The notes under the pieces were generated by a model. It saw only the letters and a list, made by a program, of their open reading frames with translations, was not told the origin of the DNA and did no database searches. Positions 1-64,000 of a stretch of DNA of 64,000 bases are shown piece by piece (position 1 is the stretch's first letter; each line of letters opens with the position of its first letter). The position numbers and the translations under genes were made by a program. The stretch comes from Globisporangium splendens (taxonomy: Eukaryota > Oomycota > Peronosporomycetes > Pythiales > Pythiaceae): contig VFIW01000082.1 of assembly GCA_006386115.1 (NCBI GenBank), forward strand, positions 1-64,000. The letters are read 5' to 3'.

Positions 1-3000
1 GGGCTGACACAAGGTCATGGATGCCGACGTCCTCGGAATACTCAAACAAAGCATTGCCAACGAGAGCGTAAAAACGCCTTCGACTTTGCAATACACGTGG
101 AAGAAACGACGTCAGCGATTCAAGTGGAGCCGTGACAGGTACTACGATCATGCCCATGAATCCCTGCTTTCTTATGGATGCTTGCTCGTACTCAGAGTTG
201 TGCACAACGAGCTGGTGATTACGTGACGACACTTTCCTGGTCGCTGATTCGTCAATTGCGGTAGGCTCGCCCACAGAACAACTGGACCTGGGGAAGATTT
301 TGAATGGACGTTTGGAATTGCCCAGTCGGGGACTGGTGACAGATGAGGCGATGACGGAGTGCTGCGGTTGATGAGCTCGGTCACGTTGCAGAAGTGGCGA
401 TGGTAGTGGCGACGCATCCAAGTATTTGCCTAGTGAATTCACCTTCGATTGGGACGGCTCGAGCTTCATTGTCCGCATTGGTGCTTCCCTGTCGGTCATT
501 TCGGCTCGCAACAGTGCGCGCAGATCAATTTCGAGGTCCCATAATCCGTCATCGCGCTCATCACTCCTGCTTACGTTCTGGACCACCTGTGAAGGACGCG
601 AACTCCTAGGTAGTCCCATCGTTTGCTGAGCAGGTGAGTGTGCTCGACTCTTGGCTCTGCTGTAACTTGGCGGCGCTGGGACTCTAGGAGTACGCAGATG
701 AGACGGATCTTGAAGCAGCGGCACCTTCACTTCCAAATGAACATGACTAGAAGAATCACAGAACTTTGAGCCCGAAGATCGAATACCAGCGGCATGCGCA
801 GATACAGACTCAGGTGGCATGCATTCATCTTCCTTCGCTGGAGTGCGGCTAGTGGCAGTGGCCGATGTATTTGACAAGTCAGGTGCAAGAATGGTCTTTT
901 CGGTAGCGAAGATCCTCTGCTCGCTGCGTCGACGGTGTCGTAATTCAATATCATCGGGGAAGGACTCAACGAGTGTCGAGTTCGGAAGCCCATTTTCAAG
1001 CTGGTAATGCTCGGAAATGTGTTGTTCTTGATAGATTCTGTCGACGTCACCGGAAGTGCTCCAATTGTGCGCACGTGTGCGACTCGCTGCATCAAGGTTT
1101 TGGTCTGCTTCCGAGTTGGCGTTGGTCTCTTGTCGCTCTTGTTCTTGAAGCGCAACCAAGTTGACAGGTTTTGCCATCAGCAAACGAGAAAAGGGGATTG
1201 CAGTATCCCCAGCTCTGGTGATGCTTGTCTTCGTGACGGTCACTGGACTCTGGATCACTTTTTGTGGCGACTGGAAATCAAGCAGAGGAAGAAACGTTGG
1301 GTTTGGAGTCATCCCCATTTGTGCAGCGCGTTTCTTATTCATGAGTGTCACTACGGCGCGCTTTGCCATTTCGCATTGCCGATTATAAAGAGCAGCCATT
1401 TGATCACTGGATTGTTCAAGCACCAACAGCTGAGTCCTCGGAAGAATCGCCTTGAGTTTATCAATCGAGATGCTCGCCATCGTCACTGAAGCCGACACAG
1501 TCTGCAATGTGAATGGGAACGCGGCTGCATCGATCCAAAAAAGGTGGCCGTCGGTCACATCCGCCACGGTCACCATGACACGACACGAGTGTGTTTCTGG
1601 TATGTGAGAAGAACACGATTGCTGTTCAGTTTGCTCGGCAATCGTGGCAATCATGGACCGACTACGTGGATGCTTACTACCGACTTGGTTCGTGTCCAGT
1701 ACGACTCGTTGTCGAATGGAGCAGACTCCTTCCTTCAGCAAGTAAAGTTCCCGACGGTGTTGCGACCTGCAACCGGGTTGCTCTGCTCAAAAATGTCTAA
1801 CCAGGCAAGCACACACAAAAGCACATCAAGTGAGAAGGTACACACACAGAAGATTTATTGCGCGGAAAGCTGTATTTACTGGATCCTCGTGTAAAGGTCT
1901 GAAACGAGAGCGTGTGATACAAGCATGCGATCTTCTCCAGCTCGAGACGAGAAAAGAAAGGTACACGCGTTCTCAGATATTCGATGGCACTCTTCACCGT
2001 CGAGATATGAGACCAATGCTTGATGAACATGGCAGCCGGGAAAGAGAGCAGTCGACATGGCTCCAAAGCAACTGCGGCAATACTGCGTGAAAATTCGGGG
2101 ACCAGAATCTCGAATTCTCCAAAGCCATCACCAGCGAGGATCTCCCGCAAACAATTTTCGGTTCCAGTCATCGCTGCCGCCGAACCCACTCCATTGGATG
2201 CGTTATTGCCACTACTGTGCAAAAAGAAACTGCTGTTCAGATTTTTTGCAAATAACCCGATTCGACCGCTCAGCAAGATATAGTAGCGAGGCCCGCTCGA
2301 GTTGGCTCCATTCTCCTTGTAAGCGTTCATGTGCCGTTCCAGAGCTTCAAATCGCGCTGCGAGGTACAGCTCTCGTTTGCTCGAGTCCAGTAAATCACGC
2401 AATAGAGGGATATCAGCAATGACTCGCATCGTCAAGAAACAGCGCTGGTTGAGGATATTCTTGAACAAGTTGAAGAGCTTGGGTGTCTTCCCTTGGTCAA
2501 CGACTGTTGCTTGTGAGAGCTTTCGCGTGATTTTCCGTTCGGCTTTGTGCCACTTGATCTTCGCGAGCTTGGAACGCACGCGCGATTCTTTTTCAATCTC
2601 AGCATCCGATTTCGAGTTGATCGAGTGAAACAATTCCCTGGAAAGGAGAAGCAATTGAGCTCCGCCTGGCGCTGCTGAAGTCGTCGCTGAAGACCCTGCA
2701 GACTTACTGTTCGTGATGCTTGGAGTACTCGCTTCGGCAAATACATCATGGACGCTTCGGTAACTTCCAAGCGGGGAGAGAACTTCTTCCCCGTACACTT
2801 CTCCTGGTCCTAGATGGCACAAGAACAGCGATCCAGCAGCTCGATCGTGGCCCAGTGATGCGGTCCCTGTTCCTCGGCGAACGTCCAGCTTCTGCTGCAG
2901 TTTAGCTTTTGATGCAGCAAACTGTAGTAACAGACTGGGCCGACTTTGTCGTCGCTCCTTCAAGATTTCAGATTTTGGTGACGAGGACTCTGCTTTCGGC

Positions 3001-5563
3001 TCTGGTTCTTCAATTACCGTCGGGATTCCTGTTTTGAGAAGCCGTTCTTCATTCACTGCGGCTAGAACCGAATCGAGAAACAAGCCTGATCCACCCACCA
3101 CTCCTGAAATGCGCGTAATTTTACTGCGTATAATCTTCCTCTTCGCGAACGCGTCCTGACGACTGCCAATTCGACCGCGTGTGTGAGCACCTGCTTCCTT
3201 GTACAGTTGTTGGGACGTCGTGGAGTAGTTGCTGGTCACGCTGCGCTCGAACATGAGACTCCGTACCGAGCGTTGACTCGCATCAAGCACTGACGACGCG
3301 TCGTCGCTCGAGCGAATATACAAGGTTAGCTTTCCAGACAAGACAATGATCAAGTGGTCGAGCTCATCGCTGAATCGTATGAGTCGCTCTCCAGGCGCGA
3401 CGGAGATGCAACGCATGCCGCGCACAAGTTGCTGCAACTTTAGCGGTGAGCGTGTGAGCCAAGGCAGCGACGTGTGCTCGATTGCCTTCATCAACGCAGG
3501 ATGCAACGTCGTTGGGTTGTGCTGAGTGGCAATTGATCGAAGTGATCCTGGAGGGGACGTCAGTCCGTTTGCCTCTGATTTCGAATGCGACGCATGCGAA
3601 TCCCCCAGAGTGAGAGGCAGATTGAACTTGGTCAAATCGATCACAGGACTGTGAATCTCCAGCAGTTGCATGTACGCCGTCTCGTCGAGAACCAAGCACT
3701 CGCAATTCGTCTGGGCGACAACAGTAGCTGGGCACATGGTGCCATCCAGTAACACTCCTGTGCGAAATGCATTGTGGGCATGGAGAGTCTGGATATGGAT
3801 GCCGTGCATCGCGGCTCGGTGTTTCGCCATCGCAGCAGCACGGTTCGTGCTCATGTCGACTTCCCCGTCGGCTACAAAATCTTCCGGATTCGTTTGGCTG
3901 CCACGAAAGCTACTATACCGGCAAAAAGTGTGCTTTTGGAACATCTCGAGCGTTGTCGACATGTGCTCGAGACTGTAGAACGAAACGAAACCAGCGAGAA
4001 TCACGACGATGTATTGACTTTCCTCGCTCTCGTGGAAGAGTACATCCCCAGCTTGCTTGTGCACGACCGAGGCGTGTCTCAGTATTTCTGCGAGGATGAA
4101 ACGCGGGAGAAATGGGAAGATCCCCATTCTTTTCAGCAAGATCGCGACTTCGTCAAGTGCTCGGATGTGTTTGACCTCGAGTTCTGTCTCTGACGTATCC
4201 GTGGACGCTAGAATCAGAGACTGGCGGCGGTTTGCGCTCGTGCTAGGTTTAATTCGCTTGTCCACATAGAATGCACGTCCACTCAAGTCTTCGAGTCGAG
4301 TAAACAGACTCCCAGCGCTGAAAATCGTATCAATAAAGAGTGGCACGAGCCACCGCTCAAATACAACCTTCGGGATGGCGAGCAGGAGAGTGCCAGCTTC
4401 TACATACATGACTTTGGACGCAGTAGTACGATGTTCGACCAGCTCCACAGCGCCAAATATATCGCCAGGCATGAATTGCTCCAGTCCGTCCTGCTCCAGG
4501 GAACTCGTAGCTGCTGCCACTGCGCTTCTCAGAGGCAGTTTATCGCTGGACTGTCCACTTTTTGATGTCGCAAGAGAAAGCGTCCGCAATGTCCCATGGA
4601 CGACGATATAAGCGCTTGTGATCTCTTCCCCATCGCCCAGAAATTGACCGTAAGCGGTGTAGTGGTGAAGCTCCATGGCATGACACAGTCACTCTGTTAC
4701 AAGCGGAGGGAACTGGAACATCACCTTTGAGAGTTTGGAATCCGCGAGCATGCGCCTTGCAAGCTCTCCCAAGTCATTCGCGTCGCGATCTAGTTTGTTC
4801 GCTTGAGCAAAGAACCGAGACGCCCAATCTCGAAACTCCCTGCAAACCGGGCCGACGATGCGATGGAAGAAAGTGGACAATATGAGAGACTCACGCGATC
4901 CTCGCGCAGATGATCCTGATAAAACTCTTTTGTGATCCACATGATCTCCGTCCCAGCGTCTCCAGCGATCACGCGAATGGGGACACTGGTTGTCGTGAGC
5001 TGGGAACCGGGATAGAACGTATCTAGCGCAAGGCCAATCATTTGATCTCCAGACGTTTGTTCACGACGAAGTACAGCAAGCGGAAGCTTGTGCAGAAGTG
5101 ACAATTTTCCATCTCGTGCGCTATCAGAGACCGCATTTGGGCTTCCTTCGTGATCACTCTCTCCGACCAATTCTTGCAAGCTGGCTTCGTCTCCATCCCA
5201 GAACACGTCAAGTCGGCCCGAGAGAACGATCACAAATGCATCAACCTGCCCCTCGGTCGAACCAGTGTCGTCGCTGTCGCAAGGGTCGAGCTCTTCGCCC
5301 TCATTCATCTGGCGATGTGGGGTTATCTGTAGCAGTTTGCTTTTTGCGTATTCAGAGAGCTGGGAGCAAATGCCAAGGTGCGCGAGATCAGATTGCGAGA
5401 TATCCTGTTCGCACAAAATTCAATGCAAACGAAGAAGGACGGTGAGCGATTACCAAACGTCAGTACTCTATTGCTGTCAACAGCTACAACGTGTCTACGG
5501 CTCGGTACCTTTGCGTACAGGGCTCCTTTTTCGAATGTGAATGCGAACCGTTACCGCATGCGG
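1..5563 (-). CDS. multi-CNBD (cyclic-nucleotide-binding-like) protein, multi-exon, runs off the left edge
   Basis: Very large protein made of repeated cNMP-binding beta-barrels. Strands such as FVIVLSGRLDVF, YIVVILAGFVSFY, LIIVLSGKLTLY and YILLSGRIGLF recur, with turns such as PGDIFGAVELV and AGDGFGEFE. The arginine-containing phosphate-binding cassette is not clear, so nucleotide binding is uncertain. By-eye exons on the minus strand: tentative 5453-5563, then 4895-5404, 4725-4835, 1880-4670, and <1-1782. The 1783-1879 intron (GTAAAT..GAGCAG) restores frame exactly, and the last exon is then open for about 590 codons to the window edge. That last exon first looks like more barrel sequence (RRELYLLKEGVCSIRQ), then low-complexity linker, then a PH-like strand pair (RRRFYALVGNALFEYSED). 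The true start and 3' end are not visible. Role inferred only as a cyclic-nucleotide-responsive or scaffold protein. Confidence 0.75.
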
Positions 5564-5938
5564 TCGAGTGTATCCTGTTTGATAACCACATGACTAGAGT
5601 CAGTCTCGTGGACGGAGAGAAGGCTGCGTTTTAGCAAATCCTGGATGCATCACGCAAGTGCTGAGGCACCGACCATTTTGATTGCAAGTGCGCGCGTGTT
5701 TTTTTGTGCGTGCTACGTATGCCCTCGCAAGAGAGAAATCATAGAAAAGGTGGAAATGTGAGTCCACTCATCGCAGCCGCCGTAGTGGAATCGAGGACGC
5801 AAAGTCATCATTGCGCACAATTCCTCTGCGTCGATACTGCGGTTCCCGATCGGTTGCTGTTTCCTTGAGTGCGCGTCCTTGCAGCAGATCGTCAAAGCCA
5901 CACAGTGCTGATACAAACACCCACAAAGATAAGATGTG

Positions 5939-7050
5939 CATGAAGGGAAACCGCGTGAGCTTTTACGACCAGTGCGCCATTTCCGTGAAAGTCTGGCATT
6001 TAAGACGCACCGCCATTTGAGTACGCCGCCTGGGATTCGCCAAAGTCGATCAGCACGCCGTGACGTCTCGTCTGCCTAGCATTCCAGACTTGGAAACTCT
6101 CGCTCGCGTTCGGGCGCTGGCTGAACGCTTTATTGAAATACCCACAGAGCGACCCATCGATCTACTTTTTCCAACACGGAATTCAAAGAGCAGAGCACAC
6201 CGAGGTGTCAGTAACGCGCATTCTGGAATCAGCGCGAGTGGGGGAAGAAAGGGAAAGACAACGGGTGGTTCGCACAATGACAAATGCACTCGAGTCTTCA
6301 TTCACGGGCTCTTCCTATTGCAAAAGCAGAGATGGTTGGGTTTTGGAAAACGTGAAAACGACGGAATGCAGGGTTCGAAATGGTGAGACCGTACTTGATA
6401 ACAAAGGATGTCGCCATCATTGAGATTCTAACAAGATGTCGTTGTAGGGTGGGACGTGGATGTTGAGCAAGCAGAACGGCCCTGCAAATATAACATAAGA
6501 CGATGATGACACGTACCAGTAGCGTCGCTTCCGTCGCGATATCTGCCGAAGACGAGATAAGACGGGACAAAACGATGAGTTGGTGACGAAGAGAAGAAGA
6601 CAATTGACAAATGACACGCATTCGTACAATGTAATGCTGGAAGCACCACGGCCGAGAATACTTCCAGATTCGAGAGGTACTGCTGAATTACGAGAAGATC
6701 GAAATCGGTTCGAAAGCGAACGCTATGTGCTCAACAATGCTGATGTTAAGGATTGTACGAAACACCGAATTCACAGACGACTGAAGTGACAGATACGTTA
6801 CGGTCTCTCAAGCGCGCGCAGCAACAGCTTCTTGCGAAGCTCTGCGATTACTGGCGCCTCAGTTTGGCCAGCCACAGATACCGAAAACGGCGAAGGCACA
6901 GCCGTCGACGGCGAAAGCGGACGCAGCGATGACGACGACGGCAGGCGAAACGACTTGGAGAAGCGCGGAGCCATTTACAGTCGAACAGTGAAAGCAGCTA
7001 CTGCAAGGCAGCAAGAGGAAGCGAGAATTGGCCAGGTGGAGCCGGGCTAA
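5939..7050 (+). CDS. possible multi-exon gene, unrecognised product
   Basis: I do not recognise this gene. Protein-like stretches occur in different plus frames. They include a possible N-terminus at 5939 (MKGNRVSFYDQCAISVK), a stretch at 6030-6180 containing SIPDLETLARVRALAERF, one at 6200-6420 containing DGWVLENVKTTECRVRNG, one at 6526-6755 rich in Arg, Lys and Glu, and a coiled-coil/Arg-rich tail near 6776-6930 (TLRSLKRAQQQLLAKL). Candidate splice sites lie between them but I could not derive one consistent gene model. It is divergent from the CNBD gene. It could also be decayed sequence. Confidence 0.3.
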
Positions 7051-7164
7051 CCTCAGCTATCTTTTCGATCAATACTACGAATCGCAAAAGACAAAAGTGT
7101 GAGTCTTTTCGAGAGAAAGAAAGACCGATGGAGAAGCGGCAAGCGAGCTATTAATACGAAAAGA

Positions 7165-8883
7165 TCACTTTATTTGCACCACAGCAGCAGCCACGAGACA
7201 CGCTCCGATGACCGGTAACCCGAATTGGAACGAGGAGCTCGAACTGGTAGCGGCGTACGACTCGGCAACGGCTCCCAGCGTCACTGCGGCCACTCCACTG
7301 GTAGTGACGCTGGTGTTGTCCAAGCACTTGGTCTTTGCGACCTGCGAGTACCACTTGGCCGCGGTTCGAGGAATACGAGCCAAGTCGGTGGACTTTGGCG
7401 TGTATCCCTCCTTTGAGCCCGTCTGCGATGTGAAGTTGACATAGTAGAGACCAAATCGATGGCTGAAGGACCCCCACTCGTAGTTGTCCATAAATGACCA
7501 CGCAGTGTACCCAATGACAGGAATCTGGAATTCGTAGATCGCCTTGTGCACTTGCTCGACGTGGGTCTGGAAGTACGAGAGCTGCCCAGCATCCTCGATA
7601 GTCTCGTCGCCACAATGGCCATTCTCTGTGAGTAAAATCTCGGCTTTCGGGTCTTTGGCGTGCATCCACTTGATCGTGTCCAAGTATCCGACAGGGTACG
7701 GAGTGAAAAACGTGCAATAGCTGATACCTGATTCAGGGTTAAATGCTGGCAAGAGAGAACCATCTGGGAGGCGGTTGTCGTCGACTCCGAGATCTTTAGC
7801 CCATTGTGAGTTACCTTCGCCGCAACGTACAGTCGACTGCTCGGTGCTGCAGTCGGTGCCAGCTCTGGACGAGTAGTAGTTGAGCATGAAGAGATCGTAC
7901 GAGCCTTTCAGAAGCGCAGCTTCGTCGGTCGTGAACTCAGGCAGCCTGTTACCAGCGCGCTCACGCATCGTGACTGGGTAGTGACCCGTCACAATAGGAA
8001 GCAGGAACCATCCGAGGAAAAAATCAGACTTGCGATCGGCTGCCGCCACATCGAGAGCATCATTTGGGTTAAGTGGGTACGTGTGGTCGGCGCAAAGTAC
8101 AATACTGATACGCGCCGTCTTACGGATGATGCCCTGCTTCTTCAATGCTCGGAAGTGCTGCGCCGCAGCGGCGTGCGAGAGCAGCACGTGATGCCCGACA
8201 ACATACTCGTAGCCGGCGTATCCAGGAGCGTGCAAACCAGCGCCGTATCCCATCAGGACGAACGAGTATGGTTCATTGAATGTCGACCACATGTCGACCT
8301 TGGAGCCGAACTCGGTGAACATCAGCTCGGCGTACTGCACGAAATGGTCGATGATCTGACGGTTGATCCAGCCCTGCGGACTCAACTCCGTGTGCAGCTC
8401 TGACGGTAGATCCCAATGGTACAGCGTCAGGATCGGCACGATCTCCTGGCGCAAGAGCTCATCGATGAGCGCGTGGTAGAAGGCGATGCCGGGCTTATTC
8501 TTCTTCATTCGCTGCGTCTTGGAGTCCCAGTTCATGACGCGCGACCACGAGATGGAGAAGCGGAACGAGTCGAGGTTGGTGTCTTTCATGAGCTGGATGT
8601 CGTCACGGTATCGGTGCAGGAAATCGTCGGCGACGTTGGCGCATGCGAGTCCCGGTTGCGCGCGGCAGAAGTCGTCCCAGATGGACGGCGTGCGACCGGT
8701 TTCATTCCAAGCGCCTTCGACCTGGTATGAGGCCGTGGCCGATCCGAAGAGGAAGTCCTTGGGGAAGCATCGATCAGCAGTACTAGTACTGGCGGTGGAC
8801 GAGAGGGAACGGACGTCAGACGTAGCTGCGGTTGCAGCGAACCCAGCAAAGAGTACCCCGATGACAGCACGGAAGCCCACCAT
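7165..8883 (-). CDS. GH1 family beta-glucosidase, copy A, tail-truncated
   Basis: Glycoside hydrolase family 1, 572 aa; expected to hydrolyse beta-glucosides with retention. The ATG at 8883 was chosen because it starts a signal peptide (MVGFRAVIGVLFAGFAATAA); in-frame sequence upstream is 5' UTR shared with copy B. The GH1 N-terminal signature FPKDFLFGSATASYQVEGAW, the acid/base motif TFNEP and the nucleophile motif LLTENG are all present, so the enzyme looks catalytically intact. The C-terminal hydrophobic segment is cut short: after ACLVAAAVV it ends QIK-stop, where copy B continues with a complete membrane anchor and a basic cytosolic tail. Copy A may therefore be secreted or poorly anchored. 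It is the inverted near-duplicate of the gene at 10501-12294. No introns. Confidence 0.93.
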   Translation of the reverse strand: MVGFRAVIGVLFAGFAATAATSDVRSLSSTASTSTADRCFPKDFLFGSATASYQVEGAWNETGRTPSIWDDFCRAQPGLACANVADDFLHRYRDDIQLMKDTNLDSFRFSISWSRVMNWDSKTQRMKKNKPGIAFYHALIDELLRQEIVPILTLYHWDLPSELHTELSPQGWINRQIIDHFVQYAELMFTEFGSKVDMWSTFNEPYSFVLMGYGAGLHAPGYAGYEYVVGHHVLLSHAAAAQHFRALKKQGIIRKTARISIVLCADHTYPLNPNDALDVAAADRKSDFFLGWFLLPIVTGHYPVTMRERAGNRLPEFTTDEAALLKGSYDLFMLNYYSSRAGTDCSTEQSTVRCGEGNSQWAKDLGVDDNRLPDGSLLPAFNPESGISYCTFFTPYPVGYLDTIKWMHAKDPKAEILLTENGHCGDETIEDAGQLSYFQTHVEQVHKAIYEFQIPVIGYTAWSFMDNYEWGSFSHRFGLYYVNFTSQTGSKEGYTPKSTDLARIPRTAAKWYSQVAKTKCLDNTSVTTSGVAAVTLGAVAESYAATSSSSSFQFGLPVIGACLVAAAVVQIK

Positions 8884-8937
8884 GTTCAAGTGTCTGGTAT
8901 GGGTGGACGTGAGTGGTATCTGGCAGATTGGGGAATG
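7178..8937 (-). repeat. GH1 inverted repeat, arm A
   Basis: Inverse copy of 10447-12209. It covers the GH1 coding region and about 55 bp of 5' flank. The distal break falls in the codons for the transmembrane helix, where arm A switches to unrelated sequence giving an early stop. Confidence 0.85.
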
Positions 8938-10446
8938 ACAAGCGCCACAGTCTAGCACAGGTGACCGAGCATGAACAGCACGAGCTCCATCCAGCAGCTC
9001 AAAGCAAATGTCGTGCCGTCTCGAGCCGCTCCATGCCAATCAATCCGTCCATCTTGACCTGCGTCTCCAACAATACCAATCTTCTCAACCACGTCAAGCA
9101 CCAGCATCCATCGTGTGAATCTGTGACCCAATACGCCAACCGCGATCGCAACGCGCGACAGCAACGATTGGTTGCGAACGCACATCGGACATCTACCGAT
9201 GGTGTGAGTGGATCGTGATGGAGTACTTGCCGTTTAGCTTCTGCAAGCGGCGATTGACACGCGTAAACCCGCGTTGTCGTCTATCACTCAGGATACCTGC
9301 TTTCCTACTTTGAGAAAATTCAGCAGGTTACAGAGGCTCTCGTCGCAGAAATCTTGCCCACCACGTTTGGTCTTGCCATTGACTGAAGGATAAATAGTGC
9401 GCGGCATTATATTGCGGTGTTTGCAGTGTTTGTGGTGTTTGATGATCCAAATACGGGTATCACTGCCGGTTCTATCGGGTTACTGAGTATTTCGATGAAT
9501 TGGACTGCAATACGCAACACTTTCTCTTACTCTCATTCTGTCTGCTGGAAGACAAAAACGACCCGAGTGCCCAGGGTCACAAAGACGCTGTAACGATCTA
9601 CTCTTACGCTATCAACTGCGCGTTGTCCGTTTGACTAGGTCGGCAAATGGAAAGCCGCTTTCTCCCCCACGCTGAGGTCGGCAACTACCCTGCGCAGGAG
9701 AGCGCACTCGTCACACCTCAGAGCCGCTCTCGGCAGCAGAGCGTACCGTGGTCGCTCGACTTTGATTAACCGATCGACCAAGCGAGGACGACGACTCGAG
9801 CACTCCAATTGACTCCTTTGTCTCTTCTGCCTTTAAGAGGTGCAGGACCACAAAGCACTCGCACTCCTTGGACGTTCCATTCTAAGGCAATGACCACCTA
9901 GTCAACCACATATGGGCAGTCGATATCCTTGACCCTGATCAGCTGCTGGGTTGGTTGCAAACTTGATCACTCGGTCTGATCAAAGCCAGGCTTTGCTGCA
10001 TAATGCGTTTGTCTTCAACGAGATTTCCTTGATTGGTGGGCACAATAAGCGCCTATCAAGATGCTATTTCAATAGAGGAGCGGAGCAGAATGGCGGAGGG
10101 AGGTTGAAGTTTGGCTCGGTGCTGTGATGCATCATTCCTACTTCAAACACCTTCAGGACGCAGGATTATCAGGGAAGTGGATGCTGCGACCTGATTATTG
10201 ATGCTGATTGGCACTGCGGTTAGGGAAAAGTGCGTGTCAAAGTGACCATGTTGTTCGGAGTGATGTGATATCAGCTCAAAACCAATCAGTCCATAAAACA
10301 GGCGAGCGCAAACCAAGACTGCTTCTCCTGTTGCTCGAGCGGGGAATGAAACGACTCATTGGTGAATGGTACAGGAAGAGAATGAAGCATGGGGATGTGG
10401 AATCTTCGTGGACCTCTCGACCAGAGAGAACCAACTGCTTACGGAT
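8938..10446. other. spacer between the two inverted GH1 genes (shared divergent promoter region)
   Basis: About 1.5 kb of unique sequence between the arms of the GH1 inverted repeat; both genes are transcribed away from it. I see no convincing reading frame. The arms begin about 55 bp upstream of each start codon, so core promoter and 5' UTR sequence next to each gene is duplicated while the distal upstream sequence is not. Confidence 0.6.
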
Positions 10447-12209
10447 CATTCTCCAATCTGCCAGATACCACTCACGTCCACCCATACCAGACACTTGAAC
10501 ATGGTGGGCTTCCGTGCTGTCATCGGGGTACTCTTTGCTGGGTTCGCTGCAACCGCAGCTACGTCTGACGTCCGTTCCCTCTCGTCCACCGCCAGTACTA
10601 GTACTGCTGATCGATGCTTCCCCAAGGACTTCCTCTTCGGATCGGCCACGGCCTCATACCAGGTCGAAGGCGCTTGGAATGAAACCGGTCGCACGCCGTC
10701 CATCTGGGACGACTTCTGCCGCGCGCAACCGGGACTCGCATGCGCCAACGTCGCCGACGATTTCCTGCACCGATACCGTGACGACATCCAGCTCATGAAA
10801 GACACCAACCTCGACTCGTTCCGCTTCTCCATCTCGTGGTCGCGCGTCATGAACTGGGACTCCAAGACGCAGCGAATGAAGAAGAACAAACCCGGCATCG
10901 CCTTCTACCACGCGCTCATCGATGAGCTCTTGCGCCAGGAGATCGTGCCGATCCTGACGCTGTACCATTGGGATCTACCATCGGAGCTGCACACGGAGTT
11001 GAGTCCGCAGGGCTGGATCAACCGTCAGATCATCGACCATTTCGTGCAGTACGCCGAGCTGATGTTCACCGAGTTCGGCTCCAAGGTCGACATGTGGACG
11101 ACGTTCAACGAACCACATTCGTTTGTGGAGTTCGGATATGGCTCTGGAGTTCATGCGCCTGGATACACTGGCTACGAGTATGTTGTCGGGCATCACGTGC
11201 TGCTCTCGCACGCCGCTGCGGTGCAGCGCTTCCGAGCATTGAAGAAGCAGGGCGACATCGGTAAGACGGCCCGTATCAGCATCGTGCTCAGCGCTGACCA
11301 CACGTACCCATTGGACCCAAGCAATCCTCTTGATGTGGCAGCCGCGGATCGTAAATCGGACTTCATTCTTGGGTGGTTCCTGCTTCCTATTGTGACGGGT
11401 CACTACCCAGTCACGATGCGTGAGCGCGCTGGTAACAGGCTGCCTGAGTTCACGACCGACGAAGCTGCGCTTCTGAAAGGCTCGTACGATCTCTTCATGC
11501 TCAACTACTACTCGTCCAGAGCTGGCACCGACTGCAGCACCGAGCAGTCGACTGTGCGTTGCGGCGAAGGTAACTCACAATGGGCTAAAGATCTCGGAGT
11601 CGACGACAACCGCCTCCCAGATGGTTCTGTCTTGCCGACATTTGGCCCTGACGCAGGGATTAGCTACTGTAAGCTTTTCACTCCGCACCCTGTCGGATAC
11701 TTGGACACGATCAAGTGGATGCACGCCAAAGACCCGAAAGCCGAGATTTTACTCACAGAGAATGGCCATTGTGGCGACGAGACTATCGAGGATGCTGGGC
11801 AGCTCTCGTACTTCCAGACCCACGTCGAGCAAGTGCACAAGGCGATCTACGAATTCCAGATTCCTGTCATTGGGTACACTGCGTGGTCATTTATGGACAA
11901 CTACGAGTGGGGGTCCTTCAGCCATCAATTTGGTCTCTACTATGTCAACTTCACATCGCAGACGGGCTCAAAGGAGGGATACACGCCAAAGTCCACCGAC
12001 TTGGCTCGTATTCCTCGAACCGCGGCCAAGTGGTACTCGCAGGTCGCAAAGACCAAGTGCTTGGACAACACCAGCGTCACTACCAGTGGAGTGGCCGCAG
12101 TGACGCTGGGAGCCGTTGCCGAGTCGTACGCCGCTACCAGTTCGAGCTCCTCGTTCCAATTCGGGTTACCGGTCATCGGAGCGTGTCTCGTGGCTGCTGC
12201 TGTGGTGGT
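10447..12209 (+). repeat. GH1 inverted repeat, arm B
   Basis: Partner of arm A. Identity is near-complete at both ends and in the middle, interrupted by two diverged patches, as expected from gene conversion between older duplicates. Confidence 0.85.
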
Positions 12210-12294
12210 CGCTATCTGGCGCAAGACGAAGCAGCATGGTCGTCGTCATGCTGGTGCCTCCAGTGAGGGCTCGTCGCTTCTGTCGTCTAACTGA
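10501..12294 (+). CDS. GH1 family beta-glucosidase, copy B, membrane-anchored
   Basis: Glycoside hydrolase family 1, 597 aa, intronless. The start at 10501 begins the same signal peptide as copy A (MVGFRAVIGVLF); in-frame codons back to 10366 lie in the copied 5' flank and are probably untranslated. TFNEP (acid/base) and LLTENG (nucleophile) are intact. The C-terminus has a Ser/Thr-rich stalk, a transmembrane helix (FGLPVIGACLVAAAVVVAI) and a basic cytosolic tail (WRKTKQHGRRHAG..). This suggests a type I plasma-membrane or cell-wall-facing enzyme acting on external beta-glucosides. It is identical to copy A over most of its length but differs in two patches (about 11098-11375 and 11626-11690) and at the tail. 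Confidence 0.94.
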   Translation: MVGFRAVIGVLFAGFAATAATSDVRSLSSTASTSTADRCFPKDFLFGSATASYQVEGAWNETGRTPSIWDDFCRAQPGLACANVADDFLHRYRDDIQLMKDTNLDSFRFSISWSRVMNWDSKTQRMKKNKPGIAFYHALIDELLRQEIVPILTLYHWDLPSELHTELSPQGWINRQIIDHFVQYAELMFTEFGSKVDMWTTFNEPHSFVEFGYGSGVHAPGYTGYEYVVGHHVLLSHAAAVQRFRALKKQGDIGKTARISIVLSADHTYPLDPSNPLDVAAADRKSDFILGWFLLPIVTGHYPVTMRERAGNRLPEFTTDEAALLKGSYDLFMLNYYSSRAGTDCSTEQSTVRCGEGNSQWAKDLGVDDNRLPDGSVLPTFGPDAGISYCKLFTPHPVGYLDTIKWMHAKDPKAEILLTENGHCGDETIEDAGQLSYFQTHVEQVHKAIYEFQIPVIGYTAWSFMDNYEWGSFSHQFGLYYVNFTSQTGSKEGYTPKSTDLARIPRTAAKWYSQVAKTKCLDNTSVTTSGVAAVTLGAVAESYAATSSSSSFQFGLPVIGACLVAAAVVVAIWRKTKQHGRRHAGASSEGSSLLSSN

Positions 12295-13639
12295 GAACGA
12301 GCCTGCACATGACAAGGGAAAACCTTTGCATTATGGATAGGATAGTATGAAGTCACCATGGTTTGTCTCGCGACTCTGTGGTGGTAGGTGCCATACCAAG
12401 TGGTGCATGGAAGTCCCTCTATTACGTCTCATGCAAGCAAATACAGTCAGCATCTCATTTCGCAGTCTCCTGGCCAGTGCCTCTTTTTGTGTTTATCTTC
12501 CCTGGTATTTTTGGCATTCTCTCTTTCTCTAACACTGGCAACAACGAGACGTGGACACTGGCATTTGTTTCTCCAACAATTCAATGAGCGTCTCTTTTCA
12601 GTCGCGAAAAAATTCGTCGACACTTATCCACCAAGTTGAATAAATTCAATAATTGCTTTTTTCCTTGGCCGCGGAGTGACTAAATCTTACAATGAATATT
12701 TCTCCGTTCGAAAGCCAAGTTGATGGCGGCACTGCAATCAACTGTTCTTTCGCTCTCATTGGAGCACCGACACAAGACATTGACAATCGTGCTGCGCATT
12801 TACCGGCAGTTTTGGTGGACTGACCGCCGACAGTGGGTATTCGTCACATTTGCACGACCCGACGCACAAGCGATATTCACGAAAGATCTTCTTATCCCGT
12901 CGTCGCCCATCGTTTTCGATCTTGCTCCTGAGGCTGTGCCGTCGCAACCGTAGCAGATCGCATGCTGGTACCGGCACCGCAAGCAAGAGGCTGAGTCTCT
13001 GCACAATGAAGTTAAGATTGTTGCGCTCAAAACACAAGTGGCTCTCCTGCAGCGCGCTCTTTTCGAGCACAGACGTGCGCCACCACCACGAGAACGTGTG
13101 GCTGAGGAGCACGGTACACAAGGCGAAGCTTTCAAAACGAGGCACGATGACGACTCGGATATAGTCGAGTTGGTATTTCTATCTCTAGTGTGTGTGCTTT
13201 GTTGCGTGACGCACTGGACGATAACGCCGCAAAAGCAAGTGCGCGCTAATTCGACGACAATATTGAGGAGTTCTCGCCGTTTCTGTCGGTCCTTGGTTCA
13301 CACACACACAAATCACTCCTTCGACTCGACAAAAATGATATGAGCAACTGATTGGACAAAAATAGGGATCGTGTGAAAAAGGATCAGGGGATAGGGCTCA
13401 GAAGTCGAGCATGAAAACGACATTGGTCTTCATATCAGTGCTCACTGTGGTAAAAGTCAAGCTGTTGCAATGCTCAAACACAAGTTTTGCATGCATTAGT
13501 CCAGAATCAAAACGTATATTCTCCGTTGAATGCGCGAGTCCGCATGTGTTGGCGCAGCGAGCTTTTGTTTTTGCGTGGCCGATTGCAAATCGAATATTTG
13601 ACGTCAACAAAATTGAGCCAGTGTAACGCCGACGAACAG
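12295..13639. other. intergenic region with a possible decayed coding fragment
   Basis: Region between GH1 copy B and the retrotransposon block. The only protein-like stretch is on the plus strand at about 12963-13185, an Arg/Lys/Glu-rich possible coiled coil (WYRHRKQEAESLHNEVKIV, then LKTQVALLQRALFEH). It has an in-frame stop just upstream and no start, so it is probably the remnant of a gene. Nothing else is supported. Confidence 0.4.
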
Positions 13640-14064
13640 TGTAACGGGATTGCCCGTTACACGGCACACACGAGCATTGAGGAAGCGCAGGTGAGAAGAA
13701 GGGCTCAGCGGTAACACTGTGTCCAGAGAGAAGAGAGGGAGCTTTGCGCGCTAACGTGCAAATTGAGAAGTGAATTAGAATATAAAGTGCTAACATGCAA
13801 TCGCTCTGACTGAAACCTGCGATGTCTATCATTGGCAGACAGTCGGGTGTCCAGTCCGACTAACATCCAATGGGACTAAATCTCAACGGCCCGGTCCTGT
13901 TGGCTAATATGCAAGTGGCTGCGCACAGTGTTCATGAGTGACACATATCAATGCATCCCGAACTGTACGTAGTGGGTGGGTTTGGGAGAGGCGGTAAAAC
14001 CCATGTGGGTGAAAATCCACACTCTCCTGACCCGAGAACCCATGTAGTGGGACTCCCCACTACA
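13640..14064 (-). repeat. family 3 LTR, left inverted copy
   Basis: A 425-bp LTR read on the minus strand, starting TGTAGTGGGG at 14064 and ending near TTACA at 13640. It is preceded on its own strand by a purine tract (AGGGGATGA, complement of 14065-14073), like the polypurine tracts of elements 1 and 2. It is therefore the 3' LTR of a minus-strand element whose internal part lies at 14065-14663. It is the inverse of 30372-30796. Confidence 0.7.
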
Positions 14065-14210
14065 TCATCCCCTAAAGCGATTGGTCACGTGAAAACGCGC
14101 GCGACTAACCCCTCTGTGCTCTTCTGTGTTCTTTTGTGTCTTTCCGTGTTCGGAGGAACTGGTCACAGAAGGCAGAGCAGAAGGATCCGGTAACGGGTCC
14201 TTCTGAAGGG

Positions 14211-14663
14211 ATGAATTTCACCCCATCTAGCTGGAGTCACTTGTGGGCACCCAAACCCAGTTGGGTTCGTGCACATCGTGGCACCCAGCGTGCGGGAACT
14301 CGCGCGCTGTACGATGTTAGTACTGTCAAGGATGGTGACTTCGTCCTTCGACAGAGCTTCCATCCCAAGGAGCGTGAGGAATTTTACATCGACCTTTTTC
14401 ATTCGATGCGGTGCTTCGATAGTCGATCGAAGTCGAAGAAACTTCACAGCACTGAGAAACAAGCGCTGTTTCTTTTGCAAGCGTGGAGTGCCTTCATTGT
14501 GCACTCAGCAAAGACGCTGGGAAGTGTATCTCTCGATTGCGAGACAATCGGGAGGAGTTCCTTCGGCACAATGCCGTTGGAAAGCTGTTGGCGATCCATG
14601 AAGAATGCGTGGATCTTGGAGTTCCATGTGGGGTCAAGACCACACCGAGGAGTTGCCGTATCT
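14211..14663 (+). CDS. family 3 antisense ORF, 3' end cut by element 1
   Basis: Open frame starting at ATG 14211, 146 bp inside the family 3 LTR and antisense to that element. The reading frame runs into the LTR of element 1 at 14664. It contains ALYDVS, then FYIDLF, then a hydrophobic block with AWSAFI. These match in order the N-terminal part of the antisense proteins of elements 1 and 2 (LYDIS, FYKELF, SWKTFV). A long Ser/Arg/Lys-rich stretch separates the blocks. No known domain is recognised. Function unknown; homology to the other two is inferred from position and short motifs. Confidence 0.45.
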
Positions 14664-15269
14664 TGTAAGAGGCTATCCGAGACAGCCTCAAACACGGCAC
14701 GCACGCTTGCGCTTGAAGAGGAAGACTTGAGAGGAACTTGGCAAAAATGCAACTGAATTGAAATGAGCTTATGGTTCCTGACACTACATGTAAAACACCA
14801 CTAGGTCTCCTAGAGGTTTTATAACTAAAACCTAAACATGCACAATAAAACCTATTAATATGATATATAAAACCTTGGGTACACTGAGGTTGAACCCAGG
14901 GGATCTTCGAGAAACTTGAACTTGAAGTCCCGTGGAAAATTCCCTGCAAAGTGATTGGCTCGCGCCACACTTTAGGTGGCAGAGACACGTTGGTCTCATC
15001 ACCAGTGCAGTTTCCCAAGTAGGAACCATCACTCACGTGTCTAGAGTACTGTTGTGCGTAACCACGCCGAATCTCAATGATTGCGAGCGACCAACACTCA
15101 ACTCAGACACAGATTGCTCTGACGTCAGACGATGACGTCACCTGTGCATGTGGGATCACTTTTATGTGTTTCACCCAATATCTTCGCACCCACAATGCAC
15201 TTCCACAAGGTGGTGTGTGACACACACAAAGAGCCACCTTGCATGTAATGGCAGCCTGAGCCCATTACA
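14664..15269 (-). repeat. element 1 3' LTR
   Basis: 606 bp, TG..CA ends (TGTAATGGGC start at 15269 on the minus strand, ..CTTACA end at 14664). It differs from the 5' LTR at six substitutions and one indel by hand count. Two TGACGTCA palindromes lie at 15120-15127 and 15133-15140. Because the antisense gene begins 76 bp inside it, this LTR is also the likely source of the antisense promoter. Confidence 0.9.
15120..15140. promoter_or_regulatory. paired CRE palindromes in element 1 LTR
   Basis: Two perfect 8-bp TGACGTCA palindromes, the consensus for CREB/ATF-type bZIP factors, separated by 5 bp (gacga). The 5' LTR has the same pair at 29604-29611 and 29617-29624. Binding is inferred from the consensus only. 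Confidence 0.6.
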
Positions 15270-15345
15270 TCATCCCTCCCTTAAAGTTCCATCACGGACT
15301 TTACTTCTTTCGGAAGAGGCACCCGCTCTCACTTTCCAATTGACC

Positions 15346-16371
15346 ATGAAGCGACCAAGCGACCAAGTGAAGCGCGAAGAACGGCCCGAGCCAAAGCGGC
15401 AGCGGACGACTCCCGGCTTGTACGACATCTCCGCTATTCGCAAGAAGCGTGGAGGACGTCGGTTCTACAAGGAGTTGTTCTTCCTCTGGCGCAAGATGTC
15501 CGGCGGCGACGATCCTGGCCAGTCCAGCACAGCGAAGCTCGAGTCGTGGAAGACGTTTGTCCGACTCGAGAACGAGAATCTTGTCGAGCGTTTGCTAGGG
15601 AACCTAGGAGGCACGCTCGAGAACGACCATAAAGAGCTTGGCTCTAGTCGTTCTAGTGCTCGCGAGAGCACTACAAGCTCTGTTCGTAACTGTGAACCAC
15701 GTCGGGAACATCAGACTGAAGAGTCTCTCGAGGTTCCCACGTGTCCGAGTCCGGCGGATAGCCAAGCCACCGTACTCTGTAGAAGCGTTGACGGTTCAAC
15801 GACTTCTCTCCTCGACGACGAGTCGACTCAACGATCCAACGACGCTCTCCCTGATGATCGATCAGAGGAGGTGGGGCTGAACGCGAAAACGATTGAGCGA
15901 CTCTGGAAGTGGAAGAGTGCTCACCGCGCTCAGATCGAGGCTCTTGAAGTTCGCAATGCGGTACTCGAAGACCGGTGCGAAAGCCTCGAAGACCGGTTGA
16001 AGGAGCAGGAGTCGAAGATCGACTTGCTCTTCGATGGTCTTGCCCAGCGTTCGGCAATGGAGTCACATTTCGAACAGAGGTTCGAGAAGATTCAAGCCGA
16101 GCTTGAACGACTCCAGAAGGCTGAGAAGGCTCGTGAAATGCATCACGAACGTCTACTGCGCTCTGTGGAAGAGGCAGGGACGGCTCTTGAGATACTTCGG
16201 AAGGAGTATCATGGTCGCCTTCTCGCGTTGGAGACAATAAAGGACGAGTCCTTTGATGTGCTTCAGCGCCTTTATGCCGAGAAGAAGCTCCATGACGATG
16301 AGTTACAGACTCTTCGCGAGCTGGTGGAGCGACTTCAGGATCGACTTGATCGTCTGCCAAAGGCTCTGTAG
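15346..16371 (+). CDS. antisense gene of element 1 (basic N-terminus plus coiled coil)
   Basis: 341 codons on the strand opposite to pol, starting at ATG 15346, 76 bp inside the 3' LTR, and overlapping the last ~700 bp of the pol frame. The N-terminus is basic (MKRPSDQVKREERPEPKRQR, NLS-like), followed by LYDIS and FYKELFFLWRKM, a Ser-rich linker, then a long coiled coil from about residue 175 to the end (IEALEVRNAVLEDRCESLED, LERLQKAEKAREMHHERLL). A counterpart of 355 codons exists in element 2 at the same distance from the LTR and in the same codon phase against pol. I do not recognise a family. A nuclear or nucleic-acid-binding regulator of the element is a guess; it is not a clear bZIP. 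Confidence 0.7.
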   Translation: MKRPSDQVKREERPEPKRQRTTPGLYDISAIRKKRGGRRFYKELFFLWRKMSGGDDPGQSSTAKLESWKTFVRLENENLVERLLGNLGGTLENDHKELGSSRSSARESTTSSVRNCEPRREHQTEESLEVPTCPSPADSQATVLCRSVDGSTTSLLDDESTQRSNDALPDDRSEEVGLNAKTIERLWKWKSAHRAQIEALEVRNAVLEDRCESLEDRLKEQESKIDLLFDGLAQRSAMESHFEQRFEKIQAELERLQKAEKAREMHHERLLRSVEEAGTALEILRKEYHGRLLALETIKDESFDVLQRLYAEKKLHDDELQTLRELVERLQDRLDRLPKAL

Positions 16372-19300
16372 GGTTCGCTGACCCACTTGGAAGGTAAGGC
16401 TTTAGTCTACCTACGTAGAACGTAGGGTGTAGTCGCATGCGTTTAGGAATGTCTAGCGTGTAGGCATCACCATTGCATTTAACTACCCTGAACGGTCCAA
16501 TATATCTTGGCAGAAGTTTCGAACTCCCCAAGTTAGACACTGCGTGTTCAGGTAGATTAGCCGTGCTAAGTAATACAAGATCATTGATCTTATACACTTG
16601 CTTGTTCTTCCTTCCGCTCTTGTCTGCTTGTTCCTTTTGCAGATCCTGAGCCTTCGCGATTGCGTCTCGAACAAACCTCACAACGGCTTGTCTCCTCACA
16701 ATAAAGTCATCGACTTGCTGTCCCTCACGACTTGTCATGTCGTCTAGAGGTTTCATCGAGTCAAAATTCGCTTTTAACTCTGTGACAGCATTCAGATCCG
16801 ACTGTGGCTCCTTAGCCATAGTCTCTCCCCCACTTAAGGTAGAAACCTCTCCCACTAGTGACGCTGGCACTCTCGGGCGGAGTCCGTAGTTCACATAGAA
16901 CGGGGTATGACCTGTCGAGACATGCGTGGAGTTGTTCAACGCAAACTCTGCGAGAGGGAGAAACTCACTCCACTCTCCGAAAGACGTCGCATAACTGCGC
17001 AACACGTCTTCAAGGACACGATTCACTCGTTCAGTTTGACCGTCTGTCTCTGGGTGTGCTGCTGTTGACATGGATAGTTTTGTATCCAAAATGCCAAACA
17101 GAGTTCGCCAAAACCTAGACGTAAACCGAGTGTCACGGTCTGATACGATCTCCGAGGGCAGACCATGTAGACGGAACACCACGTCTACAAAGACTTTCGC
17201 AGTCATCTCTGCCGAGATCTTATCCGAGACCGGCGCAAGATGGACCATCTTGCTGAATCGGTCCACAAACACAAGGATGCCATTGCGTCCGTGTTTGTCT
17301 CTTGGAAGTCCGAATATGAAATCCATACTCACAGACTTCCAACTGTCCTGAGGGACAGCCAATGAACGAAGTGGGGCCCGAGTAGAGCCGGATGGCTTAA
17401 CTCTTTGGCACACTTCGCAAGTACGCACATACTTGCGAACCCACTTGTACATGTGAGGCCAGTAGTAATCTCGAGACAAGTTGAGAAACGTTTTCTCACG
17501 TCCGAGATGGCCACTCGAAGGACCGTCATGATACTCGTACAAGAGTCGATGACGCAGACCTTCGTCGTTGGGGACAACGATCCTCGCTGGATCCCCTTCG
17601 TCAACCGTATAGTACAGCAGCTCATTGTGCATGCTGTAACGGTGAACACGCGATCTTGCTCTTGGTGGGAGGTTTTGGAGTGCCTTCTCTGAGGGATTCT
17701 TGAAATACTTGATCAGTTCTTGGCATGCTTCGTCTTGCTTGTATCCCTCAGTGATCTCTTCTTGGACTGTGCTTGTCACTCCCGTAGCAATCGCGTTGAC
17801 GTCTTCACAGAGTCGGCACGCTCCGTTCGTGTCGTCACTCTTGTTCTTCGGATCATAGCCGGACGTCTTGACAGCGCATCGGCAAGAATGTTTGACTTGC
17901 CGGGCTTATAATGTACAACAAAGTTGTACTCAGCGAAGAAGGAAAACCATCTTGCCATTCTTTGCGATAGGTGAGGCGTCTTTACAGCTGTCCGCAGTGA
18001 TGCGTGATCAGTGTAAATAGCGAACTGCTTTTCACCAAGCAAATAGACTCGGAACTTTGCCAATGCATACTTCATGGCCAATAGTTCCTTGTCATGGACC
18101 GGATAGTTCCGTTCTGCGGGTCGGAGTTGTCGTGACTGATACGACACAACTCTTTCTTTGCCCTCATCATCGTGTTGCATCAGTGCACACCCGATGGCAT
18201 AGTCGCTCGCATCGCAGACTACATGGAACGGCTTCTCATGGTCTGCGAGAGCTAGGACAGGAGCTTCTCTTAAGCTCTTCTTTACTTCGGCAAACGCTGC
18301 CTGATGTTCCTCTGACCATTCCCACTCATTATCTTTCTTCAAAAGACTCGTGAGGGGTTGCACTAACGCTGCATAGTTGCGCGTGTATTTGTGCAAATAG
18401 TTAGCCAAACCCAGCCACTGACGTAGCTGTTTGACGTTCTGAGGAATAGGCCAATCGTCGATAGACTTGACCTTCTCAGGATCGACCCGAACGCCATTCT
18501 TGCCAACAAAGCAACCGAGTACAGGGATCTCGGGGGCGAAGAAGATGCATTTCTTCAAGTTAGCGTACAGTTTGTTCTCACGCATAACTTGAAAGACTTG
18601 ACGAAGATGTTCAAGATGAACATCGACATCTTTCTTCCCTTCCGAGGCCTTGCTGTGAACGAATATGTCGTCAAAGTAGCTCGGTGCAAACTCTCTCAAT
18701 GGACGAAGTACATTCGTGACCATTCTGTTGAAAGTTGCTGGTGCGTTCTTCAGACCTTGTGGCATCACCATCCACTCCCACAGCATACCACTAGGGGTGC
18801 TAACTGCTGTAAATGGTGCATCGCTCTCGCGCATTCGAATCTGATAGAACCCGTCTTTCAGATCGATCGCGCTAAAGACAGTGCTGCCAACCATTCCATC
18901 AAGGATCATATCCTTGCGTGGAACTGGGGTCTGAGCAGGTATGGTCGCATCATTCAATTTGTTGAATGCATGAACAATGCGCCAACCGCCTGTGGCCTTC
19001 TTCACACAGAAGGTGGGACTACAGTGCGGAGACTTGCTCTCTCGCACATGGCCAGCCTTCTGTCGCTGCGCGAAGAACTCGTCGATCGCATCGACTTGTT
19101 CCTTCGGTAGCGGCCATTGCCTCGTGATACAGTACTTCGTTCCCGGAAGTACATCTATCTCGTGACGAATGCCTCTGTCCTGCGGCAATTCGTCCGGCAC
19201 TTTGTCCGGAAATATGTCCGCATATTCCTTGACAAGTCCATACACGGGGTTTGTCTTTAGAGCGTCCCACGACTGCTCATCAACCTCTCCTTCCGTGTCC

Positions 19301-20348
19301 TCTCATCTAACACTTCCGCAGTGTTGATGACATCGTCGGCAACTTCATCGACGATCGCACAAATTTGCGAAATTTCGCCTTTCGCCAGGCTACGCTTAAG
19401 CGTCTTCTTGCTCATCAACGGCAAGGAAATCAATTCTTGAGCCAGACTTGGAGGATTTTCAACTTGTACGTGACGCACTATCTGGCTGTCACCTTCTTCA
19501 TTGTAGACTGCGACGTTCACATATTCGCTTGAAGTGGCTTGTTCTTGTCTCTTCACTTCATCTTCTGCCTTTCTTGTGTCTTGATCAGGGACGCTTGCAG
19601 ATCTTCGTTCTTCTTCGTCGGTCTTCTTGTCTTCTTTCCTTCTGCCAGAGCGGAACTCCACATCGCTCTTGGCTACAGGAGTAGTCTTTTTCTGGCGCCT
19701 GACTACTCCACCTCCAGTGGTCTTCACGGGCTTGTCATTTGAGCGTGAGGGGCCATCGCACGCCTGACTCTCATTAGACACATCTTCAACAGATGTATAT
19801 GCCCAAATCACCTCTCTTGCTGCCTGGCAGCTGAGGTCTTCGTCGACTTGCTTGTCGACGCTGATCTTCTTCTTCTTCCAGTCAATGCTCGGTTGGTACC
19901 TTCTCAACCAGGGCATTCCCAGAATCAGATCAAACTTGTCATCGAGGTCGAGTAGAATAAACTCATCTTCGCCTCGGAAATCATCACATTCGATTGCCAT
20001 ACGCAACACGCGCTTAGGCATCGTCACTTTCGATCCATTCGCCAAGCGAACGATCATTTCCTTGTTCGAGATAGGCAGGTCCAAACCTTGCCTTCTCACC
20101 ACTTGTGTGCGGACAAAATTGTTCGACGCACCAGTGTCTACAAGAGCCCGTAGAGGTTCTGAGTAACCATCTACCTTAACCTTGTGGACTATCAAGGCTG
20201 GCTCTTGCTCGACACGCTCACATCTGTTCGCGGAAACTTCATGTGCATTGCGCACACCGGGGCAAGAGTTCTGCGCTTCCACGACATTCACAGAACTCTT
20301 TGTTCGCCCAGTAGGGAGCCCCGCTCCTACTGGTCGTTCCCGTTTTTT
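15671..20348 (-). pseudogene. pol: element 1 pol: protease-RT-RNase H-integrase-chromodomain, two frameshifts
   Basis: Entered from gag by a -1 shift at 20342-20348. Read 5' to 3' on the minus strand: retropepsin motif LVDTGASNNF, RT with MPQGLKNAPATFNR and the catalytic YFDDIF, RNase H, a zinc-binding integrase N-terminus, integrase core with HPETDGQTERVNR, a Pro/Ser-rich linker and a C-terminal chromodomain (WIVEST.., FYRVRWLGYPPDSDTWEP). Relative to element 2 there is a one-base deletion near 19290, ending one frame at 19257, and another near 17863, ending the next at 17776. The last frame (15671-17779) is intact through the chromodomain and overlaps the antisense gene. The chromodomain places it among chromoviruses. 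Confidence 0.88.
20308..20348 (-). promoter_or_regulatory. -1 frameshift signal joining gag and pol of element 1
   Basis: On the minus strand the canonical slippery heptamer A-AAA-AAC (complement of 20342-20348) lies in gag phase. Eight bases later comes a hairpin (complement of 20308-20333): an 8-bp stem, a 3-bp inner stem AGC/GCT, one bulged base and a GGG loop. The hairpin contains the gag stop codon. Pol is open in the -1 frame from here. Element 2 has the same layout. Confidence 0.7.
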
Positions 20349-21010
20349 GGCTGTTGGGAACGCTCGAATCGTCGGCCTCTGCCTGGTCGATTCGATTGCG
20401 AACCGTGTGTCGCTTGCTGGCTTGGCAAGGACACCTTGCAATTTCTTGCGATGTGACCGGGCTTGCCACAACGGAAACACTTCCCGTCATTGCGTGGGTA
20501 TCTGCTTGTAGTCGCATCGGCACACGAGATGTCCATCGGTTCTGGACCGTCGTGTGTGACTGCGTGTTGTCGAACAGGGCGAGGGCCGAAACCGTTGAAC
20601 TTGGCTTGCTTGATGCTGAATTCTTCTTGCATCGCTCGCTCGATAGCTTCATCCAGCGTCTTGGGGTACTCGCGGAACAGCTGGTTCCGAATTGGATCAT
20701 CATTGAGCCCTGCCATGAATGTCACAACTTGCGTTGAGGCATCAATCGGCTCATTCACGATACTTGACACGAGGTATCGTGCTCGTTGAGCGTACGAGTG
20801 TAGGTCGTATTTACCCTGACGAAGCTTTAAGAACTCAGCGCGAGCCCGAAATTCGCTCTGCGGAGGCTCAAAAGCCTTCTTCAGCTCTCGCTTGAAGTCG
20901 TCCAGGTCGTAGAAGCAATGTGGCTCCGCCAATCGCTTCCCATACGCCCAACTCTTCGCTCGACCCGCAAGGTTTGACATCGCAAACAACACTTGCTGCA
21001 TTGGGTCCCG

Positions 21011-21660
21011 TGTAATGGGCTATACCTAGCCATTACATGAAGGTGGATCTGTTCCCAGATTTAGTGTGCCACACACCACCTTCAGTGTGCATTGTGGAGA
21101 GACAAACAACAAAGGGATTACGGTACGACAGTCCCCACATGCACATGTGACGTCATCCCATGACGTCACGAGCGCTCTCTGTGCTGATCAGTGCAGAATG
21201 TTGTTCACATGTACTAATCAGTACAGAGTGATGACATCCATGTACTAATCAAGTACTGAGTGATGGTTCCTACTTGGGAAACTGCGTTGGTGATGAGACC
21301 GACGTGTGTCTGCCACCTAAAGTGAGTGGCTGTAGCCAATCACTTTGCAGGGAATTTTCCACGGGACTTCAAGTTCAAGCTTCTCGAAGATCTCGTGGGT
21401 TCAACCTCAGTGTACCCAAGGTTTTATATATCATATTCATAGGTTTTATTGTGTATGTTTAGGTTTTAGTTATAAAACGTGTAGGAGCCCTTGGGGTTCA
21501 TTTACAAGTAGCGACAGGAACCATAAGCATTTTTAATTCAGTTGCAATTTTACCTCAAGCCCTCAAGTCTTCCTTCCTCCCTCCAAGTCGGGAGACGCTT
21601 CCTCTGGCACAAGCGTGTGTGCCGTGTTTAAGGGACTGTTTGGAACAGCGCCCTTTTACA
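21011..21660 (+). repeat. element 2 5' LTR
   Basis: 650 bp, TGTAATGGGC..TTACA. It has paired TGACGTCA sites at 21148-21155 and 21161-21168. Between about 21180 and 21266 there are three imperfect repeats built on ACTAATCAGTAC followed by GAGTGATG. It differs from the 3' LTR at about nine substitutions and two indels by hand count. Confidence 0.9.
21148..21168. promoter_or_regulatory. paired CRE palindromes in element 2 LTR
   Basis: TGACGTCA twice with a 5-bp spacer (tccca), the same spacing as in element 1 although the spacer sequence differs. The 3' LTR has the pair at 28162-28169 and 28175-28182. Confidence 0.6.
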
Positions 21661-21785
21661 CCTGGTAGCACTTCGAGCGGTCCTTCCAGCGACCCAGTGA
21701 AGCGAAAAGGTTTGACGACGCGGCTTTGAGCACGTCGCGCATTCCTGTCCAAGACTGAGACCCTGCGAGCATCCTTGTCGTGGAC

Positions 21786-22835
21786 ATGGATGCTACAGGA
21801 ACCCCACTCGGTCCAGCAGTACCGGAAACTGTCGAGTTGACTATTGAGGGTTTCCCTCACTTGTCTTCTCATGAGTGGATGGCGCTTGAGCGCATGCGAG
21901 ATGTCATCGGAGAGGCTGCTGTGGTCAGTCTGCTTCGATCGGCGTCTCCGGAGGACCAGAAGAGCGCGGTGGTCAGCTTCATGCACCACGAGATCATGTC
22001 CTCCCGGAAGCAGGTCGCAACCCCTGTTTCCTCACTCAGGACGGTGCCACTGAAGCTGGACGTCTCTCCGTATCGCGGCGGAGAGAACGAGCCTCTCTCA
22101 CGATGGTTCGTCGAGTTGGATGCAGCCATCACTGCAAGACAACTGCGAGACCCTTCGCAGCAAGTGTTGTTCGCGATGTCCAACCTTGCGGGTCGTGCGA
22201 AGAGCTGGGCGTATGGCTAGCGTTTAGCGGATCTAAACTGCTTCCCCAGCTACGAAGACTTCAAGACCGAACTCAAGAAGGCGTTTGAACCTCCGCAGAG
22301 CGAGTTCCGTGCGCGTGCCGAGTTCCTCAAGCTTCGTCAAGGCCGTTTCGACCTTCACTCGTATGCACAACGTGCTCGCTACTTGGTGTCGAGCATCGTT
22401 GACGAGCCGATTGACGTTTCGACGCAAGTTGTGACGTTCATGGCGGGTCTGAACGATGGTCCGATTCGGAACCAACTGTTCCGCGAGTATCCCAAGACGC
22501 TGGACGAAGCCATTGAACGTGCCATGCAAGAAGAGTTCAGCATGAAGCAAGCGAAGTTCCAAGGGTTTGCGTCGAGACCAATGCGGCAATCGAATGTTGC
22601 GCATGATGGTCCCGAACCTATGGACATCTCGTACATTTCCACGCCCGGAAATGAACGTCCTCGCAACGATGGGAAGTGTTTCCGTTGCGGGAAGTCAGGT
22701 CACTTCGCTCGGAACTGCAAAGTGTCTTTGCCGGGTCGGCAAACGACACAGGGTGCTCGTTCGAACAACCACGATCGTTCTTACGGTCGTCGGTTCGATC
22801 GGTCACCTGGGCCAAAAAACGGGAATGGACAGTAG
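21786..22835 (+). pseudogene. gag: element 2 gag with an in-frame stop
   Basis: Starts at ATG 21786 (MDATGTPLGPAVPETVEL) and shares FPHLSSHEWMALERMR with element 1. A TAG at 22218-22220 replaces the Lys codon found in element 1 after SWAYG. The frame then continues without a shift through the gag core and a CCHC knuckle (CFRCGKSGHFARNC) to the normal stop at 22833-22835. A single nonsense mutation is the simplest reading. Confidence 0.88.
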
Positions 22836-22853
22836 GGGCGGGGCCTCCTACTG
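22814..22853 (+). promoter_or_regulatory. -1 frameshift signal joining gag and pol of element 2
   Basis: Slippery heptamer AAAAAAC at 22814-22820, in gag phase A-AAA-AAC. Nine bases later a hairpin at 22830-22853 (7-bp stem, inner GGC/GCC stem, one bulged base, GGG loop) spans the gag stop. The inner stem is AGC/GCT in element 1, so one base pair has changed on both sides. Confidence 0.7.
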
Positions 22854-25800
22854 GCCCGGAAGAGAGGACTGTGGATGTTGTGGAAACACAGGACTCTGGC
22901 CCCAATGTGCATGATGCACATGCAGTTTCCACGAGGGAGAACAGTGTCAGTCAAACGTCAAGTTTGATCGTTCTCAAAGTTCAAGTAGACGGTATTGCAA
23001 CGCCTCTACGAGCTTTGGTTGACACTGGTGCGTCGAACAATTTTGTTCGAAATGAAGTAATCGTCAGGCATAAAGTACCAATGCCTGATGCGAATGAAGA
23101 CAAGACGATGGTTATTCGGTTGGCCAACGGGTCAACTGTGAAGATGCCAAAGCGCGTGGTGCGCTTGGCAATGAAGTGTGAAGATTTCCGAGGTGAAGAC
23201 GAGTTCATTTTACTCGACCTCGATGACAAGTTTGATCTGATTCTGGGCATGCCATGGTTGAAGCGTTATCAACCTAGCATTGACTGGATGAAGATGAAGA
23301 TCTCCGTTGACAAGTCACGTGATGTTGACTTGTGCTGCACAACAACGGATGAAGTGGTGTGGGTGTATACATCTGTGGAAGAGATCCCGGATGACCCTCG
23401 TGATATTGCGGTGTGCGATGGCCCCCCATGTTCACGAGCGGTACCCATCTTGAAGAAGACTACTGGAGGTGGAGCAGTCAGGCGCCAGAAAAAGACTGTC
23501 TCCTTTGCCATCGACCCTAAGAGTGAGGCGATGTGCGTGGAAGAAACGAATGGGAAAAGAGCCGAAGAGCCATCCCGAGACAAGATGACCAAGAAAAAGA
23601 AGCAATTATCGTCAAGTGTTGCAAGCGCAACGTGTGTCCCTGATCAAGGTACAAGTCAAGATGACGAAGGAAGTGTCCAATCAAGAGTCACTTCGAGCGA
23701 ATACGTGAACGTATTGGTCTACAATGAAGATGGTGACGTGGATGTAATCCGTCACGTGAAGATTGAAAATCCTCCAAGCTCAGTCGAAGAGTTGATTTCC
23801 TTGCCATGGATGAGCAAGAAGACGCTGAAGCGTAGCCTAGCGAAAGGCGAAATTTCGCAGGTCTGCATGATCGTCGATGTTGACGATGCAGAAGACATCA
23901 ACACGGTATCAGCAACGGAGGCTGAAGTGTTCGATGAGAAGACACGGAAGGAAAGGTTCGAGGAGCAGTCATGGGATGCTCTCAAGACGAACCCCGTGTA
24001 TGAACTTGTCAAGGAATATGAGGACATATTCCCAGACAAGGTGCCGGACGAACTGCCATTCGATAGAGGCGTTCGTCATGAGATTGACATACTTCCTGGC
24101 ACGAAGTATTGTATCACACGGCAGTGGCCGTTGCCAAGAGAACAAGTCGTTGCGATCGACGAGTTCTTTGCGCAACGTGCTAAGGCTGGGCATGTGCGAG
24201 AGAGCAAGTCTCCGCATTGTAGCCCAACCTTCTGTGTGAAGAAGGCAACTGGAGGTTGGCGCATTGTTCACGCTTTCAACAAGCTGAACGACGCGACAAT
24301 TCCAGCCCAGACTCCGGTTCCACGCAAGGACATGATCCTTGATGGAATGGTTGGCAGCACCGTCTTCAGTGCTATCGATCTGAAAGATGGGTTCTATCAG
24401 ATTCGAATGCGCGAAGACGATGTACCACTAACTGCAGTGAGTACCCCGAGTGGTATGCTGTGGGAATGGTTAGTGATGCCACAGGGTTTGAAGAACGCTC
24501 CTGCGACTTTCAATAGGATGGTCACGAATTACTTCGTCCATTGAGAGGGTTTGCACCGAGTTACTTTGACGATATATTCGTTCATAGTAAAACCACGGGT
24601 GAAAAGTCTGACGTTGGTGTTCATCTTGACCATCTCCGTCAAGTCTTTCAGGTCATGCGAGAGAACAAGCTCTACGCTAACCTGAAGAAGTGCATATTCT
24701 TTGCACCAGAGATCCCCGTTCTCGGCTGCTTTGTGGGAAAGCATGGCGTTCGAGTTGATCCGGAGAAGGTCAAAGCTATTGACGATTGGCCTGTGCCTCA
24801 GAACGTCAAACAGCTACGACAATGGTTGGGTTTGGCCAACTACTTGCACAAGTACACGCGCAATTATGCAGCGTTGGTGCAACCCCTCACACAGCTCCTG
24901 AAGAAGGACATTGAGTGGGAGTGGTCCAGTGACCACCAAGCAGCGTTTGCCGAAGTCAAGAGGAGTCTGCGAGAAGCTCCCGTGCTGGCAATTGCAAACC
25001 ACGACAAGCCTTTTCATGTGGTTTGCGATGCAAGCGACTATGCCATCGGTTGCGCCTTGATGCAACACGATGATGAGGGTCATGAGCGAGTTGTGTCGTA
25101 TCAGTCACGACAACTCCGACCCGCAGAACGGAACTACCCAGTTCATGACAAAGAACTTCTGGCGATGAAGTATTCTTTGGTCAAGTTCCGTGTGTATCTG
25201 CTTGGCGAGGAGCGCTTTGCTATCTACACAGATCATGCGTCGCTGCGTACGGCAGTAAAGACTCCTCATTTGTCGCAAAGAATGGCGAGATGGTTCTCCT
25301 TCTTTGCAGAGTACAACTTTGTTGTACACTACAAGCCAGGCAAGACGAACATCTTAGCCGATGCGCTGTCAAGACGTCCGGACTACGATCCGAAGACCAA
25401 GAGTGAAGACACGGACGGAGCGTGTCGACTCTGTGAAGACATTCAAGCGATCGCAGTGCAAGCAACGACTACAGTGCGAGAAGACATTGTCGAAGGGTAC
25501 AAGTCTGACGAAACATGTCAGGACTTGTTGAAGTATTTCAAGGACCCTTCGGACAAAGCACTGCAAGGTCTTCCGTCACGCACAAGATCGCGAGTTCACC
25601 GCTTCCGAGTACACAATGGGTTGTTGTACTATGCGGTTGAACAAGGGGATACAGCAAGGGTTGTTGTTCCCAACGACGAAGGTCTGCGTCATCGACTCTT
25701 GTATGAGTACCATGACAGTCCTTCGGTGGCCATCTCGGACGTGAGAAAACGTTTCTCAGTCTTTCCCGGGATTACTACTGGCCACACATGTACAAGTGGG

Positions 25801-27606
25801 TTCGCAAGTATGTGAGGACTTGCGAGATCTGCCAACGAGTGAAACCTTCTGGTTCCACTCAGGCACCACTTCGTTCATTGGCTGTCCCTCAGGACAGTTG
25901 GAAGTCTGTGAGTATGGATTTCATATTCGGACTTCCAAGTGACAAACACGGACGCAATGGCATCCTTGTGTTTGTGGACCGATTCAGCAAGATGGTCCAT
26001 CTTGCGCCGGTTTCGGACAAGATCTCAGCCGAAATGGCGGCCAAGGTCTTTGTAGACGTCGTATTCCGTCTGCATGGCCTGCCCGTTGAGATCGTGTCTG
26101 ACCGTGACACTCGGTTTACGTCCAAGTTTTGGCGTGCACTGTTCGGACTTCTGGACACCAAGTTGTCCATGTCAACAGCGGCACATCCCTGAAACGGACG
26201 GTCAAACAGAACGAGTGAATCGTGTCCTCGAAGACGTGTTGCGCAGTTATGCGACGTCTTTCAAAGAGTGGAGTGAGTTTCTCCCTCTTGCCGAGTTTGC
26301 GTTGAACAACTCCACGCATGTCTCGACGGGTCACTCTCCATTTTATGTGAACTATGGCATTCATCCCCGAGTGCCTGCTTCCATAATGGGTGAGGTCTCT
26401 ACCTTAAGTGGGGGAGGGACTACGGCTAAAGGCAATAAGCCGCAGTCGTCGTATGACCTGAATGCTGTTGCCGAGTTAAAAGCCAATTTTGACTCGATGA
26501 AAACCCTCAACGACATCACTAGTCGTGAGGAACAGCAAGTCGATGACTTTGTTGTGAGGAGACAAGCCGTTGTGAGGTTTGTTCGAGACGCAATCGCGAA
26601 GGCTCAGGATCTGCAAAAGGAACAAGCAGACAAGAGCGGAAGGAAGAACAAGCAAGTGTATAAGATCAATGATCTTGTATTGCTTAGTGCGGCAAATCTG
26701 CCTGAACATGCAGTGTCCAACTTGGGAAGCTCGAAGCTTCTGCCAAGGTTCATTGGACCGTTCAAGGTGGTTAAATGCAATGGTGATGCCTACACGCTAG
26801 ACATACCTACACGCATGCGTCTACACCCTACATTTTATGTGGGTAGACTAAAGCCTTACCTTCCAAGCGGATCAGCGGATCCTACGAGATCTTCCGCAAA
26901 CGATCAAGCTGATCTTGAAGACTCTCCACTTGATTGCGAAGAGCAAACAGCTCATCGCTTTGGAGATTCTTCTCGGCGTAAAGGCGCTGAAGCACATCGA
27001 AGGACTCCTCCTTCACAGCTTCCAGCACGAGAAGGCGCGAGTTATACTCCTTGCGGAGTACCTCAAGAGCCGTCCCTGCCTCTTCCACAGAGCGCAGCAG
27101 ACGTTCGTGATGCATTTCACGAGCCTTCTCAGCCTTTTGGAGTCGCTCAAGTTCGCCCTGGACTTGCTCGAACCGTTGCTCGAAACGGGACTCCAAAGCC
27201 CGATACTGAGCGGGACCAAAGGTCAGCGAGTCGATCCGCGGCTCCTGCTCCTTCACTTGGTCCTCGAGGCTCTCGCACCGATCCGAAAGGATCGCATCGC
27301 GAACTTCCAGTGTCTCAATCTGAGCGCGATGAGCACTCTTCCACTTCCAGAGTCGCTCAATCGTTTTCGCGTTCAGCCCCACCCCCATTGATAGACTCTC
27401 AGGGAGATCATCGCTGGGTGGTTGAGTCGATTGTTGATCACGAAGATCGACCGACTCATCGTCGAGGAAAGAAGCGGTTGAACCATCAATGCTTCTACAG
27501 AGTTCGGTGGCGTGGATATCCACCGAGCTCGGACACGTGGGAACCACGCCAGACGATGGAGTCTGATGTTCCCGACGTGGTCCGCAGCTACGAGAACCAC
27601 TTGTAG
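22820..27606 (+). pseudogene. pol: element 2 pol: protease-RT-RNase H-integrase-chromodomain, three frameshifts
   Basis: Same domain order as in element 1: LVDTGASNNF protease, MPQGLKNAPATFNR and YFDDIF reverse transcriptase, RNase H, integrase core ETDGQTERVNR, variable linker, chromodomain (WVVES.., FYRVRWRGYPPSSDTWEP). Compared with element 1 there is a one-base deletion near 24527 (just before YFDD), another near 25727 (integrase N-terminus) and a one-base insertion near 26190 (between HP and ETDG). The last 1.4 kb is open and overlaps the antisense gene from 26882 to the stop at 27606. Confidence 0.88.
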
Positions 27607-27949
27607 CGTCGCGAGGAGCGACACTACGACGACCAGAGCTGGGATTCGCTCTGTCGTCAGCAGGAGTTCTTCTTTCGGCACGAGCGTTGCCGCGACGAAG
27701 AAGACGCTCCATTTGGTTCTCGTTCTCAAGACGAACAAATGTTCGCCATGAGTCTCTCTGGGCTGCGATGGGTTGGTTCGGATCACGATTGTTGATCCGA
27801 CGCCAACTGAAGAACCGCTCCTTGTAGAACTCGAGATCCCCCTTCTTCTTCAGAATGGGAGATATGTCGAAGAGTTCTGGAGCTGTCTGCTGTCGCTTGG
27901 ACAACGGACGTTCTTCACCTTGGTTCACTTGGTCACTTGGTCGCTTCAT
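26882..27949 (-). CDS. antisense gene of element 2 (basic N-terminus plus coiled coil)
   Basis: 355 codons opposite to pol, ATG at 27949, 76 bp inside the 3' LTR, the same offset as in element 1. The N-terminus (MKRPSDQVNQGEERPLSKRQ), LYD/LFDIS region and FYKERFFSWRR are conserved. The coiled-coil half is about 77% identical to element 1 and most changes are conservative. Length differences between the copies are whole codons and sit in the Ser/Arg-rich linker. No stop has arisen even though pol of the same element has decayed. Function unknown. Confidence 0.7.
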   Translation of the reverse strand: MKRPSDQVNQGEERPLSKRQQTAPELFDISPILKKKGDLEFYKERFFSWRRINNRDPNQPIAAQRDSWRTFVRLENENQMERLLRRGNARAERRTPADDRANPSSGRRSVAPRDATSGSRSCGPRREHQTPSSGVVPTCPSSVDIHATELCRSIDGSTASFLDDESVDLRDQQSTQPPSDDLPESLSMGVGLNAKTIERLWKWKSAHRAQIETLEVRDAILSDRCESLEDQVKEQEPRIDSLTFGPAQYRALESRFEQRFEQVQGELERLQKAEKAREMHHERLLRSVEEAGTALEVLRKEYNSRLLVLEAVKEESFDVLQRLYAEKNLQSDELFALRNQVESLQDQLDRLRKIS

Positions 27950-28025
27950 GGCCGATTGGAAAGTGAACTGCTCCGAAAGGTCTGCAAAAGTACGCAAGGT
28001 ACTTGTGACTTTAAGGAGGGGATGA

Positions 28026-28675
28026 TGTAATGGGCTATACCTAGCCATTACATGAAGGTGGATCTGTTCCCAGATTAGTGTGCCACACACCACCTTCAGT
28101 GTGCATTGTGGAGAGACAAATAACAAAGGGATTACAGTACGACAGTCCCCACATGCACATGTGACGTCATCCCATGACGTCACGAGCGCTCTCTGTGCTG
28201 ATCAGTGCAGAATGTTGTTCACATGTACTAATCAGTACAGAGTGATGACATCCATGTACTAATCAAGTACTGAGTGATGGTTCCTACTTGGGAAACTGCG
28301 TTGGTGATGAGACCAACGTGTCTCTGCCACCTAAAGTGAGTGGCTGTAGCCAATCACTTTGCAGGGAATTTTCCACGGGACTTCAAGTTCAAGCTTCTCG
28401 AAGATCTCGTGGGTTCAACCTCAGTTTACCCAAGGTTTTATATATCAGATTCATAGGTTTTATTGTGTATGTTTAGGTTTTAGTTATAAAACGTGTAGGA
28501 GCCCTTGGGGTTCATTTGTAAGTAGCGACAGGAACCATAAGCATTTTTAATTCAGTTGCAATTTTACCACCAAGCCCTCAAGTCTCCCTTCCTCCCTCCA
28601 AGTCGGGAGACGCTTCCTCTGGCACAAGCGTGTGTGCCGTGTTTAAGGGACTGTTTGGAACAGCGCCCTTTTACA
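28026..28675 (+). repeat. element 2 3' LTR
   Basis: 650 bp, preceded by polypurine tract AAGGAGGGGATGA and followed by the tcccg duplication. The antisense gene of element 2 starts 76 bp upstream of it and reads away from it. Confidence 0.9.
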
Positions 28676-29147
28676 TCCCGTAGTTGTCTTGCAGTGATCG
28701 CTGCATCCAACTCAACGAACCATCTCGCTAGAGGTTCGTTCTCTCCGCCATGGTACGGAGATACATCAAGCTTCAGAGGTGCCACTCTCATCGTCGTGGC
28801 AGGAGTTGCGGGCTGTCGATGAGAGTTCATGATCTCGTGATGCATGAAGCTCGTAGCCGCGTTCCTCTGCTCATCCGGTGACGCTGATCTCAGCAAGCTG
28901 ATCACAGCCGCCTCACCGATGACTGCTCGCATACGCTCGAGGGCTGCCCACTCGTGGCTCGACAAATGAGGAAAATGCTCATTCGTCAGCTCCACGGTCT
29001 CTCCAGGCATCGAGCCCATCGGCGTCTCAATCCCTTCCATTGTTTCTCACAATCGGACAGGGGTCTTGGAATGTCCGCGCACGCTACACAAGCGGCCTAT
29101 GCAGACTCTTGACTTGGTCGTTGGAAGGACTACAAAGTGCTACCAGG

Positions 29148-29754
29148 TGTAAGAGGCTATCCGAGACAGCCTCAAACACGGCACGCACGCTTGCGCTTGA
29201 AGAGGAAGACTTGAGAGGAACTTGGCAAAAATGCAACTGAATTGAAATGAGCTTATGGTTCCTGACACTACATGTAAAACACCACTAGGGCTCCTAGAGG
29301 TTTTATAACTAAAACCTAAACATGCACAATAAAACCTATGAATCTGATATATAAAACCTTGGGTACACTGAGGTTGAACCCAGGGGATCTTCGAGAAACT
29401 TGAACTTGAAGTCCCGTGGAAAATTCCCTGCAAAGTGATTGGCTCGCGCCACACTTTAGGTGGCAGAGACACGTCGGTCTCATCACCAGTGCAGTTTCCC
29501 AAGTAGGAACCATCACTCACGTGTCTAGAGTACTGTTGTGCGTAATCACGCCGAATCTCAATGATTGCGAGCGACCAACACTCAACTCAGACACAGATTG
29601 CTCTGACGTCAGACGATGACGTCACCTGTGCATGTGGGGATCACTTTTATGTGTTTCACCCAATATCTTCGCACCCACAATGCACTTCCACAAGGTGGTG
29701 TGTGACACACACAAAGAGCCACCTTGCATGTAATGGCAGCCTTAGCCCATTACA
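29148..29754 (-). repeat. element 1 5' LTR
   Basis: 607 bp, direct repeat of 14664-15269 with six substitutions and one indel. It is followed on the minus strand (29147 downward) by CCTGGTAGCACTTTGTAG, the candidate primer-binding site, matching that of element 2 in its first bases. Confidence 0.9.
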
Positions 29755-30225
29755 GAGGATCGTCGCTGGTGCAGATACGGCAACCCCTCGGTGTGGTCTT
29801 GACCCCACATGGAACTCCAAGATCCATGCATTCTTCATGGATCGCCAACAGCTTTCCAACGGCATTGTGCCGAAGGAACTCCTCCCGATTGTCTCGCAAT
29901 CGAGAGATACACTTCCCAGCGTCTTTGCTGAGTGCACAATGAAGGCACTCCACGCTTGCAAAAGAAACAGCGCTTGCTTCTCAGTGCTGTGAAGTTTCTT
30001 CGACTTCGATCGACCGTCGAAGCACCGCATCGAATGAAAAAGGTCGATGTAAAATTCCTCACGCGCCTTGGGATGGAAGCTCTGTCGAAGGACGAAGTCA
30101 CCATCCTTGACAGTACTAACATCGTACAGCGCGCGAGTTCCCGCACGCTGGGTGCCACGATGTGCACGAACCCAACTGGGTTTGGGTGCCCACAAGTGAC
30201 TCCAGCTAGATGGGGTGAAATTCAT
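29755..30225 (-). CDS. family 3 antisense ORF, right inverted copy, truncated
   Basis: Inverse of the ORF at 14211-14663, starting at ATG 30225, 146 bp inside the right family 3 LTR. It runs about 20 bp further inward than the left copy before meeting the element 1 LTR, and the open frame then continues into that LTR. It carries ALYDVS and FYIDLF. Differences from the left copy are few and mostly do not break the frame. Confidence 0.45.
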
Positions 30226-30371
30226 CCCTTCAGAAGGACCCGTTACCGGATCCTTCTGCTCTGCCTTCTGTGACCAGTTCCTCCGAACACGGAAAGACAC
30301 AAAAGAACACAGAAGAGCACAGAGGGGTTAGTCGCGCGCGTTTTCACGTGACCAATCGCTTTAGGGGATGA

Positions 30372-30796
30372 TGTAGTGGGGAGTCCCACTACATGGGTTC
30401 TCGGGTCAGGAGAGTGTGGATTTTCACCCACATGGGTTTTACCGCCTCTCCCAAACCCACCCACTACGTACAGTTCGGGATGCATTGATATGTGTCACTC
30501 ATGAACACTGTGCGCAGCCACTTGCATATTAGCCAACAGGACCGGGCCGTTGAGATTTAGTCCCATTGGATGTTAGTCGGACTGGACACCCGACTGTCTG
30601 CCAATGATAGACATCGCAGGTTTCTGTCAGAACGATTGCATGTTAGCACTTTATATTCTAATTCACTTCTCAATTTGCACGTTAGCGCGCAAAGCTCCCT
30701 CTCTTCTCTCTGGACACAGTGTTACCGCTGAGCCCTTCTTCTCACCTGCGCTTCCTCAATGCTCGTGTGTGCCGTGTAACGGGCAATTCCGCTACG
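30372..30796 (+). repeat. family 3 LTR, right inverted copy
   Basis: 425 bp on the plus strand, starting TGTAGTGGGG after a purine tract (aggggatga, 30363-30371), so it is a 3' LTR with the element body to its left. Nearly identical to the left copy; the last nine bases (TCCGCTACG) differ most from the left copy's CCCGTTACA. Confidence 0.7.
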
Positions 30797-31192
30797 CAAA
30801 GGATCACACACACATCACAAGACAAATCCACACACAACAATACACCCCTCAGTTTGTGCGAACAATGTCTGGTGCTGCTAATGTGAGGCGGGAGCGATGT
30901 ATGCGTGTGGTTGCTTCTGGGGTCTGCTTTCCAGTATTTAATGGAACAACCTCAAAACGGAAGCTTTCGTCGTTGTGTGGATCTGCCGTACTTTTTTTCC
31001 AAGTGTTTGCTTTTATTGCGCTGTGTAATCGTTATCTTCCGACCTGATTCTGAGTAAATTGCTTCCGTATCCGAGCAAAGAAGGTAATCATTGCAGCACG
31101 TTGCATGCTCTCCACTATCCGAATTCACTGTATTGTCTGAGTCTGAGTCCCAACATTTGCACCAACCCGCTTTCGCTCAGTGGCGAAATCGA
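30797..31192. other. intergenic, promoter region of the TTC14-like gene
   Basis: No convincing gene. In-frame codons upstream of 31193 begin without an ATG and are read as 5' UTR. Confidence 0.5.
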
Positions 31193-32998
31193 ATGGGAGA
31201 GGTGGCGGCGCTCGTGACGCACTTGCGCACGCGACTGCAAGCGCCGCTCGCGCGCATCCACGCGCACCACCGTGGCTTCCTGGATGCGCCAGCCGAAGCA
31301 ACAGATGATGAAATCGATAGCCGTTCGCTGGAGCCGACTTTGCGCAGCAGGAAGAACCCGTCATCGTCCTCTTCACTCTCGATGAGTGCGTCGTCAGCAG
31401 CCGTGTGGAGACGCATTCTGCTGCTGATTTTCCGCCGGTATGCGGGGGATCTCGTCGTAAAGGGCAAGCTGCTGAACCAGGAGGAGCTCCTCGTCTCCCA
31501 GTTCTGTCGAGTCGGTGCGACTGGACGGACCGAAGACATGGACCTGGTCGCCGTGGTCATCCCTGCGTCGCTGTCCTTGCGCTTCATCGTGTGCTGTGAA
31601 GACGCCCCAAGCGATCGAATTGGTCAGGAAGATCTGACTGCACGTGTACTAAATACGCCACAGAAGTATGAGACGAGCAGCAGTTCGTCGGGTGTGACCG
31701 CGACATGTCGTGTTGATGAGAGCCCAGCGTTCCAATGGCCAGAATGCCGCCCGCTGCAGGAACTGGACTCCCTCTACGGCTTTGATTTGCGATATCTGAA
31801 GACAGCATTGTCAGTAGCGAATGACACTTCAATTGGATCCCGCCTTGTGGACGAGAATGAAGACTCGGCGAACACGAAAATTGCGAGAGCGTTGGCATTC
31901 CACGACCTGCGCTACACGCAAGTGATGCTGCGAAGTTACTTAATGGTGCCCCGGAATACAACCTCGGCAGCAGCTGCAGAGTTCCAGTCGTTTGCTGCCG
32001 ATATGCTTGGTGAGGACAGCGAGTCCGTCCCCAGGATGATTACAGAAGAGGATCCGCGTTCGTACATCTCCCTCGGGAAAGCGCAAAAGCAGTGCTGGGC
32101 GAACGAGCGCTTCGTGCATGGAGAAGAGCTGGTCGCCAAGGGTCGACTCAAGGACGCGCTTGCAGAGTTCTCAAGTTGCCTGAAGCTCGAAGAAGAGCAC
32201 GCTGCGGGTTTGTTTGCAAGGGGGAAAGTGCTCGCCGCCTTGCAGCAGTACGCGGATGCGATTCGGGATTTCGATGCGGTGCGCAAACTGAACCCGCAGT
32301 ACCCAGACCTAGATGCTGAGCTTTCTCGAGCAAAAGGAAAGTTGAGGCACTCGCGCCATGTGGATATCCCCAGCAGCTCCATGCTTCCTCTGAAACGTAG
32401 AAGCTATTCAAAGGACCGAGTGAGTGCGCGCGGTAACGATCTGGCGAACGTGGACATCAGCATAAGCCGACCTGACCGTGACGATGGGACCCATCGAATG
32501 TGCTCCTCTTCTGTTTCTGTTTCTGTGTCAAAAACTAATTTGGAGAAAGATCGGCTTCGCAAGCTCTTGGAAGACGAGGAGTACCAGAAGAAGCGAGATC
32601 GAGAGCGTCGGCGGAAACGAGAAGCATCACGGGACTCTGACAGCGATCGATATAGTAGCAGCAGTAGCGACGATGAGGAGGACAACAGCAAAAAGAAGCG
32701 AAGGGAAAAGTCTGCAAGGAAAAGCAATACGAGCAGCAAGAAAAGTCGACGTGACAAGGACAAGAAGTCCTCAAAGAAGAAAAAGAAAGCGAAGAAGAAC
32801 CACCACCGAAGGAAAAGGTCGAGTAGTTTGTCACCTTCATCGTCGGACTACAGCAGCGATTCAGGCAGCGATCGGTCACGGCGTAAGCGACGACGAGATG
32901 CAAAAGCGGCGCGCGGCATTGCAGAGGATGACGGCCACGCTATAGACGAAGCGCCTCACCCGATTCTGGCTCGACAGCGCCATCGTATCTGGAACTGA
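31193..32998 (+). CDS. TTC14-like TPR protein with basic Ser/Lys-rich tail
   Basis: 601 aa, intronless from ATG 31193. The N-terminal half has no motif I can name with certainty. A TPR pair lies at about residues 300-395 (ALAEFSSCLKLEEEHAAGLF, then YADAIRDFDAVRKLNPQYPD). The C-terminal third is a highly charged SR/KR-rich tail with runs of Ser, Lys and Asp. TPRs followed by an RS-like basic tail fit animal TTC14, which is nuclear and linked to RNA processing; orthology is inferred. The in-frame stretch before the ATG may mean a short upstream exon exists. Confidence 0.7.
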   Translation: MGEVAALVTHLRTRLQAPLARIHAHHRGFLDAPAEATDDEIDSRSLEPTLRSRKNPSSSSSLSMSASSAAVWRRILLLIFRRYAGDLVVKGKLLNQEELLVSQFCRVGATGRTEDMDLVAVVIPASLSLRFIVCCEDAPSDRIGQEDLTARVLNTPQKYETSSSSSGVTATCRVDESPAFQWPECRPLQELDSLYGFDLRYLKTALSVANDTSIGSRLVDENEDSANTKIARALAFHDLRYTQVMLRSYLMVPRNTTSAAAAEFQSFAADMLGEDSESVPRMITEEDPRSYISLGKAQKQCWANERFVHGEELVAKGRLKDALAEFSSCLKLEEEHAAGLFARGKVLAALQQYADAIRDFDAVRKLNPQYPDLDAELSRAKGKLRHSRHVDIPSSSMLPLKRRSYSKDRVSARGNDLANVDISISRPDRDDGTHRMCSSSVSVSVSKTNLEKDRLRKLLEDEEYQKKRDRERRRKREASRDSDSDRYSSSSSDDEEDNSKKKRREKSARKSNTSSKKSRRDKDKKSSKKKKKAKKNHHRRKRSSSLSPSSSDYSSDSGSDRSRRKRRRDAKAARGIAEDDGHAIDEAPHPILARQRHRIWN

Positions 32999-33101
32999 CA
33001 GACTACTAAACTGAATAAATGCGAAGATGTTTGCTCGAACGGGGCGACTTCAACGCTTGTCTGGTCGGTGTGGGCATTATTTACAGACTTTAATAGACAC
33101 C

Positions 33102-34220
33102 TTAAGCTCCTTTACTTGAGCCAGAGACATCCTCCAAACTGAGGCTCGTTCCTTGCAACAGCACGATTTCCAGCGCCGAACACACCACTTGAAGGTTTGT
33201 GCGCTCCAGCTGATTGCAGCCGTTCAAGTTTAGCGCTTTGAGCGAGTCGGAACGCAGGTACAAATGCGTCAGCGACTGCAAGAACGACAAATCCACGATA
33301 CTCACGCTCTGGAGATCCAAAATCAAGTGCTCAAGGGATAAGCAGAACGAGAGATTGAGGGTAGTGAGCGATGCTGAGGATACATGAACGCGGGTCAGCG
33401 CGTGGCAGTTGGACAGATCCAGCGTCCTCAGCTTTGGCAGCTCCATGGGGTTGATCAGCACTTGCTCAATTTCACCACAGGTTGCGAGGCTGAGTACTTC
33501 AAGTTGCGGGGCTTCCTTCACGAGTATTTCTTTGATCAGATTGTGAACATTCAGCGTCGTCAGCACTCTGGAGAGCACTCGAAGCTCTTGGAGCGCTGGC
33601 AGCCGCGTCCCCACTGCGAACCGCGAGAAAAAGCAACTATGGAATTCAATATATCGCAATTTCGGCGCGACAACGAGCGGTCTTTGGACTTGGTAGCACT
33701 GCGAGGCCGTCAGCATCTCCAGCGCCGTGCACATTTCCGCCAGTTGGCGCACATGGTGGTCCTTGAGATTGTGCACCCGCGACAGCTTCGCCGCTTGCAA
33801 CTGCGTCCACTGGCTGCTGATGCGCTCGATCGCAAGCGTCAATTCATCGTCACCGAGCTTGCAGTCCTGCAGAACCAACGTCTTCACGCGTGGGAAGTAA
33901 TTGGTGGCGAGCACGACGCTCTTGTGGTCGCGCAGGTTTGTACCCACGAGCGTGTGCGTGTGGTTTGGCAGCAGCGTGAAGCACGAGCGGCTCGCGGCGC
34001 GCACCTGGCAGAGTTCCTGGAGCGTCAGGAAGGCACTGACGAACAGCAGCGGGATCGGTGCGTCCAGTGACACCATCGTGGGCGTCAAGGGCGAGGAAGA
34101 CGGAGCTCCAGAGTCGTTGTTGCGGGCCATGGAGCAATGCGAATGTGGCAGTGAGCAACGAATGGGTGGACTCAGGTTGCACGAGTCACACATGACATTC
34201 GGATCAGATTTGACAAACAT
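33102..34220 (-). CDS. F-box/LRR-type leucine-rich repeat protein
   Basis: 372 aa. An F-box-like segment sits near residues 50-85 (IPLLFVSAFLTLQELCQVRA, then SCFTLL). About ten cysteine-containing type LRRs follow (LKTLVLQDCKLGDDE-type, LEVLSLATCGEIEQV, LRTLDLSNCHALTRV, LTTLNLSFCLSLEHL, LKALNLNGCNQLERT). This layout is typical of substrate receptors of SCF ubiquitin ligases. The start at 34220 gives a Cys-rich leader; a start at the internal MARNND or MVSLDA would be equally compatible. It is divergent from the glycosyltransferase gene, with 81 bp between the start codons. Confidence 0.75.
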   Translation of the reverse strand: MFVKSDPNVMCDSCNLSPPIRCSLPHSHCSMARNNDSGAPSSSPLTPTMVSLDAPIPLLFVSAFLTLQELCQVRAASRSCFTLLPNHTHTLVGTNLRDHKSVVLATNYFPRVKTLVLQDCKLGDDELTLAIERISSQWTQLQAAKLSRVHNLKDHHVRQLAEMCTALEMLTASQCYQVQRPLVVAPKLRYIEFHSCFFSRFAVGTRLPALQELRVLSRVLTTLNVHNLIKEILVKEAPQLEVLSLATCGEIEQVLINPMELPKLRTLDLSNCHALTRVHVSSASLTTLNLSFCLSLEHLILDLQSVSIVDLSFLQSLTHLYLRSDSLKALNLNGCNQLERTNLQVVCSALEIVLLQGTSLSLEDVSGSSKGA

Positions 34221-34301
34221 TCCGATCTGATCCCATGCTTGTCAAAAGATCGAAAGATCGCGGCAGCTGTCCAGTCGGAATCGCAGTGCAAACAACGCAA
34301 G

Positions 34302-37300
34302 ATGCTTTGCAGAGCACGAGCCCAGAGGCACGCGCTGCTGCTGCTGCTGCTATCGGTGGCGGCTTCGCATGCATGGGCTTTGGGCAGCGTGCCGACGCTA
34401 GACGCGGAGACGCAGTTGCTCGCTCACGACGATAGCGAACGCCATGAATCTACCCATCGCGGCTTTGCCATCGATACTGCTGGTCCAAGTGAGGCTCCTG
34501 GAACAGATGCAGAGGCGCTGTTCAAAGAAGCACTGCGGCTGTATGCTCAAGTAAGTGTGCTGTTCAGCAATGTGGAACTGCTGGTCTCTTGTTGCTCAAT
34601 GCCCACCTCATCCTTTGCTTGAGTCACTGATTGTGTGTGTCTTTCGTGTGAATACGCGCAAAACGTAGAGCCAACCAGTGGAAGCGGTTGAATTTGCGCA
34701 GCGAGCTGTGCAGCTATCGCGCACGGTGCCGCGCCTGTATTTCCTCGGACAAGCACACAGAGAGCTGGGGCACAGCGACCTCGCATTTCGGTACTTTCGC
34801 GAGGCATTCGACGTCGCGGCGAGCCTGAGCCACGTGCTGCCACTCGATCAAGAGTACTTGCTCAACCTTCAGTATGCGGAACTGCTGCGGCAAACACATT
34901 CGAGCACTGAACAGCAAAGCGTGAACGAGCTCAAGCAGCAGGCAATTCGCCACTACGAGCGCGCATTGAACACCGATTTACTCTGGAACGACGGTGTTAC
35001 CGACAACACAGCCAATCCGGTCTTGAAAACCGGCTCCACGTGCTCAACACGATCGGGATGCTGTTGATGGACCTTCATGAAACCCAAGCTTCCATTCCAT
35101 ATTTTGAACGTGCAGCAGCAGCTGATCCAACGGCTGCACACCCATTAGGCAACCTGCCACTCGCACTCATGAACATGGGGGAGATGGAGGCAGCTCTGCG
35201 CGTCAACGAGCAGGCGCTGAGACTAGACCCAAACCGATCGCACTTGCTGCACAACATGGACAACATCCTACATGCACTTGGCAGGGAGGAAGAAGCCTTC
35301 GAGCACTTTGAGCACGCTTATCAGATTAACCCGAACGAACCCGAGACGCTCAATATCATCGCAGTCTACTACGCTGTCAATGGGAATATGAACGAGGCGT
35401 TGCAGTTCTTACAACGCACGTTTGTGATAGCCGAGGCTGCCCTCGCAGAGAATCCCTCGCAATACGAAGCCATCGGAGCGTACAACTGTGCCCAGCTACG
35501 ACTCGCGAGCGCAAGACTGCCACTTGTGTACCAGTCTGTGGATGAGATCGTCGAAGCTCGAGCCCAGTACATATCTTGTCTGGAAGCGCTGCTGAGTGAA
35601 TCAAGAGCGCCTCTGGTTTTGCCGGATCCGGTTAGCACTGTCAGCATGGGCTCCATGGGGTATTACGCTGTGTACCAGAGGTTCAACGACGTGGGCATCC
35701 GCTCGCAATTGGCGCGAGTCTACAGGAAAGGCGCTCCAACACTATCCTTTACTGCATCACATGTACTTCGTGATCGAAACAAAACGTACCAGTTCACATT
35801 TCCATCATCAACATCCAGTCGCATGAACCGTAAAGCGCAACGCATCGCCAAGCGATACGCCAAGTACTCGAATGACGCCGTGCACGCTAATCGACGCATA
35901 CGCGTGGGCTTCCACTCGGGGTCGATGCGGCAACACTCCGTAGGGCTCTTGACGCAGGGTGTAATCACCAAACTTCCACGTGATGCATTCGAGGTGATCG
36001 TGATCATCTACGACAGCGACGAGCGAGACGAGCTGACAGAGTTGGTGCTGCAGAGCGTCGACAGCGTGGTGTTTCTGAGACAAGAGCTCGAGCAAGCGCA
36101 GCGACAGGTCTCCGACTTGGAGCTCGATGTGCTCGTGTTCACGGAGATAGGCATGCACATCAGGACGTACTTCCTCGCATTCTCGCGTCTGGCGCTGCGG
36201 ACTGCAATGTTCTGGGTCCATGCCGTCACGAGCGGCATCGACACTGTCGACTACTTCGTCTCGTCCAAGCGCTTCGATGACGACCGAGCCGAGCAGTTGT
36301 TCGCTAACAAAAGTCAGGGTGGTGTCAATGAGCAGCAGTCCAAGTACACCGAGTGCATCTACGAAATGGACCACCTTACGACGTACTTCTTAGACCCACT
36401 CGCCTCGCAGGACCAGCTCATGCCGCCGTCTCATGCGCTACTCCGCGAGTCGCTTGGTCTGCCACCGAAGGACGTGCTGCCAGTCATGATATTGGTTCCG
36501 CAGACGCTGTACAAGTTGCACCCGGACTTCGACATTCTCATCGAAAGGGTATTGTCTGGCGTCCCAGAAACGAGCTTCCTTGCCGTACCCACTGGCTTCA
36601 TGCCTTGGCTCGCGGATGCGGTCCGTGAGAGGTGGCGGCGCACGTTGTCACCACTGGTGTACAAGCGCGTGTACTTCCTTCGCCGCTTAAACACGACTGA
36701 ATTCTTGGACGTATGTGCGATGGCTGGCCTTGTGTTAGACCCGTTCCCCGTAGGTGGCGGAAGAAGCAGCTTCGAGATTTTCTCTGTTGGAACTCCGATT
36801 GTGACGCTAGCGCCGCGAACGACGATCTTGCAGCTCATGGCAGCAATGTACAACGTCATGGGTGTCGCTGACTTGATCGCGTACTCTGAGGATGAGTTTG
36901 TGGAGATCGCGGTACTGCTTGCACAGGATGAGAAACTTCGTGCCCAGGCTCGCGAGCTGATCTTGGAGCATAAGTACAAGTTGTATGAGAATGCAGCCGT
37001 GATTCGAGAATGGGAGACTTTCCTGATCTCAATTCTGGCTGCAAAGCCGCCGCAGGAACGAGCGTCTGGCCGCACCACAGACGCCGCACGCGTGGCAAGT
37101 GAATGCCCACATGCGCTGCCTTTGATTCCAGTCAACGAGCCGTTCTTCGAGTTAAATGTGTTCCTGTTTGGGGCGGTCGATCACTATAATCACTTCGTTG
37201 GGATCACACTGAAGTTGCCGAGCGAAGGAGAGGATCCTTTCGAGGTCAGCAAAGAGCTGGCAGAGCGATTCGAGCCACCGCTGGACTCTCTACAGCAGAG

Positions 37301-38474
37301 TTTCATCGCCAAGACTATGTGGAACGCAAAGCATCGGCAATTGCAACCGGTGGTCATGACGGTCAACGTCTCCGTCACTGCCAACGTGTACGCTCCGGTC
37401 GAGATCCGATACGGCGATGACCTCCACTTTGTGTTGCAAATGCATTTGGAGAAACATAGGTCGAAGATGGACGAGACGATCCGCTCCGTGTGGAAGATAT
37501 CTCATGTCATTGAAGTGGCAGCGGGTCAACTCAAGCAGCTTCTACCAGAGTACAGCTCACCTGCGTGGATTGCCGCGAGGTCGTTTCCCCTCCGTGCCTC
37601 GAATGCGTCAAACCGCGATGCACAACACAATTCGAGGCGCGAATGTGTGACACTGGTGATGACCACGTGCAAGCGACTTTCGCTGTTTCTTCGCACCATC
37701 GCATCGCTTCAACGCGCGCTTGGGATCGTACAGGAGTCTGACTGGTTCAAGTGGTTTTGCCACATGCTCGTCGTGGACGACAACTCGTCACCATCTGATC
37801 GCGACGCCATGAAAGCGCATTCGCCACAAAGTTTCGAGTTTCTCCTCAAGACTCCCGACCAGCGCGGCCACGCGAAATCGCTCAATCTGGCGATCGAACG
37901 CGTGCAAAGCCAGTTTGTCTTTTATCTCGAAGATGACTGGGAGTTTGTGAACTATACAACCCGTGAGGGGAATGATACCTCACCGTCCTCCACGTTCTTG
38001 GACGATACACTAACGATACTTCGTGGCAACAGCAGCCGTGAATATGAGCCGCTTGCGCAGGTCTTGCTAAAAAACTACGAGGGAGGTTGGCTTCGACAGC
38101 TCGGCTCGATCCGGTACTTTGTCCATGAGTTCGCTGCGAACGACCCCGCGCTCCCGTTCGCGTTCTGGCCAGGCTTCTCACTGAATCCAGGGCTTTGGAA
38201 CCTTGGCGCGATCTTGGAGGCGATGGAGTGGGACGAAAGTGTCGACCAGCCGAGACAACGCCCCATCTTTGACGAAGTTAGCGACCGATTCGAGGCGCTG
38301 TTCGCGTGTGAACTATGGCGCACTGGCGTGCGCATCACCTACCTGGATGGCGAGTTTATATCGCACACCGGAGCGCCATTGGGCACTAATGCGTCGGCGT
38401 ACGTGCTCAACGACTTGCCACGGCGCTCCGACTTCGTCGAGTCTTTTGCACGAAGTGCATTCCCGCTACGATAA
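34302..38474 (+). CDS. secretory TPR-glycosyltransferase fusion (GT41-like plus GT-A-like), with a frame break
   Basis: Exon 1 34302-34550 starts with a signal peptide or anchor (ALLLLLLSVAASHAWA). The intron is 34551-34668 (GTAAGT..CGTAG). The body then runs to 38474. About seven TPRs lie between 34700 and 35500 (e.g. EAALRVNEQALRLDPNRSHL). Next comes a GT-B domain like O-GlcNAc transferase/GT41 (RRIRVGFHSGSMRQHSVGLL.., PVGGGRSSFEIFSVGTPIVTL). A C-terminal GT-A-type domain follows (VTLVMTTCKRLSLFLRTI, VVDDNSSPSD, FYLEDDWEF). Between about 34990 and 35035 the frame changes by one base (..ALNTDLLWNDG to GLENRLHVLNTIG) and I find no intron of the right length, so this is a real or assembly frameshift. 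Probably acts in the Golgi or secretory pathway. Donor and acceptor unknown. Confidence 0.75.
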
Positions 38475-38787
38475 ATGTATACACAAATGGAAGGAGTGCA
38501 TCAATGGTAGACCCCTCGTAGCACAGTAGTCGTTTAAAGACGGAGTACGCTGTTCGGAGTAAATCGCAGACTGGTAAAAGGTAATTGACAAATAGACCAC
38601 ACACAGCTGAGGTACAAGTACAGGGTTCACCTTCTAACGAGCTTCGATGATGGCGCAATTCAGGTCGCGCTCACCGCGGTCGCACAGGGTGATGCTCTAG
38701 CAAACCGAGGGACATCGTCTTGATCTATGCCTCGGTCAGGCATTCTTTCTTCATATCCCAGTTCACAACGGCATGCTCTTAGCCTCT

Positions 38788-39933
38788 TTAGATTAGCGCT
38801 TGCAGTTCGTGAAGCCGCGTCGACTTGGTCGTCTGCGGGGACGCCCCGTTGTTCGCTCGTAGCGTCCGCACCTGCATATTCGCGTGCATCGCGAGCAGAT
38901 CGTGGCGAATCACGCTGGCGTTCGCGAGACACTGCTCGGCGCGGTCGTGCTCCAAGGGGTTCGCACGCTGGAAGAGCCGCAGGTTGTTTTCAAACTCGAC
39001 CAGACGATGCAAGAGGTCGTACACGCCGACCGTGCCTACCACATTGTCATTGCTGCTGCCAGTCTGCGTCACAGAGCGATCGTTTCGTCTCTTTGCACTG
39101 GTGGTAGTACTATTACGAGGTGCATCCTTAGACTGCTGCTCCTCGTCGCCATCGTGATCCTCTTCGTCTTCGTCATTGTCTCCAGCGCGGTTGTCGCCGT
39201 CGTCGCCACCGACGCTCATGCGCATGTCGCTCAGCCGTCTCCTTCTCCGGAAACGCTCAAACCAGCCAGCCGAACCTTTGAACTCCGCGTCGGCGATGCC
39301 CAGATCCGCGGCGATGACTTTGGCCTTCTCGATGATCGCCGACGGCGTCGGGTTGATCTGCACTTTCTTGAGCGAGCAGATCCACTCAAACACCTTCTCC
39401 TCGAGCTCTGGATGCCGCGGTGCCGCGTGGCGGAACGTCTGCGTCTGCTGCTTCACATCGACGTTCTCGTTGCGCTTCTCGATCTCGGCCGCCGACTGCA
39501 TGACGTTGCGGATCGACTTCTCCGTCACGCGGAACTCGCGCGCGAGGCTGCGCAGCGACGGCGGGTTGTCCTGGCGGCGCAGACGGATGATCTCGAGCCG
39601 CTGCGCGTCGTTCAGGCGCTCACCGCCGCCGCGCTTGCGCTTCTCGGCGCTCTCAGGCACATTCGCAGGGAGCTGCTGCTGCTGTTGTGGAGATGATAAT
39701 GACGCTCCTTCCTGCTGCTCCTGTTCTTGCGGAAGTGGCTTGGCGGCCGCAGCCGCGAGCAGCAACTTGCGTTGTTGCTTGAGCTGCAGCTCCTTCTCCT
39801 TCTCCTCCTGCGCCACGTACCGGCGCAGCACGATGCGCTTCTTCTTCTCCGTACTGCCTGTCGGTACGGTAGCAGGCGCAATAGAAGAAGCAGGCGGTGC
39901 CGATGGCAACGCTGTCGCCATGTTCCGACTCAT
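38788..39933 (-). CDS. CENP-B-type HTH DNA-binding protein without a DDE domain
   Basis: 381 aa. After a Gln/Ala-rich, basic N-terminus comes a psq-like HTH (LNDAQRLEIIRLRRQDNPPS, then LRSLAREFRVTEKSIRNVM) and a CENP-B/Tc5 HTH (HPELEEKVFEWICSLKK.., GWFERFRRRRRLS). The DDE catalytic domain of pogo/Tigger transposases is absent; instead there is an Asp/Glu-rich stretch and a short helical C-terminus. This suggests a host protein derived from a transposon. No terminal inverted repeats are seen around it. The start CAT at 39931-39933 is the first ATG of the frame. Confidence 0.75.
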   Translation of the reverse strand: MSRNMATALPSAPPASSIAPATVPTGSTEKKKRIVLRRYVAQEEKEKELQLKQQRKLLLAAAAAKPLPQEQEQQEGASLSSPQQQQQLPANVPESAEKRKRGGGERLNDAQRLEIIRLRRQDNPPSLRSLAREFRVTEKSIRNVMQSAAEIEKRNENVDVKQQTQTFRHAAPRHPELEEKVFEWICSLKKVQINPTPSAIIEKAKVIAADLGIADAEFKGSAGWFERFRRRRRLSDMRMSVGGDDGDNRAGDNDEDEEDHDGDEEQQSKDAPRNSTTTSAKRRNDRSVTQTGSSNDNVVGTVGVYDLLHRLVEFENNLRLFQRANPLEHDRAEQCLANASVIRHDLLAMHANMQVRTLRANNGASPQTTKSTRLHELQALI

Positions 39934-40219
39934 ATTCGCGTTTCTCTATTCTAAATTACAGAGTCGAATGGGGAGAAGGAAGTAACAAACGTTCTTGGGC
40001 AGTATGCGACACCTCAGGAAAATGCAATTGCACATCACGTACGGTACGTCGTCCATGCAGCTGTGGCAAAGTACCCATATGCACCTCTGGTAGCAAGTCA
40101 CTTCCTGATTATGCAATTAAAGAGAATACACGGTACGCGGTTCCTTTTCGTCCAACAGTACAAAAAACAAGCACGCTCATAACTCCACACATTCGAATAG
40201 GAAGAAGCCTCGAGCCAAT
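39934..40219. promoter_or_regulatory. divergent intergenic promoter region
   Basis: 286 bp between the start codons of the CENP-B-type gene (-) and the ankyrin-PH-RING gene (+). No gene seen; no specific factor site is claimed. Confidence 0.4.
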
Positions 40220-41949
40220 ATGGGGAACGCGACGAGTTGGCTCGCGCAGACGCTGTGCCCCGAGGAGCAGGTGCTGTGGGTGGCGGCCAAGAGCGGCGAC
40301 TACGACGTGCTGCGCCAGGCGCTGGCGCGCCTCACGCCCGCCACGCGCCTCTACCTCGAGTGGCGCGACCCGCTGTACGGCTACTCGCCGCTGGCCAACG
40401 CGTGCGCACAGGGCCACCTGCCGTGCGTGCGCCTGCTGCTCGAGCACGGCGCCGACGGCAACGCGCGCGACCTGCGCGGCAACACGCCGCTCCACATTGC
40501 GACCAAGAACGGCAAGAGCGACGTCGTGCACGCGCTGCTCGAGACCGCGCGCGTCGACGTGCTCGCCAAGACCACCACCAAGATGCAGACCGCGCTCGAC
40601 ATCGCGCGCCAGGAGTACAAGAGCGCCGAGAGCCACGGCCACAAGTTCATCCAGTGTATCGAGATGATCGAAAAGGTGAGGTTGCTGCTGCTGTGGCCCA
40701 TCCAGTAATGGCTTGTTGCTGACGAAACGTGTGCGTCTCTCTAGAAACTCTGCATCTACTCGGGGTGGCTGTACCAGCGTGCGGACAACTTGCTATCCAT
40801 GGCGTCGGGTATTGCGGGACTCAACTCGTGGAAAAAGAGGTTTGTTAAACATGGATTCTGTAATTTGGATGTTGCCTGTAGATGTGAGTTTGTTCTTATG
40901 CTGTGCATTGTGACCTTGGTTGTTACCTCAGGTATTGCATGATTCTGCGCACGGCTGAGCGCGATGTCGTGGAGATTGACCTTTTCTCAATGAAGCCCGG
41001 CGAGAGGCGTCCTCCATGCCCGAGGTAAACTGCAGTACCCTTTGTTTGCTACTAGGTGCCTTATAGGACCTAACGCAGGTGGCTTGTGATCCTTACTTCT
41101 TTGTGTCTGTGTGTAGTTATGAGCTCGTGTATCGCGCGTCGGACGGCGTCCAAGAAAGCGAGGATGTGACGTGGTTCAGTCGGAAAGAATTTCGATTCAC
41201 GTTGAATGCGTACGCAAAGTCAGGGATCAATCGCGTCTCGGCACCTCAAGCGTTTGACTTTGCCGCGACTACCCAGCAAGAGCTCGTCACGTGGAAAACG
41301 TTCTTTGGAAGCCTGCGAGTGTGTGCATACCACAGCATTGGCATTGATGCGGGCGCCTTAACGTGAGTGAGATTGACGAATGTGATGCTGTTTTTGTGTA
41401 TATGTTGTTGTTCAGCTGGGTCCTGTCAACCAGATTTCGCAGGCGTTTGGTCCAGTTGGCGGTCAAGGAGCTCCATACGCTTTGTCGTCTGAGGATGCGC
41501 TGCTGCAGGAGCAACGGGACATGGCACGAGCGATGCACTTGTCGGTAGAAGAAGCACGTCGACGTAGCTCGATGCCTGCCGCCGTGCCGATCCCAACGCC
41601 GTCGGCTCCACCGCTCACCGCGAGCTTCCTGGGTACTTATGGCTCACCGCAAGCCACATTGGCACCGGATGGTGTGGAGATCGTGCAGCCGCTGCAGATC
41701 GGATCGCCGCCGGCAGTAGCAGCACGCGCGAGCACTTCAACTGCGAGCAGAAGAATCGAAAACGAGGAAATGGGCAAAGATACAGGCGAGTGCGTGATCT
41801 GCTTTGATGGGCCGCAGTCCGCAGTGTGCGTCCCGTGTGGCCACAATGCGATCTGCATGAACTGCGCGGGGGAGCTCATGGACACAACTCGACTCTGTCC
41901 CGTGTGCCGTGTCCAAGTGCGCGAAGTGATCAGAATCTACCGCAGCTGA
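40220..41949 (+). CDS. ankyrin-PH-RING finger protein 1 (five exons)
   Basis: By-eye exons 40220-40675, 40745-40839, 40933-41024, 41117-41318, 41416-41949. MGNATSWL suggests N-myristoylation. Ankyrin repeats occupy about residues 45-125 (YSPLANACAQGHLPCVRLLL, GNTPLHIATKNGKSDVVHAL). A PH-like domain starts at YSGWLYQRADNLLS. A linker follows, with a UIM-like stretch (EDALLQEQRDMARAMHLS). The C-terminus is a C3HC4 RING (CVICFDG..CVPCGHNAICMNC..CPVC). A membrane-linked E3 ubiquitin ligase is inferred. It is convergent with its paralogue at 42262-43856. The exon 4 donor (GTGTGT) was chosen for phase; the stronger-looking GTGAGT at 41363 would shift the frame. Confidence 0.85.
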
Positions 41950-42261
41950 GCTTGGGGATTATAACCAGCCGGCCGCAGCGAAATTGATCCCTCATCATAG
42001 GCTGAGATCGTCTTCACATTGCATCGAGATGCCTAGGTAGTGTGTTTTTTCTTACATAAGTTATCGATGTTCTACTTGTTTATCACATCCGTTGCACTTT
42101 GCTTTTGTCGCTCATTACCGTTGCAAATGGATATTCCACTTTATGTTATTTCGTACGTGTGTCTACAGATGTGGTTCTCATTAGCGTAGCATGCCAAATA
42201 GAGAGAAATACCAACTGCTTCACAAAGTATTATCAATACTTGTACTTCGAAGTAGTCTTGT

Positions 42262-43856
42262 TTAAACTCGATACAGCTTGATCAGTTCTCGAATTGGCGT
42301 GCGACACACGGGACACTCACACGACGTCTCCAGGATCTCCTCTGCGCAGCTCATGCACACCGCATTGTGGCCGCAGGGCACGCAGACGGCAGCCTGGGGG
42401 CCATCAAAGCAGACAATGCACTCGCCAATGGACGAATAGCTCGGTGCGCGACCGAAATTCACGACCGGTGATGCGGGTGCAGCAGCAGGTGAAGACGCAT
42501 TGTCGTGCTCCGAAGCAGAATGGCTGGACGGAGAGGGTAGTGAGGCTGAGTCGTCACCCTCATCCCAGTCTGGTGCAGACACAGGGAGCGCAGGGGAAGT
42601 CGCAGGTTCCAGCGGATCCGAAGGATGGTTCCCAGTCGTTTGCAATGACAACCAGATCGCTCGGCGGAGATCTGCCTCCTCCTGTTCTTGCGTGGTCGCT
42701 GTGGTGAATGCTGGGTAGTTGGAGAGAGGTGCAGCAGCTGCTGGCTTGGACTCACTTCGGTCGTAAGTCACTGCTGCTTGGGTCGGCGGAATCTGATATT
42801 GCTCTGCCGTTGGCAGCGCTACCACTGAGGCAGTTCTTTGTCCTTGCTGTAATGCATGGGGTGGTGGATTTAGCATCACGACCGGTTGGCCATACAGATT
42901 GGTTGCCCGAGTATGGAGTGACTGTCGTTGGTGGTCAAAGAAGCATTTCCACGCGTCATACCCAGCCTGATCCACGGCTGCAAACTGGAGCGGCTCCATC
43001 ACGATCGTCGAGTCATAATGACAATTTTCTTTCCGGTTGCCTCGGATCGAGAATGCAAAGTCCTTGCGGTTGAACCACTTTGTGTCTGTCGTTTCAGCCA
43101 TACCGGCACCGACCTGGTACAGGATAACTGATGACGGACACACTGGTCGTATGCCACAGGGTTTCATCGAGAACAGCGCGAGCTCCAGAATATCTGGCGC
43201 ACCACGTTCGAGCACGATGCAAAACCTTCGCTTCCACGAGCCAAGCGACGAGATGCCCGATACCATCGATAGCACATTGTCGCGCTCTTCATAGAGCCAT
43301 CCACTATAGACACAAAATTTCTATAGCAACAAGCACAAAGAGACCGGATTTTAGTTGCCATTGGTTGCGAGAAACAAAATGACGGGGTTATATGCTCTCC
43401 AACCTTTTCCAGTTCTTCAAGACACCGCTCGAATGACAGCGGGTGCGACTCGTCCTTCGATATCTTCTTGCGCACAAGGTCGAGCGGCGTGAGCGTGTCC
43501 AGATTCGTCTCGAACGGGAACACGTTCGGCACTTGGAGCAGGTACTGCACGACGTCGTCCTTGCCGCGCTTGCACGCCAAGTGGAGTGGCGTGTTGCCGC
43601 GGTAGTCCTTCGCGTTGCAGTTCGCGCCGGCGCCGACCAGCAGCTCCACGCACTCGCGGTGTCCGCGCAGTGCAGCCTCGGCGAGCGCAGCCCGGCCCGA
43701 GCAGGGCTCCTGCCACTCCATGTACTTGCGCGTCTCGGACGTGAGCTTCGCGATCGCCGTGCGCAGCGTGTGCGCGTCTCCGGATCGCGCCGCCTGCCAG
43801 AGCACCTGCTCCTCCGGGTAGATGCACTCCGCGAGCCAGCTGGCGACGTTGCCCAT
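42262..43856 (-). CDS. ankyrin-PH-RING finger protein 2 (two exons)
   Basis: Paralogue of the gene at 40220 on the opposite strand. Exon 1 is 43404-43856 (MGNVASWLAE, again a myristoylation-type start; ankyrin repeats GNTPLHLACKRGKDDVVQYL). The intron is 43321-43403. Exon 2 is 42262-43320, with a PH-like domain (FCVYSGWLYEERDNVLSM), a UIM-like segment (EEADLRRAIWLSLQT), an acidic linker and a C-terminal C3HC4 RING (CIVCFDG..CVPCGHNAVCMSC..CPVC). The first intron sits at the same position as in copy 1; the other three introns of copy 1 are absent. Confidence 0.88.
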
Positions 43857-45175
43857 GATGCCTCCTGTGCTTGTTGCCTGTGTGGTTGATGGCGAGAAGG
43901 TTGACTTGTGGCGACTTGCTTGGCTTGGGAAGAAAAATGACAGATGGCAGGCAGGAATGATGGTAAGTGACGACACGGAATGATGTTAAAAGAGTCGCAC
44001 GAGATCGGGGTTCAATTGCATCCTCTCCACATTTCTGTGCAGGTCTGCGAAGACGAAGAGCGAATGGGCACCGCAGCCAATGCGATGGATCCGTTGGAAA
44101 TCCGTCCATTCGTGCATCATGATGGTGAGGCAGTATGCGCATGGTCTGGTGGGAATATGCGCATCCGTTGAGAATTCCATCGATAACCCGGAGCTGTTCA
44201 GGGAAAAAAGAGCAATGACGCACTCAGATGCGCATGCATTCCTGCGTCAGTGTGGTGGTGGTGATGCTGTCCATCGCCTGGTCGGAGCAATTCGAATGGA
44301 GGGGAGCAAAAGAGCGATTGATGTGCAAACATTCCGGCGTGTTTTGGTCTTCATTCCACATTTGTGCATGGAAACTGAGAATGGTTCCAGAATCATAAAA
44401 GTTGAACTCTGAGTTCTGGTTCTCAGATACATACCGGCATTGTGTATACTCTGTCGTTCGCTATACAGTCCTGCAAAGATGTCATCCGGCAAGAATTTGC
44501 AGTTCACCACCCTTTTTTTTTTCCGCGCGACTCAGTTACCGCGTGTGCGAAATTCCACGGTTCGCGGCAGTGATTATTGTGGACAGTGGCTGTAGGAACG
44601 GCCAGTGGAGAAAGAAGAAAACGATGCTTCTTCCATGCTTGAGCATTCGTGCGCTAGAATCATGCTATTCCTGCCTAAAGAGCAGCATTTGCGCGCTTGG
44701 CTTGCATTGTTGCTGCTGTCTCGTGATCCTGATCGGATGTTCACAGTACTAGATGCGTTCGTTTGTTGATCGCGGGTGCAGCTCCCCAGCTGGTCTCCGG
44801 ATGTAAAAGTGGTGTGTGTAGAGGCTCGCCAGTCCCACTCATCTCCACCAAAATATGGTTCCGAACACCAATTCTCACACTATATCCACTCTCAAGAGTT
44901 TCCACACACTTCACTTCAGCAGAATTATCGATGCATGACGTATCATAGTATACGATTTTATCCAAGCTTGTCATACTCGATATAGCGAGGAAACGCTGTC
45001 TGAACTCCCGTTCCAGTCAGTCCGCCCCATCGTCCCTGCCGCTGCGAACGTTCCGCCTGCGCATACACAACGCATTGAGCTTCGCTTGCGGCAGCTCTCT
45101 ATATCGACACTCGCCCCCCTCACGCATATATCTCACGGTATATACGTACGCGCGCATCTACGCCGCTACCTCATC
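43857..45175. other. intergenic region, no gene recognised
   Basis: 1.3 kb between the second ankyrin-PH-RING gene (reading left) and the PDZ gene (reading right). Short open frames have no protein-like composition. A T9 run near 44514 is the only simple feature. Confidence 0.5.
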
Positions 45176-45886
45176 ATGGGCTTTTTCTCGAGCATCAAGA
45201 AGAAGACGCGCGCCGAGAGCGCATCCGCGACCGACCGCTCGCTCGCGGCGTCGCAGATCGTGGCCTCCTCGCAAGCCGCGCCGTCGCGGTACGCCACGTA
45301 CGAGTATGTCGGCGGTGAGTTTGGCATCACGTTCCAGCGTTCCAAGTCGAAATACGTCGACGCCGCTGGCCCCACGCGCATCCAGTGGCGGAAAGAGCAG
45401 CGCCTCGGCATCACGTTCGTGGAGAAAGTAGGCGGCGGCATCGTCGTCAAGAGCGCCGACGGTGCGTCGTCGGAGGTGTCGATTGGCCAGGAACTGATCG
45501 GCGTGAACGGCGCACCCGTCGTGGGACTCGATTTCGTGAGCGTCATGGACAAACTCAAGTCCGCGTCGTCGCCGTGTCAGCTGGATTTCACACCGCCGCC
45601 CTCACCCATCGTGGTCTCCGAGGTGCTGGACGTCGTGACGATCGCGCATGGCGTGGAGAAAGGCATGGTGCTGCAGTCTGTGAACGGCGTGAGCATGATC
45701 GGCGCGTCGCTCGTGGACGTCAACAACGCTGTGATCAAAGCCGACGAGCGCCGTCCGGCCGTGCTCAAGTTCGCGCCGCCCATTGAGATCAAGAACCGCA
45801 TGCTCACACGAAGCGACTCGGCACCCAAGTCCGGTCTGCGCAACACCGCATGCGTCGCGGCCGTGGTCGCTGTACTGGCCGTCTAA
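45176..45886 (+). CDS. double PDZ-like domain protein, N-myristoylation start and hydrophobic C-terminus
   Basis: 236 aa from ATG 45176; in-frame codons upstream are treated as leader. The N-terminus MGFFSSIKKKTRA has Gly2 and Ser6 with following lysines, typical of N-myristoylated proteins. Two PDZ-like units follow: the first with LGITFVEKVGGGIVVKSADG, then IGQELIGVNGAPVVGLDF; the second with VVTIAHGVEKGMVLQSVNGV. The last 14 residues (NTACVAAVVAVLAV) are hydrophobic and contain a Cys. A membrane-attached adaptor is inferred; partners unknown. No intron. Confidence 0.7.
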   Translation: MGFFSSIKKKTRAESASATDRSLAASQIVASSQAAPSRYATYEYVGGEFGITFQRSKSKYVDAAGPTRIQWRKEQRLGITFVEKVGGGIVVKSADGASSEVSIGQELIGVNGAPVVGLDFVSVMDKLKSASSPCQLDFTPPPSPIVVSEVLDVVTIAHGVEKGMVLQSVNGVSMIGASLVDVNNAVIKADERRPAVLKFAPPIEIKNRMLTRSDSAPKSGLRNTACVAAVVAVLAV

Positions 45887-45964
45887 TCTGCTGATTATGA
45901 TGGCATAAAAGAAAGAGCAAGCGCAGCGAGGCATCGTGTATTTAAGCGTCGCGAGTGTGAGAAT

Positions 45965-45990
45965 GAGAGAGAGAGAGAGAGAGAGAGAGA
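45965..45990 (+). repeat. (GA)13 microsatellite
   Basis: Uninterrupted GA dinucleotide repeat in the 3' flank of the PDZ gene. Confidence 0.95.
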
Positions 45991-46358
45991 AAGAAAGATC
46001 GAGTGTATGTGTGCGCATGTTGGAGGAGAATGTGTGGTGGAGGGAGGTAAATGACACAAATGTAGCATCAAAGCAGCACACGTTAGCCTCGTCCATGCTT
46101 GGCACCCTCCCAACTGTGTGTGCATGAAAGGGTACAAAACGGTCTCGAACACTCTATCTTGTCCGTTAATGATAAATAAAGACGTCTTCGTTGGCTGATA
46201 TTTTCATCCCGACGCTCTGATTGGTTGAAATGTCTTTTTCCTTTTCGCCCCTCCCCTTGTGCTTCTGTGTGAATCTTCGGAAAGCTCGCTCTCATTCCCC
46301 ATCTTTGATACAAGAGAAACAAACAAGCGCCACTAGAAGAGAACAAGAGAATAAGAAG

Positions 46359-47410
46359 ATGGCGCCGAGTCTCGTGAGCAAGTCGGTCACCGTCGTGCTC
46401 TTCGCGGTCGTCGTGCGCGTGTACTGGAACCCGCAAGAGGCGCTGCGGCTGCTCGGCAGCAGGGACGTCGACCTGCTCGCGCACGTTGTACGCTTCATGC
46501 TCACGCTGCTCACGTACTGCTTCGCGACGGCGTATGTGTCGTGGTTCTTCTATCTGGGCGCCGCGATTTTCATTCAGTCGGCGTGTTGGGTGCTCTACAT
46601 CTCGAAGGACCGCCACCTGGAGTTCTTGGGGTTGGACGAAGCCACGGAGAAGGAGTATCTGATGATTGGCGCGTCGATCTGCTACGCTGTGCTCGCCGCG
46701 ATCATCTTCTTTGGCGGTGACGCCGAGGAGAGATACCATTTCAAGTATGTGGTAGCGGTGTTTGTGTGCGTATATGTGTGGGTATATGTGCTGGATGGCT
46801 GATGTTTTCTCTATTGCTTGCGTGCACTTGCATTGACAGAAACCGTTTGACCACGTTTTACGAGAAGCACAACCCGGAAAAGATTAAGGAAGTGGACGCT
46901 TTGGTGAAGAAATACGAAGGTAACGAGCAGCTCTTGTTCACGCGCTTGCACCGCAAGTACAACGCGATGTCGGGCGAAGGGGACGTGGTCGACGGCAAGC
47001 GAGCGGTCTCGCGCGAGTTTGACGAGAGCGACTTCCTGTACGAGGAAGAGGAGGAAGAGGTGAAGTACGTCGAAGAAGAGGAGGAGGAGAAGGCGCAGGA
47101 AGCGGACAACGAGGAGAGCGCGAATGAACCGAGCGCCGCGGAAGGCAGCTCTGGTGACAGCGACGAAAACGACGATGGCTTCCAAGTCGTCAAAGCACCG
47201 CTGAGTCCAGTCTTTGCGGCTAAGCAGCCGTCGTCGCCGGTGTACGATGCGCCTGGCACGCCTCCAGGTCGCGCATTCACGTCGAACAAGTCGTCGCGCA
47301 TCCAAGCGGCCATCCAGGAAGCGCGCCGTTTGCAGGAAGAGCGCATCCAGCAGCGCATTGCCCAGTTGGAGGCCAAGGCGAACGCGAGTGCGCAGACCAG
47401 CGTCGAATAA
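46359..47410 (+). CDS. multi-pass membrane protein with acidic cytosolic tail (two exons)
   Basis: Exons 46359-46744 and 46840-47410, intron 95 bp (GTATGT..GACAG), phase-consistent. Exon 1 encodes about four membrane helices (e.g. SKSVTVVLFAVVVRVYW, FYLGAAIFIQSACWVLYI, ICYAVLAAIIFFGG). Exon 2 starts with a helical motif (LTTFYEKHNPEKIKEVDALV, then KKYEGNEQLLFTRLHRKY), resembling a short motif I associate with other eukaryotic proteins. A Glu-rich stretch and a coiled C-terminus follow. I do not recognise a named family. Localisation to an internal membrane is a guess. Confidence 0.65.
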
Positions 47411-48126
47411 GCAGACACACGACCCAATCCATATAAAAAAGACGCATGCATTTACGGTTTATGGCTGACGGTTCGCTTGGCTGTGGAAAGCAAGACGCGG
47501 ATACGCTCTACAGTTGCATCTTTCATTCGTTGCACTCGTCACCATTTTGAACCCACCGAGTCTGTTTCTAGGACATGAAGTGCAATGTGTCCTATATATT
47601 TGATTTAAATTAGGGCGCTAGCATGATTTGTGTGACCTTCTTGAGGTACCGCACATAAACCAGGGATGGCTGTTCTGCGGTGAGATCCCTTTCTATGCCA
47701 CCACTTTGATTGCCAATCCTGCTCACACAACAAAATGGCACATAAATTAGTCGAATTCTGATGTCATTTAGCAATTCCCTCCAAAACTTGCTATCCTAGT
47801 TGGACATCCCATACTATATCCCTGTGAGAAACCGATCTAAACTTTGTCAGTCCTGATTTACTAGCAGTTTCTATTTTTACCAACCGAAAACTTCAACTGA
47901 CCCATGCCTTTCAGACCCGCACACTTGAACCCACCCGTGAGCCACTCGCTCGCTCGTGCATTCTTTCCCCCATATGTTCGAGCCTTTCGTCGACGCCTCA
48001 AGACGCTCATTGTCCCATTTGGAGCCAAGCGCGCAAGCAGAAAGCAGATCGACGGCCCAAGACCCTCCCTCGCTCTCCCTTCCTCTATCCACCGCTCCCC
48101 CTGGTCCCTATCGCGTACCCAGCAGC
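47411..48126. other. intergenic region before the dipeptidyl peptidase gene
   Basis: No gene recognised. The reading frame of the peptidase is open back to about 47956, with an in-frame ATG at 47974 that could be an alternative start. Confidence 0.5.
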
Positions 48127-50448
48127 ATGTCGCAGCCCGACCTGATCCCCCTCGAAGACGTCGCGACGATGCCTGCGCCGGGCCTCAACTTCCCCGTGAA
48201 CGTGAGCTTCAGCCCCGACTCGCAGCTCGTGGCGTTCCTGCACTCGCAGCAGAACCAGCTCACGCGCCAGCTCTACGCGCTCGACGTGCACTCGAAGCGC
48301 ATCGAGCTGCTCGCGTCGCCGCCCAACCAGGGCAACACGGAGGTGAATCTGTCGCTCGAGGAGAAGTTGCGCCGCGAGCGCCAGCGCCAGATGGGCGTCG
48401 GCATCACGTCGTACTCGTTTAGCCCCGCGCCTCTCTCCAAGCGCATCTTGTACCCGATCCAGGGCGATTTGTACATCCAGGAGCAACCCGGTGCCGAGTT
48501 GCGCCTGCTCTTTGACAAAACCACGACGGGCGTCGCGGGCGGCGTCATCGATCCGCAGTTCTCGCCTGACGGCCGATGGATCGCGTTCGTGCAGGACAAG
48601 GAAGTGTACGTGATCTCGAGCGAAGTGAGTCCTCTCGGCTCGCAGATCGCCGTGCAGCTCACGACGGGTGCGCGCGGCCACGACGGCAAGACGAACGGGC
48701 TCGCGTGCTTCCTCACCCAGGAGGAGTTGAGTCGTTTCCGCGGCTTTTGGTGGTCGCCCGACAGCACGCACATCGCGTTTGAAGAAATCGACGAGAGCAA
48801 CATTGAGAAGTTCCGCATCATGCACTCCGGAAGCGATGCGGTGGGCGATGTGGCCCAGGAAGACCACCGATACCCGTTCGCGGGCGGCGTGAACCCACTA
48901 CGACGCCTGGGCGTCATCCCCGTGCGCACGTCGGCGACGCAGCCGATGGGCACGCCCGTGTGGATGGACTTTGGCGCCGACACGGACTACTACGTGAGCC
49001 GCGTCAACTGGCTGCCCGACCAATCGCTTGGCGTGCAGAAGCTTAACCGCCTGCAGACCGAAGTGACGTTCTTGCGCTTTGACACCGTCACGGGCCAGTC
49101 GAACGTGCTGATCCACGAGAGCAACCCGGTGTGGGTGAACGCCAACTACTTGTACCGCAACATCGAGTCCGAGAACAAGCAGACGTTCCGCTTCATCTGG
49201 GGCTCGGAGCGCACGGGCTTCATGCACTTGTACCTGTACGAATACGTGCACGGCGCGAGTGGCGCGCAGCTGCTTGGCGCGCTCACGGGCGGTGACTGGT
49301 GCGTCGAATCGATTGACGGCATCGACCTGAGCCAAGGCAAAGTGTACTTCAGCGGCACAGCCGACTCGCCGCTCGAGCGCCACTTGTACGTGGCGTCGCT
49401 GTACCCGGGCCAGAGTTTGCTCAAGCCTGTGCGTCTCACGAGCGCCGAGGGTATGCACTCGATCGTCATGGACAGCGCGTGCCGAACGTTCGTCGACGTG
49501 TACAGCAACCTCTCGACGCCTCCAACGGCGCGTGTGTACAATGTGCCGACGTCCGATGCCGAATGCACGTTGGCTCAGGCTGCGCTGTTCCAACTCATGG
49601 AGGAATCGGCGTTTGCGTTGCACGACGAAGTCGAGTCGCGTGTGACCCATTTGGCGTCGCAGGGCAAGCTGTCACCACCAGAGATCATCTCGTTCCCGAC
49701 TCGCGACGGCGCTGAGACGCTCTATGGCGCCGTGTACTTGCCAGACGCTGCGCGGTACGGCCCAGGTCCGTACCCGACGCTCGTGAGCGTCTACGGTGGG
49801 CCACACGTGCAGCGCGTGGCGCGGATGTGGGCCATGACGGTCGACATGCGCGCCCAGCGTTTCCGTGACATGGGCTACGCCGTGCTCAAGGTCGATAACC
49901 GCGGCAGCTTCCGTCGCGGCTCGGCGTTCGAAGGTGCGATTAAGCACCGTATGGGCACGGTCGAGATCTTGGATCAGCAGGACGGTGTCGCCAAGCTCGT
50001 GTCCGACGGCGTGACGCTGTCTGGCCGCGTGGGCATCTACGGCTGGAGCTACGGTGGATACATGTCGGCGATCAGTCTGATGAAGGCCCCCGAGACGTTC
50101 AAGCTGGCGATCGCAGGTGCCCCCGTCACGAGCTGGGACGGCTACGACTCGTGCTACACGGAGCGATACATGTCGACGCCGCAGCTGAACCCGGACGGCT
50201 ACCGCGAAGGCTCGGTCATGGAGGTCGTGCCGCAGATGCTTACGTCCCAGAAGCTGCTGCTGATCCACGGACTCATTGATGAGAACGTGCACTTCCGTCA
50301 CACGGCGCGACTCATCAGTGCGCTGATCACGGCGCGCAAGCACTACGACCTGCTGCTGTTCCCGGGCGAACGCCACTCACCACGGTCACTAGAAGACCGC
50401 ATCTACATGGAGCAGCGCATCGCCGAGTACGTGGTCGCCAACTTGTAA
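48127..50448 (+). CDS. prolyl oligopeptidase family S9 peptidase, DPP IV/DPP8-9 type
   Basis: 773 aa from ATG 48127; an in-frame ATG at 47974 would add 51 residues. The N-terminal half is a beta-propeller. The C-terminal alpha/beta-hydrolase domain has the nucleophile motif GWSYGGYMS, the Asp in LIDENVHF and the His in ERHSPRS, plus YGGPHVQ for the oxyanion region. No signal peptide is evident, which favours the cytosolic DPP8/9 type removing X-Pro dipeptides from N-termini. The conserved EE pair that holds the substrate amino group may be the Glu residues in AFEEIDESN. No intron. Confidence 0.92.
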   Translation: MSQPDLIPLEDVATMPAPGLNFPVNVSFSPDSQLVAFLHSQQNQLTRQLYALDVHSKRIELLASPPNQGNTEVNLSLEEKLRRERQRQMGVGITSYSFSPAPLSKRILYPIQGDLYIQEQPGAELRLLFDKTTTGVAGGVIDPQFSPDGRWIAFVQDKEVYVISSEVSPLGSQIAVQLTTGARGHDGKTNGLACFLTQEELSRFRGFWWSPDSTHIAFEEIDESNIEKFRIMHSGSDAVGDVAQEDHRYPFAGGVNPLRRLGVIPVRTSATQPMGTPVWMDFGADTDYYVSRVNWLPDQSLGVQKLNRLQTEVTFLRFDTVTGQSNVLIHESNPVWVNANYLYRNIESENKQTFRFIWGSERTGFMHLYLYEYVHGASGAQLLGALTGGDWCVESIDGIDLSQGKVYFSGTADSPLERHLYVASLYPGQSLLKPVRLTSAEGMHSIVMDSACRTFVDVYSNLSTPPTARVYNVPTSDAECTLAQAALFQLMEESAFALHDEVESRVTHLASQGKLSPPEIISFPTRDGAETLYGAVYLPDAARYGPGPYPTLVSVYGGPHVQRVARMWAMTVDMRAQRFRDMGYAVLKVDNRGSFRRGSAFEGAIKHRMGTVEILDQQDGVAKLVSDGVTLSGRVGIYGWSYGGYMSAISLMKAPETFKLAIAGAPVTSWDGYDSCYTERYMSTPQLNPDGYREGSVMEVVPQMLTSQKLLLIHGLIDENVHFRHTARLISALITARKHYDLLLFPGERHSPRSLEDRIYMEQRIAEYVVANL

Positions 50449-50925
50449 TCAATCAGTCATCAACAGCGGGAACAAGGAACCGGAAAGAGAGACGATCATA
50501 GGAACGCATCAAGAATGAATAGATGATATACACGCAAATGCCAGAAGAATGGAGTGGATCGAGAGGGAAAAGCTTGTGGCAGATACACACACACACACCA
50601 AGGTATTTTTTTATATGAGTGGTTTGTCTATTGTGAAAGCAGCTTTCTCCTTTTATGTCATGCTTGTAGAGCTTCATAAAGTACAGATATGCTTGCATTT
50701 GGGAATGCGTGCAATGACTTGAGGTCGAGCATTGCACGCCGTTGAGTAGATACGAACTGGTCAGGCTTTGGGTCGGACGTTTGTGGTTGCCGTGACCAAA
50801 TACCAGACTTGCCAGAAAGTTGCAAAATGCATTGGGTCTGGAAGTGACCAAATCAATGTGCAATTGTGAAAAGCGCACGCATATGAATGAATGCAAAGAT
50901 CGTGTTTCTGATCTCAAATTACACC

Positions 50926-52668
50926 TTACGCTTCGAAGTGGCGGTCGCTGCCTTCTCCTTCGGACGAATTGTCGTGTGCGCGCTCATTCTCCTCCTCGTC
51001 GTCGTCGTCACTGGAAATGCCGTCTGACTCGTCCGATCCGTCATCGTCATCACGCGCGTCATCGTCGTCACCATCATCGCTGTCGGAAAGCACGCCGTCC
51101 AGTGCTGGCGGCTCTGGGAGGTTCAGGATACTCTCTCTGCGTTTCGATGTACTGGTTCTTCGGTGTCGAGTCGGATCGCCTAGTTTCTTTACATAATGGC
51201 GCGAGATCTCCTCGATGCTCGTCACAAACGTCTGGAGGTCTGGACGCGACGACGGTCCGCCTGGGAATGCAATCTGGAGCTCTTTGCTGAACTTTTCGGT
51301 CGGATTATTCGTCTTCGCGACAATATCGGGGCTCACTCCATGGACATTCCACATGCCTGGAGGGTACACCTCTCCAAGGTACGTTCTCCGAAAGTATTTC
51401 CAGAACATCTTCCAGTTTTCCGCCTGATACTCGATCTTGAGCTCGCCGCATCTCGATTTGATCTCGCGCGTGACCCACGCGATGCCCTGCGCCTTGATTT
51501 TGGCGGGATCAATGACCGTGAGCACATCGAGCACGCCTGACTCCATTGCCACGGACGCGGCCAGGTCCGTGATCCCCAACTTCTTCATTCTGCGACGCAC
51601 AGCATGCTTGAAGAAAAACAGACTCCCAGTCACATTAGCACTTGGGAATTTGGCTTTCGCGGCTGTATGCAGCCCACATTCGAAATCACAGACGATTTCC
51701 GCCGGATCAATCGCTTTGTCCGTCGCCTGTGCGATCAAGTGCAGCACATTTCGGTAGAGATCGGCCGTGCGGGACGTGCACAGCACGTAAAACACAGGCA
51801 CATGCAGCCCAGAGCCGCGATCGTGGACCATGAGCACCAGGCACTGCTTAAATGAACGCGGCACCGATCTCCGGAACGTCGTGTCAATAAACAGCGTCGT
51901 GCCGTGGTACTTGAGCAGGTAGATCAGGACCGGATGCGCCCACCCGATGACGCGTTCTGGCGTCTGCTTCCAATTCACAGACCTGCTCAGCTGGAACTGG
52001 AAAAAGTGGAGCTGCGGTTGGTCTTTGACTCGCGACAGCGGCGGCATCTCCAATTGACCAAGCATACTAGTAGTTGTTGTAGTAGCAACCGCCCCAGCAC
52101 CAGCACCAGAGCCCGCTGCACCCGCACCACTGGTTTCACCACCGGAAAAGTGCAGTTTGCGCGTCCGGTACACTCGGCTGATGACCTGTTGCCGCGTCAG
52201 ACCCTGCGTGACAACGTCGTCGCCTCTGCGGCTGGCGTAGAACTGGGCGTCGATGGCGTCCCAGACAGCGTGCGCCGTCAACGACGTGTCGCTGATCGCC
52301 AGCGTGTCGACCGCGCGCTTCATCTCCTTCTCCACGTTCACCGTCGTCGTCGAGACCACGACGTGGTCGTCCTGGCAAATGTGCGGGTGGAAGTTGACGT
52401 ACCCCTTGGCGCTGAATGAGAAGTCGACCTTGCCCTTGCAGCCCGTGCGACGGTACTGGCTGCACCGGTACGCGATCTTGCGCTGCGACGCGTACGCCTT
52501 CGTGTACTGGTAGCCCTGAAGGTGCATCGTCGTCGAGCCACTGCGCGACGACCGCGTGGCGTGGAGCGTGGGCACCACGTTAGCACTCGGGGACGCTGCT
52601 GCCTCATTCGTCTCCTCACGGCGCTTCTCGCGCTTGTCGCGGCCGCTGCCGCCGTCGCCTCTGTCCAT
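50926..52668 (-). CDS. FLYWCH/MULE transposase-like protein
   Basis: 580 aa, single exon. An N-terminal FLYWCH-type zinc finger (YRCSQYRRTGCKGKVDFSF.., HPHIC) binds DNA in this class. The central MULE-type DDE region has FIDTTFRRSVPRSF and VCDFECGL as the first two acidic positions; the third acidic residue cannot be placed safely. The C-terminus is a long Asp/Glu/Ser tail. No terminal inverted repeats or target duplication are obvious in the flanks, so this may be a domesticated transposase. Confidence 0.7.
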   Translation of the reverse strand: MDRGDGGSGRDKREKRREETNEAAASPSANVVPTLHATRSSRSGSTTMHLQGYQYTKAYASQRKIAYRCSQYRRTGCKGKVDFSFSAKGYVNFHPHICQDDHVVVSTTTVNVEKEMKRAVDTLAISDTSLTAHAVWDAIDAQFYASRRGDDVVTQGLTRQQVISRVYRTRKLHFSGGETSGAGAAGSGAGAGAVATTTTTSMLGQLEMPPLSRVKDQPQLHFFQFQLSRSVNWKQTPERVIGWAHPVLIYLLKYHGTTLFIDTTFRRSVPRSFKQCLVLMVHDRGSGLHVPVFYVLCTSRTADLYRNVLHLIAQATDKAIDPAEIVCDFECGLHTAAKAKFPSANVTGSLFFFKHAVRRRMKKLGITDLAASVAMESGVLDVLTVIDPAKIKAQGIAWVTREIKSRCGELKIEYQAENWKMFWKYFRRTYLGEVYPPGMWNVHGVSPDIVAKTNNPTEKFSKELQIAFPGGPSSRPDLQTFVTSIEEISRHYVKKLGDPTRHRRTSTSKRRESILNLPEPPALDGVLSDSDDGDDDDARDDDDGSDESDGISSDDDDEEENERAHDNSSEGEGSDRHFEA

Positions 52669-52941
52669 GTCTGCTTTTGGCTCGCAATTGGGTTGTGGCG
52701 GTTTGCTGCAACCAATGGGAGGAAAAACTCAGACCTGAGATAGAAATCTTAGGGGAACAGATCTATTTCTATTCTAAGCCAGACCGTACAAATAGTGAGA
52801 TGTCTGACCCAGAACCGGACCAGGTAAAAACAAAAGTTCGCACCATTTGCTTGGATTCAAGTTTGTGCAAAGTGTGCCTGCCTTGTGATATCTCGTTCTT
52901 TGTCTTTGTCTTTTTTTCTCGTCGTCTACATTTACTGTGGT

Positions 52942-54715
52942 TTAGGATTGCTGCAAGGACGCTTGAATCGCGCGTTGCAGCTCGGCATCTTCGTCAATCT
53001 CGCCGATGCCTACGGCATGCTCCCCGCCTCCCTGGCTGGACATCCAATCCGAACCAGCCGCTGTCGTTGTATACTCCTGTGCAGACAACTCTAATGCAAG
53101 CCGTAGCTGTTCGTCATAGTCACTTGCAGCTGAAGTCGCTCCACCAGCACCTGCACTCTCGTCGCGACCCAAATGATCAAGCGAGGCTTTGATCGCAGCC
53201 GAAACCTGGTCGTCGAAATTTATGTCGTTGGCACCAGCGGGCAGCGTCTCGAGCGACGCCTCGATGGCTTTCTTCATGAGCTCTTCTTCCGATGCCTGCT
53301 TCGCTTTCGCGATCAGATCGGCTTGGATTGCTGTCATTTCACTCTCGCGCTTGGCTTCTTGAATCTGTGCATCAGAGGCGTCAACTGAGCCAGCAGCAGC
53401 GCTGCTGCTGTTTTCATATTCCTCCAACGAGAGTTTCAACGTCTCGTCAAGATTCGAGTTCATGCCGTCAAACTCATTCCGCGAGAGCTACAAACGAGAA
53501 GGAGCGTTAACCCTTAGTGTCGTAGAAGCCTCGTACAAATAAGTGGACGCATCAACGTACCAGCAGAGTTTGCTCCAACTGAGCCATCTCGGTTGTTTCT
53601 CGGTCGGACTCGGCTTGGACTTGTCGCGCCACCCCAGAGGTGTCATCGTCCCGCTCACGCGTGTTGATGCGACGTGAGTATTCCAGATGGCGCCGCTCCC
53701 ACTCCCCAGGTGGATCACGTATGCAATTCTCTGAGTGATTCAACCCAACAAGAGAGTCATAGTGTCCGCCTCCGTAATAACTCAAGCTGTAGGAAACAAA
53801 GTACACGTACAGACACACAAAGGTTGCATATCGACCAACAAGAGCTTAAAAGGGAGACGACAACTTACCAGATAGGTGGTCGATTGCGTGAGAGCCCACT
53901 ACTTTCATGGAACGTCCGGAGCTTCCGGAACCCGTGGACGGGGTCGTACGCGTACACCTCTGCGGGTCGATCGTAAAGCTCACACATCGCTTGCAGCTCT
54001 GGGTCATCACCCCACACTCCCTGACGCCGTTTGTAGTTTAAATAACGCAGAAACGCCTCCATGTCGCCGACGACGTAGGGCTCAAAGTATTCCTTTTCGC
54101 TCTCCATGTAGTCCATGCACATGGCGCGGACGACTGCGTGGTGGCGGTCATTGCCATACACTTGGTGGCTCACGGATCGAAATAGGCAGTTCCCGTCACC
54201 TTCGATGGGGCGGATGTGAAGTCCCTGCGCTTCCAGTGCGTTGCGGTACTGCTCGAACCGCGGATTTTGCGCCTGGAACATGCGATGGCGCGTGTGCTTT
54301 GGGGTGACGCTCAGTTGCCGTTGCATAGAGAAGTTGCGGTGGTGGATGTGCTCACCCAGCGGCGCGACCGTGTCCGGCACAAACGAGATCCACTCGTCAA
54401 ACTGCTGTTGCCGACCGGCGTAGCGCACGAGGATGTCACTCGGGCGACAGCGCACGACATGCGCTTCCTTCCAGACCCCGTGCACGGTCTTGCGCACTTC
54501 GATCTGCTGCGCGAGTCGAACTGGCGAGCTGTCATTCCGAGTCTAAAGGTGCAACATATAAGTGAGGCATACGACCAACAAAAACCCATAGAAAGAAAAG
54601 CACAAGAACGCACTTTGGTTGCGGGTTGGGCCAGCTGGCCCGAGTCGCTTGGAAGCCACCGGTGCCACGCGTCGTTCATATTGAGGTATTTAATACGCAG
54701 TTCGCCATCCGCCAT
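52942..54715 (-). CDS. OTU-family deubiquitinase, OTUD5-like, with UIM-type tail (four exons)
   Basis: Exons on the minus strand: 54614-54715, 53869-54542, 53561-53786, 52942-53487; introns of 71, 82 and 73 bp keep phase. The N-terminus has a chromo-barrel/Tudor-knot-like segment (SDILVRYAGRQQQFDEWI). The OTU domain has EGDGNCLFRSVSHQVYG (catalytic Asp and Cys) and, across the second intron, LSYYGGGHYDSLV (catalytic His). The C-terminal exon has three or more UIM-like helices (LDETLKLSLEEYEN, EDAELQRAIQASLQQ). It is predicted to cleave ubiquitin chains in cytosol or nucleus. Exon 1 begins MADGELRIKYLNMND. Confidence 0.87.
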
Positions 54716-55016
54716 CTACACACACGAGTTTCTCAATCAGCACATTGCGACTAGCCGAATCGCAACAACTTTTTGCATGACATGACCCTCATCATGCTCT
54801 GTTTCGTACCCGCAGGATGGTCGCTGGACACCAGTTCCCAAACACGTTTTGTGCATCGAGAGGGTCGCCCACATGCAGCTGACGGCGCCACTCGATATCC
54901 CCAGGATCAATACGCATCATCTCTATATAGACCGGACATACAAGATGTCAAATCCTTCCTTGATCACACACATAGTGCCGCATGTTCACAAAGTGTTCGA
55001 GAGCATTTCATCGCGT

Positions 55017-55310
55017 TCATGTGCATGCGCAAACCCCACCTTCTTCAATATCCGTGTCGTCGCTGTAGTCGTCGTCGTCACTCACAACGCGTCGTGCGCT
55101 CGCCAGTCCACCCAGTGGATACGCTGCCGACGGTGCAACGCGGTTGTCTCGATCGTCGCCGACGCGCGCGTCCTTTTGCTCCTCCGCGTCATCGGAACTG
55201 CCTTCGCGCTGCCGCCAGCGCGGCTCCCAGTGCTGCTGCTGCTGCTCGCGCGCCGCACGCTCGTCGTCGTCGTCGTCGTTGGCCCCCAGGATCAGGCGGT
55301 CACACCCCAT
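55017..55310 (-). CDS. small acidic protein with MGC start, unrecognised
   Basis: 97 aa from ATG 55310. MGC at the N-terminus fits dual acylation (myristate plus palmitate). The rest is highly charged with Asp runs and a Gln run (EQQQQHWEPRWRQREG) and ends VCACT. The upstream sequence contains a long CT/GA dinucleotide repeat, read as 5' UTR. LAMTOR1 also begins MGC followed by an acidic segment, but the conserved remainder is not seen here. It could be a chance frame. Confidence 0.4.
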   Translation of the reverse strand: MGCDRLILGANDDDDDERAAREQQQQHWEPRWRQREGSSDDAEEQKDARVGDDRDNRVAPSAAYPLGGLASARRVVSDDDDYSDDTDIEEGGVCACT

Positions 55311-55329
55311 GACGCCGCGCAACAGACAA

Positions 55330-55332
<3 letters not shown>

Positions 55333-55365
<33 letters not shown>
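55333..55365 (+). repeat. (CT)n microsatellite
   Basis: About 16 CT units just upstream of the MGC ORF start. Confidence 0.95.
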
Positions 55366-55368
<3 letters not shown>

Positions 55369-55625
55369 CTAATCGCGCTCTCACCCTTGACGCCGCTTTG
55401 CTCCTTCAGAGGGAACAACTATTGTCACAGTTGGTGACGACGTGGCTCGAGGTTCTAATCTTAGCCCAATCTCAGTTTATCACGAGCACTAAGTGCGCAT
55501 CACCTGTCATCTTTTGACAAAAGCAAGAAAATGCGAACTTACAGACAAGAAGAATATATTGTTGTGGCATTTTTGGCATAAACATGCAGTTTTAATTGTC
55601 TGTCTGATGATTCTTTCCAGAATGG

Positions 55626-55628
<3 letters not shown>

Positions 55629-55669
<41 letters not shown>

Positions 55670-55680
55670 CTATCTATCTG
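55629..55680 (+). repeat. (TC)n followed by TATC/TCTG units
   Basis: Simple repeat in the 3' flank of the ankyrin gene on the minus strand. Confidence 0.9.
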
Positions 55681-55706
55681 CGTGTGGTATGCTGCTGCTC
55701 ATTTGT

Positions 55707-56568
55707 TTATTTTCTCGCGGATGTCGGCTGGTCAATGCCGTAGTAGCAGACGTTCCCGTCCCTGTTCTCGATGGTCGTGTCGCCGCCTTTCGAGACCAAA
55801 TACGCGCCAAGAGTGTCGCCATAGCCATAGCTGAAGCAAAAGTGCAATGCCGTGTTGCCTCGAAGCTAATCAACAGAAAAAGGAAAAACGCAGATTAGTG
55901 TCAGCTTTTTTTACCCTATCCATGAAGATTCAGACCTGTAAGTTGGCAATTGTACTCACATTCTGGCTGTTGATGTTGGCGCCACGACGCAGTGCCAACT
56001 TGGCCATGCGCTTGAGTCCGTTTTGGCACGCGATCGAAAGAATCGTGTTGCCGAATTCGTCCTTGGAGTTGACCGACAAGCCCTGATCCAGCATGTACGC
56101 GACCGAGTCCACGCGATTGTGTCACGCTGCCGAGAAGATGTTCTCGGCGGCAGCAGGTGCTCCCACGTACTGCACGCCACGCAGTTCCGATGCACGTGCC
56201 GATACGACGCCGCTGGTCGCGAGTCCCAGGTAGTTTTCCTTGGCACTTGAGCTCCGCTAAAGCTTGAGCTCGTACTTGGGGTCGCCATAGCCGGACAGCG
56301 CGTGTTTCATCTCAGAAACACCAGGAAAGCGTTTGCTGCTGCTACTAGCCGATGTACTGTAGGAGTCATTAGCCGCGACTGGGCAGGACTCGGTCGGCAG
56401 CGCTAGGCTTTCTCGTGGAGTCACGTAGTCGTTGTCATCGGACGATACCGAGCGCGCACTCTCTCTTGACGAAGTAAAGCGCTCGTCTTCGGGACCCGTA
56501 CTCGAATATCCGCGGCGCGCGGAGCTTCTCGGCGTGTAGAAGCGATCGTCGGCTCCCTTCGAGTCCAT
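55707..56568 (-). pseudogene. ankyrin-repeat protein gene with two in-frame stop codons
   Basis: Exon 1 55960-56568 and exon 2 55707-55865 (intron GTGAGT..GATTAG, phase 0). From ATG 56568 the N-terminus is Ser/Arg-rich (MDSKGADDRFYTPRSSARRG). Ankyrin repeats follow (DEFGNTILSIACQNGLKRMA, GNTALHFCFSYGYGDTLGAY) and a short C-terminus. One frame runs through the whole exon but contains TAG at 56257-56259 and TGA at 56122-56124. The TGA lies where the repeat pattern suggests Arg (ENIFSAA-stop-HNRVDS), so CGA to TGA is likely. The TAG sits between two copies of GAGCTCAAG. Pseudogene is the simplest reading; read-through is possible. Confidence 0.7.
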
Positions 56569-56962
56569 GGCGATTTCGTGGAAGTGGCGTATTTGGGTCA
56601 GTTCAACACAGCAACCACCTAATCGAGCTTCTCCGAAGACTAAAACGATATACGCGCGCTCTGCTGCCGATTTGTCACGCCTGCATCTATATTTGGGCTG
56701 ATCAAAGAGTAGGATAAGACACAAAATTAGTCATGTGCACAGCAAAAGATTGGGCAAACCACACGTTGATTTCTTTCTCTTTGTCAGGGCTTTTCCATCA
56801 CACATTGCGGCCACACGCCTTCTTGATTTGGTTATTGCGCTCGCTCACTCTCTCTCCTTTTTCTCTCTTTCTGTCTGCCATGGCCCTCTTTCTCACTGCT
56901 GACATCCTTTACTCATGATATCCGCAACAAAAAGTGCCGACATTCTCGACCACGCAGTGGGT

Positions 56963-58212
56963 TTAGTCAGACATCTTGGTGTCGCCATCTTCGTCCTTGA
57001 CGTCCGATACTTCAACCGCATCAATCTAAAGCAAATGCAAGCGCAATGCAAACAATTAGGTATGCTTTTCGTAGAGCTCATACAACTCAAGACTTTTGCT
57101 CTATAGTCACGCACGTAAGGTTGCAACTCGTCGCCCTCAATGATCTTGAATGGTTGATCCACGCCGACGATAGCGATGGTGATGCTGGCAGCAGTCAGTT
57201 CCTGGTCGCCTTGGAGGCAGCCACGGATTCCTTGCAGCGCATGCTGGATGAGCTCATCCTTGCCCACTACAGTCGAATGCAGCAACACAAAGTCAGTATC
57301 ACCACCGATAGCCTCGCAGCAAGGAAGCAACGCATGGGCAGCTGTCGACTTACAGTTCACAAAGCTCTCAAAGTGCTTTTCCAGGTAAGTACGTGCGGAT
57401 TGCGAGCGAGCGCCAATGGCAATCGCCTTGTACTCATAGTAGTTGCCCGACGGGCACGTTTGATACAAATGCACACCTTTTTTCTGTGAGGTCAACGGCA
57501 ACAGCACAAACACAAAAGATTGTTGTCAGAACTCACACATGCTACAGGAAATTGGATGACTCCATCTTGTACTTACGTCGGCACCGGCGACAAGCAGACC
57601 CACACCGTAAGGACGGCGAATGTACGACTGCGTGCATTCTTGCTTCTCTATAGAGCGGAAACGCACAACGACAGCAAAGGAATCGGGTAGGCAAGTTAGC
57701 ATCCTTTAGATATCCATCCTTCTTGGCATGAATCAGATACTTACTGTCCGCGACGTCCGACACCAAGCGACCGATCGTGATTTGGCTCCCGTACACAAAC
57801 TTGTGGTTCAGACTTTCTGTTCTCATGAATCTGCAATGTTCACGCAAAAGACACCATCAGCCATACAGAAATCACCCTCTTCAATGTGTATCCCCCCCTT
57901 TACCCCTCTGCCCCCTATACGCATCGCACAGATACGAATTCGCAAATGCACATACCTGGCGAGGGTGCGTCCATCGGCGGTCAAACCAGCGACGGCGATG
58001 CCCAAGTGGTCGTCGATCTTGAACACTTTCTTCTGGTGCTCGGCGAGATCGACGTTGAGGCGCTTGATACCGCAGAGCACGGCGAGCTTCTTGGACGTGA
58101 GACCCAGGCAGGCGCTTCCCTGCTTGACGGCCTCCATGGCGTAGTCGATCTGGTGCAGGTGGCCCTGCGGGCTCCACACCGTCACATCTGTGTCGTACTG
58201 GTTGCGGAACAT
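56963..58212 (-). CDS. PSMA1: 20S proteasome subunit alpha type-1 (alpha6), six exons
   Basis: Exons 57956-58212, 57745-57830, 57577-57647, 57354-57483, 57115-57266, 56963-57025; total 759 nt, 252 aa, all introns GT..AG and phase-consistent. The start [20 protein letters not shown], then [14 protein letters not shown], is the alpha-1 signature. Further matches are [43 protein letters not shown] and [12 protein letters not shown]. The C-terminus [13 protein letters not shown] is acidic. The subunit forms part of the outer alpha ring and is not catalytic. It is divergent from the NAXE gene, 298 bp between start codons. Confidence 0.95.
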
Positions 58213-58510
58213 CTTGGTAGCTTCTCGGCGCTCGCTTCGGCTTTGGCTCTTGCTTTGCGGGCGAATATGCGGGGGAAGGAACGAAGAGCGCAGCAAGATA
58301 CAATTTGTTTAAAACACACTCTCCCTTCTTGGCAAGTGTTTCGTACATCCAGAGTGCTGGTCTGTCCATTGATTATGTGGGCCACACACTTTATCAAAGA
58401 GTCTGGTGTGGGCCACAAAGGAGAAACCTTAGAAACCTTGAGGCAAGTGTGCTCTCTCTCTCTGCGCATTTCCGCACTTGAAGCAAAGCGTGTTGAAGCG
58501 AAGAGCGTGG

Positions 58511-59830
58511 ATGCGGAAGGCGCTGCGAACGATGAAGGTAGGTGCCGATATGCGGCGTGCGCACTTGTGTACGACGAGATAGAGAGCTGGTGTATGCCCT
58601 CACCATGTATGTGTGCTGTCGTTTTATGAAACTGTAGTACCTCGGGCAACGCGATGCTCAGCAGGTGGACGAAGAGCTCATGTCGAGCAAGTACGGGTTC
58701 TCAATCGATCAGCTGATGGAGCTCGCTGGACTGAGCGTCGCGTGTGCGATTGGGAAAGAGTACCCCTCACCTGCGATCTCGCTGTCGTCAAGTGGTCGGT
58801 CTGCGTCCAGAGAATACAAAAACGTGCTCCTTGTGGCTGGACCGGGCAATAACGGGTGCGGAAAGGAGGTGTTGCCATGCATTCCAGTTGATGATATTGC
58901 CTGCTAAATGTGCATGTTGTGCTGACATCACATAGTGGTGACGCACTTGTGGCTGCACGGCATTTGAAGGTGCGTGGGCTCTTTCGAATTTTTGCAATGA
59001 AGTTCGTAGCCGCTCACCTCCTGTTGTTTGGATGCAGCACTTTGGCTACTCGCCTACTATTCTTTATCCCAAGCGAACTTCGCGACCGCTCTTTCAGGTA
59101 AGTTATGTGTTAGTCGTGTGTGATATGATGCTATAAGCGTTGTTTGCTCATTGTGCTTGTGGCGAACCCTCGACAGGGTCTTGTCACCCAGTGTCAACAG
59201 CTTGAAATTCCATTTGTGGACCAAGTAGCGACAGCGTAAGTGTTATCTCATGCATTCTCTGATTTTCGATGGATACCATCTTTTTACCATCTTTTTGCGT
59301 GCATGAAATAGGGATGCTGTGGATACCAGCTTCGACTTGATCGTTGACGGTATCTTTGGATTCAGCTTTGAAGGAAGCATTCGCGCTCCATTTGACGACG
59401 TCATCTCGACGTTGAAGCAGTGCCAAACTCCGATTGTGTCGATCGATATTCCATCTGGATGGCACGTCGAGAAAGGTAGTGTATGGCAATATGACCAGTT
59501 GTGCGAGAGGAAAGGAAGGAGCAACGCTTACACGAGTGGCAACATGTCATTTTAATGGGCAGGAAATGAAAGCGGAGTCGGATTGGAACCCCAGATGCTG
59601 ATCTCTCTGACTGCGCCAAAACTTTGTGCTCAGCACTTCTCTGGACCAGACAAGACGCACTACATTGGCGGTCGCTTTGTGCCTAGGTAAGCGAGTTCAG
59701 AATACTTATCAGTTCGCTCATGATAGTCTGACACCCATGCTTTTTATGATCACACAGATCCTTAGCCGAAGCATTTGGCCTGGAGTTGCCACAGTATCCA
59801 GGAACAGAGCAGTGTGTCAAGCTTCAGTGA
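58511..59830 (+). CDS. NAXE: NAD(P)H-hydrate epimerase (YjeF N-terminal family), eight exons
   Basis: Exons 58511-58537, 58638-58855, 58936-58969, 59038-59097, 59177-59235, 59312-59475, 59563-59686, 59758-59830; 252 aa, phases consistent throughout. It repairs damaged NAD(P)HX by interconverting R and S epimers. Motifs: [17 protein letters not shown], the dinucleotide-binding loop [16 protein letters not shown] (across the second intron), [56 protein letters not shown] and [18 protein letters not shown]. The nine-residue first exon (MRKALRTMK) is the least certain part; it could be a leader. The gene ends 156 bp from the convergent FAS gene. Confidence 0.92.
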
Positions 59831-59986
59831 TGCGTTCTAATGTCTGTCAAAAATGCGGGAGAACTTGCAATGAACACACGTGCTTATCATGCAAATCATG
59901 CATTTATTATGCATTTATGTGTACAAACGATATCTAAGACTCGGTTCATGCAGATACAGAAAATATGCAGAGCTACTCAATGTAGC

Positions 59987-62900
59987 TTACGACTGGAAGT
60001 TGGCAACCGCTTGCGAGACAGCGTAGTCTCCCGAGTGACTGATGGACACACTGAGCGAGGTCAAACCGATGCGGTTGAAGACCTGCAGAGGGTATCCAGA
60101 CAGCAGAACGGATGGAGCGCCCGAGGCAGTCATGAAGATCTCAATTTCACGAAGCGGGGCGCCTGCTCCCTTCCAGACGTTTGGTTCATTTGGCGAGGTG
60201 CTGGAGATCGCCTTGATGACAGCTTCCTTTGCGGCCCAGCGTCCAGCAAAACTTGCAGCAGGGTGTGGAGCGCTGTAGCAATAAGCCATCTCTTGGTCAG
60301 TGAAGTTGCGTCGGATGAAATCTTCTCGTCCATGCAAGTTTTCAAAGGTTGCAACTGGCTCGACATCCACGCCAATTCCAATGTTTCTCGCCGTCAAACC
60401 GATATCAGATGCAGTTTGGTTCAACGCCGACTCCAAAGTCGATGGGTCACTTCCAGACTCCTCGTCGACAGCTTTGCTTGTGGATGTAATCACAAACGAC
60501 TTGGTCTTCTTCGCACGCTTTGGAGCTCGTGGGCGTCTGTCTTGGTCGGAACCACCAAATCGCCAAGACTTCGCAACTGGATCGTACTGCGCACGGGAAG
60601 TTGGGTCCAAGTACACGCTGCTCTCTTGCGATGCGGAGTAAGGTGCCGAGTCCTTCACCTGGATGAACGTGTGCTTGCCAGTGACGGTGTTTTGCATGTA
60701 CGTGTTCATGCGGGTCAATCGCTTGGATCGGCGAGACGTGTAGCTCTGGAGATCACTTTGAGCAAGCGTCGACAGCAAGTAGTCAGGGTGAACCAACAAG
60801 ACTTCGCCACCTGCTTGACCAAAGCCGAAACTCTTCATGATGGCAGCCTTGATGCCAACAGTTTGGATGCTACGGTTTGGATACATCAAGTAGTCAAACT
60901 TGCGGAGCGTCTCGCACGTGTTGTCCAAGTTGCGGTTGCCTGGAATCAAACCGGAGTTGAGCACTTGAAGCAGACCGTTGAACATCCACGCGGCAGCAGC
61001 ACCCTTTGGATGACCGGTCAGGTTCTTCTGGCAAATGATTGGCAACGGGTTACCGATCGAACGACCAAGGTGCTGGAGCTGCTTTTGCGTCACCTCACTC
61101 TCATTCTTGTCGTTCGCCTTGGTACCAGTGCCGTGGAAGCTGGCAACGCCGATGTCATCGGCAGTCAAGTTCCAGACGCCAAGCGCTCCACGCAATGGAG
61201 CAATGTCCACACGTCCATGGTAGAAACCCTCTCCCCACATGGCTTGAGCAGATTGCAGCTTGCGCGCCTTCATCTCGTCCAGGAACGCAAGGTGCGAGTC
61301 GCTGTTGTCTTCAGAGACCAAAGCCTTCTCGCGAGAAAACCAGGTCTCAATGTCAGCAACTTCAGCGTCGAACTGACGACGACGGAACTCGACATCCAAC
61401 AACGGAGAAGGCTTAGCTGAGGACTCACGAGCGGTAGTCAAGATACCTTGACCAGGTGCTGGCACCGAGCGTCCGTTCTTGTCGGTCGCCGTGTTCGTGA
61501 GAGCAACAATACCGTAGATTGGGCAGCCCATATCCAAAGCAAGTTGCGCGTCCATCAGCAGTTGCATGCCTGCGCCTTGACTTTCCATGAAGCCACCGCG
61601 AGTGGTGGAGCACGGACGGCACATCTCCTTAGGATCTCTGCCCATACCGGTCTCCTTCACAGAGTCACTCGTCGCCTTCATCTGCGCAAACTCGTACGAG
61701 CCTTCTTCACCAAAGTCATCGTAGCCACCAACGATCACGATACGGGCCTTGCCGCTCTTGATGGTCTCAACACCAATATCAACCGACTCGGCCGCAGTAG
61801 CACAAGCACCAACAGGAGTCTTGATCGGACCAGACGAACTCAACAAAAGCATGTTCACCCACGCTGGTGCAGTGTTGATGAAACACTCTTGGAGAGTGTC
61901 ACTCGCAATGCTCTTACCCTGGAGGCGGCCCTGGTAGATTCTCTTAAAAGAGCGCATGCCACCCATACCACCGCCGGAGGTGTTACCAATTTCCGACACG
62001 TGCACGTACTGGTAAAACTCGTATGGGTCCGTCACACCTGCAGACACAAGCGCATCCATCGTAGACGCCAGTGTGTACAACGTCACCGGGTCCACGGAGT
62101 CAGCGATGTCCTTGGGCAAACCAAGTCGCTCGGCGCTCCAGCCAGTAGGAATCTGGCCAGCAACAAAGCGGTCGAACGACAGAGCACGAGGAATGCTGAG
62201 AACAGAGCCCTTGCGCAGACGAATCATCCAGGCACCAGAGGCGTTCTGGAACACATCCACGTTCTCTTCGCCCAGCTCGTTGCGGAACTGAAGCGCTTCT
62301 TCACGGTCGGCAACCTCGACAGGAGCCATCTTCTTGTCAATTGCGACCTGGTGAAGAATCATTTTCTTGTGAGGGTCGTAGCCTTCGAACAGGTCCGGCT
62401 CAACAATACGAATACCAGAGTGCTTGATGATTTCTTCCTCGTAGCGAGATTTCACTTCGCTGTCAGGAACAATCTCCTTGGTCTTCGCATCCACCCAGTT
62501 ACCATTGTTGTACACAATGTGACCAGTCAACCAAGCCAACTCAATGCAACCTTCAAGCGAGAATTCGCCAAAGGACTCCATCTCCCAACGAGTTCTCGCG
62601 CTACCCCAAGGCCCAACTTCACCGTAACCAGCAACGACGACAACCTTGCGCAAGTCAAGCATGTCTCGGAGCAACGTTTGCTCACGTGTGCTAGCGAGGC
62701 GACCGACAGACGAGAGACCAGGGAATCCGTCGCAGAAGTAGCCAGACAAATCAGCGCGAGGAGTGAACACTGGTTGTGGCTCAGCAGTGGCAGCCGATGG
62801 CAGAGCAAGAAGCTTCTTCTCGTTCTGGATCGACTGGTAGATCGACGCTTGGAGCTTTGCTTCGCTCGTGATGCTGCTTCGAATCGTGTCGACTTGGTTC

Positions 62901-64000
62901 TTCAGGTCAGCAAGCTGAGCCATGCCACCCGTCAAGTCAGCCCACAAAGGCGCTTCAGCTGCCTTGTCGACAATGTTCGGATGCAACAAAGCGCTGAGGT
63001 TGAAGCCCATTTCGGTGGTGCTGAAAGTGCGAACACCCAGCTTCTCAACGCCTTGGGCAACAATGTTGTTGCCAGACATGAGCCCCGTGCCACGGGTCCA
63101 ACCGATGACAGCGCCGACAATCGAGAGCTGATCGTCCCAGCCTTCCGAGCACCACTTGTTCATGAGACTCTCAACTCCCAACTTGGACTCAGCGTACAGA
63201 CCGTCGCCACCAAAGTTTCCATGATTTGGAGACAATGGCAAGATCGCAAGAGCTGGACGGGTAGAAATGCCGCGCGACTTCTTCGCAGACACAATCTCAC
63301 CAAGAAGACGCATGGTGTTCGTCAGCATGATGCGATGGGCAAGTTCCGAGCGACCATCAATGTCAGCGATCGTGCGACCAACTTCTGAAAGTGCAGCGAA
63401 TGGAACCACGAAATCCAAATCCAGCTTGTGCACATTGTAAATGTGGCCAACCAACTTCTCGACATCGTTCTTCGACGCTTGGTTGAATGGGAGAATGACC
63501 AAGCGACTGCCGCGACTTCCGTGTTGCTCATAAATCGAGCGGAAAGTAGCAGTAGTCTTGCTGCTAAAGCTGCTCGTGGTGACGAACACCGTGGCGCCAC
63601 CTTCCAAAAGAGACTTCACAACTTCAGCTCCGATCGAGTTCTTACCGCAGCCAGTCACGAGAGCAACCTTGCCAGCAAACGAAATACCAGTCGACGCCAT
63701 TTCACGCATGCACGCAAGCAGCATGCAAGTGGACTCGACATCGTACAGTCGAATGGTTGGGTCAACGTCAGAAGGTTTGCGAATGTGAATGTGAGGCAAC
63801 ACGATTTGCTTCAGGTTCTCGTTCAAACCAGTGCGCAAGTGCGACGAGCGAGCCACCAACGACTTTCTAGTTGGCAACTTCTTGCCACGCTTGCGAAGGG
63901 ATTCACGAAGAGCATTCAGCTTGGGGCCGTCCGCTGGCTTCACTTGAGCAGGCGCCTTTTGCTGTTCTTGGCCGGCAACCTGAGTTTCATCGCTGTCTTC
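59987..64000 (-). CDS. fungal-type (type I) fatty acid synthase, alpha part: KR-KS-PPT; runs off the right edge
   Basis: 1337 codons visible, open to the window edge, so the N-terminal part is missing. In order: ketoreductase with GKVALVTGCGKNSIGAEVVK near residue 110, then ketosynthase with the active-site Cys in GACATAAESVD, the loop GTGTKANDKNE and the His in NLTGHPKGAAAA. At the C-terminus is a phosphopantetheinyl transferase domain (GIGVDVEPVATFE, FAGRWAAKEAVIKA, SISHSGDYA), which loads the carrier domain of the complex. This order matches the FAS alpha subunit of fungi; whether it is fused to a beta part lies outside the window. No intron in the visible part. Confidence 0.95.
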   Translation of the reverse strand, partial: EDSDETQVAGQEQQKAPAQVKPADGPKLNALRESLRKRGKKLPTRKSLVARSSHLRTGLNENLKQIVLPHIHIRKPSDVDPTIRLYDVESTCMLLACMREMASTGISFAGKVALVTGCGKNSIGAEVVKSLLEGGATVFVTTSSFSSKTTATFRSIYEQHGSRGSRLVILPFNQASKNDVEKLVGHIYNVHKLDLDFVVPFAALSEVGRTIADIDGRSELAHRIMLTNTMRLLGEIVSAKKSRGISTRPALAILPLSPNHGNFGGDGLYAESKLGVESLMNKWCSEGWDDQLSIVGAVIGWTRGTGLMSGNNIVAQGVEKLGVRTFSTTEMGFNLSALLHPNIVDKAAEAPLWADLTGGMAQLADLKNQVDTIRSSITSEAKLQASIYQSIQNEKKLLALPSAATAEPQPVFTPRADLSGYFCDGFPGLSSVGRLASTREQTLLRDMLDLRKVVVVAGYGEVGPWGSARTRWEMESFGEFSLEGCIELAWLTGHIVYNNGNWVDAKTKEIVPDSEVKSRYEEEIIKHSGIRIVEPDLFEGYDPHKKMILHQVAIDKKMAPVEVADREEALQFRNELGEENVDVFQNASGAWMIRLRKGSVLSIPRALSFDRFVAGQIPTGWSAERLGLPKDIADSVDPVTLYTLASTMDALVSAGVTDPYEFYQYVHVSEIGNTSGGGMGGMRSFKRIYQGRLQGKSIASDTLQECFINTAPAWVNMLLLSSSGPIKTPVGACATAAESVDIGVETIKSGKARIVIVGGYDDFGEEGSYEFAQMKATSDSVKETGMGRDPKEMCRPCSTTRGGFMESQGAGMQLLMDAQLALDMGCPIYGIVALTNTATDKNGRSVPAPGQGILTTARESSAKPSPLLDVEFRRRQFDAEVADIETWFSREKALVSEDNSDSHLAFLDEMKARKLQSAQAMWGEGFYHGRVDIAPLRGALGVWNLTADDIGVASFHGTGTKANDKNESEVTQKQLQHLGRSIGNPLPIICQKNLTGHPKGAAAAWMFNGLLQVLNSGLIPGNRNLDNTCETLRKFDYLMYPNRSIQTVGIKAAIMKSFGFGQAGGEVLLVHPDYLLSTLAQSDLQSYTSRRSKRLTRMNTYMQNTVTGKHTFIQVKDSAPYSASQESSVYLDPTSRAQYDPVAKSWRFGGSDQDRRPRAPKRAKKTKSFVITSTSKAVDEESGSDPSTLESALNQTASDIGLTARNIGIGVDVEPVATFENLHGREDFIRRNFTDQEMAYCYSAPHPAASFAGRWAAKEAVIKAISSTSPNEPNVWKGAGAPLREIEIFMTASGAPSVLLSGYPLQVFNRIGLTSLSVSISHSGDYAVSQAVANFQS

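What the first reader, a model, noticed from the sequence alone, without database searches (positions are those of the whole stretch)
15346..16371. Antisense gene overlapping the chromodomain end of pol in element 1
A 341-codon frame lies opposite the last ~700 bp of pol and begins 76 bp inside the 3' LTR. A homologous 355-codon frame in element 2 has the same offset and the same codon phase (sense third positions face antisense second positions). Over the last 165 antisense codons my hand count is about 77% identity with mostly conservative changes; the sense frame in the same interval is about 63% with mostly radical changes. Length differences are whole codons. Both stay open while pol has frameshifts elsewhere. 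This points to selection on the antisense protein (basic N-terminus, long coiled coil). I know of antisense ORFs in some plant gypsy elements and antisense regulators in some retroviruses, but not of this one.
Basis: partly seen in the sequence, partly recalled or inferred. Interest (0 to 1): 0.88.

Follow-up and report, generated by a model that had tools for sequence, protein, structure and literature searches.

The report
Antisense gene overlapping retrotransposon pol
A jumping element in an oomycete genome carries a second, backward-reading protein gene on the opposite strand of the end of its pol gene, and codon-by-codon evolution shows that natural selection keeps the backward protein over one part of the overlap and the forward protein over the other.

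Summary
The window is Globisporangium splendens DNA. Two nested Ty3/gypsy elements each carry an antisense frame (341 and 355 codons); its ATG lies 77 bp inside the internal region, not in the LTR, and its last 233 codons (element 1) overlap pol. Substitutions between the two elements follow pol codon structure, then switch to antisense codon structure at pol codon 513 (508-520); the antisense stop faces codon 512. With both frames counted, dN/dS over the pol linker is 0.33 (antisense) and 0.98 (pol); over the chromodomain 1.06 and 0.28. The predicted antisense protein fits: basic start, small helical domain, disorder facing the chromodomain, 170-residue coiled coil facing the free pol linker. 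An oomycete initiator motif is the main block conserved between LTR and ATG across divergent copies. Two lists hold 223 distinct places. Two other chromodomain gypsy families in this genome have antisense frames in the same place and phase, one with a coding signature. Antisense accessory ORFs are known in plant elements; one dual-coding with pol under divided selection, in oomycetes, was not found in the literature searches made. Function is inferred: a nuclear oligomeric regulator. No RNA or protein data were available.

The parts
15346..16371 (+). antisense gene of element 1, 341 codons from ATG
   Evidence: of 118 scored matches in the genome (485 candidates) 103 have no stop inside the match
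15346..15405 (+). basic NLS-like N-terminus (residues 1-20), predicted disordered
   Evidence: loose bipartite basic pattern in 25 of the 27 A3 members that have the M[KR]R start; 3 of 30 lack that start; pLDDT 41-43
15409..15603 (+). small helical domain (residues 22-86), does not overlap pol; holds 10 of the 17 invariant columns of A3
   Evidence: no Pfam match for this stretch of P0001
15856..16368 (+). coiled coil (residues 171-341): one long helix, hydrophobic period 3.51
15329..15335 (+). putative initiator TCACTTT (INR, YCAYTYY), 17 nt before ATG; partial FPR at 15338-15344
   Evidence: 39 of 41 copies; identical at 7 of 7 columns in E1, E2 and L058, whose other 53 leader columns agree at 7
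15671..17905 (-). pol frame: integrase zinc-binding, core, SH3, linker, chromodomain
   Evidence: Pfam
15671..15802 (-). chromodomain end of pol (codons 702-744): pol frame constrained, antisense frame free (tests used antisense codons 109-151)
15803..16371 (-). pol linker (about codons 512-701): pol protein free, antisense frame constrained (tests used antisense codons 152-341)
14664..15269 (-). 3' LTR of element 1
   Evidence: TG...CA ends read
29148..29754 (-). 5' LTR of element 1 (98.8% to the other; element 2 nested between)
26882..27949 (-). antisense gene of element 2, 355 codons
27960..27966 (-). putative initiator TCACTTT of the element 2 antisense gene
26056..27606 (+). element 2 pol frame, C-terminal part with linker and chromodomain
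21011..21668 (+). 5' LTR of element 2
28026..28683 (+). 3' LTR of element 2 (97.7%)
14504..14662 (+). fragment of the antisense frame of another gypsy family (L064 type) flanking element 1
29756..29932 (-). inverted copy of the same L064-type fragment on the other flank

Best explanation
Supported by sequence: this is a protein-coding antisense gene of a chromodomain-bearing Ty3/gypsy retrotransposon. Its C-terminal two thirds are dual-coding with the pol linker and chromodomain, and constraint is divided so that the structured part of each protein faces a free part of the other. Inferred: it is transcribed from an initiator promoter of its own between the 3' LTR and the end of pol, and gives a nuclear protein of about 340 residues that oligomerises by its long C-terminal coiled coil and contacts DNA, chromatin or a partner through its N-terminal helical domain. 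Most likely (my guess, about 0.4 for this role) it regulates the element, either sense transcription from the LTR or the nuclear steps of integration, as an accessory gene comparable in role to the antisense genes of some retroviruses.
For: Phase switch: E1 versus E2 differences at pol codon positions 1/2/3 are 13/8/48 over codons 301-511 and 34/49/27 over 512-701 (p 8e-9); an unforced change-point fit puts the switch after codon 513 (range 508-520), and the antisense stop faces 512. Two-frame dN/dS, 15 pairs of 6 divergent copies: linker antisense 0.33 (0.24-0.42), pol 0.98 (0.73-1.34); chromodomain antisense 1.06 (0.43-2.91), pol 0.28 (0.13-0.52). Variable linker columns among 13 copies: 67/59/117 at antisense positions 1/2/3, p 5e-6. 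Base composition does not explain it: linker p 0.041, 0.0009, 2.7e-5, 0.00036 in four pairs. Full-length relatives at 42-48% identity to P0001 keep N-terminal domain and coil. Predicted structure matches the division. Initiator block conserved at 7 of 7 columns against 7 of 53 others. Basic pattern in 25 of 27.
Against: No RNA or protein evidence. The initiator lies only about 15 nt before the ATG, shorter than the 32-144 nt range reported for Phytophthora infestans (PMC3599244, passages), and a match occurs by chance in 27% of shuffled leaders. Seven of 41 extracted copies have a premature stop, five of them the same TGA at codon 73, so not every copy that spread kept the protein. Phase counts alone are not significant for the N-terminal part (p 0.062) or the chromodomain (p 0.38) in the 13-copy column test; chromodomain single pairs have p 0.27-0.61, and the pair E2-L055 shows no pol constraint there (1.15, 0-2.34, six differences). 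Pairs share ancestry and some copies are mosaics, so intervals are too narrow. The N-terminal domain has no recognised relative, so DNA or chromatin contact is a guess.
Confidence: 0.8

Rival explanations
1. A chance open frame sheltered by the codon usage of pol, with no selection of its own.
For: Long antisense frames occur opposite a host gene here (526 codons).
Against: Antisense dN/dS 0.33 over the linker while pol is at 0.98; the antisense N-terminal 108 codons lie beyond the pol stop yet hold 10 of 17 invariant columns; chance of openness given the pol protein 0.00015.
Confidence: 0.03
2. The antisense RNA itself is the functional product (for example silencing through double-stranded RNA), and the protein is incidental.
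For: Such roles are discussed for other elements (PMC7264820, passages).
Against: Silencing does not need codon structure; codon constraint is seen over the linker and, more weakly, in the part beyond pol.
Confidence: 0.05
3. The antisense protein is a structural partner of the element's own proteins (binding integrase or capsid, aiding nuclear entry or targeting) rather than a transcription regulator.
For: A long coiled coil plus an NLS-like start fits a scaffold as well as a regulator.
Against: Nothing specific; no partner could be tested.
Confidence: 0.3
4. A captured host gene that happens to lie antisense in the element.
For: Gene transduction by LTR elements is discussed in PMC7264820 (passages).
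Against: Protein searches returned only G. splendens gene models and unnamed contigs (searches scored only the best 8000 candidates); Pfam and PDB gave only weak coiled-coil matches. A host homologue is not excluded.
Confidence: 0.07

Closest known systems
Antisense additional ORFs between pol and 3' LTR of plant and fungal LTR elements (Grande gene23, RIRE2, Retand, PvRetro13, Boty; PMC7264820 and PMC11963269, passages)
   Same: Antisense to gag-pol, near the 3' LTR, present in most copies; Grande's protein is nuclear with a promoter of its own
   Different: [quoted passage not shown] here 233 of 341 codons are dual-coding with pol. No Transposase_28 match
HBZ, antisense gene of HTLV-1 (protein features recalled; antisense promoter in the 3' LTR of HTLV mentioned in PMC7264820)
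   Same: Antisense gene at the 3' end of a retroelement with a basic part and a coiled coil
   Different: HBZ has a bZIP (recalled); here the basic start is about 150 residues from the coiled coil, and the candidate start signal is outside the LTR
Divided constraint in overlapping genes of HIV-1 (PMC9119678, abstract and outline)
   Same: The main selective force on a nucleotide can be assigned to one of two overlapping genes
   Different: That overlap is between same-strand genes (recalled); this is an antisense overlap in a retrotransposon
Chronos, oomycete gypsy elements with chromodomain (PMC5348765, passages)
   Same: Oomycete Ty3/gypsy with C-terminal chromodomain
   Different: Chronos carries a second RNase H, not found here (inconclusive); the word antisense does not occur in that main text

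Membership tests
Ty3/gypsy element with chromodomain | RT, RNase H, integrase and C-terminal chromodomain in pol; LTRs | tested here: met
   Pfam RVT_1, RT_RNaseH, Integrase_H2C2, rve, Chromo in element 1; LTR pairs
Chronos | second (archaeal-type) RNase H next to the gypsy one | tested here: inconclusive
   only gypsy RNase H found, but pol of element 1 is split over frames
antisense aORF of LTR elements | ORF antisense to gag-pol near the 3' LTR in most copies | tested here: met
   103 of 118 scored matches without a stop inside; 34 of 41 extracted copies open; position
antisense aORF of LTR elements | lies between pol and 3' LTR | tested here: not met
   only codons 1-108 do; 109-341 overlap pol
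antisense aORF of LTR elements | own promoter | tested here: inconclusive
   conserved INR motif only
antisense aORF of LTR elements | nuclear protein | not testable with these tools
   NLS-like pattern in 25 of 27
Retand TRP28 antisense proteins | PF04195 domain | tested here: not met
   no match in P0001, its N-terminus, P0073, P0065 (best 25 shown), P0082 or P0074; genome search uninformative, controls silent
HBZ-like antisense bZIP | basic region directly before a leucine zipper | tested here: not met
   basic residues 1-20, coiled coil from 171; the definition is recalled

The most novel reading that the evidence does not exclude
The free pol linker before the chromodomain is a cradle for antisense genes: in at least three chromodomain gypsy lineages of one oomycete, antisense genes with frames of 340 to about 565 codons, without detectable similarity outside the mirrored chromodomain, share one place, one reading phase and one anatomy (own N-terminal part beyond the pol stop, a stretch facing the chromodomain, a charged and probably helical C-terminus facing the linker, stop 4-15 codons after the start of the SH3 end motif). 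Either one antisense gene is as old as these lineages and has diverged beyond recognition, or the same overprinted architecture arose repeatedly.
Probability: 0.4. Interest if true: 0.87.

Novelty: new variant of a known kind. Interest (0 to 1): 0.75.

Why it matters
Antisense dual-coding genes are hard to prove. Here many divergent copies in one genome allow a direct codon-level test, and constraint changes strand at domain borders. It adds an accessory protein to abundant oomycete retroelements, extends antisense accessory genes beyond retroviruses and plant or fungal elements, and offers a clean system for asking how overlapping genes divide constraint.

Tried and rejected

None listed an oomycete antisense element gene; most subscription papers are not held. 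Papers were seen as passages or outline only.

Full report
Source and setting. The window is part of contig C179 of a 53.3 Mb genome; the named protein hits are from Globisporangium splendens, an oomycete. Element 1 lies on the minus strand with LTRs 14664-15269 and 29148-29754 (98.8% identical), interrupted by element 2 on the plus strand with LTRs 21011-21668 and 28026-28683 (97.7%). Pfam on the frames of element 1 finds gag, protease, RT, RNase H, integrase and a chromodomain of Ty3/gypsy type. Pol is split over frames in both elements.

The observation. The antisense frame runs 15346-16371, 341 codons; codons 1-108 lie beyond the pol stop and codons 109-341 face the last 233 codons of pol. 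The ATG is 77 bp inside the internal region, outside the LTR. Element 2 has a 355-codon homologue at the same offset and phase.

More than chance. Resampling codons with the pol protein kept leaves the antisense frame open in 0.00015 of 20,000 trials; with the antisense protein kept, pol stays open in 0.00035. The 109 codons from the ATG to the pol stop stay open in 1.4% of shuffles. But a 526-codon antisense frame opposite a host gene with ketoacyl-synthase domains warns that openness is weak evidence in this genome.

Selection. In this phase the wobble position of each frame is a constraining position of the other, so the phase of substitutions tells which protein is kept. Between elements 1 and 2, differences at pol positions 1/2/3 are 10/5/27 (codons 301-400), 1/0/0 (401-441), 2/3/21 (442-511, SH3), then 15/24/9 (512-600), 19/25/18 (601-701) and 8/6/11 (702-744, chromodomain). 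A change-point fit over codons 301-701, with no border set beforehand, puts the switch after codon 513 (range 508-520); the antisense stop faces codon 512. Pol-only against linker: p 8e-9. Among 13 copies the variable columns at antisense positions 1/2/3 are 54/50/74 (N-terminal, p 0.062), 13/19/12 (chromodomain, p 0.38) and 67/59/117 (linker, p 5e-6); chromodomain against linker at positions 2 and 3, p 0.005. A two-frame count of my own, after the manner of overlapping-gene dN/dS methods, on 6 divergent copies in 15 pairs gives linker antisense dN/dS 0.33 (0.24-0.42), pol 0.98 (0.73-1.34); chromodomain antisense 1.06 (0.43-2.91), pol 0.28 (0.13-0.52). The pairs share ancestry and some copies are mosaics, so the intervals (bootstrap over codons) are too narrow to an unknown degree. 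The single pairs E1-E2, E2-L055, L055-L058 and E2-L058 give antisense linker values of 0.28-0.33; their pol chromodomain values are 0.34, 1.15, 0.28 and 0.28, the second on six differences. So the pol linker is kept open but is free in sequence, and the antisense protein is free where it faces the chromodomain.

Copies. A six-frame search scored 118 of 485 candidates: 103 have no stop inside the match, 15 have at least one. Searches with distant relatives scored 107 of 442 and 119 of 468, the last with 97 free of stops. share 14 places by my count, so together they list 223 distinct places; all lists are capped and therefore lower bounds. Of 41 extracted copies 7 have a premature stop: five of 30 A-type copies share TGA at codon 73, L028 has one after codon 251 and L052 after codon 18. 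The TGA-73 copies are scattered in a poorly resolved tree. L051 is A-type in the N-terminus and B-type in the linker, and L059 is 97% identical to it, so elements recombine inside the antisense gene.

Relatives. Three protein searches returned 79, 83 and 6 hits, the queries or the window's own frames included (searches scored only the best 8000 candidates). The named ones from NCBI are G. splendens gene models, nearly all labelled hypothetical and partial; the rest sit on unnamed contigs of under 4 kb. The most distant, 41-48% identical to P0001, keep the N-terminal domain and, where full-length, the coil; whether they overlap pol could not be seen. No match was confirmed in viral or prokaryote contigs. 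Other oomycete genomes could not be searched at DNA level.

Anatomy. The model (mean pLDDT 74, pTM 0.33, 30 sequences) has a disordered start, helices 38-52, 61-76 and 80-85 (blocks 21-80 at pLDDT 77-90, 81-90 at 59), disorder over 87-170 and one helix 171-340 (181-330 at 91-98), with a hydrophobic period of 3.51. The disordered stretch includes antisense codons 109-151, which face the chromodomain; the coiled coil faces the linker. The basic start fits a loose bipartite NLS pattern in 25 of the 27 members with that start.

Start signal. Oomycete INR is given as YCAYTYY, followed after 2 nt by FPR, MWTTTNC, in the combined motif (PMC3599244, passages). A YCAYTYY match stands at -17 to -11 in 39 of 41 copies; between E1, E2 and L058 it is TCACTTT and identical at 7 of 7 columns, the other leader columns at 7 of 53. 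FPR matches 5-6 of 7 at the exact spacing in the six copies looked at. A match arises by chance in 27% of shuffled leaders, and the implied 5' leader of about 15 nt is shorter than the 32-144 nt reported, so the promoter is suggested by conservation only.

Other families. Four chromodomain gypsy stretches fetched as controls (L061-L064) have antisense frames in the same phase: 280, 160 plus 118 (split by one stop), 280 and 255 codons within the stretch. In the genome the L061-type protein has 140 matches, many in frames of 531 or 561 codons, and the L064 type 76, many at 565. The antisense stop falls 10 (L061, L063), 4 (L064) and 15 (E1, E2) codons after the start of the motif YVGxL at the end of SH3. 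L061 against L062 in the part beyond the pol stop differs at antisense positions 24/23/52 (p 0.0003), a coding signature; the L064 type against its two window fragments gives 5/2/9 and 5/2/10, too few to judge. Profile comparison finds no relation of these proteins to the present family except a stretch facing the chromodomain. That they are under selection across the linker is not shown.

Mechanism. Supported: a reading frame kept by selection, overlapping pol with divided constraint. Inferred: own promoter, nuclear entry, oligomerisation, regulation of the element. Antisense proteins of plant Grande and Retand are proposed as nuclear or DNA-binding regulators (PMC7264820 and PMC11963269, passages), and chromodomains are held to steer integration to heterochromatin (PMC5348765, passages). 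Copies that carry a broken antisense frame suggest that the product can act in trans or is dispensable for a single round; or the stops arose after insertion.

Verdict. A real, selected antisense gene; the class is known, the arrangement (dual-coding with pol, strand-switching constraint, oomycete, probably several lineages) was not found in the searches made.

Noticed in passing
L061-L064; G000 matches: Other chromodomain gypsy families carry antisense frames of up to about 565 codons in the same place and phase.
   Followed up: partly
13641-14663 and 29773-30795: A 99% identical inverted repeat of 1,023 bp flanks element 1 on both sides and holds a fragment of an L064-type antisense frame on each side; unexplained.
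   Followed up: partly
L009, L020, L027, L029, L030, antisense codon 73: The same CGA to TGA stop occurs in 5 of 30 A-type copies scattered in a weak tree; recurrent change or gene conversion.
   Followed up: partly
L051, L059: Mosaic copies: A-type N-terminus with B-type linker region, so elements recombine within the antisense gene.
   Followed up: no
7177-8938 and 10446-12207: Inverted pair of glycosyl hydrolase family 1 genes, 96% alike.
   Followed up: no
59840-61420 and 61448-63388 (+): Long antisense frames opposite a host gene with ketoacyl-synthase domains (59987-63943, -), a caution on open frames in this genome.
   Followed up: partly
P0064, P0076, P0085: Public gene models that join pieces of this antisense gene with Copia, gypsy integrase or L061-type antisense sequence; look chimeric.
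   Followed up: no
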